NCBI GenBank assembly: GCA_914767715.1
Contig: OU612074.1
Coordinates: 9,129,501 to 9,193,500 of the forward strand
Direction: 5' to 3'
Source of the DNA: Membranipora membranacea
Lineage: Eukaryota; Bryozoa; Gymnolaemata; Cheilostomatida; Membraniporidae
DNA: 64,000 nucleotides
The position numbers and the translations under genes were made by a program. Shown in pieces: positions 1-64,000 of the stretch; the first letter of the stretch is position 1, and each line of letters starts with the position of its first letter. Below the pieces are notes generated by a model. The model was not told the DNA's origin. It ran no database searches and saw only the letters and a list, made by a program, of their open reading frames with translations.

Positions 1-743
1 GCGACTCAACTTAATGAACCATAACAAACTCAGCAATGTCAAGGTCCGTGAATCGCGCCAGAAGTAAATTTTGTAGTAAATAGTAAAAAGAAAAGTGATT
101 CCACACAAAAATAACATCCTCATACACTTCAAGGTCCTGAATGGGCATCAAACTCCCTTGTAGTAGATTTGGAACCATGTGAATTATAGGTAAGGCATCT
201 ATTCCCCAAATTGAATAACCTTATGGGATGAATTGAATTTGTTTCATTCTCCAAAGCCAAACAAATCTAATCATCAATCAATCAGACCCTGATCAGACCA
301 AGCCTCAAGGAGTCAGACAGAGACAGCTGGTGGTAAATCAGCTTATTTGAATGTTATAGGTTATATGCATAATAGCTAGAAAATAGGCCTATTCAAATCT
401 CTAGTCCTTGGCCCTTCAATATAAATGAGTAAATTTTTGCATCTATCAAATAGTATTACTATTAGGAAGGCCTTGCTTGTTGTTGTGGGCCTGATGATAG
501 TGATAAGCTAGCTATTCTCTCACACTCATCAGGGGAGGGACCATTCTCCCTACATTCACAGATATACTATAGTTCATAATGATAATAGTTTGCTGATTGT
601 GCTGGCAGTGGACCTGGTATACACATACATCATATCTTGTTGTGCGCCTTTTTGTACCCTCTACTTTGTTTTGTAGACTTAGATTTAGACTCTCAGTTAT
701 ATTTATACCCGTAAACGCATAATCCTTACATTGATACTGTAAT
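1..743. other. 5' flank of ATAD5, no gene recognised
   Basis: I see no convincing exon here. Short open frames on the minus strand around 512-811 have no recognisable domain and run antisense across the first ATAD5 exon. The ATAD5 promoter and 5' UTR should lie here, but I could not identify a clear core promoter element by eye. Confidence 0.4.
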
Positions 744-3700
744 ATGGCAACAACATTAGCACGATTCTTCACCATCGTCAAATCAAGGTCTGACTCATCC
801 AGCTCAGGCACTGCAGACCAAAGCAGCGGAGAGCTGAACTCACTATCAGGTAAGACTCGCTACAGAACAATAAGGCTGAATTGGGAATGACTGTACATGG
901 CTGACACAAAAAGGATTAAGCTGTCTGGCACCTGTCACTCAGCTTGTAAGAGTCTCCTTTGTCTTTTAATTTTCCTGCTGATGGTATGGTTAGGCTAGCA
1001 TGAGCTCAAGGAAAAGTTTATTGAACTTACAACTTGAGCCTAAACGTTAGTTCCAATATACATAGGACAGTTCCAATATACATAGGACGCCTAAATGCTC
1101 CATGCATCAATGGTTTTAGAAGTAGCCTGTATGCTTGACATGATTGCAGTTCATGAAGTTGAAGGATTTGAGTCCTATTTTTTCACAGATCTTACGAAGA
1201 CTAAGCAGTCACCTTCACCCCTGCAACAAGACCATCAGCCTAAATCAACCAAAGAAGATAAGGCAGTATTACCAAAATATGAAGTCTCTTCAACTGCTAA
1301 TGTGGAACAAGAAAATGAGGAGGTGAAATATGAGGATTTTGTTAAGGACCTCAGAGGGGATAATAAATTAGCAAAGGAAACTATACAAGAGTCTAAAATC
1401 GTGAGTCTTAGTCTTCTACGCATGTAGGCCTATGTATGTGATAGTCTGAATTTGAAGTTGGCTTATTTCTGAGCTAAATTTTTTTGATAAGTTGGATAAA
1501 TTCAAAGAAGAAAAACGGTACGACCGATTTGGTACATATGTGGGGGACTCTTCACACAAATTGATATAGTTTGCAAATGTGATTGTAGGTCTAAAAGTTT
1601 ATTGCTGTTGTAGACGAATGTAGAGGATTCGGTGCCCTGTGGAGCCACAGTTGAGGAGTCAGGATCATCAACTTATTCTACAGCTGATGAGGCATTCATA
1701 AATAGTTCACAGTCTCTTTCACAGTCTGATACACAGACTCAATCACAGTCTGTCACACAGACTCATTCACAGTGTGATACACAGACTCAATCACAGTCTG
1801 TCACACAGACTCAATCACAGTCTGACACACAGGCTCAATCGCAGTTTGATACACAGACTCAATCACAGTCTGTCACACAGGCTCAATCGCAGTTTGATAC
1901 ACAGGCTCAATCACAGTCTGATACTCAGACTCATTCGCTGTCAAATCCACAGATTGTGAGCTCACCATCTGATGGTGACACACTAACTAAGTCTGAGAAG
2001 CAGACAAAGACTGGTTCATTATCACAGGCTAAACCAGATGTGCAGTCAGGGTCTGTCTCTGAGGCTAAATCCAACTCTGAAAATATTGAAGGTGAGAATT
2101 GTGTGTAATTCAGATCATTGCAAGTCCGAAACCTCTGTAAGTTTCAGTTAATGCCTGCCAGTATGTGGGAGGAAACAGAATATTCCTATTGGATTAATGA
2201 AGGCCACATGTTTTCGGATGACTGAAGCAATCTTGGTTTGGTGGCAAAGTGGCAAATTCCGCTTTACGATAAACATTTATTGTGACTGATTCTTTCATTT
2301 GTATGTGGATAACCTGCGTTTCATGTATTCTCTATAAAGATACATCTGCACAACCATAATGATGCTTCATTTCATAAATATCATTTTAGATCGATATACA
2401 GAGAAATGTCAGAAATCATCACTACGAAACTTTTTCACTGTGAAGAGCAGTGTACATCTTACTACTGCAGTCAAATGTCCATCTCCTAATGTTGCCGGTA
2501 CTAATGTTGAACTGGATCCTCAACCAGAACAACAGGTGCCAGCTGATGATTTAAAGACCACAAAATCACTTCAAACGAAAGAATCTGAGGTCAAAGAGGC
2601 ACCTACAACAGATGGTGAAAATAAGGTACTTTGTCTCCAATAAGTCACATCGAATATTCTATAATTCTTTAATTAGGCGTTATTGATTGAGAAGGCAAAT
2701 ATTTGATGTCTCTGTTTGCCTTTCTCCTGGCAAGAAGTGTTAAAGTGAGTCACACAAAAATAGTCAAAAAATGAGATCTAAAAGACTAATCAGAGATCAA
2801 TCAATGCATGTTGTAGTCAGGTAAAGTTGGTATAGGTATAGTCAGGAAGGAACTTGTCACAAAGTTATGAAAGCTTTGCAGAGGGAAAATGTTGAAAGCT
2901 TGTTAAATTAACAAAAATGTAATATGTGATAATCGTTGCCATGATCCTTATTTTTTAAAGGAATCAAATGATGAGGAAGACAATCAAGGTTTAGATGATA
3001 CGATGAAATCTACCGATGATATGCGGCTGGCTTATGACAATTTTGTATCTATGGTGAGAGAGGGGACGATTAAGATTGATCAAAAAACTCTGATACCCCG
3101 CGTTGCAACTCCTGAATCTAACTCAAAGGAAGACCAGACAATACCGAAGTCAAAAGCTGAAGAGACAAGTGCCCAAACTAAGTCACCAAATGGTAAAACT
3201 AAGCCAAAAGAGAAAACAAAATGTGATGAAGATATGGGTGGAAAGTCGAAGCAGAAAAGTATAGACTCTGTACTAGTAAGCACGGCTTCCGAACCACACC
3301 ATTGTGATAACTCTGCCAAATCAAACAATGATACAGATACCCCTGATGAGGTGTCGAGTCAGAACACGACCGTACTTAGCTTCTCACAAACGCCCAGTGA
3401 GTCTGGGGACCACTGCTGGTCTCAGTCGACTATCGTGAGTAATACAGATGGAAATAATCCTAGCCTCGATACAACGCTACAAGATGAGAGCTTCTCACAA
3501 ATGTCGCAACATAATGATAGTTTATCTCAAAGGTCGGATGCGTCAGACTCAAGTAAAAGGGTAAGCTTGAGAGAAGTTAGGCGGCGACTGAAAGAGAAGC
3601 AGGCAGCTAGTCCTGATAGAAACACTTTGCCGGTTGCGCAGGAGTCTGAGGAGAAACCTGTGAAAAAGAGGCGGGGCAGACCTCCTAAAGCTAAATCTGG

Positions 3701-6700
3701 CCTTTTAAAAGATAGCAATGTGACTGAAAAAGCAAAAGATGTTAAATTGACTGAAATTTCAACTAAAAAATCTGTGAATGATGTGACTGCTTCACCGAAA
3801 AGGCAGCTACGGACTAGAAGGACATTGAAATCTGTTGAGGATTTAAAGACTGAGAGTCAGTCTGATAAACAGTCCGATAGCGGGGCGGGTACTAAGGACA
3901 ACCCTCTTACTCTCTTCTCTGATGAGGATTGTTCACTTAAAATACAACCAGGTAAGCCTAACAATATGGGATTATTGAAACTTATGTATGGAGTGTGTGA
4001 TTTGCTGGCTAAAGTTAATGTGCTTATATGCATTATTGTAGCATACAGAGTAACCAGTGACTTTACCTTGCTAGTCACTGTGCTTTTTAAAACACAACTC
4101 AGTTTGTCAAACTCAAATGAACAACAATAAGTCAAGATCTCAGGGTAGGTGACGGCTACTCTATCGAAGATATATACACTGGGTTTGTTTAATTTTGGTA
4201 ACAATATAGCCAGGCGTTTCAGTTCAGCCTGTGTAACTGACAATTTGACAAGCGTAGTGGTTGGTATTCCAGCTAGACAATTTGTTGGTTGCTGGTTCGA
4301 ATCTTAGTCACTACCCATGCTGCAAATGGAAGTGAGCTCTCCATACATTAGCCTAGCTTGCCCACTCCTACCTTGTAAAGGGGTGCGCTAAGTTATGTGT
4401 ATCTGTGTTCTATGTAATATGTTTCATGTAAAGTAAAGACAGCTGGAGAGATGCTAATAAAAAGTGATTTAAATTTTACATTAACAATAAATTATGTTTG
4501 CTCAAATTAATTCCATTCTCTTTACTCTTTATATAGTATCAGCCTCCAGCTCTACACACAGTTCACCTATAACTAGCCGGGTAAAGAGGAGGCAGAGGAA
4601 GGCTTGTACTCCGAGCTCTCGTCTGAAGAAGAGAAAAATATCCGAGTCTTCCGCTGCTACTGTAGAAGATGATGATATCGTCATGGTTACTGAAGGTTAG
4701 TCACTTAGTATAACCAAAAATACTTGATCCTCACATTCTCCTGGTAGCGGTGGCCTGCCGGAGGCCTAGCTCTATTAAACTTCTCTATCTAATCATGTCC
4801 TCAGCATCCTCTTCACTGAGATAAAGGGATTGGAGATCCGTCCTGATTGTGTCCTTCCATCTATGCTTTGGGCGTCCCCGATTTCTCTTTCCTTCCACTC
4901 TCATCTCATGTACTCTACTGATGTCATCATCTCCCTCTCCTCTCTTCTACACACATTTCCAAACCACTACAACGTTTCTCACTTGATGGAAATATCTCCA
5001 GGTCAAGGTTGATTTGTGAGTCTGTTTATCTACAACTTTCCTGTCTAGCAATTCTTTGATTGCATGATCAAAATATATCATCATATATCATCTCATTATA
5101 GCAAGAATATCAATGATACACAAGTTATGATTATGTTTGTTTTACAGTAAGCAGCCCTTGTAAAGCTCTACGAGAGGAGAGACTTGCTAAGTTAGCTGCC
5201 ATGTCTAATAAATCAGATCATGATAATCTCAAACGTGGTGCTACTGTAATACCCCTATCACAAGCTCAACTATTCCCTACAATACCTCATATAACTCAAC
5301 TTCATAATCAGGTATGTAGCTCACTATCATTAAGAGGTGGTCAGACAGTTTGACTTGTACAAGCTCATGATATCTCAGGGACAGGTTCTTTTTTTTGGTG
5401 TAGAAATTGAATTCTTAGTTAAATTTATCCATGTAGCAAAGGTGATCTAAATACGTTGAGAAACGGAGGAATCACCTACGCCATTGGTTGAAGTTCATTC
5501 AGATTGATTGATTGCTGTTATATGGCATTCAGTATCGTTACTGATAGAATCAAACGCTCACATGAAAATTAAATGGCTCAGCAATAAAATGGCTAGGCTG
5601 AAGCTTGTGAATCATTCATTCAGGCACTGTAATCAGTTATGGTTGTTAATGATCCAAAAGAAATTTAATAATCTTTATAAATTCCAGGATGAAGAGGATG
5701 ATTGTAAGTTGAAGCGTAGCGAGTCTGTTTTTGAGCCGATATCTCCAATCTGTGATCGGCTTCATCTAGATACTACACCTGAAAACGTTATGAAGGTAAG
5801 TTAGCAAAACACAACTCTCAGTGTATACCGTGATTGAGATGTTTGGTCAGCTACAGGAAAGGTGGAGGGGACAAATTATGGGAGAAAGTTTTGCTCATTT
5901 GACAGTGGAAACTACCCCAAGTTGCTGCTAGTGGCATGCCACAAAGATGACAGAATGTAACTACCAGCAATCACTGATAAATGAGCAAAACTATTTTCCT
6001 TTCTGTCGTCGACGTGGAACCAGCAACCTAAGTTTTGGCACCTACACTACCATTCTGTTCTAATCGAAATGCAGCTAGTTGATACTGAAATATGAGTGGT
6101 TTTACAGTGTGGAGAAGATATGTTGTGATGTGTGAAACTTTTTAACCTGCATTCAATGGCTGTTATCTGGGTTAGCTTACATATATTAACCTGGAACTCA
6201 GGTATAATGAATTTTGTGAGATGTACAATTCTTGATTCGGTTTGTTTGACAGGTAAAACAGAGCAAGGCCTCTGTAGGGAAGATAAAGAGAGAGTTGAAG
6301 AGACTGATAGATTTACTACCTCAATATCCTGTCAGTGATGTGTACCAGGCTTTAGGTGAGTAGTCAACCATTCTGTAACACCATTCACACTAGAAAGGCT
6401 TCCAACGCCTTATCTTGGGGTTTTCATAGCCCATGCAATTTTAGCTTTCTTCATTTCAATGCTCTTTGTTTTTTTCTGCAAAGAGAACTATATGACACAA
6501 ATTATAGAGACAATAAAAAAACTTAACACTTCAAATTCTAGCTTAAACTAAATGTTGGCCCTCTGTTCAATGTTTTGAGTTCCTATTATATTTAGCCACG
6601 CTTGTGCCACCATATACATTGCAGTAGAGTTGTCAGTACATCTTCGTAGTGTAGACAACTACCATTTGTACCAAAAGTTTGTTTCATTTTATTTTGGTAT

Positions 6701-9700
6701 CGAGTTATGACCTCTTTTTTCAATTAAGTTCAATTCATCAAATCACTGGTGATTTTAGAATTGATACGATGTGAAAGTTCTCAGGACCAGCTGTGGACGT
6801 CTAAGTACTGCCCGACCTCCTCTGACCACCTGCTAGTGAGTAAGGAGCACATAGATACTGTTAACGAGTGGTTACTAATGTGGAAACGGGATATAAACAG
6901 AGGACAGACTCATCAGAGGAATCCTCAAGCTAAGAAAAAGAAGAAACGAAAAGCTCTCGGATTTATTAACGGTAAGTTTGAGAGTTAAAATGGTAGGTGG
7001 CATCGATGGTTTGGGTTCCCCTGGTTATCTTCGCAAACCAGAGTGGTCTCAGTTTTCTTCAATCGGGCGGTCGCCACTCTTGTTTTGGTTCTCATGCATG
7101 GACAAACCGACCACAACGCTGCGTGTTTTTTTCATTTTTGAAGCAATTTTTCTCAATTATCATATAGTTATTGTAGAAACTTAATACAAAAAATAAATGA
7201 ATAAATATGTATGGAATTTATTGCTAAAATTCAAAAGTCCGCAGGATTAGTTGTGCATTTAATTCAGACTTGCGATGTACGCTGGTACTATTCTTCATTT
7301 ATGCTTTTTTTTTCACACACTCATGATAAAATATTCTCTGTAATTCTCAATCCAACCGTTGGAAATTGACATTGATCAAGCAAAAGGTAATGGTCGCTGT
7401 ACTTCAAAGATGTGTCTCACCACCCCATTACTATTATACTTTGTCTGGATGCTCTCCAGATGGTGAGAGCGGAGATGAAGGGACTGATGAAGTCTCACAT
7501 CGTACCCCTATACTTGTGATGAGCGGAGAACCCGGACTAGGAAAGACCACTTGTGTATACGCTATGTCCTCATCTCAGGATTTCAAGGTAAGTCTGTCCA
7601 AGTGTTGCCCAATCTTAACATGTATTAGCATGTGTATTTTACTTGAACATACATACCTGGAATTCCTTTGGAGTAAGGTATTTCAAAACGATTTATCACA
7701 TGTTACCTCGCTCTCTCTCTCTCGTATTTATGTACAGCCTGATCAAACATTGATGTACATTCATGTAAGATGACATCTCTAGCAGGTCCAACACAATTTG
7801 AACGATAAGGTGAAGTTTCCTCCAAATGTTGTTACACTGCCTCTTTCGATATTTCAATCTTAGAGTGCTTAATATTTTATATAACAACGGAGTGGGCTAT
7901 AAGCTGTGACCTTCCATGTTTTTAGAATTTTTCTATGACTCTTCTTATATGTATACAGTCTGATCTAATATTGAACAGAAAATGACGGCATGTCTTAAAT
8001 TGCGCAATATTTTATATAACGGCAGAGCTGTGCACTTCCATGTTGGGAGACTTTTTGCGAGGACTCGGTAGAAAATTCCTTTTCATATATTATATAATAT
8101 ATTATATATTATTTTGTATACTATATATTATTATTATTATATATTTCTCAGGTGTTTGAGATTAACCCGTCTGTGTTAAGAACAACTAAGACTATAATGG
8201 AGACAGTTCATGAATCCACACAATCACAGAGGGTGCTTAAGGGGAAGGGCATATCTATAGATCAAATGTTTGATAATTTAGATAAAGGTGAGTGCTACCA
8301 CTCTGGTCAAGTAAACTGAAGTTGCTTCCCCTTGTACAATAAGAGCATAACTCCTAACAACTTTACATTCAGAGATTAAGTCAATAAAATGAATGATGAA
8401 GATGAGTTGATGGATAGCTACTTAAAAATGTGTTGTATGTAAATGACGACTTTAGTGGCAGCTCATAGAGAGGCATGGGAAAGGAAGTACATCTCATATT
8501 CGCAACCTGCAACAGTACAAGTAAGAGTGAATTAGAATAACAATATTTCCTGAAACCCCCATTACTATACATGTTTATTGACTGGCTAATTGTTCATTGC
8601 AGAAACAAAGAAAAAAACACAGGCCAGTGCAATCAAGTCTTTCTTTGCTAATGTGAAAACTAAGAAGAAACCAGAGGAACCGACGGAAGGTATGTACTGA
8701 AGAGAGATCTACTCACAAATCAATATTGTTGGATGTTTTTTTATTTATTTGATGGAGATTGATTGGAAGCAATAAATTTCCTGGTCAAAAAACGCTTTGA
8801 TATTAGATTTAGTCCAATCTCACCAACCAGCAGTCTATTATTTAAAAACTTGATCCTCTTACTGCATTCAGTTTGGTAATAACTAATAAGTAATTTGGTC
8901 GTCTTGCTGTTAAAATTTGATAGTAATTTCAAATATTGGAATACAGTAAGATAAAATACATTGAAATACAATAAAATACAATAAGTAATCATACAGTGCA
9001 GTTCACTTAATTGAAACCTCAAAGGACCACAAAAATTTGTCCTAATTAAGCATTGTCTGTATTAAGTGACATTAGAATGCATAGAGATCTGGCTGAAGGG
9101 TCCAATTATCCTTGTCTGAATTAAGGTAATGTCAAAGACCGATCCGGATATCAACATATCATATACCGTTGGAAAGCTGCCGAGCTACTGAAAATGAATT
9201 CCTGAACAAAAACTTGATTCGATGACGTTGTGTCATTTTAGGGAGGAAATGAGGCAGAAAACGCTCTTTTTGTCAATGCAGATTGATCAGTCAAATTAAT
9301 TGCAAGAAATTTCAAAACAGGTGGAATGTATACTTAGAGATTGCGTTCATCGTAAAATTTGATTTTCTTTGATATATGACTAGTCTAAATTGACTATTTA
9401 CGTAACGCCATACAACCCATTTTTTTGTGAGGCCGTGAAAATATGTGAAATTTCAATCATTATTTCACAACAGATCATAGGCTCGAATCAAAATTAATTA
9501 CGATTTTCTCTTAGAGTACTCTTCAAATGTCATACACATTGACTTTCAAAAAATTAGCTTGCATATTGCAATGGCAGTAGACTCTCGAATACGGCTAATA
9601 TTTTCGCCACCTTTGCATAATGCCAAACATGCAGTCCAAATAACCATTATTGTGGCCAAACAAAGTTTTTTTTGAAAGTTCTCACATACGAAGCCGCTTT

Positions 9701-12700
9701 CATTAACCATGGTGCACACAGGAAATACCAACATAATTTTTCATCGCATCTTCATTTTTCTTGAATTTAACGCAAAAGAATGTCAAAAAGCAGCTATTTT
9801 TAGGGACTTTTGAGGTCTTTTTAGGGACTTTTGAGGTGTTTTTTGGCATTCTTTTGCGTTAAATTCAAGAAAAATGAAGATGCAATGAAAACTTATGTTG
9901 GCATTTCTTGTGTGCACCATGGTTAATGAAAGCTGCTTCGTATGTGAGAACTTTCAAAAAAACTTTGTTTGGCCACAATAATGGTTATTTGGACAGCATG
10001 TTTGGCGTTATGCAAAGGTGGCGAAAATATTAGCCGTATTAGAGAGTCTACTGTCATTGCTATATGCAAGCTAATTTTTTGAAAGTCAATGTGTATGACA
10101 TTTGAAGATTACTCTAAGAGAAAATCATAATTAATTTTGATTCGAGCCTATGATCTTTTGTGGATTAATGATTGAAATTTCACATATTTTCATGGCTTCA
10201 CAAAAAAATGCGTTGTATGGCGTGACGTAAAAAGTCAATTTAGACTAGTCATATATCAGAGAAAATCAAATTTTATGATGATCACAATCTCTAAGTATAC
10301 ATTCCACATGTTTTGAAATTTTTTGCAATTAATTTGACTCCGCCATCTGCATTGACAAAAACAGCGTTTTTTGCCTCATTTCCTCCCTAAAATGACACAA
10401 CGTCATCGAATCAAGTTTTTGTTCAGGTGTTCATTTTCAGTAGCTCGGCAACTTTCCAACGGTATATGATATGTTGATATTCGGATCGGTCTTTGACATT
10501 ACCTTAAATGGAGCTTTGAATTATTAAGTCTGAATAAACCAGCTTACACTGTTTACAGATATAAATGTTGTCCCTGCTGTCGATGATCAGTCGACTAAAA
10601 AGAGGAGAGGACGTAAGAGAGATATCAGTGAGTCATCGGATACTCAGACTGATGACGACACAACGTCGACAGCGTCATCATCTGAAGATAAGCTGAGCCT
10701 GTCCAAGCTATCACTTATATTCTTTGATGAGGTGGGTAGAAATTAATGCTCATATCTTATAAAGTTTTAAAAACCCAGTAACTATGATACTATTCTTAGT
10801 TTTGAGAATTGTAAGTCAGTCTTGGCCTAGAACAAGTTTGATCCAGTTTTCCTGCAATCCAGTGACTCCCCCTTCACTTGTCACGCTGCGGTTAGCCAAT
10901 GTGTTGCAACTCAGAGCCAACACATCAAACTTGGTCCAGTTTTGACCAAAACCAGCTCAGCAACACAGTAATTCACTCACACCCTACGTGAGACAGCTCT
11001 CACGGAACAACGCAATACATAACTCTGGCTTTACCAATATGTGAACAGAGTGTTTATCCCTGTATCTGGCTTGTGTTGCTTGTCGCTTATTTGATGGTAT
11101 TATCTCAAATCTTTTAGTATCATAATACTTTAAACGGAGGTCACTGCATGCCCCACACTGATGATGGATACACTATTATTGCATGTATATCTCAGATCGA
11201 TAGAGAGTAAACTAATTCACTTAATATGAGTGCCATCAGAAGGAATTGGGCGAGAAGGCCCGAGTTCTATTTTACCAATTAGGGGTGGGTACATGTTAGG
11301 AACTCATACTAAATTGACTCTTATGACCAGATATACACATGATAATAGTGTAGTCTCAATGTCAGTGTGGCATACACGTATACGTCTCTAACTCATGAGC
11401 TTACCTACTTTATTTTCAGGCTGATATATCTTTCGAGGATGATAAAGGATTTCATGACACGATCAGAATATTAGGACAGCAAGCTAAGAAGCCTATTATA
11501 CTGACATGTCAGTCTACACGATTCCTCAAATCACTGGATGTAGAATATACTCATGTTCATATGACTCCATACCTCAATGTAAGTACTGACTCATCAGTGG
11601 GCTCTGTATGAATAATTTGGTTAGTTTTGGTGTATGGATATCCCACAATGCAACTTGGGGTCAAACTTTGAAAGAGGTTGATAACTAGGATCACCTCAAA
11701 CTCGTCATATGGTGATCAAATTATATCTTAATTGTTTGTCAATTATACTGTAGGGCTGGGGTACCTCAACACCAAGTTTGTCCTTGACTCTTTGTGGCCA
11801 ACAGTGACCTTCATTCGAATGCACACATGCGAAAGCTATTTGCAAAATTCTGATTAGCGAAGTCAACTTTCAAGACAGCCAGTCTTTGTTTTCTAGTGTA
11901 GGTAATTTTTTTACACAAACCTTATCTACACTGTTACCTGCATCTCTATTTTATAGTCTGAGGTGGCGGCCTATCTGTGTCTGATATGCCTAGTCGAGGG
12001 CGAAGTCTCAGACTACATAGCCATGTTAGATCTAGTCAACAAATATAAATGTGATATCAGGAAATGTATACATCACATACAGTATCTCGTGTCTAGTGGA
12101 GGGTTGGTCAAAAATAACAAACAGAGAATTAAGGTGGGCCTTTCTTAATTGTGTTTTTCCCAAATATACTGCGGCATGTTGATGAAAGCTTCAATGCTGG
12201 TTCTCACAACAACAAAAACTATGATGAGTTATTGAGTGTGGATAAAGTGAGGTTCCATTTTGCTTTGTCAGCTTTTATTTTGGTTGTTGTCTTCTCATTG
12301 AGCCAAGTACCTTTGGTAGGATAACTCAAAAGTGCAAAACAAAATTGCAAAAATATACAAATGCTTAGATGAGAAGATTTATGTAGACAGTTGTGTGATA
12401 TGAGTGGAAAAGCCTCATCAACATTGATTTGAGCATCATGAAATATTGCTCCGTGAATATGAACATTGAATATCCGTTTATAAATAGCGTATTATTTGGT
12501 TTTCACACAAAAGACCTGTAAGGGGTCAACTTCAGAAGGTGAGAACAGTATACGCTGAATATTTCATTTCAGTTCATTAATTTGAAGATCGAAAATCATT
12601 TGATATCAAAATATTTCTTTGACCAACAGAAGCCCAGTAAGGGGTCGGCTTCAGAAGATGAGAATAGTATCCAGAATTTGTGTAAAGCTTATAGATATCA

Positions 12701-15030
12701 AACAGCACATGATATGATCTCTACACACCACACTCATAAACTCAGCGGGAACAGACACATCAAACCATGTCTACACAGGTGAAATATGACACATATAGAC
12801 AAATTAATTAGGGAGGTATACACTTGAGAGTGCTGGGGGTTAGAACAATCAGCCTTGAAAGCCCCCTCAATTTGACTCAAACCCGCAACTCCTGCAGCAC
12901 AAATCGCCTGGCATCAATAGCAAGGGTGCTAAGCAATTGCGCCATCTTGCCATCGCGCGTAAGCTAATAAATGTGCATAATTTTTCGTTTCCTTGAATTT
13001 GGTCAAATATGACAAGGTTTTTTGGTGGATAACTTTAGGTAGTCTATATTCATCGCAGACCAAGTCAGGACAACTTCTTGTAAAGTCAAGCAATTGTCTG
13101 CCATCTTTGGTTCTCATCTCTGACTTGCCTCCTTGAAAAGTAATAATAATGACTGAAGACCATTCATCTCGCAAAACACTGCTTCCTCCCCTCTTAGCTA
13201 TTATTCAAGTAATTCCTTTAGATTTCCACCTTAGAGGAGCGATCAAGAAATGGGCCCTTATATTGCTACTCGCAATATTATGACAGTTCTAATGATGAAA
13301 AAAAATTACCTCGAACATTTCCCCTATAACAATTGTTTCGATTATTTTTTTTACAGTAACAGAGCATGTTTGACAGAGGAGCCTTTGATACAGACCACTG
13401 TATTAAGTACACCTGTACTATGGAGCGGTGTACATGATATAAAACATTACTACTCTTCTGTTATTAGAGATACATACAGTATACCTACTCAGCTTAAATA
13501 TGATACCAGGTATGCATATGTATGTGTGGGTGTATTGACCGCAATTGAACGGTAAATGTAATAAGGATTTGTGAGCTGCCCTCTCTAAAATATTTTATCC
13601 TGAAAGGCTGTAACTGTAAAGAGCTATTCAAATTTCTATTCGGGTTATTGTTGGAAATTAAAATCTGAGACATTCTATGATTGTAGGTCAAACTTGATCA
13701 ATTTTCCCGCATTCTGGTTGTACCCATTCTACTGGCTAGACCTCGATGCAGGAAAATTGGATCATACCTGATCTAAATTGATTGTAATTTATCATGCTAT
13801 TGTTTAGCCTCAACATTGTTTCCTTAATTTCTAGATATCTCAAGCCTGAGGTTTCAGAGTTGGCGTTATCTTTGCGGGGCGCTCTCTGCTCTCCGTACTC
13901 TGATATTACTGATGAAGCACTGAGCTCAGACTACACAGCATTCTCAAGCTGGATTTGTTCGGCTGAAGAGGCCAGAAAAGAGTCCAAAATATCACGCAGG
14001 TTTGTTGTAGATGTTTTTCTTGTTTGTCAAGACATTTTCAGTACATTGTTTTTGATATTCAGGACAAATGTGGACACGGTTTTCAGACAACACAATCAAG
14101 TCTATCCATGACCCAAGTAATAGCCGGATAAGCCAAATAACCCTCAGCTAAGTTAGGCCAGCTCTTGACAGATATTTTTCCAAACAACAGGGGTAGGAAT
14201 CATGTGATGATCAGGATGATCAGTGATAGTGCTCCTAACCACCCTTTGTGGTCTTTCAATAAGACAGATCAACACTTTTCAAGCCAAACTATCCCTATCA
14301 CTTAGCCCAAATTCCTGGCTCCTTTGATCTATTGGCCTTTTCGTCCCCAAACCATCATTCAGTTGAATATAGTTCAGTGAGGGAGCAATTTGGGACCAAG
14401 ACGTCTCGCTGGTTGGCAAGGAGCGATAAGGAAAATGAGCATGTTTCTTATTGAATAACCCACTTTGGGTTCGAAAGTGATTCCTTTCAGCGTCAGCTTC
14501 TTCTGCACAGCCAAAATAAGTGGATATATATTTGTACATACATAACCTAAGTACCCACAGCTAAGTTTGGCTTCGTCCTGTAAAAGATTACAGGTAGATT
14601 AAACAAACATCTCGGATATAGACTCTTAAACCCAGCATGATCAGTGATAGTACTCCTAACCATCATTGAGGTCTTTCAATAAGAATAAGCGATGCTTTTT
14701 GAGCCAAGATCAGCGCTATCACTTCGTTCATGTTATTTTTTACTGTCGTTCCCAAATCGTTCATTGAGCTTGAATTGAAATCTGAATCTAAGTCTAAGTT
14801 ATGGCTTGAAACGTCAGCCTGTTTTGCACAGTCAAAATAACTGGATATATTGCAGCGCTTGGAGATCATTGTGTTTAAGAATCTTAGTGTTTCATAAATG
14901 AAATACATTATAAATATTATTTTAATTCATTTGTAGATTTCTTCACTTCCTGGACAAATCACAAATATACATGACAGATGAGGAGAAACATGAATTATCT
15001 ACGTTGTTCCAATCGACAGACAACACTTGA
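744..15030 (+). CDS. ATAD5: ATAD5/Elg1-like AAA+ PCNA unloader, 20 exons
   Basis: ATAD5 is the large subunit of the RFC-like complex that removes PCNA from nuclear DNA after replication. Exons: 744-849, 1189-1400, 1614-2091, 2390-2625, 2961-3951, 4543-4695, 5148-5311, 5688-5795, 6253-6355, 6759-6971, 7460-7587, 8152-8287, 8603-8689, 10559-10731, 11420-11578, 11957-12133, 12630-12778, 13357-13509, 13835-13999, 14937-15030. They join in phase to 1394 codons plus TGA. Walker A is GEPGLGKTT (about 944-952) and Walker B ends FFDE|AD (about 1093-1098). The stretch LVSSGG and the C-terminal RFLHFLDK match remembered ATAD5 landmarks. The N-terminal half is disordered: PIP-like LARFF at the start, two YEDF/YDNF motifs, an SQ/TQ cluster, an AT-hook KRRGRPPKAK (579-588) and a SIM-like DDDIVMV. 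Human ATAD5 is about 1844 residues, so this one is shorter. The ATG at 744 begins a PIP-like motif; a further 5' exon cannot be excluded. Confidence 0.9.
1049..1088 (+). repeat. Perfect 20-bp tandem duplication
   Basis: The words agttccaatatacataggac occur twice back to back in intron 1 of ATAD5. It is probably a recent slippage duplication with no evident function. Confidence 0.85.
1614..2091 (+). repeat. ATAD5 exon 3: in-frame minisatellite encoding an SQ/TQ cluster
   Basis: Between about 1710 and 1940 the exon is a degenerate tandem repeat built on the words acacagactcaatcacagtc and tgatacacag. It encodes alternating TQTQSQSV, DTQAQSQF and similar units. I count about 24 SQ or TQ dipeptides, nearly all within about 75 residues (roughly 137-210). 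SQ/TQ clusters are the recognised target sites of ATM and ATR kinases, and yeast Elg1 is a Mec1 substrate. The acceptor tag at 1611-1613 and the donor after 1691+400 (position 2091) keep the frame with both neighbouring exons. Confidence 0.85.
2961..3951 (+). other. ATAD5 exon 5: large disordered exon with AT-hook and second SQ cluster
   Basis: This is the longest ATAD5 exon, 991 bp. It opens with an acidic stretch and the motif AYDNFVSMV, which resembles YEDFVKDL in exon 2; human ATAD5 carries a related SYEEFL motif. Six SQ sites (SSQN, FSQT, WSQS, FSQM, MSQH, LSQR) fall between about 3350 and 3530, followed by a late ESQS. The segment KRRGRPPKAK at 3663-3692 is a textbook AT-hook (core RGRP) and may bind AT-rich minor grooves. 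Basic tracts nearby could serve nuclear import. The region reads as disordered, rich in S, K, T and D. Confidence 0.75.
4245..4330 (+). mobile_element. tRNA-derived SINE head (degenerate), ATAD5 intron 5
   Basis: An A-box-like agcgtagtggttggtattc is followed by a B-box ggttcgaatct about 30 bases later, as in tRNA-derived SINE promoters. No cloverleaf with paired acceptor stem is evident, so a functional tRNA is unlikely. Confidence 0.5.
8993..10552 (-). mobile_element. MITE copy split by a later foldback insertion
   Basis: The halves 8993-9124 and 10508-10552 together match, in reverse orientation, the elements at about 52305-52482 and 61905-62082. Shared landmarks include the ttttgtggtcc/ggaccacaaaa block, the cattagaatgcat block and the outer end cagcttacactgt. 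The internal word gtctgaattaa is interrupted exactly at TTAA. The outer end lies six bases before the splice acceptor of ATAD5 exon 14. Confidence 0.8.
9125..10503. mobile_element. 1.38-kb foldback element with TTAA target duplication
   Basis: Two arms of about 670 bp (9125 to about 9790 and about 9838-10503) are near-perfect reverse complements. The left end ggtaatgtcaaagaccgat pairs with the right end atcggtctttgacattacc. A spacer of about 50 bp contains two copies of tttttagggacttttgaggt. TTAA flanks both sides (9121-9124 and 10504-10507), the target duplication typical of piggyBac-class insertions. I see no transposase frame, so it is non-autonomous. In ATAD5 pre-mRNA it would form a very long hairpin. 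Confidence 0.9.
12505..12670 (+). repeat. Tandem duplication of the start of ATAD5 exon 17 (pseudo-exon)
   Basis: The stretch 12517-12556 (cctgtaaggggtcaacttca and onward) resembles the start of the real exon at 12633-12672 (cccagtaaggggtcggcttc and onward), offset by about 118 bp. The upstream copy lacks a good acceptor, so it looks like a decayed duplicate. Confidence 0.65.
12860..12960 (-). mobile_element. tRNA-derived SINE head, ATAD5 intron 17
   Basis: Read on the minus strand, gatggcgcaattgcttagca is an A-box-like start and gcgggtttgagtcaaa a B-box-like element about 50 bases on. The pairing expected for a functional tRNA is not clear. Confidence 0.5.
14190..14865 (+). repeat. Diverged tandem duplication, unit about 420 bp, ATAD5 last intron
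   Basis: Blocks such as gatgatcagtgatagt, ctcctaaccaycmttgwggtctttcaataag and gcacagycaaaataa recur in the same order at about 14208-14525 and 14638-14850. No coding potential was recognised. Confidence 0.7.
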
Positions 15031-16279
15031 AGATGACACCGTGAAACAGATGATTTATCATAGATGTCCCGTGGAATAAGTATATATAACATATCGATGA
15101 TTTTCGTTTCCCATGGAGAGGTTTTAAAGCCCATGAACCTATGCTTCAAACATGCAAGTAGCACATTGTGGTTTCCAACGATACATTTCTATAAGTAAAT
15201 AAAAAAGTTTAAAATAATGCTGATCTCTGACACTCCTTAAATTGACCGTGTGTGTATTGAAAAAGTAGTTGTGCCTTTTATCGACAATTTTTTAAAGGTG
15301 ACATTGTGAGTTTGTATTTTATCTAAGGCTAGTTTGTAATATTTATGTAACATATGTATAAATATGTAATGATTTTCTATTTAATCCGTAATGAATTTTA
15401 TTGTGATAGGAAAAATTATCATGGGAGCACTTTGCTTAGTGTGCTTCTAGCTAGATGATAGTTGCATGTATAATATTGGTTTGCTAAATAAAATACAATA
15501 TGATTTGAAAAGACAGCACCTAGAAATATCAGTTACACTTATAATAAAAAGAACAGACGTTGACATTGAATATATTTTTTGGTGTCTCGCAATTCCAAGT
15601 CTGCTAGTACCTTAGGAAAGTTCACAATATAAAAATAACTTGCCAAAACAACGAATCAAGTGCAATAGTGAAACTTGTGGCTTGCTAACATTTATACACC
15701 CTCTGTACATATATGCTTCGATCTAAGCTTCCAAATATCACCCAGAACTACCTTAACTAAGCTCTAGCTTATATTACTGCTCTTATGTAGAATCTAATTC
15801 GTTGTAAATGGTATCACTCAAATACAAAATATTATAAAAATATCGATATAAGCTTGTGGTATAAACAATTGATGGCACTTGCAATATTAATTCTTATGTT
15901 ATCAACTGACATAATTGTCCATGTTGAATCTGAATATCATTGGGAATTTCCAAAGGGAGTCAGCTAATTGGGAATATCTTGAAATATCTTGAAAATGATA
16001 TGGATGCCAATAAAGTATTTAAAAAAATATCCATAACTTTGGCATATATTGTCCTACCTACTACCCGACATGCAGGCAATAGAATCGCCGCTCATTGGAG
16101 CAATTTTAGAGACATAATTACACGAATTGATTCCTTGCACTTTGTTATCATCTTTTCTGGACTTGAAGTGGGATATCATTTTCAAATTATAATAAATGAG
16201 TAGACCAAAATCTTAAGTTCTCCCAGGAAGTGAGCGGTTGATGCGGTCGTTAGCTATCAGAATTTAGAGAGATTAAGAC
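15031..16279. other. Convergent 3' intergenic region ATAD5/SMCR8
   Basis: It holds the 3' UTRs of both genes and no supported exon. On the minus strand an AATAAA (read as tttatt near 15398) could serve SMCR8, so the two 3' UTRs may overlap. The open frame at 15940-16203 has no recognisable domain. Confidence 0.45.
15487..15492 (+). promoter_or_regulatory. Candidate ATAD5 poly(A) signal AATAAA
   Basis: AATAAA lies 457 bp after the ATAD5 stop codon; another AATAAA lies near 15199. Either could end the transcript. Confidence 0.4.
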
Positions 16280-19200
16280 TCATTGCTGTGATGGTGTGAT
16301 CTCTTTGCCCTGTAAAAGATCAAAATTCAAGTAAAAACCAAAGTACCTACATAATAATACTGCCATGTAAATATTGATGATAGGAAGGTTATGTATGACA
16401 TCAAATCGAAATTGGATATCAACACTCACTTTGTCTGAAGCAGAGGGATATATAATCTCGAATCTGGGTAATCAAGTCATGAAGGTTATTCAAATGTACT
16501 CAATTTATATCGGACTCAGTAACCGGGAACTGCCATTGCTAACTGATTGTTAGTCACTTCAACCCAAGTAAATGCATTTTTTTGCACACATAATTGAGAA
16601 ATTTCTTAATTAGGACAGCATTGTGTGGTACCCACAGGTTCGAATAAAGTGGAGTGCACTGTGGTTATAATCCTTAGGAAGTTACTTACCTAGTGAGCTG
16701 ATGTACTGTTGTTTTATTACAGTGTGTACAAAATTCTAAAACAGAGAACAATTTTGACTACACTTTCCAGTTTCAAACAAAGATCATATGTTTCTCAACT
16801 TGAAAAATTCCACACTATGATTTCATCTCCAGTTAAATCTTTTGTCTGACCAGAATTTTCAAGAGGTATAATGACCCAGAATGTGCGTTGTTGGATTATA
16901 TTTTCATCTTTTCTAACAAAAAGGAAAAGCGATTCTTAATTATAACACAGTAATAGGTAAATTCGCGCCCTTGGTATCTTTATTAAATAATCATTAATTA
17001 TAATCATTTTCATGGGGAAATCCAACTGAATAGATTTTATGATTAGGTATACGGTTTTCCAATGATATTGACATGAAACTTAGAATTATCTCCTCATTGG
17101 TAATAGGGAGACAACTTGAATTCAAGTTGGATTCAGTTGGATTTCCCCATGAAAATGATTATGATTAATGATTATTTAATATAGATACCAAGGGCGCGAA
17201 TTTACCTAATGCGTGAAATAGTAACCTACATGGGGTAAATTCTGAGTGTCTACTACGTACGGCCAGTTTTTATATTGTTGAATTATTTAGTTAGTTTCAC
17301 CAAAATCTAGCATCTGAACATTGTGGATTGAATTGATTGAATTGGGGTATTCAATACGAGCTTCATTTCAGGGGAAATGGTAGTAATCTAATAAAGTATT
17401 GATCATATCAAAATATATAGACAAATTCGTAGTTCAAAGTTCATACCTTGATTATATTGAGATCAGAAGGATTGTTGATGCCGAGTTTATCTCTGATACA
17501 TTTACTGCTGACAGCTGTAGATTTGTGAGGTTTCTCATCTTCTAATGACTCATCCGCCGCTCGCTGATTGATGGAGTGTAATAGTTGTGCTTTACAAGCC
17601 ACGTGAACTAACATCCTGTAAAAATAAAACCATTATAAACTAAATACTTTAAAAAAAACTGAACAATGGTTCCAAATCAGTGAGTGTTCTATGATATGTT
17701 GGTTGTTCTGCTGCAGGTTGGCTCTGATTGGCCCTTGGGAGAGAGAGAGCCAACGTCAGGTCAGATGATACTCTTTTGAAATTCAAATAAAATGGTCTCT
17801 CATGCTCTTTGAAGTGAATCTTACCCTCTGATGCAGGAAGCGTAATCTCTGTATTTCCTTTTATGTTTTCTGTCCGCAAAGATATCCAGCATCCCTCTGT
17901 CCTATAGAAGAAAACACAAACACTATATAGAAGGTGAGAGGGAGTGTGTGGCTTCACCAGAAGGAGAGGAGTTTAGGCGCAACAACCTGCACCTGCCTGA
18001 GACCAAAATGAACAAATGGCTGCTTAAAATGAATTAACAATGATTGCACTAGTATCTTTCGCCAACATAGATAGATGAAAATATTTGATTTTTTTTAGTT
18101 TTTTTTTTAGTTTTTTATTGCACTAAATTAATATACTAAGATGGTTATTTAAAAAAATTAATTGTTATAAAAGGCAAAGGGACAACCAGATAGTTGACTT
18201 TTAACACTTTGTCATGCCAATACTTAATATCTTTGGTCATGCTTACCTTCCCGTATATGATGCCTCTGTATTTATTGGTTATACCAGTGAGGTCATAGAT
18301 AGAAGCATATACTTTGACATTCTCTGATATCTTAGCTTGTTTAGATGAGGTCTTATATATAATAATAGGATTTATACAGATGGCCTTTAGAGTAAGCTCC
18401 TCATCACAGACGGTGGTCGGCTCAAACATCACTTTATCTGCCCTGAAATCAAACCAATCATGGTGTTTATAAAGGACCAGTTTGCATTCCCTAGTGTTTG
18501 GTGTATAGTTTTAGAAAAAGAAAAAGTTTGCCTTTTTGCACAGGCTCAAAATAGTTACATTTATGGCTTTCTGTCACCTAGTTACTTCATATAGAGTCCA
18601 CCCTCATCAGATCAATCCCGATATTTTGGGTAACTCCGATTCCAGAAATATGGATCAAGATATTTTTTATTTAGCTATTTAGTAGTAATTTGTACGCTTA
18701 TCTCCCCTTGGTACCAGTCAGTAATTCTAACCCACAGAAACGTCAGGTGAGGAAAAACCATAGATATGTCTACGGGCAAAACTGTAAATTTCTAATTTTC
18801 TGAGACACGACTGCTACATGAGAGGGAGAGAACCTCCGAATGCAGGCAAACTGGATCAAACTCTATCCCAAATTTTTTAAAGACATTTGATTGTTAACTT
18901 ACTGGTGCTGATGAGGAATGAAAAGAGATAGAAAGCTAGCCAGGTAATCCGTCTTAGCCTCTGCCTGTGTTCCTGTATTTGATTGTACTATTACTAGGGG
19001 ACGGTTAGTCATCACTGTGTATAGAAGGTCTCGTATGTGACTAGAGTGATTCTTTGTTACCTCACGCATTGTCTTACGAAGGGCTAGAATAAACCAATAG
19101 AAATATGTTTTATAACAACCTTGGCATATAGGCCGACCATAAACAGCTGTAAAAAACTGCTTCTAGTGGATGAATACAAAATAATTAAAGTAAGTAAAAC

Positions 19201-22200
19201 AAAAAAGGAAACTTTATTCTGAAAAAACTGTTAATGGACAAAAATACTAAAAATTTGATTCACCAACAGTCCTCTTTTTGATTAAAAAATATTGCATCAG
19301 TTAAATAATAAAAAACTTTCTGAATAAAAAACTCTAATTTATGCTGCAATGTAAAGATTAAAAGGTTTTAGTTACTTTGGAATGGATCTTGTGTTGAATC
19401 AGTCACTGATATGGAGGGATAGAGATCAAACACGGATCCATGTATGTCTATACTACTGTCTCTGAAAAAGAATAACCATTCCTCAATAACTTAGACAGCT
19501 TTATCACTATATCTCGCTAGAAGAAATTATGCTGATAAGAGCAGCCAAATCGTTTATCTAAATGCTTGCTATTCGCAGCTAACGGCAGTAGTTATCAAAG
19601 ATATCATCATCAAAGCATGAAGATATTTAAGCCCTTCCTAAATGATGATACAAGGATAATAATTTTGTGAGTAAAAATATTCATTTCTATTTGACAGTTT
19701 CAACCAATTGAGCTACTCATGGATGGTAGTTAAATACTTCGGGTGATGATCCACGGCAATTACAATGACTATGGAGAAGTACCACTCCAAGAAAACATAA
19801 TCAATCACTTTGATATATGATCTATGAGGAGCTATATTATTGGTTAAATGTTGGTTAAAATGTTGGTTAAAATTGCAAGGTTTAGTCACTCACCACATCG
19901 TGGCGGCGAAATAGTGTGCCTTAAGGGCGAGGCTGCAATGACTGCGCCAATTTGCTCTCAGTTAGTAGGCAGGTCGGAGCACACCTGGGGGCCAACCAAT
20001 CCCAAGTGGAAGATGGACTGCAGTGGGATTCGAACCCACGACCTTCAACACTTGCATGCTGAAGGACCGGCGCTATAACCACTGAGCTACCTCCTACTCC
20101 CCTTGTGAGTCATTATAGTTCATGAGTCATTACAGTACTTGATGGTGGTTTTCACTAACCTTGAAACATATGAGTAGTGTGCAGACAGCATGCTACTGCT
20201 CCTCGGTTTCACCGTGGAGGCGTTGCTGTCCTGTAGGTATGACTCGGGGTCAGAGGTTAAACTCGAGGGACCTGTACCAAGGTCAGAGGTTACAGAGGTT
20301 AAACTTGAGTAGGGGTCAGAGGTTGGACTCTCTATACCTCTCTCTGATGATAGACTCAAGGGTCCGCTGTAGTCCATACTGGATGGACCAGAGCTAGGAG
20401 GTGGAGCGGTAGAGATATGACTCTGTGCTGAGGTCCATGATGAATTCTATAAGAGAAAACAATAAAGACTACCTAAAGACCAAACCATGTTATAGTCAGT
20501 TACCTTCCCTTATGGAAGACACTTTTTTCACCATCAATAATTCATGTCAAGTAGAGTATTGAATTTGTTTACCATGCATATCTGATATAAATTTATCATA
20601 ATAGTAACTGCCTGACTATAACATGCTTTGGTCTTTGGGGAGTCTTCAAGTGGAACTGAGAGCCTATCTTGGCATCTGCTTGGAAACCCTATTCAACTGT
20701 TGAGCCTTATCCAGGTGTATGATTCATAATTAGGTCTGAAAAAGGTTTCTGTGTATGCAGTGAGGGATTTGGGAGTACAATTGCATGATCACGAAGGAAA
20801 AATAAATTTCATTGATAGCTGTCCTCAATTGGTTCAGTACGGACCCTTTGCTTTGCAGTGAAAAATCTCAGGCCCTCGTAATTGCACATTCAATTCAAGA
20901 TTCCTTTAAGTGATTGTGAACGAATCAGGTGTTTGTTATCATCCTACAGTTCCCAGTCTATTTTAGGATACGGCTTTATGTCCATGTTGTACATTTTCAT
21001 CTGAATTTGAGATGAGGAGGTACTAAAAAAAATACTTTTTCCCTTATTGAAAATAGTGCCCTTTTAGTACCTTCTCACTTCATGTCTGAGTGAAAATCAA
21101 TAAGACTGAGAACTACAAAATGATACCAAAAAACCTGATTCTTTCACAATCTCATAGTGATCAGATCAAATTTAATTAAGTGGCCCTTTCTTTTAAAAAA
21201 TTGGACGCAGTTTACCGGTTTATCTAGTAAGCTATCAAAAACTGAAAGATTAGCTGATGAAGAATTAAAACTTACGCTTGTTATAGAATACTTGTGAGGA
21301 AGGTGCTGCTGGAGAGTATCGCTCACCATACTGTGAAATGAAAATGAAAATGACTTATCAAATAATTCATCGAATTGTTGAGCGTGATTAACTAATCAAG
21401 TAGATTCAAAATAATCAAGTTATATAATATTTAGGGTGAGACCATGGACTTAACAATTATTAAGTCTATGGGTGGGACCAGCATTTGGCCACATATTGCA
21501 GGGAGCATCAATGTTTATCCATCCAGCTTTCCTCCCGACTGATAATTGAAGCTGCAATTTCTCCATCTGTGGTGTCCAAGCCCTCAAACAACTTGGACAG
21601 ACACTTTCCCGTGACCTTCATTTTGCCCTTATTATAAATAATTTTTTTAATCTTTTTAATGAAGCTCCAATGGAAGTTACAAGTCAATTTTTTAGCACAA
21701 AAAGAAATTATTTAAAGTTATAGACAGAAGACTGATGTTCCGTAAAAGCACTCAGATCAAGCGGGGGATGATTTCATAGAGCATAAACTGATCAACCCAC
21801 AACCTCAGCTCTTAAATCAGTTTATCAGATTCAATTTGAGTTATAGCACCAATTGCTTGACATAACCTACCGTCTAAGGCTTTTGAATTTTGGCAGTTTT
21901 AGTATCCTAAAATACAAGCACTCTTTCTTCTGCATTTACAGTATAAGTTGCTCAGAATTAAACAACAATCATGAACATATAACACGAGAATTATCTTACT
22001 CTAGTGAAGCCAAGTGTTTGCAGGAGAAAAAGTGTGTGCATGCATGGAATACTGAAGTATATTGCTTACAAACACTACTCTACTTAGTAATATAATATAA
22101 TCTCCAACTTTAGCTAGGGAGAATTGGTGTTAGCTAACATAAATTATACCCAAAACAAGCAAAACTACACTCTAGCTAACATCTCTTCTGTTAGTGTATC

Positions 22201-25200
22201 AGGGGGGTCTTCCAATTTGAAACAGTAAAAATCGCAATCCGCTCAAAAATCGCTCACGCATTGATGGAACTTTATACAACCAGACTGTGTGACCTGGGAA
22301 CAAAATTGTCTAATTACAAACAAAGTGAGTGATAATTTTGAGCAATGTGATAATTTTGCTTGTGTAAAGCATCGCTCATCCTGATTGAACGACCCCCCTG
22401 GTTAGCCAAAGCTCTCACAGTATTTTACAATTAGCACATACTGGTTGAAGACCAGAATCCAGCCAAACAGTATCCACAGGAGTGAAGAAAAAATCTCCAT
22501 GAATATCTTCAAGTTGTGCTCCCATACAAAAAGTTACTGTAGCATAGTGCGAAATGAATATGCTTCTCAGTGAGTGATAACGTATATACTCACTCTTGCT
22601 CCTCGTGGATTTTGAGAAGGGCTAGGGGCATACCCCCAACATTGAGACAATCACAAGCATTAAGCTCTGAGCTAATTGAAGCTTGAAATTGCATCAGCAG
22701 AATATCAGCATAATTATTTCTAAATGTCTACAAGTATAAATGAGAAATGGATGTAAAGGAAATCAAACATACATCGACAGCCTCTGTTTAGCCGGTGTGC
22801 GGGACACATACAAGGTTTTATATCTTTGAGAGACCTGAACAGGTGTAAGTGGTTGCTTGCTGCCATTATCAAATATTTAAACGACTTATTTGATGCAAAA
22901 TTACACTAGCTGCAGCAGGGAGGGTGCAGCAGCAAACATTAGAAACCCGAAGAAGAACCAGGATTTGTCTCCTTAATATCAGTGAGAGGACAACTTACTA
23001 TTATTATTGTGCTAATTTTGTGTATGGGGTATCATGAGAACATTAACACACCAAAGTCATTGCAGCTTAAGTCGGTTTAGCTCACCAGGACAACAATACA
23101 GTGAGGGAGAGTTAAAATTTGAATTAGACTCAAATTGACTTATAATATCACACTTTTGACGCTGTGTTGCCTTGGTTTGATTACTGGAAGAATAGAACAA
23201 CCCAAATATACTGCTGCGTGTATGTATAAATTATTGAAGCCTCAGTTTCTTCATAATAAACTCGATGTAACGACCCAAGGTAAGCTGTCAGAGGTACGCA
23301 GGCTAATAGGGTTATCTACTTTCATGTTTGAACCAATTTGCCTGCTCTTCTCCACTGATCAGAAGCCGGCAAGTGATTTCGAATGCAGGAAAACTGGATG
23401 AAACATGATCTAGGGTTGTCTGGTAGCATGGGATTCAGGCCAACAATGTGGCCTTGTCTGTATTATTGGTTGTGTAGGATAGTGTTTCTGTGGTGTTATC
23501 TACCCCTGTATCATATTGTGCATTTCTGAATAGACCCATGTGCTTATATTTTGGTGTTGTTTTGATTGGCAGTTGTTGGTCTGAATCCCAGTCAAGATGT
23601 TCTGATGAAACTTACCTGGAAGATATCAGCCAGGTCCCTCCCAAAAGCTCTCCAGTGATCACTCAGTTCTGTAATATCTCTCAGCGGTACGCGATCGTCC
23701 ATTTCCAAATGTTCAAATGAATCATCACTACTTATGCTAGTCATCATAGCTGGGTTCTCCTGAAGTAAATGAACAAGACAGTCTCAGTTAAATAGGCACA
23801 CAGGAAGATGTCATTTATGCAAATATTGTGTATTGAGGCCACTTCATTTAGCTTTCTAGGGGAGGCAGTGCCTTTTGGCCGCTTAATACATAGTACAGTA
23901 AGTATGATCAGGTAAGTTTTCTCGTTTGAGAAAAGAGCCTTTATCTTAATTCAGGCAGTGCTCACAATGTAGTCATTATAAAAAAAACAGGGACGCCCTA
24001 AATAGGCGCTGACTTAACAGCGCCACAAAGGCTTGCAACTCGTGTCTGTGACAGCAGGAGATAAATCAATCAGAAGTGATGCAAATCTGAGGACTCAAGT
24101 AGAAGAATGAGTATATTCCATCTGTCAGTGTTGTGATTATTAGTGTTGTTTGAGTCTGAGATATAGGTGATTTGTGAGAGTTGTTGGTTGGAGATGATCT
24201 GATTTTTGCGGTTCGTGGGTAGGGAGAAGCCAGGGTAGATCCCTCGAGACAAGAGCGGAAAATAAGGACCTCTTGTTTGATAACCAAGGATTGTCATTTG
24301 CACTGTCAAAGCTCCTCTTTTCCCATAATGGTCAGGCTCAAGGTTATGATCACAAGAACATAGAGGATAGATAACCTGATTGATTGTATATTTCAGATTA
24401 TCTTACGATCACAGGAAAGCATGTAATGAGAATAAGATAAGTGCTGGGAGCGGATTTTGTGCTGCAATTGACATGTGACCTTAGAGAAATTGCGAAAGTA
24501 CTGAAAAGAAGGTCGGGATTGACTTTCTGAAAAAGACTTTGGAAATTTTGACTGAACTGACTCTCACTAAAGTATTCAAAACTTTTTAAGGGGCTACCTG
24601 GTCAGTGCATGAAGTTCTGTATTGGGTGAAGTATTCAATTTATAAAGCAGAATCATTAAAAGCGATGAATTGGTTTTAAAAGAGCTACAAAGCCATCATT
24701 AACAGAACAATTTTCTTCAAATTTCGCTTGTTCCAACAGCATCAAGCTTCAACTTAAAATTAAATTTGAATCTGATGTACACTTAGGAAAAAAGCTGCAT
24801 GCAGAGTGGAAACGTTTACCAGTTTTAATAGTGTTAGTGGTGCAGTGATGAATATTAGAGCCTCCTAAAACAATACACCATGAATAACGTCTAACACTCA
24901 AAGTGAAAAATTGAAATTAATACATAGCGTAAATATTACTGAAAAAAAATCAAACATTTATAATAGACCAGTACAGAAGACTCAATACTTACATTACTAT
25001 CTGGTGGCTTGCAATCACAATTTGTGAATGTACTCTACAATAGAAACAAATAAATAGCCAATGTAAGCCAATATAACTCATTGCCTAGCCTGCATGATGA
25101 CATGTTTTTTATCAATATAATATAAAAATAATAAAAATATAATTAATATAATGAGATCCTGGCCACCCAAAGAGCTCTTAAACATGACAGCAAAGCCCTA

Positions 25201-28200
25201 TTTGAAGCCTACTACTATTGAGGCACTTTGTAGTACTATATCAAATTACTCTTTCTGCTTCCCAAATTTCTAATCTGATGCAGCATTCATTTGGCAATTT
25301 CGAAATCATATATAAGTTTTGTTTTAAATCAAATTAAAAATAAAATTTAGTTCAACATTTTTTTAGTTCATTTCTGGGATTTAGACCAACCAGTTTCTCC
25401 GTGATGTTATCACAGACAGATTGATTGTATATCGTCTTATCGCTCGACGTTACGTAAAGCTCCGCCAGTTTGGTGTCTTGATCAGCAAACTGCTGCTCGG
25501 TTTGTGCCTTCAGCTCTCTATGAAATCTATGTATGTTACTGTGTACTAACTTATGTACTGCCTACAAGCAAATGGTTAATCAATTGTATAAACTAGTGAC
25601 TATGAGTTACCCTATCTCTGATCGTCAATTAACAACTCCAATTTGACTCAAAATAATTATGTTTTCAGCAGTTTCTCACTGCGCCAATGACAGCCAATGC
25701 ACAAGCAGTCCCTGTCAATATGTGACACCGCTCTGCTGGACATCTTTTGAAGCTTACAGAAGATGAGCAGATGTTTCGCTAAACAACATTACTGATTGTG
25801 AGCCTAAAGCTCATGTAAGATGCTTGCTACCAGCTATAACTTGCCATGCACTCGAGCCCTAACTGTAAGCCTCATGTAGATGCCAGCTTACCTTTGAGAT
25901 GTGATCTATAAGTAAGTTGTATATCCGGATGAGTTTATCTCGTTCATGTGATGTATAAGCTAGATATAACGGTCTCACATATCCTCTTCCTTGTATGTCA
26001 TAGAGAGTGAACGCATACAGCTACAAGTAGTAGGGCCTAGTATTGCTAATAGATATAGTCCTAGTAATGCTTAGTACTATAAATCAAAGCATCACTCATA
26101 TCGTCACTTGGATACTTTGCAATATATTTTTGACTAGAAAAAGTTTGTTGGCATAGTAAAATAGTTAAGCAAGGTAGTCAATAACATAATTTATTATCTT
26201 TGAGGTAGTGAAGTACAAACTATAAACATGGCACATATATGATGAAAAATTTCAATATTTCCAATGTTGTTGTGACAGCAAAAGCTGTGGCGCAACAGGT
26301 TATATGGTTAGTTCTGCCATTTTCATTATTATTTAATATAAAGCAACTCAACACTTTCTGAGTTTACCATAGAGTCTTCTATTTTACCTTAGAGTATTTC
26401 TAAATTAACCTTAGTTCAAGTGCAATATGGGAAGGAATTGTCACTGGTGCAACAACACTGATGATATCCATTTTTTGTTGTTGTTATTGAGAAATATGTT
26501 ACGCAAATCTGTATGAGCCTAATGTTTGTATGATTGTTTAGCATGGATAAGATAAAATTTCATATGAGACATGTTGTCTGCTTATCACCAACACCTAGAT
26601 AAAATGGGTAGAAGTTTGAATCAACATATACAAATATGTGACAAAATCAGCAAGTTTGCCAGTAGGTGATATTTGTCAATCACTATTAGGCCGGTCAGGC
26701 GCAGTATAGATCTCAAATAATCAGAGTATATTCTTGGTTTTACATGCTAGCAAATGTATAACTCATGTCAAATCCACATCAGTGTCAAGTGATAACGACC
26801 TTTGAACAGTTCATTGGTCAGCAGCTGTGAAAAGGCAGCATCAAAGATCATGGTACAACAACCTCAGAGGCATTTACACCATCATTAGTTCAATGGCCAT
26901 TCAAAAAGTTGAATACTCTAGGTATGAACCAATAATTAAATGCTGCTGAATGAGTGCATGTAGTAGTTATTGATTTCAGTCAATGGCCAGGCTATGATAG
27001 CCTCATGGAGAAAGGATACTATTCCTTATAACACTCAGATAACATTTTATATAAAATGTATTGATAAGCTATGTTTGCTATATCCATATCACACAGCCGA
27101 TACCACAATGAGGAAGTGAGATTGAAGTAATTGAAAAACAGTTCCTAATAACTGTTTGTGCCGCAATCTGAAGGCTTAGCACTATTGGATGGTATTCAAA
27201 TCAACTGAAACTTGAACTAATAATGATTATCAAATATAAGCAACTGTTTAGCAAACTTATTATACAGAGTCTATACCACTTCCCCCCTCATTCTATAACA
27301 ATTTTTGTCTTTCCTTTCATTGAAGAAGACCATAAGTGTCATAATCAGAAATAATTGGTCTATCGTGAAATCAAGCTGATAAAACTGGCTAAAATAGTTG
27401 ACAGAAGTCAATCTTACAAGCTTGAATGGAGATGCTTGGAACCAATCCATAAATGTGACTTACCAACGTGTAGCAGCCCGTGGCAGAGTCACTTATGAGC
27501 GCGTGCATATCGTCTGGCATACGGAAACTCAGCTCCTGATTATTTGCCTGGGCGAAATAGTCTGCGGACATAAGCTTTGTAGCAAACTGGTCAAGTTTAA
27601 TGCCATCTTTTTCAATGATGTCGCGGCCTGGAAAAATGTAGCCCTCCTGCAATGGAAAATAAGTCGGTCTGACTCATCAAATGTGATTTAGCTAGGTATA
27701 GAGGGTGTTTTGGTTTCAAAGATATCCTCATCGATTTTCTTCCTCAACCTATTAATCTTCGTCTGTACACATAAACGATTTGATTCAAAATATAAAATGT
27801 AAGCAAGCCAGACTCAGATAGTTCTCAAATCGTCTCATTCATGCTGACAACTGCAGCTTCACACATAACATCAATCATCATGTCATGTTTGATGTAATAC
27901 ATCATCGTTTTAATTTGACTTGCACTCTTTACTTATTCACTTGTAGATCAAAGTCTAACCGCAAAACTATATGTGCAACCTCTAAGCTAGTTTACTGGTC
28001 TTCTGAATCTGCACTACCTCGCTGCCACCACTATCTCCAAGTCAGCGTGCTACTATTCATATATCACTCACCGCGTTCTCAAGAGTGGGAGTTGAATTAG
28101 TGACCGCCTTATAGGCAATGATGAAATATCTGCGCTTTTTCTATACTTGTAGGCGGGTGGGAGCACAAACCCCATTAGCCAATAGATCGCAGTAAAAAAT

Positions 28201-28500
28201 TTAACATTTGCGTGCTGCAAGCCAAGTGCGGTCAGAAGTACGATGTAATCTCCTACATCTTGAGCCACGTCAACTCCTATGAATCAGAATGATAGTTTTA
28301 TCTAACACTTTTCTTACCAAAGGCTCTGGTCCGACGTGCTCAGTAAACTCTGTGACAACGAGGAAGTCGAGGCGATGAGGTCTAGATTGGACCCGGTTAG
28401 CTCTCTCGGGCTGAAGGTAAGCTGGCAGCTCCAGTATGGACTTGGTGTCCGGTGATTTAGCCATCTGGGAAGTTACACATTGGTCGGAACCATAAAACAT
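16280..28500 (-). CDS. SMCR8: SMCR8-like DENN-domain protein, 15 exons
   Basis: SMCR8 pairs with C9orf72 and WDR41 in a complex acting in autophagy, lysosome function and small-GTPase control. Exons from the 5' end: 28500-28318, 27646-27464, 26020-25892, 25561-25391, 25034-24993, 23759-23616, 22834-22773, 21330-21276, 20446-20160, 19461-19376, 19083-18903, 18442-18247, 17901-17825, 17615-17447, 16309-16280. All junctions keep frame, giving 664 codons and TGA. Diagnostic matches to SMCR8 are FLVVTEFTEHVGPEPL in exon 1, LYDIQGRGYVRPLYLAYTS in exon 3, LLYTVMTNRPLVIV in exon 11 and ASIYDLTG with KYRGIIYG in exon 12. The human protein is about 937 residues; the low-complexity middle is shorter here. 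Folliculin, a paralogous family, fits less well. The last exon (KGKEITPSQQ) is the least certain part. An acceptor-like site just upstream of the ATG suggests a 5' UTR exon. Confidence 0.85.
16954..17208. mobile_element. Short foldback MITE in SMCR8 last intron
   Basis: The left end taggtaaattcgcgcccttg is mirrored by caagggcgcgaatttaccta at the right end. The arms extend inward through cattttcatggggaaatcca. TA at both ends fits a mariner-like insertion, but this is inferred. Confidence 0.8.
19944..20100 (-). mobile_element. tRNA-derived SINE, SMCR8 intron
   Basis: Read on the minus strand it has gtaggaggtagctcagtggt (A-box) and gggttcgaatccc (B-box), followed by a body that also occurs at 40231-40388. 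The two copies share gcgccaa, ggcaggt and gcacacctg in the same order. The tRNA part is about 85 bases and folds like a tRNA in its T arm. Confidence 0.75.
20468..20648. mobile_element. Repeat family R1, copy 1
   Basis: It shares ttacctttccttatgg, accatcaataattcatg, gtaactgcctgactataaca and ggtctttgggtagtct with copies at 34118-34372 and 54805-55052. This copy lacks the hairpin the other two carry. Confidence 0.75.
21440..21478. repeat. Small hairpin of the ccatagactta type
   Basis: The arms ccatggacttaa and ttaagtctatgg flank a short AT-rich loop. Related hairpins occur at 47360-47406 and 53025-53062. Confidence 0.6.
22200..22400. mobile_element. Non-autonomous element with caggggggtc inverted ends
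   Basis: The left end caggggggtcttccaatt is mirrored by attgaacgacccccctg. CAGGG ends suggest an hAT-type MITE, though I did not find a clean 8-bp target duplication. Confidence 0.65.
23425..23590 (+). repeat. Repeat family R2, copy 1
   Basis: The series gggattcaggccaacaatgtg, tctgtggtgttatctac, ttgtgcatttctgaa and ttgttttgattggc recurs at 41212-41375. Its class is unknown. Confidence 0.7.
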
Positions 28501-28503
28501 ATC

Positions 28504-30907
28504 CTACAAACAGATTAAACAGAGGTCTCTCATTTCAGATACTCTAGGTATACTCGATTCGATTCAAACCAACCAAGGCTTGCAGACAAAACAAAGTGTA
28601 CACAGCCTAGAAAGGAATCTGACATCTTATCTCAATTGCTACCAAATCTACCTAGATCATACTTTCTCTGGTAAAGGATAGGAAGTTATTACAAATTAAT
28701 CACTCAAATGCTCATTAATAATCCAAAATCAAAGTATTGTTGGTGCAAGGAGTTTGAAACTGTTTGTCTGTAACTCCCTGGTTGGTGTGAGATCTATTTA
28801 CTACTGCCACAGCAAGAGGGGAAGGTCCAACCACCTCTTCCCCATATATACTGATATAGAAACTCACTAACCACAGGGAGACTCATCAGACATAACTCTG
28901 TTCAGATTTGAATTTTGTCATATTCTTCAATTTCAACTTTTCCCTGCATCTTTTAGCAGCAAGTTTTCCCTTACAGTTTCTTAACTTTTCCTTACCTTGG
29001 GTTTCTTGACATAGTGATGCTCTTTATTGTATTTTGATTATTGGGTGCAGCATAGTATCCCCCAACTATTTATTAAAAATCTCTTGAAAACTAATGACCA
29101 TGTGACTGTCACATGTCACTTTGTAATTGATAACCGTGACTGCTGATCATAATGAATTACAATTATAAAGAATATGTATGTCTATTTCTGTGGGGCTTCC
29201 CATTTTGTACAAGGGCATTCTAAGGTGAACAAGAAGTAAGTGTAAAAAAATTCAACTCACCAAGAAGATGTTTTAGTCGACTAGGATTTAATTTCAGCAA
29301 CCTGATACAATCTTGGCTTTGTAGGTAGTTAATGCTTTTGTGTCTATTGCATCAAACTAAGCATTACTAAGCAATATTGATATGTTGGATGGGTATAATC
29401 TTGATCAGTCCTTGCTCAGCCTTTTTTCCCTCTTCTCTCTCTTGCTTGTACTGTCACATGTGTCAATAGTCATAATCCTGTCTTGACAAGCTTGTCAAGA
29501 CAGGCTAAACCCTGAGCTAGCTACACATGCTTTAACGTCTTGCTACTACTGATATTTTTAGCATATCTTACAAGATTTGTTGGTGGGTGGGCTTATGGGA
29601 TATTATGTCATAAATGGTGCAAAACTTGCACGCAGTGGATTACATACTGTTCCCGACATAAAGGCACACAAGTAACCCAGCTGAAAGGTACATTAAATGA
29701 GCTCCATGAAAAACAAAGGTGTAGTTTAGGCTGTATTGATATATATCCCTAGTATTTTGATTAATTATGAGAGATGATCTGGGCGGTCTATGTGTACAGA
29801 GGCCTCAAGTCAGCAACAATGTCTGCGACTGTCTTACAGCATCTCAAACTGCCTGACGGTGTCCTCAAGACTGTCTTGCATTGTCTTAGGATAACCTCGC
29901 AACATTTCTTATAAGCCTCAACACACTGTGATACGTGGTTGGAAGCAATCGCAAGGTGGTTCAACTTAGCCCAGCTAAGATTTATATCAGTATGCAAGAA
30001 GGTTTGGATGTAAATAATAATTACCAGAGAGATAGATGTCGAGTGAGTCTGTCAGTATGTCCAGGTGAGAGTATGAATGGAATGGATTGGATACCAATGG
30101 TGTATGATAAGTGTGTAACCTTGTTAGGTCAGATAAGTGAGCTAGTTAGTTGTAATGGCCAGTTGACCATCTGTATGTATGCTCGATATATGTAGTGGAA
30201 TACCACCAGTCATGGGTTTTCCCGGCTAAGCCGATGGCATCCCAGAATGCCAGTCAGGGTTTTCTGACTATGTGTCAGCGACAGCCCAGAACACGCCAGT
30301 TCCCAGAGCTATGCCAATGTTTTGACTTCACCTTTTCCAAGTTACAACTTAAATAGTGTGCTATTGTGCTGGCTGGAGGAGATAATGACTGGAATAAATA
30401 CAGTTGAGAATAGCATACAGTAATTATGATGATGACTAAGTAGCTATCAATGCAGAAAGCCTTAGTTGAGTGTAATAATATTTTAATTACTACAGGTTGT
30501 GTGTAAAAGTATCTCACACACTTATAGCCAACAATTATAAATTTCAGTACATTTTATTTACATGGGTCTCGTCAGTAAGAGTGATGATCAAAAATAGTGA
30601 CTTTAGATTAAAGTTCAGGGGAAAAGTATTTAATGACTGTTTTGTCTATTAGTATAATTAGGAGAAGATTGGACGACAGTTTGACTGTTTAGGAAGCTAA
30701 AGATACCAGTGTCACTTACCTAGTTGAGTCGCAGCACCGCTGTCACTGTTCCAAAAGGTCTGCAACCAGTAGGTTAGCCTGTCCCAACAAGCCCCCACCG
30801 AACAAAGCTTGTTAAGACAGGCTACCAGTAGGTCTACCCATGCCTGTATCAACTAAGTTGTTGTAGAATGATAAATTTTGTTTTGATTGATAGCTTACTC
30901 GTCAAAC
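28504..30907. other. Head-to-head intergenic region SMCR8 / ROCO-caspase
   Basis: It contains no supported coding exon. It should hold both promoters and any 5' UTR exons. Copies of the short palindromic word tgacaagcttgtca lie at about 29480 and 30790. Open frames at 29540-29752 and 29935-30195 show no recognisable domains. Confidence 0.4.
29474..29515. repeat. Palindromic repeat, acaagcttgt family
   Basis: The palindrome cctgtcttgacaagcttgtc continues into its complement. Diverged relatives with gaacaaagcttgtcaagaca and gcctgtc lie at about 30775-30825, 31885-32017 and 41033-41072, three of them inside the ROCO-caspase gene or its flank. Confidence 0.65.
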
Positions 30908-33900
30908 ATGAGTGGAGACATGTCAGAGTGCTGGTGGCTGAATTCAGGATCTTATACGCTAGAACAGCTTCAAAATAAAAACCATCCTAATGTAACCCAC
31001 ATGGTGATAACTGGTAACCTGCCGGAGAACCTATTTGAGCTAGCTCCGAACATCACTCATCTGTGTATCTGGAATACAGATGAAAGTGCAGCCACCAAAC
31101 TTTGGAGGTAGGAATTCACCTTGTAACTGTCCCTTAATTAGACCAAGGAGTAACAGGGTTGTTACTCCTTGATTAGACATGTTAATGTGTATATAGGCCT
31201 AACTTAGTGCAATGTGAGCATGTAAATATCTGGATTGACCTGATTCCGAAATTCCAAGTCATTGATTTTTGTTTTGCTTGTATCCTTCAAAGGGATTTCG
31301 CCTGCTAAAATGGGAACTCAATTAATAGCTGGTGTTGCTGCTCGTGAAACATCACCTTTTACTTTGCAGCTTATTGCAAACGACCCAACCAATTGCGCCA
31401 TCTCTAATCCGTGTGGTGGGATGGTGCAATCGGTTAGCGCCCACAATTGTATATCATTCATATATTTTTAATTTATTTGTTGAGGTTTTCTGAAAGCTAA
31501 CAGTCAATTATAAATTACTTGTTGACCTCCAGGACAAAAGATTACGATATGTTAGATTAAGTGTGCTATTATACACGGGAGAAGAAGATCAGTTGAAGTT
31601 GTTTCCCTTCAGTATCACATTCCATATTACAAAGTGTTCAGCGTTAACTGTGGTCTTATTATATAGAATAATTGGAGGGCTGCAGAATCTGGAGTTTTTG
31701 AATTTGTGCAGCAACAAGCTCAAGCAGCTACCAGAAAGGTAAGAATGCATAGCATGGGATTAACAAACTTAATAATGATTTATCTTACCTATCTGGAGAA
31801 TGTTGCATGATGTTAGAAACAACTTTCAAGTACACATTGCCGTAGAGGCTCAGTGTAGCAATAATGTGCATAGTGCCACCTAGCATGTCTTGACAAGCTT
31901 TGCTCAGAGTTTGTAGACTGATTTCAAGAGGGGACAACTCGGCCTCTCGACAGCTCATTCGCAAGAGTTGACAAGCTTTGTTCCCCCACCGAACAAAGCT
32001 TGTCAAGACAGGCTACGTGCCACAGTTTACAATATACAGCCTAACGGGGATGTCACAAATTCAACTTAGCCATAATATCTATTTGCAAAATTTCATACAA
32101 TGGTATTTATAAATTCTTGGATATTTTTCTGGCATTGTGTAATTCACAAGTCGCTAGGTTTTCAGTACATAGTCGTCAGCATGCTCTTCTTCTAGGAAGA
32201 TAACTCCTCACCATTATTATCAACCCAAACCGTGAAATTAACCATGGATTTTATCATCTTGATTTTCTGTTATCCATCAAATGTGGCCGCTTCCACAATT
32301 ACTATTGCCATGTTGATGTTTCAGTATAAGAAGCTTAAAACAACTACGGACACTAAATGTTGCAGATAATAATCTTCAGACACTTCCAGAATGGTAAGTT
32401 GTGTTATCTAGCCCAAGACAATTTAAATGTGATGGAAAGCGATAATGCTGTATCACAATTTACTTATAAGTACTCACAATATGAATGAATGAGTCCATAT
32501 CCGCGGTTACATCATTACTAATGCACCTTATCACTGATATATATTCATGGATTAGGGGAAAATATCTGACCATGAACATGTACTTGTGGCAATTCGTGTA
32601 TGATTGCTGGAAACAATATCTCATCTTTGATCTTGGTCCAAAAGTTCAGTAATGCTACAGCTGAACATTTGTAAACCTTAGTCAAGTAACTCGCCTGAGT
32701 TTTTGAAGGTCCTTACTGGGGCATCAGTCAATGCAAAATTTGCCAGAATTTTAGCTAGATACAATTACTGACACAAGGTTATATACTGATGTAATTTCTC
32801 CACAAATAGCCACACTGTGTATTTTACCTCTGAGATCCATGAATTCATATCAATAAACCTTATCACCACAGGATAGGTGGACTAAGAAATCTGAGAAAAC
32901 TAAGCTTAGGATTCAACAATCTTACCTCACTACCTGAGAGGTGAGTTTTTGTCAAACATTTCTTGACTATAGACAGTTTTCTGAGCTGTGATTTAGGCCT
33001 CAATTCGGAGTTGTCCTCTCTCCAGTTTGGTACTTTTAACCCACGCCGCATAGGAAAAACGTGCTGAAAAGAGGGTTGTTTTGATAACCGCTTATAATAG
33101 GATAAAAATTATTTTTGGTTCAGAATATGCAGCATTGAAAACTCATATGGACAGAGTTTGGGAAATAATTTTAGTATTTGGATAGTCAATTATAGCATTT
33201 TCTGCCTGTTTTGCGGACCATTTGGCAGAATTTTTCATGAGTTTCGTCACTAAAATTAAGATTTATCAATATTCAAGCCTCCAATGATTTGGAAACCCTG
33301 TCTCACGGGATTTTCAATGGTGCAGACTCTGAATCAAAACTCATTTTTATCCTAGCATATGCGGTTTTTAAGATAACCCTCTTTCAGCAGGTTTTTTCTA
33401 TGCGGCGTGGATTAAAAGTACCAAACTGGAGAAGGGACAACTCCTAATTGAGGCATAAATAAGAGCTCAGAAAACTGACTATTGATACTGCTAGATCATC
33501 TTCAGCCCTTGTGTTATAATCTTATGCAGGGCAGTACTTTAGGAAAAATGGTAGGGGAGGTGAAAATCTTTTAGGGTATCCAGTAACACCAGTTTGGCTA
33601 TTGTAAGCTCCTCCTGAGTCCCAAGTCCAAAGCCTCCAAAGCATTTGAATGAAATAGATAGCGAATAGAAGTCCCAAATGAACTGATTCTGACATGGGAT
33701 ATTCGACCATAGCATTTTTAGGCCACTCTATTGAGAATTCGAGGGGGGGCAGTGCGGGCCTGTTATGTATATAGAAGTAAAATTGAAGCTTGATAGTATT
33801 GAATTTTATTGTGTCATAGATCTGTTCGATGTGTCTTTCTATCGAATATAATTTCATTTTCTTAAGACAAGCATAATCATGTTGTTGATTGCTCTGCACG

Positions 33901-36900
33901 CCACATTTATTTTGGCTAAAGAATATTTGAATAGGGTCCATACCCATGACTTTTGCGCCAACTTTCGCCCAGCAGTGATTAGCAAGCATTCTAGTTGATT
34001 GCGCCTCATTTACTGTTTTAGTATTGGGGATCTAGAAAGCCTCCAGGAGCTTGATGCTTATAAGAACAAACTGGAGACAATACCTACAAGGTACTATTAT
34101 TCCCCTAAAATTTCATTCATTCCGTTCTCTGCATAATGATTCACAGTCTCCAGGAAGTGCTTGTTTCTTTTATTGCACTTCCGGGAGACTGTGACATCAT
34201 AATGCAGAGAATGAGAGTTACTTTCCCTTATGGGGGGCACTCTTCCCACCATCAATAATTCATGCCCAGTAGAGCATTTAAAAGTTTTCATTTTGCAAAT
34301 CTGACAAAAGTTCATCATAAGTAACTGCCTGACTATAACATGCATTGGTCTTTGGGTAGTCTTTGACTGGTCATTCCTATTCCTGTTTCTATGGGAGTTG
34401 TTGTACTTTCTGCAGCTAGATTTACATGCGTGGGTATGGATCTCAGCATTCGAGTGCACAAACCTTTTGTTATATCATAAAATATCATTGTCGGGAACTG
34501 TATTTTATTTATAGCGTCGGAAAGCTGAGAAACATGCTGAAGATAAACCTAGGACGTAACAAGCTCACAGTCCTTCCAGATAGGTGAGTCACATTATAAA
34601 TAATATGTAACTTTTTTCAATAGTTGTCAATGAATCTTTGTTTCACTAGAGGTTGTTAGACATACAGCATGATACATATCCAACCACAGACATAGTTAGG
34701 GTACCTGAGGAGTACCTAGGAGTCAGGAGTGGTCTCATTGTTAAGGATGCAGAATTGGGATCTTAGAGGTCCAATTTCTATCTCCTGCGCCTGCAGTCAT
34801 TCTTGATTTGGTACTGGTGCTCTATTCATCATAGCCGGAAAGAAAAATACCGGATGTCCACTGTGTGTTTGTACACCTCACATACAGTAAAAAGTTCCCC
34901 CACTACCTGTTCGATATAAAGAGTAGCCAGATCTACTGCAGGCAAGGGTATAGGGCGCCGCTTGAGTACAATGGGTCCCAGCACGTGTACTCTAGAGGAG
35001 AGAACTCTCTCCGCAATGAAGACTTAGACTTGACTGTATTCATAATCTTCTGTTACAGTGTATGTGAGTTAACATCGCTTCAGCATTTCAAAGCTCACGA
35101 AAATAATGTAGCAAATCTTCCTGACAGGTAAAGCATCATCGTCAGTACCTCCTCTTCCTTCACAGATCCTGGCCTGCCTCGCTCTTCCTAGAACAGCAAC
35201 TTGAAGACTAATTAGCATGATATTCTCTTGTACCACACGCTACCAAGCTTTTAAGTGGTCGTCACCCAATTGTTCGCCCCACATAACCTTGATAACAACT
35301 TAATAACATGGGCCTTATCAACAACGTTGGTTGCATGATTGTAATCGTTATTTGTGATCTGATAATCTGATTCTTCCTAGATTTAACTGATTGAGTACCG
35401 AAGAACTATTCTTGGATTGTCTACCAAACAATGACATGTATTCTACCAAACAATGACATGTATCTTGCAGGTTAGGAGACCTGAGAAATCTGAAGACATT
35501 GAGTCTATCGGGCAATCAGCTAGCATCTCTCCCACAAAGGTTGTTATCCTTATTTAAGTTATCTGGTTCCAAAACAATGCTTTCTATCTCCTTGCTAGGG
35601 AACAGGATATTCTAGACGATATTTCATTGCACTGTTTTTCTTCTTGGAGGGTTAGTTCTGTCTAGGATTACTCAATTTTTCTCACCCTAAATATTTTACT
35701 TTCTATATCATAGGTCAGCCTGACAAACAATACGCCTAGGTTTGCTTAGTAGCACTTAGAAAATTGAGTAAATATTTAACTGGACAAGGTTTCCATTTTT
35801 CTTTTTTAGTTTACAAGACTTGCAGTCTATCTCCTCTCTGGATATTTCAAATAACGAGTTTTTGGAAATCCCGCCCTGCCTATATCACTTGAGATCATTG
35901 CTTCATTTGGACTTGAAAAGGAATTCTAAGCTCCAGGCTTTAAATCCCGATATTTCAAGCTTGAAAGCACTGAAATGTCTCGAACTCGATTTCTGCCTTT
36001 CCCTCGTTTCCCCTCCTCATGAAGTGTGGAGCCGCGGTATTGAAAGCATCCGCCAGTATTATCAGGATCTATCTAAAGGAGTAGGTCACAGAATATCTGC
36101 TGCTACAGTTGCTGTTTTGGGTAAGAGCTTGGCCGGGAAAACTAGCCTCATACGGACTCTTCAAAGAAAGAAGCGAGTATTGACTACAAGGACTAGTGAC
36201 TGGGAGACAGATGAATCGACTAGAGTGTTTAATGTCGAGGAGGTTGTAACACCAGGTACAACACTCAGATTCTTAGATATGGGTGGTCACGAGATATACC
36301 ACAATACTTACCAGTTAGCTCTGAAAGATAGCTGTATTCCAGTTGTTGTAGTTAACCTCAAACAGTATAACACACTCTCAAAAGAGTCTTCTCCTATTGA
36401 AGCAGTTAGGACACTCTTCTTTGATTGGATGGCTCATATTTTCGTCTCCAACCCAGATGTTGACATTCCACAGGTGGTTTTTACACATCGAGACAACTTC
36501 ACAGCCGAGGAATGCTCACAACTTGTGCAGAACTTTCTCACCAGCACTGAGGAACTTAGAAAGATGTTGGTTGAAGAAGAAAGACACATAGATGGTGCAT
36601 GTGCCAAGATCAAGCAATTTGGAGGCCCAATCATCACCAAAGAATCAATTTATCTCATTGGGAATGAGTTAACCTATGACCTAGACACTGCAACATTAGA
36701 TAAGTTACTAGATGTGTTGAAAGTGTTGTGTTCTCGATTTATCCGAGACATACCTCAAGTGTGGGAGGTAGTTGATCTGAAACTGCAGTCATATGGTGGC
36801 GCGTTTTTGCTCTTTGAAGACTTTCTTTGTGAGTTGAAACAATGGTGTCATATGGAAGAGAAACAGCTCACAGTTATACTAGAATACCTTCATGATTCAG

Positions 36901-39900
36901 GCAAGATTCTTTGGTTCTCTGATCGCCCCGAACTCAGGCCCTATATCTTTCACAAAATCTTCCAAGTTTCGCGGCTCCTGAATGTCATATTCGATGAATA
37001 TAGCTCTGAAATGTGGAAAAAGAGGCTTTCTTCATTCACACCATTTCATACTTTGAATAAGCACAGGGTAGAAAAGGAGGAGTTTGAAGCCATGTGTAAC
37101 GTCTGTGACGACACTGGGCTTATGAATGAGGCATTGCTCCAGCACTTGATAAGAACAGAATCAGCATTGTCCTCTTTGAGTGAAGTGTCAGCTGGACTGG
37201 CGATTTTGCAGAACTTCAACCTCATCCATGGGCCTGTAGCCTACAGAGGAAACCAATGCTATATTCTTCCATATTTTGCCCGGGGCTTTTTTGATGCCAG
37301 CTCTCAAATCAAAGCTCATGATTTGAGCTTTCGTGCTGAGCTTTCCTTCAAAGGTCTAGCTCCGCCACCTTACTTATACAACACAACAAGCTTGAGCTCC
37401 CTACTGCAATATGGAGGGGACACTGAGACATTTTCTATAAGATCAAATGGAGTGCATGTGTATCACAATGACATCGATATCACATTGATACATGATAGTA
37501 AGGCACAGAAGTCAGTTGTTGAGGTAACTGCTGACCCTGAACACACCGCACAGATGTGGACACTCCTCAGGCAACAGGTTGCCGTATTGACTCGAGCTGC
37601 CGAAACATGGGTGACAGGTCGATATGTTGTCACAGTATTCTGTTCACACTGTTTGCTCAAAGGAGATCAGAACCCATCAAAGGAAATCAACCCTAAATGG
37701 CTTTCAGCTACAGCGTCGCCTAAAATGCGAAGCCGGTACATGATGTGCAAGGGAGACCGGAAAGTGCCTTCTTGTCTGAAAATGCCATGTGAGTTCCACT
37801 AAGTGTAGTTAAGCACTGAGTGTGCACTTTTTAGCAGCAGGGGCTGCCTGATTTGCATGAGTCGATGAAAAGTCCTAACCAAGTTTTAGTCCACTCATTT
37901 CTATACACAAATATTAATATTATTTTATGACATGAAAATGTTTGAAATGTTAAACAATGTTTTGATCATAATTTATACAGGCTCAAATCTAACCGAAGCT
38001 GATATCGACTCACTAAGACACTATATAGAAGAATGCGTCAGCAATCCTATCATCCATCCTGGTGAGTAGTTTGACTAATCCTGGAATCAAAAATACTCTT
38101 GCAGCTGGCTTGTCTAGAATTGATAGAAAGATATTTCAATGAAGTATTAATAAGATAACAACCAAGATGTGTCCTCTTTTACATCCTTGCGGGTTTTATT
38201 TGTCTTGATACACGTCTTGCCAAATATTATTTGTGAGAAATCAGGGTAACGTATTATCTATCACTATCACCTATAAGCTTCATTCACCTGCATTGTGTCC
38301 TATCCTTCTTTTCTGATACCTGTACAAGATTTATGTATCATCACCCTTCAACATCATTACTTTTATTTATGTTACACGTTTTATTTGTAGCAGTCGACCC
38401 TCCTGCTGGCGGTGATACGGAAAACACTTATAATATGATCAAGGAATTCACACCCACTCCACATGTAGAATCAAAAGATGAGGCAGAGAACCCAGCAGAT
38501 ATGGATATGGAAGGAATAGAAGGCGCTGAGACAGAGCCTGCCACAGAACATCATATTGCTGTGACCAATCGCACACGATCTGATAGTATCGTCTCTACTG
38601 ACGGAGAAGGTTACCTCTCTCCCTCTCTTGAAGATAAAGATCTCCACGAAATCAGGCTTCGTGCTGCACCAACAACGGAATCAGCAATAAAATGTCTATA
38701 TGATGACTCTGTTGAGGTGAGTATGTGAATCAGGTTATGTATTGCAATATTTATTTATCAGGTAACCTAGCTAATATGCTGGCTGTTATTGGCTGGTGGA
38801 TGGGAAAGAGCCAATGCCAGGTCAGATGGTATTGGTATATTATAGTGAATGCTATATAATTCAGTTTCACTTTCATTATATCTCAATAGGTGCTCTCCTT
38901 GGCCTGGCATTGGCTCTTTTTCCCGCCAAACAACCAATCATATCAGAGCAACTACATTGTCTACAAGAAACCCATTATAGGTGTCTTGCGTTGCTGATTC
39001 AGAGAAGAGAGATTTTAGCTTTCTTGGTTTTCTCATGCAGGTGTACAAGATGAGTCCGGGTAAAAGAGGGCGAGCGCTTATCATCAATATTGAGAACTTT
39101 TATGGAGTAAATGCTTTACAGCTTAGGCGTAAAGGCTCAGACATTGATGTGAAGAACGTCAAATACATGTTGAAATCTCTGGATTTTGAATTGGCAGATG
39201 TTCAGGAGAATTTGACAGCACAGGTGAGACTATGGGTATCTTATCTCTTTTCCTCACACTTTTTGAATTAATTTTGAAGGACTACAGCATTTTGTTAAAT
39301 TTAATCCCAGTATTCCCCATAATGATACGACATTGAATCGGGTAGACAGTTTTCTGAACTCTAATTTAAGTCTCTATTCGGAGTTGTCCTCTCTCCAGTT
39401 TGGTACTTCTAACCCAAGCCGCATAGGAAAAAGGTGATGAAAAGAGGGTAATCTTGAAAACCACTTATAATAGGATAAAAGTGTGTCTTGATTCAGCATT
39501 TGCATCATTGAAAACCGTGAGGGACAGGGTTTCCAAATCATTGGGGGCTTGAAAGCTGATTGGTCTCTATTTTAGTGACAACATTCATGAAAAATACCAT
39601 GAAATTTGTCCGCAAAACTGTCAGAAATTGATTTAAATGACTATTCGAATACCAAAATTATTTCCCCAACGTATGTCTCCATGAGTTTTCTATGGTGCAG
39701 ATTCTGAATCAACATTCGTTATCATCCTATTATAACCAGTTTTCATCACCTTTTTCCTATGCGGCGTGGGTTAATGTACCAAACTGGAGAGATGACAACT
39801 TCAAATAGAGGCTTGAATTATAGCTCAGAAAACTGTCTATTCAAATGTACAGTTATTTTTAATTCAAGGGGTTGGTAGATTCACTATGAGAGTAATGTTC

Positions 39901-42711
39901 CCATTCATCACAAGTGTATTTTACTGACAATGAGCTCAACAAAATTTGATATATTTTCAGGAGATTTTAGATGCTATAAAGAGGGAGACAGAACATCCTC
40001 ACCACGGGGACTTCAGTATGTTCTTCCTTTGTCTGATGAGCCATGGCAGTGAAGATGAAGTCATTCTTGGATCAGATCAAATGGGCGTCAAGCTAAAAGA
40101 CATCTACAATCTCCTCTCCTCTTCTAACTTCTCAGGAATGGCTGGCAAGCCAAAAGTGGTGGTTGTTCAAGCTTGTGCAGGAGGTGAGTTGTCAAAATCA
40201 AAAGTTCCGATTAGTATCCGAAAGTATTCGGCGCCAAGTTGCTTTCAGTTTGAAGGCAGGTTGAAGCACACCTGTGGCATCAATTGAGCCCAGTAGTCAG
40301 TAGACTGCAGCGGCATTAGAACCAAGGACGTCCAACGCTTGCGTATTAGAGGGCAGGCGCCCTAACCAACTGGGCTACCTCCTACTGTTCTTACTAGTTG
40401 ATATCAGTGCTGCTTATGTATATCGGCTGACCACTGTCTTCCATACAAATCTACCTACCTGAATACTCATACTTTGTTATCAAACATTGTATCAATATCA
40501 TTTTATGAAGCGTATTCAAACGTATCCTCGGTTGTTTTAAGAGTGATATATTTGCTTACATTTGCTGCCAAATTTCTAATCAAGATCCCCACAGACCATC
40601 ATTGGCAAATGTGTTTTGCTTAAGACTCAGCATATATCATTCAAATCCATAATAAAGTTTAGCTGTATTAATATCTAAGAATAAATATCATCAGTTTTGC
40701 AATTCCTTTCAATCAATTTGAATCGGCCATCCAATTTCATATAAACTTGCAAAAATCTCATTTGTTACGTCACTGATTTGTCCATTATTGCAGTTGGTGT
40801 TGATCATGGAGATGCAACCTCTAAAAAGCTTGCTGTAGGACAGCTTATCAAACCAACAATACTACAGGTGCCAGCAGCATTGCCGACTTCCCCAATAGCT
40901 GCACCTCTGAAGATTAGTCACCTCAACCCTGCAGATCTGCTGATCATCAAATCAAGCTTTGAATGTGAGTTTGACACCGATCGAATATTTTAGTCTCGGC
41001 TCATACTAGATATTTAATCTGAAAAATAATGGCAGGCTATCCCAACAAGCTTTGTCTGAGTGACAAGGCTATATCCAAAAACCTTCAAATCTGAATTTCA
41101 GCATTTATCTGATACCATAGACACACTACTATGATGGAACAAAATGATTGCATGGCTAGGTTTTCTCCATTGGTGATGTATGAGGTATTAATCTTGTATT
41201 TTTAATTAGCCTGGGATTCAGGCCAACAATGTGGGCTTTTCTGTATTATGGGTTGGTGTTGGATATTGCTTCTGTGGTGTTATCTACTCGTGTGTCACCG
41301 TTGTGCATTTCTGACTTTACCCATGTGTTTGTGTTTTGGTTTTGTTTTGATTGGCTGATTGGTTTTGGTTTGTTGTTGTGTGGAGTTGTCTGTTCAACAC
41401 ACCCAACCTTAATAGATAACTCCCAATTGTTGGACTTGAGTTTATAGGTTTGTTGTATTTTGATAGGTGTAACCATTATTATGATTTCATTACAGCTTAC
41501 ATATCTATCCGATGTGATGTCAGAGGCTCCCTGCTCATACGATGTCTTGTCACTACTCTTCTGAAGCATGCCTGTCATAGAGACCTTTTCAGCCTGTTTG
41601 AAATAGTGAGTAGATATTTGATGTTGTAAAATAACTGTTATGTAGGCAGCAGTGCAATAGCATTTTCTAGCACCTACCCACAGAATATGTGCCATTTTTG
41701 CAGCCGCATATCAAATGTGGAAATAAAAAAGTAGTTATAGTGTTCTCAAAGTTTATGGAGGAAACTGAATTGGTGTCTAATCCCTATTTTTGAGATATGT
41801 GAAATGACCGGAATACCCTCATTAATAACTGTTGGCTGACAATCACAATAATTGAAACATATAAGCAGGGCTCTAAACCTGGGAGGATCCAAAACCTGAG
41901 TTTTGCCGATACCGCGTTGCACGTGGCATTTCAAAGTCGTAAAACGCCCTGTGCACAAGTAGCTTAGAGTTGTAGAGCTCTGTTAGCCTCCTCAATGGGC
42001 CAGGCCACCAAAGCCCAGAAAGCAATTTAGGCCTCTGCCCATGAATGATAATGGGTTTTTAGAGTTGTTAGCAGATCATTGATATAGATTATAGAATCAC
42101 TGTAAAATTCATGTATTTCTTTTATCACAACATAAATTGCTTTTTTTATAATCTTACAACTAGGCCACACCAAGAGGAATTCCCCAACTTCGATGAATAT
42201 GAGGCCAAATCTGAGTTTTTAGGTCATATTCTAAAATCCCCTGAGTTGAACCCAAAAACCTGAGTAACTCGGGCTAAAACTGAATGGTTGAGAGCCCTGA
42301 TATAAGGTCTGTGTTTGAATCAAGATCAAGGGAATGTGGTCACCTTATGCAGACTTAGGCTCAGAACAATCAATCATCTTATATGAATATAGAATATAAT
42401 TTTCTCATTTACTTCGTCGAGTTCAAGGCAGTAAAGTTCCAATCGTGCATTTGGAGTCGCTCCCCCATACTGGTAATCCCCTGACGGCTTTTCAGTAGTG
42501 TGGGTGCAATGCAAGCAATATCAGATCTTATCTTTTTACTCTACATATTCACTCTTACTTTTCACAGGTTCAGGAAAGGGTGAGCAAGATAAGTACTGAG
42601 TTAGCTGAGAAGTATCCAAACACATGTACTGGGCAGACTGCAGTGCCGATCAAAACATTTACTGGTGGAAGGAAACTATACCTGTTTCCAGGTCATCATC
42701 CACGTAGCTAG
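30908..42711 (+). CDS. LRR-ROC-COR GTPase fused to a C-terminal caspase, 16 exons
   Basis: Exons: 30908-31107, 31667-31738, 32325-32393, 32872-32940, 34022-34090, 34515-34583, 35059-35127, 35471-35539, 35810-37788, 37981-38061, 38391-38716, 39041-39223, 39961-40183, 40794-40964, 41496-41605, 42568-42711. They join in frame to 1300 codons and TAG. Order: leucine-rich repeats (about 45-300); ROC GTPase with P-loop GKSLAGKTS (333-341), DMGGHE (385-390) and THRD (454-457); COR with YLHDSGKILWFSD (from about 588); tail; acidic linker (about 889-1024); caspase p20/p10 (about 1028-1300) with His1113 (MSHGSED) and Cys1157 (QACAG). ROC-COR proteins dimerise and act as GTP-controlled switches; caspases cut after Asp. 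I know no standard family with this order. No signal peptide, membrane segment, kinase, CARD or DED is seen. The ATG at 30908 follows an in-frame stop 24 bases upstream. A gene-prediction join of two genes is the main alternative. Confidence 0.85.
32498..32865 (+). mobile_element. Repeat family R3, copy 1
   Basis: Shared with 50938-51935: ttcatggattaggggaa, gctggaaacaatatctcatc, ccaaaagttcagtaatgct, ttttagctagatacaattac, tgacacaaggttatat and tccatgaattcatatca in the same order. Confidence 0.75.
32969..33482. mobile_element. Foldback MITE F1, copy 1 (ROCO-caspase intron 4)
   Basis: The ends tagacagttttctgagct and agctcagaaaactgacta are inverted. The arms continue through ccagtttggtacttttaac and cgccgcataggaaaaa, mirrored near 33390. 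TA at both ends. No transposase. A second copy is at 39343-39840. Confidence 0.85.
34118..34372. mobile_element. Repeat family R1, copy 2, with hairpin
   Basis: It opens with an inverted repeat cattctctgcataatgat / tcataatgcagagaatg enclosing cttccgggagactgtg and its partner, then the R1 body as at 20468-20648. Confidence 0.8.
35810..37788 (+). other. ROC-COR exon of the ROCO-caspase gene
   Basis: A single 1979-bp exon holds the last LRRs, the whole ROC domain and COR. ROC landmarks are VAVLGKSLAGKTSLI (G1), RFLDMGGHEIYHNTYQLAL (G3) and VVFTHRDNF (G4 position). COR is recognised by LEYLHDSGKILWFSDR and HKIFQVSRLLNVIF. The region after COR (about residues 735-888) ends in a cysteine- and basic-rich tail and is not assigned to a known domain. 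Being intronless amid small exons, it may derive from a retrocopy; that is inference. Confidence 0.9.
38785..38945. mobile_element. Short inverted-repeat element in ROCO-caspase intron 11
   Basis: The arms gggaaagagccaatgccag and ctggcattggctctttttcc face each other about 80 bp apart. A related, diverged piece with gagagagccaacgtcaggtc is at about 17690-17765. Confidence 0.65.
39343..39840. mobile_element. Foldback MITE F1, copy 2 (ROCO-caspase intron 12)
   Basis: Same inverted ends and inner blocks as copy 1, including ccagtttggtac, gccgcataggaaaaa and the central tttccaaatcattg. It lies between the two exons that encode the caspase p20. Confidence 0.85.
40231..40388 (-). mobile_element. 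tRNA-derived SINE, second copy (ROCO-caspase intron 13)
   Basis: On the minus strand gtaggaggtagcccagttgg is the A-box region; the B-box (ggttctaatgc) is mutated. The body matches 19944-20100. It lies about 50 bp after the exon carrying the catalytic Cys. Confidence 0.75.
41212..41375 (+). repeat. Repeat family R2, copy 2 (ROCO-caspase intron 14)
   Basis: Starts gggattcaggccaacaatgt and follows the copy at 23425-23590 through ttttgattggc. Confidence 0.7.
41866..42299. mobile_element. Non-autonomous hAT-like element
   Basis: The ends cagggctctaaacct and ggttgagagccctg are inverted, and atataag occurs directly on both sides, consistent with the 7-8 bp target duplication of hAT elements. No transposase frame was seen. 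Confidence 0.75.
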
Positions 42712-42804
42712 ATGCAACTTATATTGTATTATATTGTATTATATTACGTACTATTTGTATTTATGTATTACCACTCCATATTATGAACATATGAGTTAGT
42801 TGAA

Positions 42805-42810
42805 AATAAA
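42805..42810 (+). promoter_or_regulatory. Poly(A) signal AATAAA of the ROCO-caspase gene
   Basis: AATAAA lies 94 bp after the stop codon, a normal distance for a short 3' UTR. Confidence 0.65.
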
Positions 42811-44847
42811 GTTGTGCCAAACTCACTTTTAAACCAGATAAACATTTGTTTTGTTTGTATCAAAATGTCAATTAGGGAGTCAAATTGTAGAAAAATGTAT
42901 TTTCGTTTGAGATGATGTTCTAACCCTATTAAGGCCTATTGAGTGATTCAGAAATTAGAATGTTATCAAAAAATTTTATAATAGCTGCTTAGTTGTGGGG
43001 ATGGGTGTTTATATAAGCACCCCGATGTCAATTCCACATACAGGAATAAGTTGAACCAAAACACCTCATACCAGATAGGCCAGAAACATCCTAGCAATAA
43101 GTGCTCTAAAAATGATTGCTCAGACATTTTTTGATGGAGTAGAAAACACGCTGAATCCAAAATGAGGGTATACCCAGTTGTAGCGGTCAGCGGCGGCATG
43201 GCAGCAGCATATCCGCAAAATTACTAAAAATTGCATTCAATAAGTGAAATGTCAAGAATTTGAAAAAAAGGTGTTTCTAGGGTAAAACAATGTGCTGAAT
43301 CCAAAAGTATGGGTGTACTCAGTTGAAGCGATTATTTCAGCGGCAGCACGGCACCATATCCGCGATTTTTCTCAAGAACATGTTCAAGCATGGAGGGTGT
43401 CCCTCCCTCCAGTAAGGAGTTATCTGCTCAATCCCCCACCTTTATTATGACAATCAGGGAGTTTGAGACGTACTGATTGATGTGTTCTGAAGTTTGGAGC
43501 ATCTTTTCATATGATTTACAGCACCAAAAGCTTTATATCTGCTTCAAACCAGACATGTGCTACCAGGGGTGTCATTCAGCTAAAACTCACAAATTTTTTT
43601 AGCTGCCAGCAAATAGCCTTTGTCTCAAACTCCCCGATTCCATATCATCTCCAATAGCTCTTTTAAATCACACAATAGAGAGGGGTGTCAACGCCCCACC
43701 CCCACCCAACCCAGGGTCCAGGAATGTAATACTGCTAGTTCGGCTACTGAGGCACATTCTATATCATCTCAACCTAGCTTTTTTAAACCATGTCTGCACA
43801 ATTATGTGGGGGTAACCGCCCCACCTACCCAGGATAGGAATGTAATACTCCTACAGGCTAGTGAGGCATTTATGTACTTTGTTTTAGTAGGCTGTATTAA
43901 GCCTTTATTTTTGAATAGAGCAAAAAAAAAAATATATATTAGGAAAAAGGAATAAGCTTGTACTTTTGACACTGATAAAAGGGGGATTAAAAATTACTGG
44001 CTACCACCAAAACTGCCGCCAAGAAAAAGAAATATTGGTCAGGCTTCATGGAAGGTGCCTGGGAAAGAAGTTTGAAAGAAGAAAGAATGATGAGGGTGGT
44101 TGCTGATGGCATAAGGGGGTGGAGAGCAGCGAATGCTCAAGCCCCCTGGAATGTCTGATGGGAGTTTTGAGAGCAGACAAATGAATAGTACAAGCTAAAA
44201 AAGGAGAAAATAAAAATAAATGAGAACTTCTGCAACAATAAAATAAAAAAAAAATCAACTTGACTATTTTAATAAAAATAGTTAATCTGAATTGAGTTTC
44301 TTGTCCGTGATGTCGCTTCACAATTAAAACTCTTTGATTGTCGCTATATATAGATGTTGGTTGTTAGTGTGTTACAACTGCTCTTTCACTAGTTGCCAAA
44401 CAACTTATGATCAAAACTACTAACCAAGATGTCGATATATTCCAAAAAATCATCATCAACTCAACTTAAAAACAAAAATATGATGTCAGCATATAACTGT
44501 TCTTTCACTAGATGCGATGTTGATGTTGATACATTGCTCAAACATATTATCATTTCAATCTATTTTGGCCTATCTATAAGAATTATCACGATTTATCTAC
44601 TTTGAGTTGGTATGAAATTGATTAGAGAGCGATATCAGTTAGTTTCAGCCATTAGTTACATAGTGACATCAGTTACATAGGGACAAAAGTTAGTGACGGA
44701 TATCAGTTAGTTGAGGACAGTAATAATAATTCATTCAGATTGGCTTAGTTAGCAGGGATCAGTAAGAGAGCGATATCAGTTAGTGAGAGACATCGCCTAG
44801 AGATGACCATTAGTTAGTTAGAGGCAGACATCAGTTAGTAAGGGACA
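42811..44847. other. Convergent intergenic region with diverged tandem repeats
   Basis: No supported gene. At about 43135-43375 a block containing gctgaatccaaaa, ggtgtactcagttgaagcg and agcagcatatccgc occurs twice. At about 43630-43865 a block with atatcatct, cgccccacc and aggaatgtaatactsct occurs twice. From about 44640 to 44880 a loose repeat of tcagttagtgacat words runs into the 3' end of the EGF gene. Confidence 0.55.
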
Positions 44848-45448
44848 TTAGTGACAGGAGTCAGTAATGGGATTGTACTCCTTGTTATCCTCACAGTATG
44901 ATGTCAGCAGTATGTGAGCTGCGTTGCCATCCGCCGTCTTTATGGGCCAAAGAACTCTGTGAATAAAAATAGTAAATAATAACATTATCACAAATCGTTA
45001 ATCAGCATGTAAAAGTTGGGATAGCAAAAATAGTGAACCTAGCTTATTTTTTCTTGGTCACTCAAAACCTGCGCGATTGGCGTCAAAAATGGCTAAGTCT
45101 AATAGAGACTAGACTGAGCGTGCTAATAACAAGTCTTTTCTTCTTTGTCACAAAAAAAGAGCAGGTCAACATTTTAATAATTACAGGTATGAAAGGGTGT
45201 TTAACTAAGATTTACCACTAGTTGTCACAAACTATCGTGTAACAAAAAACAGCCCTTTCAATAATGTTGACTAGAAAATTTATCTGATTCACCTATCTTT
45301 TTTTATGAAATTAGTTTTTATCTTTATGGACTTTGTAGTAATGCATGCTTCATATGATCCGTATCACTTGTCACGAGTTTTAGCATCGAAGTAAATCAAA
45401 CAATCAACCAACCAGCCAATCAATCAACCGATCAATCACTCAATCAAT

Positions 45449-45480
<32 letters not shown>

Positions 45481-48400
45481 ACTTACGGTGGAATTCTGAC
45501 AGTGCATACTAGAGTGATGAAAGGATATCGACTGAACTTGTGGAGCCTACTGTGTAACTTGTCGTATAGATCTGCTGGTATCTGTTTAACAAATCCGCCG
45601 TACACTGTTTTTGTTTCCCATGTCACATTCAACATGTCGCCCTCACAATTGTCTATAGGGAATTTTGGTGCCAATCTACAGTCTACAATGAAGAGTATTG
45701 TACTTTGCATGATATGACAGGACATGATAAATTCAGTGAAAACCAAATCAGAAACGAATGCAAGATTTTGAAGAGATTTTCATCAGCAATGAGATAATAA
45801 GGTTGTAAATTGTTACATTTTGTAAACATTTCCCATGAGATTACCCTTTTCTTTATCTTTGATCAATTATCATTGTCATTGTCCAATATTCATTTTAATT
45901 TGGGAGGCTTGGTGTATGCTTGGGCATCGAAAGAGTATTACATATTTATTGTGAAACTTCATTACGGTTAACTTCTTATCTGAGTTTAATCAGGGCGGAG
46001 CTTAAAGTGCAACCAAGGTTTCAAACAACTTCTCACTGATGGCCATTGATTAATAGCAGACTGCACCTTCTGCATGGGGAAAAAGACAAAATATAATTCG
46101 GATGATTATTCAGCCAGAATTCTTGTGAAACATTTCTTCCATCAGGCACTCAAACTCAGGTAAAAGAGAATACCACATAGCAGTTTCCTGTTCCTGTTAT
46201 TATTTAGCCTGTGCTCTATAATTATTACAGCAAAGTCTTGGAACCTCCCCTAAACTGAAGTGTTACCCAGCTTAGAGTCAGCAACTACTTTGAGTTTTGC
46301 ATCGCGTAATGCACAAAGCTGATGCTGCCCAGCACATTATTTGCTACCCATTAATGCATTGCTGCGAAACCTTGGTTGCCCTTTAAACTTTTAGGTATTG
46401 GCCAATCACAGGCAGTGAGTAAGTAAGATCATGTTATAAAAAGAGGTGTGGCCTATCGAGTGAAGGCTCCTCCCCTTTCCATTTTCCCTGGTTTAATAGT
46501 GCTCAAATCCTGCCCAGGTTGACGAGTAGAACCATTTCATTATGGACCACATCCTCATTTAACTGATAATATACATTCATATCACATGGGGAGAATTGGT
46601 GTGTGAGACAGCCTGATGTACATACAATTAACCTTTTGAGTTCGATAGAGCTCAAACATCGCCCAGGTTGAAGTGAGTAGCATTTCACCATCGACCTAAT
46701 ATGTAGAGGTTACCTCAATAACTTATATGTGTGTTATGTGCTAGTGTTATGTTATGTGCTAGGAGTCAAATATAAATTTTGAAATATTGTTGTGAGTATC
46801 ATCTCTCATGCTATCAATGGCATTGCTCTGAACTTTTAGTTTTTGTGAGATGAAAACGCCAATTTTAAATTGGGCAAAAATTTAGTACACATTGTATGGG
46901 ACAATACCTTTTTTACAGACATCATTTAATGCATCCATTGCATCTACAGCCATCATTCTCATGGCACTATAAACTTCGGGATGGTTGAGTAAATAGCATT
47001 CCACTTTGTACTGAGCAAAAAAAATCAGCCTCCTTCGTAATGAAAAGTCTGCAAGAATAAGTTTTAAAAATAATAAATCGCATGCATATTTCAGGTATGG
47101 CACCCTTGGGTATGGCACAGACAACGAACTCCATATCTGGAATGGCATTATTAGCTTTATTTTGCTCAACAACGGGCTCGTAAAAATAGCAACTCCCTAG
47201 TAGATTTCTAGAAAAGCCCAAATCTTCGAAGCTGAAAGCAATTTATTACTGTTTGCAGTTTTGTAAACAAGATAACTTCCCAGGCTATATTATTCATGCT
47301 AGTAGGGACAGCAAATCAGATCAATCTCAGATCGACCCCTGCGTTCTAACTGTATAAGGTTATCCCATAGACCTACTAATAATTATAAGTAGTAGGTCTA
47401 TGGGTTATCCTGATATTTCCGTTCTATGAGAAGGATTTATTTCAGTGGGCACGGTTAACCTATCGTTGGGACAAGGAACCTTCCTGGGTACTAAGACTAG
47501 CTAGATACAAAGATAGATATTGCTGCTGATATTAGGTTTCAGGGGCAGAGGATATGAAACAAGGCCCTGCAAGACCATGTCAGTTTTCAACATGTTATTA
47601 GGTAAGTGTATAATAATTGAGCATGAACAATAGGGATCGACTCAAACCTGTAATCGATACATCCATTTCCATAGGGCAGCCTTCGGAGTGCATTTTGTAG
47701 GTACCATTTGGGAGATTCACCCATAAATTTTGGCCAAGTTGAACAGGGGCCACCCGAAGATGTTGCTCTGATTCAGCTGTAATATGTTCGACCACCACCT
47801 TCCTGGGTTGGCAGCGAGGATATGGAACCTCTTCATACCCTGCAATGCAGAAAAATTCTTTAATAGCAGTGATCATCTAATAGGCTGGAAGCAGCCTAGC
47901 AATAAGTGCTCTAAAAAATTATTGGCAATGCAAAAATAACATTATTGTTCAATTGCAGTTACTGATACAGTATAATGAAGGCTTGATAATATCAACTCTG
48001 TAAAACATTTGATCATCAAGTCAAGAATGAGAGTGTACCTCTAGATTGCTGTGTTCCGCCATCTATGCCTGATTGTGATTGTTCTTCATTGCCTTGTTGT
48101 GATGCTCCGTTACCCCCTGACTGTGATCCAACATCTTGAGCTTGCTGAGGGCCTTCATGTGTTCCTGATTGCCCAGCTCTGTTTCCTCCTACCTGTGAAC
48201 CACCAAGTCCACCTGGTTGCAATCCTGTATTTACACCCTGTCGCGAGGAGCCGGCAAATCCTGTATTTACACCTTGCTGGGATCCGGGATATCCTCCATT
48301 TACACCTTGCTGTGGCCCGGGAAATCCTCCTGTTTGGAATCCTGCCTTTACAGTTTGTTGGGATCCAGGTAATCCTGCATTTACACCTGGTTGGGATCCG

Positions 48401-49338
48401 GGATATCCTCCATTTACACCTTGCTGTGGTCCGGGAAATCCTCCTGTTTGGAATCCTCCATTCACACCTTGTTGGGATCCGGGAAATCCTCCATTTACAC
48501 CTGGTTGGGATCCTGGAAATCCTCCTGTTTGGAATCCTGCATTTACAGTTTGTTTGGATCCAGGAAATCCTCCATTAACACCTGGTTGTGACCCTGGAAA
48601 TCCTCCTGTTTGGAATCCTGCATTTACAGTTTGTTGGGATCCAGGAAATCCTGCATTTACACCTGGTTGGGATCCGGGATATCCTCCATTTACACCTTGT
48701 TGTGATCCAGGAAAACCTGTTTGGAATCCTCCATTAACACCCGGTTGGGATCCGGGAAGTCCTCCATTAACACCTTGCTGTGACCCGGGAAGTCCTCCAT
48801 TTACACCTTGTTGTGATGCGGGAAATCCTCCATTGACACCTTGCTGTGATCCAGGAAAACCTGTTTGGAATCCTCCATTAACACCCGGTTGGGATCCGGG
48901 AAGTCCTCCATTAACACCTTGCTGTGACCCGGGAAGTCCTCCATTTACACCTTGTTGTGATGCGGGAAATCCTCCATTGACACCTTGCTGTGATCCAGGA
49001 AAACCTGTTTGGAATCCTCCATTAACACCCGGTTGGGATTCGGGAAGTCCTCCATTAACACCTTGCTGTGACCCGGGAAGTCCTCCATTTACACCTTGTT
49101 GTGATGCGGGAAATCCTCCATTTACACCTTGCTGTGATCCGGGAAATCCTCCATTTACACCTTGTTTGGATGCGGGAGATCCTTCATTTACAACTTGTTG
49201 GGAACCGGGAATTCCTTTATTTACAACTTGTTGCGATGCAGGAGATCCTTCATTTATGCCTTCTTGTATTCCGGGAAATCCTTCTGATTGGAATGTTTCA
49301 TTTACACCTTCTTGAGCGTATTCAAAACCACCTTGTCG

Positions 49339-49391
<53 letters not shown>

Positions 49392-52300
49392 GACCTCCCG
49401 ATCCACTAGATTTGGATCCTTCAGGTACGGTTTGTGGTAGATTATCAGTCAAACATTGCTGTTCTGGTTGGTATATGGACTTGAGTTGATATTTCAAAAA
49501 GCAGATGTCGTTGTAGATAATAGTGGAATTCCCTACAGGTAGTGTAACTTTAATGGATGATGTAACATTCATTGTCATTGTATCTGTGATATTGGCAACC
49601 TGAATTACCTCCGATCTGTTGAGACATGGTTCTTCGACTGGTACCAAATCTAAAAAATGGTAATGCAAGAATATTGTTATCTCATAATGAAAGTGAGGTA
49701 CTTATTTAAAGCTATTTGGGCACCATTTAGGAATAGCAATCGAACCCATTTCCTTTCGTCATTACTGAATTCGGTACTGATTTGTTTAAAGATAATAGTA
49801 ACCTTCACAAGTACGGCCAGTGAATTCATCAGTGCAGTTGCATGTGAAGTCAGCAATGCTATCTGTGCACACTCCCTCATTCATGCACGGATTCGGAGAA
49901 CAGTCATCAACGTCGACGCTGCAGTCGTCCCCCTCGAACCCATGATCACAGATGCACTGATGTTCTTCTGTGTCCAGATCATTGCAGACACCGTTATCAG
50001 AGCAAGTTGATTCACCACAGCACAATACAGCTGGTGAGAGGGGGAAAAAATTGAGAGACACTTTTATTATGCGGTAAGCAGCTAAACAGGTGACACGGTT
50101 AGGGCTCACTCCATGTCTGCAAGCAATGGAGCATCACAAAGTTGCTCATCGTTCATGGTGTATTTAGTCGATGAAGACATTTTTTATTATCATTGATTAC
50201 CACATCCAAGGAAGTTCTTTATTTTTTTTAGAAGCTTAGGCCTATGCCTCTTTTTACTGTAACCATTGCTCGGGATGGACTATTAGATAAATGAAAAAAA
50301 ATATCTGAGTGGTCTTTCTCTTCTTAGGTTAATTGGGCAGCAAATTTCATAATTGAGTAAGCTATCATTGAAAGCAACAATTTTTCTTTGTCTAACTAAT
50401 TGGCAAAGTAAATTCAGCTGTACCAGTTTCACAAGAATCGCCTGCCCATCCTTCCTTGCATGTACAGGTGTATCCGGCCCCTGCGACAGCGTCACAAGTT
50501 CCATCGTTCGAGCAATAATGAGACGAGCAGGACTCAACAATGACTCGACAATCATCTCCAGAGAATCCGGGAGGGCATTGACAGACATGTACACCTTCTT
50601 CCAAGTCAGAACACATTTCATCACCACCATCACATGGAGTATCAGCGCATTGAACGGTGTCTTCAGCTGTGAAATTGTAGTAGTTTTAAGTTAATTGATA
50701 ATTAAAATAGGCAATTAATAAACTACAATTGGCTCTAAAGCACTAACTTTTAATGAGCTCGGTCTTGGACAAATTCGCAAGCTCATTCAGTGAGCTCACA
50801 CTTAGGCCGCTGCAGATTGTTTCGGGCTGGAAACTGACTTTTGCAACAGTAGCAGTTCACTGGTTGGAGCTATGATGTGTACAATATAATCACCAGTCCA
50901 TTAGGAGTAATCATCTTTAAGTTATGTACATTGATTGAATTGAAAATTGGCGCACTCCACTGCTATATATTTATGGATTAAGGGAACCTATTCTGACCCG
51001 GAACAAGTATATGGCAATTTATGTATACTTGCTGGAAATAATTTCTGATCTTTGATTTGTCCAAAAGTTCAGTAATGCTAGAGCCTACTCCTTGCAAACA
51101 TATAAAACATTTGAGAGGGTCACCAAACCTATGATATCTGGCTGTATGACGGACGAGTCCCAGTTCGCCTACAGAGAGCGCCTTAACAATAAGTGCCTTA
51201 GAATGTACGCCACTGAGAATGACCTCTTTTTGAGCTAGATAAGCTACCTTCAGGGCGCTACCGTGCCTTGAAGTGTAGAGTTGATATTCGTAAGCATACT
51301 GACTCTCGTGATCTGACTGGGCATGTAGATCACTGATAAACTAGGCTATAGTTACCACAAAGTAGATGTCGTAAGGCTAAGTATAAATCATGCGTGACTT
51401 TAAATTGCGCATGTGCAAGAACAATGAGTTTAGTCTAGGTTCTGAGAGAAAATATGGTCAGGGAGAATGGGATAGCCCCTGCATGAACTGCCAATCAAAA
51501 TCAGCTAATAGTGACAAGAGAGAATAACTATCAATATCAATTCCGCACGCATCGAAGAGCATACCACCAGAGCAGGTAGCCAATCAGATGGCTTCGGAAT
51601 TCCGAGGCTCAATTTTGCAGAGATCAGCTCATGCCCAGAGCTGAGCATGCGCAGAATGATTCGTAAGAACAGTTTTAGAGCACAATGCATCAAATTTTTA
51701 AATAAAACATTTTTCTGAGTATCATTTTATTTTATAACGGTACAATTTGCCTGGGTTTTCTATAAGGTTGTTACGGGGCGTTAGTCAATGCATAACATTA
51801 AAGCTGCCAGAAGTTTAGCTACATCCAATTACTGACACAAAGTTATATATTGATGGAATGCCTCCACAAATAGCTGTACTGCGTATTTTACCACCAATCC
51901 ATGAATTCATATCATTGGTGCGCTCAGTCTTATGACCTGGGAGAGATTTCTGAGTTCAACGACAAAAACTCACTTTCTTTGATGGTTTTATACTGCACCT
52001 AATTGATTACTTACCCTCTAGTACAACAGGGTCTGCTGTGTCTTCAGCAGGACAAGCAAGCTGATTATGGAGCAAATTAACACAATCAGTACATGAATCC
52101 CCTCCGCAACTCACATCATCTGAAATCGATGCAATCAATTAATATGTTGTGTATCTGTTTAAAAGTTGCATGAAAATAAATTTGTGACATCAAGGAGCAG
52201 CAATTAATATTTAGAATTCTGTTAATGTGAATGATGAGTATGAGTAGATTCATGGTGTCTACTTCACTCGAGAAAAGAAATCGACAGCCGCTCTTCGACA

Positions 52301-55300
52301 TACATTGTAAGCTGGTTAATTGAAACTTTATAATTCAAACTCCTGTTAATTCAGACCAGGCAAGTCGGTCCTTTCAGTCAGATCTCAATGCATTCTAATG
52401 TCACTTAATTCAAACTCTGCTTAATGATAACAAATTTTTGTGGTCCCCAGAGGTTTGAATTAAGTGAACTGTACTGTACTCATAACCAGAAAAATTGATT
52501 GGACATTACTTAATTTGATACCCTTTGGCTGAAACAGAACACACAGTCACCTTCCCTCGTAAATATAGGTAGGTGATCCATCAGTACTTGTGAGGACAGC
52601 AAGTTTGCATACTCCGCTGCCCCACACTCAAAACACTCAAAACTGAGAAACCCTGTGTCAAAAAGTTTCAGATACAGTCCAGGTAAGAGCACTCATGAAA
52701 CAGCACTACTGAACTTGTTTTGTTCCAAATGCTGGTAAAATCATTGTATACCCGACTGAGAATACAGAATTACCGCAGTGCCAGCAAACTGATAGACTGA
52801 GTTACGTTCATGAATGCATAATCCATGTGCCAGACTTTAGAAACCCTATGATGACTAGTCAATGCCAAATCCTATAATCATTTTTCTTTCAAGTTAAATT
52901 CCTCCTTAATTTCAGTTGAGTTCCCTAATCCTCTAAGGAAAAATCAACAGTATTAAAACCTAGCAAGAAGAGTCACAAAGAACTAGTAATTGGTTGTACA
53001 ACTTGGTTAATCAGGCTCGACCATAGACTTAATATGTGATATTAATATCAAGTCTATGGGCTGGATTGAAAGGTATAAGCAAAGCTAAAACTCGACCGAC
53101 CCGGATCAAATACCCCAAAGAGATTCCAAGAATGCTAGTACGGATGTTATACCTGTTCCATCCTTAACGCAAATGTAGAGAAATACAGTAAAAGGTATAC
53201 ATATTATTTTACCATACATCATGCTTTTAGGATTAATCTGGACTGCAACAACAGGAGTTCAATATAGTTATAAACACTAGTTGAACATAAAAAATTAAAG
53301 CGACACCGCGTACCTTCATCACAAGTTGGACTAGAAGTGTAGCCTGCTGCACAAATACATGCAAAGGGAGTGATACCAACAGGCTCGATGCAAGTGCCTC
53401 CATTTGCACAAGGGTTAGGGAAACAGCTTATAACATCTGTGAGGCAATCTCTACCGGCATAACCATCATGACAGACCATGATCACTCCACCACCATAAAG
53501 TTCCTCACATGATCCTGTTTCTGAGGCCTGGCACTCCACTACATCTGTTGGGGCATAATAAAGTACAGTTAAACATTGCTGACTGTAAGAGTTTTTAAGG
53601 GAATATAGGTTATTACGGAGATAGGCAGTAGCCAAATGTTTTGCTTGAAAAGCCAGCAGAACTAATAAAGGAGAAGAAACCTTGCTACTGAATGTGCTAG
53701 CAACAATATGTGAGTTCGGGGAGAGCCCCAATCACTTCATTTCCATGGATTGACCTGAGGCTATTTTCAGGGCTTTTCGAGCCATCGACGAAACACCTGC
53801 CGGTTCGCACTGAGCTCGAAGGATCAGTTTGCACTGAGCTATGAAAGCACCAGCGGGCTGGCGTGGCTTAGTGGTTAGCGGTCTTTGATGTTTTTATCTC
53901 TGCTCTATCCATGGAAATGGATGCATATTTTGAGGGCGAGCCAAGAGGTGACAACTCGGCTCGATCTAGACTAAGCTAAAACCTCACATGGAAACATGGT
54001 GAATGCAAGGTCATGATTCATCATATCATTGATCATCATGATATAATTCTACTTTCCTGAAAATAAACTTTTGGTAAATGAAGCAAGGAGTTCCTCCTTG
54101 AATGAAGTAACTAAAATGATATAATTGCATGTCTAGATTTATCGCTTTGCATCATCGTTTGTTTTAATACGGCCAAGCCAGATCCTATCTCAATATACAG
54201 ACTTTGGTTATTTGCACTTTTTTTTTAGCTTTGCCTTAATAAAATCAAGGTAGATCCGTGTTTTCGGGGTTTGTTAGCTAAGTGAAAATAACAGTAAAAA
54301 ACCTATAATGCACTTTGAGGGGAAAACTGTACCATTTTCCTGTTATTTGTACACAGCAAATTTGATCAAGATGATCATCTTACCCTCCAAGCATGTCTGT
54401 CCAGTCCATTTTGGTGTGCATGTACACAAAGGAAATCCTGAGTCCTGATCCTCACATAAACCACCGTTGTGACAATTGTCAGGGTGGCAGAGTGAGACTA
54501 TTACTAGACTACAGTCAGTACCTCCAAAACCGGGATCACACTCACAATGTATACCCCCACCTTCAAGTTCAGAGCATAGGCCCACTCCAGAACAGCTTAC
54601 CGACACAACACACTCAGTTATGTCTAAAATAAAGAATATATCATTTCAGCTATTGGTCAGACCGCTGTTACTCCTTGGTCAGACATGCCCACTACTGAAG
54701 GTTTGGTACCTTTGAGCAAGCTGCTCAGCATGATTGACAAAATAGAAGGGCGAGACGGACAAAGTGAGAATTTGATCCAGAGAAAGAACTTGTTGTTTTT
54801 CCTAAGATCATTCTCTGCATTATGATGTCACAGTATCCCGGAAGTACTTGTTTCTTGTTTTGCACTACCTGGATACTGTGGCATCATAATGCAGGGAATG
54901 AGAGTTACCTTTCCTTATGGGAGGCACTTCTTCCACCATCAACAATTCATACCAGGTATAGCATTGAATTTTTTCCCATAAAAATCTGACACAACTTTAT
55001 CGTAAATAACTGCCTGACAATAACATACATTTGTCTTTGGGTAGTCTTGATGTGTAACTTAATGGGCAATACATGAATGCTCATTGGCTTGTTTGTTATT
55101 GCATATATCACAAACTATGCTGAACCATGATGATGTGATTATATTATGGTCAGATATTCCCTAACGACATTATAAGAAAACACACAGTGAATTATCATGT
55201 GAGCCTGAAATAGCAGGCATGGAATCCAGCGAGTTATTCCAAAGGGATTAAGAAGTCAGGCCAATCATGTTTTGAGTATCACTGAAATTCAAACCATAAG

Positions 55301-58300
55301 CTTAAACCAACTGTTTGCAAAAGTGTTTATATTAATTCAGCTGCCAAACTATCAATGTCACCCAAGTGTGCAGCACTGATGTTAACACTATAGTACGTTT
55401 GCCTGGCGCAAAGCCAATGGGATCATGGTGCTTCCATATCTATAACTTCAATGGAACAACATGAATATTTTATCAACACAACACAAGCTCGAACATACGA
55501 GTCAATCACTGGATTTTCAATGCACAAATCAAGGGTGAATAATACCCTGATTCACACATACATTATACAATGAGTTTATTTACCATCCCCGCAATGCTGT
55601 CCTTCCCAGCCAGCGCGACAGTTACATCGGAATGTCGGCCCAGCAGAAGACGGTTCCGTTCCAGAAGACTGCCTCCTCTTTCGTGATTGAAAACTTCCTG
55701 GCATGTTTAAATTTGGTTCTCCACTTTCACCATCCCCAAGTTGAGAACTAGAAAATGTATCCACGCATTCTCCATTGTTCAGGCAGGGTGCCGAGTCGCA
55801 CAACTTTAATTGGATGCGACAATCTTTCCCACTGAATCCTACGTTGCATTCGCATATGAACTCTTGATCAATGAGATCTGTACACACTCCATTAGTCTGA
55901 GTGCAAGATTGAGCTAATTCTCCACCACATACTGGTATTTCTGTAGAAATAAACCAGAGTGCGAAGGAAAAAAAAACATTTTCTTTATAACTACTCTCAG
56001 ATCAAGTTTTATGGATGTTTGCTGACACCGTTGTTCCCTAACTGTTCCGATGAAATCAAACACAGCAGTCAGTACAAGCTCCACTCCAAACAAAATTGAA
56101 CTCGAGTTATTGAGGGGGTCTTTCAATTCTAATGAATCGCTTGATGATTCGACTTCTAGACTGAATGTAGGAAAATCCAAACTTTTTCTTTGGTGAATTT
56201 TGTTCCCAAATACCCTGAATTCCCAAAGTTCCCAAAATTCACTTTGAATAAATTACAGTGTACGTACGTTTACCCCACATAATCAAATAATTATTTTATT
56301 TTGTTTGAACATGGGATAACACCGCCATTCCCTTATAATGTACTTACGTTCTTCGCAAAGGGGTCCTTTCCATCCATTTTGACAGGTACAATAGAAATCA
56401 TTTTGGTTCGGATCAACTGCGCAGGCACAATGTTGGCTTGTTACAACATCGCATGGATCATATTTTATGTCACAGTAAGTACCACTGTATCCTGGCTTGC
56501 AGATACCAGTTTCGATACTATCTTGGATCTTTAAAGTACAGGTCCCTGCACTCTGGCAAGCATCGTACATTCCGGTTGAGGCCTTAACTGAAATTAAATT
56601 GTAGTAATTAAATTGCATTCTACAAAGTCTGTGATATCATCCACCCAATATTGCGACTGTTAAGACTAAACACGTGAAGTATATCGGGCCTTTGTTCAAC
56701 ATTCCAACTAGTGGCTGAGCTACGTATTATCATATTTAAATTTTTTGGGCTCAGCGTTTGGTTGAACTGCTTTGCACTGAGAACTTCAGCAGTATACTAA
56801 CTCGTGCTCAGTGTCAGAGCATCCAGAACTAAATTCTTGTCAGTTCAAGCTTACTCAGACGCAATAAAATTCCTTGTCACAAATGTTTTCTTGTGAACCA
56901 TTTGTGAGTCGAGTGAGAACCGGTCCGATGAGCTCCACAGCAATAGACAGGCACTCTACCTATTACTAGCCTGTGAGTTGACTCTGATTGGCTGGTCGGA
57001 CCCATCAAGCAGCCAATAGGATTAGAGTCAACGTACTGACTACTTATTCTCTATTAGTACAGATGTTTGACTTGGCGCCACATTGGTTTATATACCCCCG
57101 TAGTATTGTAAACTGTCCCCCGCATGGAAATGACCCTGGGACGCTGAGCAATATTTTAAACTGTCCCGCTTACACTTAAACAATAGCGACAGGCATAATG
57201 TAAACCGTCCCCTAGTTATTTTAAACTGCCCCCTTCCCTTTGCTGACCATTCCAACGAGGCAAAATAAAGAGTGTCATTATGATAGCTAGAGGATGGTAT
57301 GCACTCGATGTAGATTGCAGCGTGAGCTTATGAGTGCTTCTCCAAATAAATGCTCTGTTCACTACGCCACAGCTGTATGTTACGATATTTTAAATTGGGC
57401 TTACAAGATTCACAATAGGGTCCTCCCCATGAGCAACCACAGTTGCAGCTTGTATCACCCTCAGGTGCGTCAACACACGTTCGGCCATTACGACATCGAT
57501 CAGCAATTTGGAGCAATTGGTCGCAGCCATAGATAAAAGTTGTGCAGGTAGGCCCACTCCAGCCTGAATCACACATGCACCGAAGAGGATCACCTTGAAC
57601 TTGATAACATGTCCCATGTCCATTACATGAATCTTCCTCACATAATACTGTAGTTGGATTAGCTATGGAAAAAAAAAAAACATTAAATATTTTCATGCCT
57701 AGCATAACGAGTCCTCTAGAAAAGCTGCCAAGCAAAGCGCAAAATTCGGAACTGAGGAATGCCACTATGTGTATATGCCATTTCTGCCAAATGTAAATGT
57801 TGGCAACAGAATTTTCAAAGGCAATATTGATTTTGACAGGAGTAACCGTAGACATGTCGTTGTGTCAGGCTGGTAAGGTGGGTTTTTGGTTTAACGCCGT
57901 TAGTAAATGCTAATTTTCTCAGGTTCCTAGCAGGGGTAATATCTCAAAATACAATGTAATAATACGCGTTAAATTCTATGGTCAATTAATACTATTCAAC
58001 CGTAGTTACTCAAGATAGTTTAACCTAGGGAATTCACTCCTCAGTATTACAAAGGAACTTCACTGGGAAACCCTATTGTAACTTCCTTATTATGACTGTA
58101 CTTAGGAAAGTTTACAAGAATGCGACAAATTATGTATGACCTGTCTATGTTTATGTCTACACACTATGTTAATAAACCAGATTAATATCTCAATTAGTCT
58201 ATTATGTCAATAATCAAGTGCTTTGTTTAACAAAAGGCAACCCAAAAATAGACTTCGTTCTACCGTTCACAGTTCTGAAAAGAAAAGGCTACTTGATAGA

Positions 58301-61193
58301 ACTAGGACTATCCTTACCCTGACTTGCGGAAATGATACTTCAAAGAATTAGCTTTACTATTACATAACATATAATTTGATAGTCTACTTATGATAACAAC
58401 ATTAAATTTCAGCCTTATAAATAATCACTTTCAATTACATCAAAGGATGACTTTAATTCAAGCTCTCCAATAGTTATGTTAACTTATTAAAGTATTTGAC
58501 CCAAGCGAAGCAGTCTCACTTGCCAAAATAAACTGCTTTACGCCCCACTTTAGGTATGCCAATAAATACCCTGAAGTGCCACCTGCCCGACTAGAAAATA
58601 TTAGCCTCTTGCGAATTTTGAATTTATTGAAAACAAAATCAAATGACACTTTAACTTCATAAAATTTGAAATATAAATAAATCTTCAAGGTCTTAAAAAT
58701 AATTGCCTTACAAAATAATACGGTACTTGCTATATTCTAGTGAAGTCTGTAATTCTTCTTTGTGAATGCTCCTGTCACTATGTCTTCAAACTCGTAATCT
58801 TGAACTCTGTAATTCCTCCTTGCGTACGCCTCTGTCACCGTGTCTTCAACTCGTATTCTTGAACTCTGTAATTCCTCTTTGTGTACGTCTCTGTCACCGT
58901 GTCTTCAACTCGTAATCTTGAACTCTGTAATTCCTCTTTGTGTACGTCTCTGTCACCGTGTCTTCAACTCGAAATCTTGAACTCTGTAATCCCTCTTTAA
59001 GTACGTCTCTGTCACCGTGTCTTCAACTCGTAATCTTGAACTCTGTAATTCCTCTTTGTGTACGTCTCTGTCACCGTGTCTTCAACTCGTAATCTTGAAC
59101 TCTGTAATTCCTCTTTGTGTACGTCTCTGTCACCGTGTCTTCAACTCGTTATCTTGAACTCTGTAATTCCTCTTTGTGTACGTCTCTGTCACCGTGTCTT
59201 CAACTCGTAATCCTGAACTCTGTATTTCACCTTAATAATCTCTTACCACCAATGTCTATAATTGATACTCTTGGTAAACCCTTGCTACCAAAGTCTAAAA
59301 TACTACTACTATGGCAAACCCTTGCTGCCAAAATCTAAAATGCTACTCCTCTGACAAACCCTTGCTGCCAAAGTCTAAAGTGCTACTACTCTGACAAACC
59401 CTTGCTGCCAAAGTCTAAAATGCTACTCCTCTGACAAACCCTTGCTGCCAAAGTCTAAAATGCTACTACTCTGACAAACCCTTGCTGCCAAAGTCTAAAA
59501 TGCTACTCCTCTGACAAACCCTTGCTGCCAAAGTCTAAAATGCTACTACTCTGACAAACCCTTGCTGCCAAAGTCTAAAATGCTACTCCTCTGACAAACC
59601 CTTGCTGCCAAAGTCTAAAATGCTACTACTCTGACAAACCCTTGCTGCCAAAGTCTAAAATGCTACTCCCACTTAATACGGTGGGCCCTGCCTTATATAG
59701 GATGTTAGGATTGCTGAGTTGGCATGTTGCAATAATGCTGAGGTGGCGCATAAAAAATTCCCGTTTGTTGATAAGTAGAACATTTGCTAGGGTCGATATT
59801 TTGCAATGATGCTGACTGTTTGCTGACTATACATGACTCATAAACCCAAGATTAATTATAAAACATATGATAAATATTGGTTAGCACATGGCATTGCTAC
59901 GTATGTCATTTATTTGATAATAAATAATTATTAAACATGAAAATGATCTTACTCCTATTCTGAAGTTTCCAGTATGTATAAGTTATGTTAATCATAGAAT
60001 AATTCTACAGCAATCAGTTTTTCTAATGCTGCTTTCCATGACCAGATAAATAGTCACAACTAAAAACCAATAATAAATAAATAATCATATCACAAGTTTC
60101 TACTGCTAATTGTGGTAATGTAAATAACTAGACACATCAATTGTACATGAATAGTGTGGTGGCTAATAAAGGGGGGGGGGGGGGGAGAATAGCATTGATT
60201 AAAAGGTTACTGTTGCAATAAACATTACTGAACACTATTTTTGTTGAGGCAGTTGTGTCTCTAATAGTTGTTGCCTGAATTTACATATTACTAACCAATT
60301 ATCTTCCTAATTATATCTTTATGTCATAATAATTAAATAATCAAATCAGCATCCTTCAATTATTATTAGCAAGCCAAGGATTAGTGCTTGATATAATTGA
60401 TCAGTTATGCCTTAATGATCGGCTCCTTTGTGCTATACTTTCCATTGTACTGCAGATTATTTAAGACAGTACAATAAGTTACATTTTGCTAGCTCAGCAG
60501 ACCAAGGCTAAATAAATCAAACATCGCTGAGTAAGCCATGGAATAACACAAGCATGCTTTCAGCGCATGCACAGTTTATAAACCCTTAATTTGCAAGTGT
60601 GCCGTCCATAAATACAGGGCCTATAAGGTTGCTGCTTACCTACACTAATAAATATCACTATAATAACTATGGTATTTGTCAGGAGTTACAAAAAGACTCT
60701 TGACAGTTGGGAGTTACCCCTGAAATGAACAAATCATTATATTAGTTCAATTAAATGTTTATTTCATACATCCTTTAGCTCATTGTTTACATCATATTTA
60801 TGTTGTTATACCAGGAATTATAGAGGTGATGGTCTGGCTAAAGTTATATAGTTGATCATCATCCATCAATTAATCTAATTAATTTAATGCATTGTTGACA
60901 CATGCGCTATTCATTCTACCTACATAATCCTAGTTACATCACAACTATAACTTCCTGATGTATGCAATCCACACTCTGATCATGTTGCCGTTCTTTTACA
61001 CTACTTTGATGACACTAGATGGAGTAATATTTTTACTTGACACATTAAATAGTACATCTGAACTTACCCAATTCACACGAGTGTCCATGAAATTGAGTAC
61101 CGTCGCATACACAACGGTAACTGTCAATTAAATCGATACATGTACCGCCATTGAGGCAGGGTTCGCCATGTTCGCAATCGTCGTCACCTTGGG
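44848..61193 (-). CDS. Extracellular EGF-repeat protein with low-complexity exon (5' end not found)
   Basis: Exons, 5' to 3': 61193-61068, 57662-57405, 56587-56348, 55940-55584, 54623-54384, 53544-53314, 52119-52015, 50666-50424, 50030-49803, 49649-48039, 47839-47648, 47223-47104, 47048-46908, 45682-45487, 44956-44848. They give about 1465 codons in frame. Nearly all exons are phase 1-1, the class used in exon shuffling of extracellular proteins. Most of the first nine carry one or two EGF modules (for example [18 protein letters not shown] and CANGGTC), so the protein is probably secreted or membrane-anchored. Exon 10 has a polyQ tract and a [11 protein letters not shown]-type minisatellite. 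The last five exons form a cysteine-containing region (about 250 residues) that I do not recognise. No signal peptide is visible, so the 5' end is missing. No membrane segment is seen at the C terminus. The donor at 47104 and the acceptor at 47223 are weak choices. Confidence 0.75.
45390..45480. repeat. (AATC)n microsatellite
   Basis: Imperfect caat/aatc repeats run up to the donor of the EGF-gene exon that ends at 45487. Confidence 0.8.
46003..46397. mobile_element. Inverted-repeat element in EGF-gene intron
   Basis: The ends gcaaccaaggtttcaaac and gcgaaaccttggttgc face each other about 360 bp apart. No coding frame inside; probable MITE. Confidence 0.55.
47360..47406. repeat. Hairpin cccatagacctact / agtaggtctatggg
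   Basis: Perfect short arms enclose aataattataagt. It belongs with the similar hairpins at 21440 and 53025. Confidence 0.7.
48039..49649 (-). repeat. Coding minisatellite exon with polyglutamine tract
   Basis: The 537-codon exon begins with about 65 ordered-looking residues ([13 protein letters not shown], cysteine pairs, N-glycosylation sites such as NRS and NVT). It then has about 18 pure CAA glutamine codons (49339-49392). After this come dozens of 11-residue units of the type [11 protein letters not shown] (33 bp). Several units form a higher-order block of about 147 bp, seen three times near 48717-49060. Spacers GFQTGG break the pattern. The composition (G, Q, N, S, P) resembles elastic or adhesive matrix proteins; that is inference. 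Confidence 0.85.
50938..51935 (+). mobile_element. Repeat family R3, copy 2, split by an insertion
   Basis: Its two halves (about 50938-51110 and 51765-51935) match 32498-32865, with about 650 bp of unrelated sequence between them. Confidence 0.65.
51105..51330 (+). pseudogene. Coding-like remnant of unknown origin
   Basis: The plus strand reads in frame [18 protein letters not shown] then [11 protein letters not shown], with a stop soon after. A one-base shift restores [20 protein letters not shown]. The composition looks protein-coding rather than random, but I cannot name the family. It sits in the insertion that splits repeat R3. Confidence 0.35.
52305..52482 (+). mobile_element. MITE family M1, copy 2
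   Basis: Runs from gtaagctggttaattgaaac to ttgaattaagtgaactgtac, with inverted ends, and matches 61905-62082 and the interrupted copy at 8993-10552. Confidence 0.75.
53025..53062. repeat. Hairpin ccatagacttaatat / atatcaagtctatgg
   Basis: Third member of the small hairpin group (see 21440 and 47360). Confidence 0.6.
53765..54005 (+). mobile_element. tRNA-derived SINE family S2, copy 1 (degenerate head)
   Basis: Shares with 62915-63245 the blocks ggcgtggcttagtggttagc, atggaaatggatgcatattt, gagcaaagaggtgacaactc and cacatggaaacatggtga. Most of the tRNA-like part after the A-box is deleted. Confidence 0.7.
54805..55052. mobile_element. Repeat family R1, copy 3, with hairpin
   Basis: The inverted repeat cattctctgcattatgatg / catcataatgcagggaatg is followed by the R1 body. 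Confidence 0.8.
55584..55940 (-). other. EGF-pair exon with a furin-like site inserted in an EGF module
   Basis: The second EGF of this exon reads [16 protein letters not shown], then about 50 residues without cysteine including SRKRRQSS, then [18 protein letters not shown] fits the furin consensus, which would cut inside the EGF between its third and fourth cysteines. Confidence 0.7.
58745..59222 (+). repeat. Satellite array, 59-bp unit, about eight copies
   Basis: The unit starts actctgtaattcctctttgt and continues gtacgtctctgtcaccgtgt cttcaactcg. The first copies are diverged and the middle ones nearly identical. It lies in an intron of the EGF gene. Confidence 0.9.
59223..59670 (+). repeat. 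Satellite array, 40-bp unit in 80-bp dimers
   Basis: The unit ctctgacaaacccttgctgc continues caaagtctaaaatgctact. One base alternates (ctactact / ctactcct) between successive units, so the true period is 80 bp. It directly follows the 59-bp array. Confidence 0.9.
60171..60185 (+). repeat. Poly-G run of 15
   Basis: Fifteen consecutive G bases in an otherwise AT-rich intron. Confidence 0.95.
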
Positions 61194-61904
61194 CTACAAA
61201 ACAGAGGCTTGTTTTCTGATTTCTAACTGATGAATGACTTGACGGTTTTGCTTGGAATCGCAAGCATGTGAATAGTCGGAAATGACTAGATAGTTATTGT
61301 GAAAACTGAAGTGTAATTCTAGCAGATTTTTTAAAACTATCGCTCAGTGCTAAATTGAGAAGCGATTTTTACTTTATACAGCTAATGGAAATTGGCAGTT
61401 CAGTACACAATATAATTTGATGTATTAGTTGGCAACCCAAATAATAGTCCAAAAACATTATTTATGTTGTATCAAATTCGGAAATCCTATTGCTATCACT
61501 CTGGCCTACCAACCAACCAACCAACTCTGGCCAAACAAAGGGGCTAATCTGGAATTCCCTGACATCAGGGCACCGTTTGTGTTCTTAGTTCTTACTAACC
61601 AGTAATAATATCATTTCAGTAATCATTTACACTGATTTCGAGATTTTACTATTGGGATGTGAACCTCTGATGAGTAGAGTTTATTCGGTTTTTCAATTTA
61701 GATTTTTAATTAGTTTTATTTACATTTAAATTTAGTCTTGTAATTTGAATTTAACTTTAATTAATCTCATGTGTGCGCAGCCCTTATGAGGAGTTTACCC
61801 TTTTGATTAGTTTGCCGTCAACAATAGATGATTAAATCTGCTGATAATCTGCTGCGTCGTGTCGTCGGTCAATCAAAACATGGTGTCATTCACACTGCAG
61901 TTAC

Positions 61905-62082
61905 AGTGTAAGCTGCTTAAATCAAACTTAATAATTCATAACTCCTGTTAATTCAGACAAGGAGAATTGGTGCTTCAGCCAGATTTCAATGCATTCTAAT
62001 GTCACTTAATTCAGACTCTGCATAACTAAAACAAATTTTTGTGGTCCCCAAAGGTTTGAATTAACTGAGCTACACTGTACAT
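61905..62082 (+). mobile_element. MITE family M1, copy 3
   Basis: Runs from cagtgtaagctgcttaaatc to gaattaactgagctacactg. The outer ends are inverted (cagtgtaagctg / ctacactg). Confidence 0.75.
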
Positions 62083-62914
62083 GTTGTTAGGATTTTGAGC
62101 TATGACTAAATAACTTTATACATATATATAAACTTTTATATATATATATATATTATATATACTTTATATATTTTTAATAACTAGCGAATAAGCTCCTTCA
62201 GGTTATCGATGTGGCAAATGAGAAACAAAAATGCTGAGTTTGCGACATTTTTAAAACCTCTTTTCGTGTACTAGTCAAGTTCAAACTAGCAAGGTCAACT
62301 CATTGTGATTGATCGTAATTTAAGTATCAGCATCGAACTTGATTTTTACACTAGCAAATTAGTGACTCCGGGACGGAGGAGTCCATAATCGGCCGATTAA
62401 TGCACTCCGCACATGTGCGAACTGTTGAGACATATACGTTCGTCTCTGCAGTATAGGGCCTGAAATAATTCACCAAAACTGAGTACCCAAACTGGTAAAA
62501 CAATGGAAACCCATAATTTAGAAATATTTGGGCCTAAATAGAACACTGGCTTTGATATCCCGAAACCTGGAACTCTGAGAATTGCCTTTCTGGATGGAAG
62601 GCAGCGCCACCATCCCCCGTGCTGCAGAGATAGACTATGTCACAAGGCCATCCTGTGGGCAGAGTGCAAACAATGGGTAGTGTAAACACATTGTAAGGGC
62701 AGAAATCGTCCTGAGGTCATAACACCTAATTCCCTTGATGGTAATCAATCTACATGAAGTATTCCATGCTCTATTGATAAGAGATACTGCATGGATAAAT
62801 TTATACTGATCTCAAACAGATTGATGTCTAATCAACTACTGATTACTCACATAATCATTCAGACTCATGCATGCATAGACATAATAATAAACCTAGACAG
62901 TTATTATTCACTGC

Positions 62915-63245
62915 ATTTCCACGTTAGTTTTGAGGTCGAGCTGAGGCTTATTTCGAGGGTCTTCGAGCTATGGAAATGGCTCTGAGCTCACCCTTAGCTC
63001 CAAGGTTCCGCTCGCACATATATGCTCACATTACTGCGAGCTTGCGTGGCTGAGCGGTTAGCTTGAGCATCAAAGACTCAGACGCGGGAGGCCGGGGTTC
63101 AAATCCCGGTGGCGGCAGATTTTTTTGATGTTTTTTATTCTCAGCTCTATCATGGAAATGGCTGCATATTTCGAGTTCGAGCAAAGAGGTGACAACTCAG
63201 TTCGATCTAGGCCAACCTCAAAATTCACATGGAAACGTGGTGATT
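62915..63245 (+). mobile_element. tRNA-derived SINE family S2, copy 2 (intact head)
   Basis: tgcgtggctgagcggttagc (A-box) and ccggggttcaaatcccggtg (B-box with perfect T stem) lie at 63049-63112 in a Ser/Leu-like long tRNA form. The acceptor stem does not pair well, and sequence on both sides is shared with 53765-54005, so this is a SINE rather than a working tRNA gene. Confidence 0.7.
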
Positions 63246-63794
63246 AACAGCTAAAGTGAGGCACTGTATTGTTGGTGACTTTACGCCATTAGATTGTGTA
63301 GTAGCAATGATGCTATCATTGATCTGCAGTCAAGGCTCCAAGTGTTTTGTTGATGACTCGATCAATATTGATTGGATTTTCAGTTTCAGTTTGAAAATAG
63401 CGGAACATGTTCCAATCAACTTGATGTTGCTTTCTCTAACAAAAGAATTTGAGGCAAACATTAATATCAGAATGTTCGTAAAAAGCTGATAAATCTACTA
63501 CAATTTTTAGCTCAAAATACAATCTATATCGATTGAGTTATCAATAGAAAAAACTGGTATATGGACTCAAATTCAACGACGACACGAATTCTACAACACA
63601 ATTCAATGAAGTAACACCATTCACAATTGAATGACTCAGTGCCTCAATGATCAAAATATCAGTGTCCTGTCTAGGTTTGATATCAAGTCTACCAACTCAT
63701 ATGATTGTTACAATTATGGTCACTAGCCCATGACAATGTATTTCCCAAATCATGAGTAAACAAAACCCGCAGACTTATTTAGTAAGTTATATGG

Positions 63795-64000
63795 CAGGGG
63801 TGGTCAAACTTTTTTGCCAGCGGGCCACTTTTAAAAATTATAGCATATTGAAGTGTGCCAGAATATATGCGCCAAGCAAGCAGGCTATCAGTCAGCGGCA
63901 TATTGAGTTTATTATTGAACCCCAGAGCTGCTGCGTATGGTGTAGCTGTAACAGCTTCATTCAGATCCTCATGTTTCTTCATATGCATGCTTAGCACTAA
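63795..64000 (+). mobile_element. hAT-like element end, cut by window edge
   Basis: caggggtggtcaaacttttt followed by gccagcgggccac resembles the widespread hAT terminal repeat. The rest lies outside the window. Confidence 0.6.

Follow-up and report, generated by a model that had tools for sequence, protein, structure and literature searches.

In the best-known animal pathways, sensing and caspase activity mostly reside in different proteins, which adaptors bring together; caspase-4/11 is an exception. A gene of the bryozoan Membranipora membranacea raises the question of whether sensor, switch and protease can also be parts of one polypeptide. The gene lies in a 64,000-nucleotide stretch of DNA (hereafter the window; C10:9129501-9193500 of a genome assembly of 339 Mb in 18 contigs), for which a first-pass annotation described a single chain with LRRs, a ROC-COR GTPase and a caspase. 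Such a chain would allow a direct test of how a Roco switch drives output, with the caspase as a simple protease read-out of switching; for LRRK2, this is stated as an open question in the excerpted text of PMC11052575. If real, a family of dozens of such genes would add a poorly known branch to animal immunity or self-recognition, one that parallels the LRR-GTPase-COR-caspase systems of bacteria and the NLRs of plants.

Gene structure and domain composition

The gene was rebuilt from sequence anchors as 16 exons between 30908 and 42711 on the + strand, with GT-AG borders at all introns (Table 1). The joined coding sequence has a length divisible by three, no phase break and a single terminal stop, and encodes 1,300 aa, in agreement with the sixteen exons without a frame break that had been described initially. 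The AATAAA that the description places after the stop is not alone: six more lie inside the gene, in exon 1 (30974), in exon 11 (38686) and, in four cases, within introns. A tblastn search of the window with the gene's protein and its 19 relatives gave no further match at 1e-3, and Rfam gave none over the window. Introns 4 and 12 contain two related MITE-like elements (32969-33482; 39343-39839) with long imperfect terminal inverted repeats of up to 101 nt and 90% complementarity.

Table 1. Features of the rebuilt gene, in window positions
Feature	Position	Strand	Basis
Exon 1, N-terminal cap ahead of the LRRs, aa 1-66	30908..31107	+	rebuilt CDS
Exons 2-8 with introns, one LRR per exon	31667..35539	+	rebuilt CDS, Pfam
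Exon 9, 1,979 nt, last LRRs and predicted ROC GTPase and COR, aa 229-888	35810..37788	+	
ROC P-loop (G1), GKSLAGKTS	36120..36146	+	motif
ROC G3 motif, DMGGHE	36276..36293	+	motif
ROC G4-like motif, THRD	36483..36494	+	motif
Exon 10, post-COR stretch, aa 889-915	37981..38061	+	rebuilt CDS
Exon 11, acidic Ser/Pro-rich linker	38391..38716	+	rebuilt CDS
Exon 12, caspase p20 start; presumed Asp-pocket Arg R1054 at 39128-39130	39041..39223	+	
Exon 13, caspase p20; His1113 (40042-40044), Cys1157 (40174-40176, QACAG)	39961..40183	+	
Exon 14, p20-p10 linker and p10 start	40794..40964	+	rebuilt CDS
Exon 15, p10; second presumed Asp-pocket Arg R1222 at 41510-41512	41496..41605	+	
Exon 16, p10 end (KLYLFPG) and stop codon	42568..42711	+	
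AATAAA polyadenylation-like signal, 94 nt past the stop codon	42805..42810	+	

The N-terminal half of the chain is modular at the level of its exons. Residues 28-64 in exon 1 match the N-terminus of P0003, a protein of the bryozoan Watersipora subatra (E 5e-6, two-sequence comparison). Exon 2 (72 nt) and the following six LRR exons (69 nt each) all run from phase 2 to phase 2 and share 41-59% DNA identity. Over the whole protein, Pfam reports LRR_14 at 3.2e-29; matches of the LRRs to models of plant-pathogen effectors reached at most 62 bits against cut-offs of 450-600 and were dismissed as generic LRR similarity. The 13 Pfam families matched at E ≤ 0.1 include neither NACHT nor NB-ARC, and neither a kinase nor a death domain. 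Exons 10 and 11 together hold 31 D/E and 9 K/R residues over 136 aa, and the counterpart of exon 10 in the Watersipora protein P0002 was modelled as a helix.

By its motifs (P-loop, DxGG and G4-like), the middle of the protein has the features of a ROC GTPase, and a COR domain is predicted to follow it directly. Because the Pfam scores for Roc (2.4e-05, 25.0 bits, cut-off 27 bits) and COR-A (0.0029, 18 bits, cut-off 35.3) are both below threshold, ROC-COR was checked by fold. In a fold search with an AlphaFold2 model of exon 9 (pLDDT 82.6), Roco proteins hold ranks 1-27, and the model matches LRRK1 (8e05, 7.5e-22), the C. tepidum LRR-Roc-COR structure (6hlu, 4.0e-18), RocCOR (3dpu, 3.3e-15) and an isolated COR (3dpt, 3.2e-9, TM 0.65 by target length); the best PDB match of the ROC-COR sequence alone is 4wnr (E 0.018). 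The end of exon 9 (37641-37788, aa 840-889) carries a C-x-H-C motif, one more Cys further on and a terminal 'PC', which vary little or not at all among 17 aligned relatives. These residues, at the end of COR and just ahead of the linker, would suit a possible zinc site.

The C-terminal part is a caspase of the animal type by predicted fold, with both p20 and p10. Peptidase_C14 is matched at 7.9e-35 over aa 1033-1264, and the closest PDB sequences, CED-3 (1.4e-19) and caspase-3 (2.4e-19), are nearly tied. R1054, H1113, Q1155, C1157 and R1222 all align with both of these caspases; we take H1113 and C1157 to be the catalytic pair, and the other three to be Asp-pocket residues. The first four are invariant in nine aligned proteins (that of the window and eight from Watersipora), and R1222 is replaced by Lys in P0003. 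As in the initial description, this is a full p20/p10 caspase; the catalytic His and Cys and the Asp-pocket arginines are retained, and the enzyme is predicted to cut after Asp. The label of executioner in that description is not supported: nothing separates initiator from executioner, since CED-3 and caspase-3 are nearly tied in sequence, and caspase-11, -9, -4, -7 and others are tied within 1 Z as matches to a structure model of P0002. From the long regulatory N-terminus, we infer an initiator-like protease.

Continuity of the chain and extent of the family

A first protein search with the ROC-to-caspase region of the window protein found eight proteins on four contigs of 61-76 Mb; these named relatives all come from one bryozoan, Watersipora subatra. 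In each of them ROC-COR (truncated in one) is followed by a precomputed caspase domain. Six align over at least 97% of the query region, P0001 over 58%, and P0008, which begins inside ROC, over 87%. The automatic name of MFHAS1-homolog was rejected, as it ignores the caspase. P0001 has six fibronectin type III matches after its caspase and then a hydrophobic, possibly membrane-spanning end; it may be a membrane-tethered version or a gene-model error.

These relatives bear on the junction between the two halves. Over residues 860-915, which span the exon 9/10 border, the similarity to seven of the eight proteins exceeds that of 295 or more out of 300 shuffles; P0001 fails this test, as 43 of its 300 shuffles do equally well. 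For exon 12, none of the 300 shuffles reaches the real similarity in any of the eight. Conservation of exon 11 by itself is significant in just two of the eight, and there is an in-frame ATG near the start of exon 12. Both points favour a rival reading, in which the first-pass annotation and the Watersipora annotation have wrongly joined a ROCO gene to an adjacent caspase gene that starts at that ATG. We regard this as very improbable and reject it. Eight joined gene models lie on four contigs, and the motif VYxM, which opens exon 12 right after the exon 11/12 border and thus precedes and includes the Met of the ATG, is invariant in all nine proteins. A profile search, which scored the best 8,000 candidates, added 11 ROC-COR open reading frames of 623-735 aa (P0009-P0019) from contigs of 2.6-22 kb. 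Judged by eye, each corresponds to the exon-9 unit, and similarity stops in all 11 at the 'PC' where exon 9 of the window gene is spliced; the tails beyond it are dissimilar and range from a few to some 80 residues, as at a shared splice site. The final argument against two genes comes from the Membranipora genome, where 64 of the 75 loci show the same order and strand, and other arrangements of a listed caspase within 10 kb are absent (see below). The first-pass description of LRRs, ROC-COR and caspase as one chain is strongly supported, by the rebuilt coding sequence, by the Watersipora proteins and by the loci of the same genome.

When ROC-COR and the caspase of these nine proteins are placed in separate trees, the two trees have their two supported clades in common and show no supported conflict; in the caspase tree the deeper branches are weak and long branches are flagged. 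Scans of viral contigs gave no relatives. A caspase-only protein search with P0004 returned just P0004, P0008 and P0002 from 1,805 candidates and missed at least five relatives already found. Word matching thus detects relatives poorly, and the fact that the protein searches brought up no other phyla is weak evidence.

Within the Membranipora genome, scoring of 75 out of 222 candidates for the window's ROC-COR gave at least 75 matches, of which 74, the window gene included, are open without a stop. For Peptidase_C14, scoring of 140 out of 515 candidates gave at least 145 matches, each exon being counted separately. These counts are lower bounds from exon-level matches, as distinct from finished gene models, and some of the matches may be pseudogenes. 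At 55 of the 75 ROC-COR matches, the same strand carries a listed caspase no more than 10 kb downstream (median 1.4 kb, range 0.8-9.9 kb); none lies upstream, and none on the opposite strand, within 10 kb of any. Among the remaining 20 loci, a family HMM recovered a caspase exon in the 1.5-kb flank of five (L038, L047, L048, L050 and L055; E 6e-10 to 1e-5, L050 being the weakest at 1e-5). Downstream DNA further gave a clear caspase at L062, L063 and L064 (E 4e-25 or better) and at L066 (8.7e-27), and a divergent caspase-like domain after ROC-COR at L061 (E 0.0009) and L065 (0.0002), both on contig C3; the reversed DNA of L061-L066 gave no match to the HMM. In all, the analysis thus covered 66 of the 75 loci: 64, including the window gene, have a clear downstream caspase and two a divergent one. 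The other nine all lie on C3, as do L061 and L065; at one of them, L059, the 1.5 kb covered gave no caspase match. The caspase piece of L061 scores 15.2 bits against Pfam's 21.4. MSHG occurs in both L061 and L065, and a QACQP frame further on in L061; by these sequences the two may represent a subfamily whose protease differs or is inactive.

The catalytic motifs are widely retained. Among the 30 best caspase loci, some of which are not beside a ROC-COR exon and some of which hold only part of the domain, the His motif is present in 26 and the Cys motif in 26 (matched frames). The window gene has an intact P-loop, as do six of the seven Watersipora proteins that reach that site (P0008 starts after it). 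These observations speak against the idea that the fusion is expressed with its GTPase or its caspase as a mere scaffold, and no GTP-gated protease; we consider this improbable, with the sub-threshold Roc and COR scores, the divergent caspases at two loci and the loss of the P-loop in P0004 counting in its favour. P0004 has a broken P-loop (GKSSSRKK) and an altered DxGG, yet complete caspase residues, so GTP is not required in all members; P0004 is possibly a GTP-independent one.

An LRR-like motif was found within 1.5 kb before the ROC-COR match at 28 of 30 loci, a stretch that is partly the start of the same exon, and within 1.5 kb after it at five of 30. Strict one-LRR exons of 66-72 nt were recognised by a crude pattern at four of 30 loci, one of which (L055) is unconvincing as an LRR; this exon design may therefore not be general.

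Many of the relatives are clustered like plant disease-resistance genes, with caspase clusters, for example, at C1 31-37 Mb, C5 3-8 Mb, C9 0.2-2.5 Mb, C3 22-24 Mb and C10 22-24 Mb. No listed ROC-COR lies within 12 kb upstream of 87 of the 145 caspase matches, which are solo caspases and/or members whose ROC-COR falls outside the 75 scored; arrays of solo caspases may thus exist too. The nearest relatives of the window gene in its own genome are 39-40% identical, which marks it as a diverged copy that is not close to any array member.

A ROC-COR tree of 30 of the 75 Membranipora sequences, seven Watersipora sequences and 11 others, drawn from the midpoint and subject to long-branch warnings, falls into two halves that each hold members of both species. 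Species-specific Membranipora clusters with very short branches fit recent duplication. As caspases are present in both halves, the simplest account is that the fusion is older than the divergence of Membranipora and Watersipora, with separate expansions thereafter.

Relation to known systems

Bacteria offer the closest likeness of architecture. Bacterial LRR-AP-GTPase-COR proteins have been described with at least 24 C-terminal domains, caspase included, and have been proposed to be counter-invader systems (Kaur et al., 2021, PMC8195603, as excerpted). The LRR-AP-GTPase(ROC)-COR-caspase form has the same one-chain order as the window protein, with several paralogues possible per genome. It is prokaryotic, with at least 24 alternative effectors, whereas the window protein is encoded by a spliced gene and its protease is nearest to CED-3 and caspase-3. 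The window protein falls within the definition of bacterial AP-GTPase conflict systems given in the same source, as a likeness of architecture to proteins known from descriptions. For metazoan DAP, the excerpted text names a kinase (PMC8195603).

Animal Roco proteins share the core. Vertebrate MFHAS1/MASL1 has LRR-ROC-COR in common with the window protein and, as described in part of a Roco review, consists of LRR and RocCOR only, so that the window protein adds the linker and the caspase (PMC6337361). LRRK1 and LRRK2, which provide the best structural matches, likewise place an effector enzyme after LRR-ROC-COR, a kinase in their case and a protease in the window protein (PMC6337361). DAPK1 is likened here as a ROC-COR protein tied to cell death; it has a kinase before RocCOR and a death domain, and no LRR (PMC6337361), whereas neither kinase nor death domain was found in the window protein. 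Brown-algal LRR-ROCO proteins form a large family of candidate immune receptors with one 23-residue LRR per phase-2 exon, like the window gene, although in the sections cited LRR-ROC-COR is the sole architecture, with no effector enzyme (PMC11378527).

Among caspase-based systems, NLR inflammasomes and apoptosomes are alike in function, as they combine an LRR or other sensor with an NTP switch and a caspase. Their switch is a STAND ATPase (NACHT or NB-ARC), unlike the ROC GTPase of the window protein. Caspase-4/11, the sensing part of which is a CARD, provides a functional likeness in that sensor and caspase share one chain, without the LRR or GTPase of the window protein. In inflammasomes and apoptosomes the caspase is recruited in trans via CARD or death-fold domains rather than fused (partly from PMC11121540, as excerpted). 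Dimerisation is described as what activates caspase-11, a protease that is also a sensor in the cytosol (PMC6284101).

Combinations of Roco with TIR in Aplysia are already in print (PMC9334734). The portion of the Roco review cited names three groups, none with a caspase (PMC6337361). Among the matches listed from the open-licence PMC literature, no title or abstract mentions an animal ROCO-caspase, and a search of the text of caspase papers for LRR, GTPase and ROC terms found no such protein. We file the window protein as a ROCO member by its core, in a large family, with an effector not found described in animals in the open-licence literature.

Possible mechanism and cellular role

The best reading is that this large family encodes receptors with an initiator-like caspase under GTP control, which would serve immunity or the regulation of cell death. 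For the window protein, we think it probable that it is a single-chain intracellular receptor-protease, which would couple ligand binding to cell killing or alarm. The LRRs would form the sensing surface at which a ligand binds. ROC-COR would act as a GTP-dependent dimerising switch, the nucleotide state and dimer geometry of which the ligand would alter, and the flexible acidic linker would tether the caspase to it. Rearrangement of ROC-COR could then bring two caspase domains together and activate them by induced proximity, upon which the paired caspases would cut themselves in their long linkers (13 Asp residues in aa 889-1032, two in aa 1155-1206). The active caspase would cleave cell targets, most likely leading to cell death or alarm. 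Counting against this reading are the distance of the window gene from all array members, the poor conservation of exon 11, the broken P-loop of P0004 and the two loci with a divergent caspase.

Several steps have precedents in the literature, as excerpted. Roco proteins are regulated dimers, the dimer or monomer state of which varies with nucleotide (PMC6337361), and apical caspases are activated by induced dimerisation, followed by self-cutting (PMC11121540). CtRoco is monomeric with GTP (PMC11052575); GTP might therefore turn a dimer-activated caspase off rather than on.

A broader proposal is that bryozoans evolved a large repertoire (at least 64 genes in the Membranipora genome) of one-chain 'inflammasomes', with LRR sensors, a GTP switch and a caspase of their own; in the window gene, the LRRs would be built from shufflable one-repeat exons. 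Such proteins would be the animal counterpart of the LRR-GTPase-COR-caspase proteins with which bacteria defend themselves, and would do the work that NLR arrays do in plants. We see an even chance that this holds. The predicted functional parallel to inflammasomes or plant NLRs that was drawn in the first-pass annotation is plausible and is strengthened by a family of at least 64 genes with recent duplicates.

The same chain, with an active caspase, could also serve developmental or housekeeping cell death, such as the breakdown of zooids, or non-lethal proteolysis, in place of immunity. Caspases act in the development of many animals, and the zooids of bryozoans undergo cyclic breakdown. A conserved role of this kind would suit the existence of P0009, a counterpart of the window gene from another source with 67% identity. 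Conflict genes, more than housekeeping genes, tend to occur as large families in which neighbours are nearly identical, as is the case here, and we consider this alternative role unlikely.

Another proposal draws on the colonial habit: the genes would form an allorecognition family, in which LRR variants tell self from non-self and the caspase kills at the colony contact zone. The excerpted text of PMC8195603 counts bryozoans among the colonial animals that show allo-incompatibility, and the large family with recent duplicates would fit. The Pfam matches of the window protein include no extracellular domain, which speaks against such a role, and we hold it to be improbable. An intracellular receptor-protease is the reading that we prefer.

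Elsewhere in the window, EGF-like domains were found by Pfam in three of ten open reading frames tested at 48019-57864 on the - strand, and this region probably encodes one or more extracellular proteins; it includes a long open reading frame (48019-49701, - strand) with glycine/glutamine-rich repeats and no Pfam match. On the + strand, an open reading frame at 7330-7770 with no Pfam match at 0.01 contains a P-loop stretch, GEPGLGKTTCVYAM, which to us recalls clamp-loader-like ATPases. Two tandem arrays lie next to each other at 58741-59228 and 59276-59667, with units of 59 nt (8.3 copies) and 40 nt (9.8 copies), respectively.
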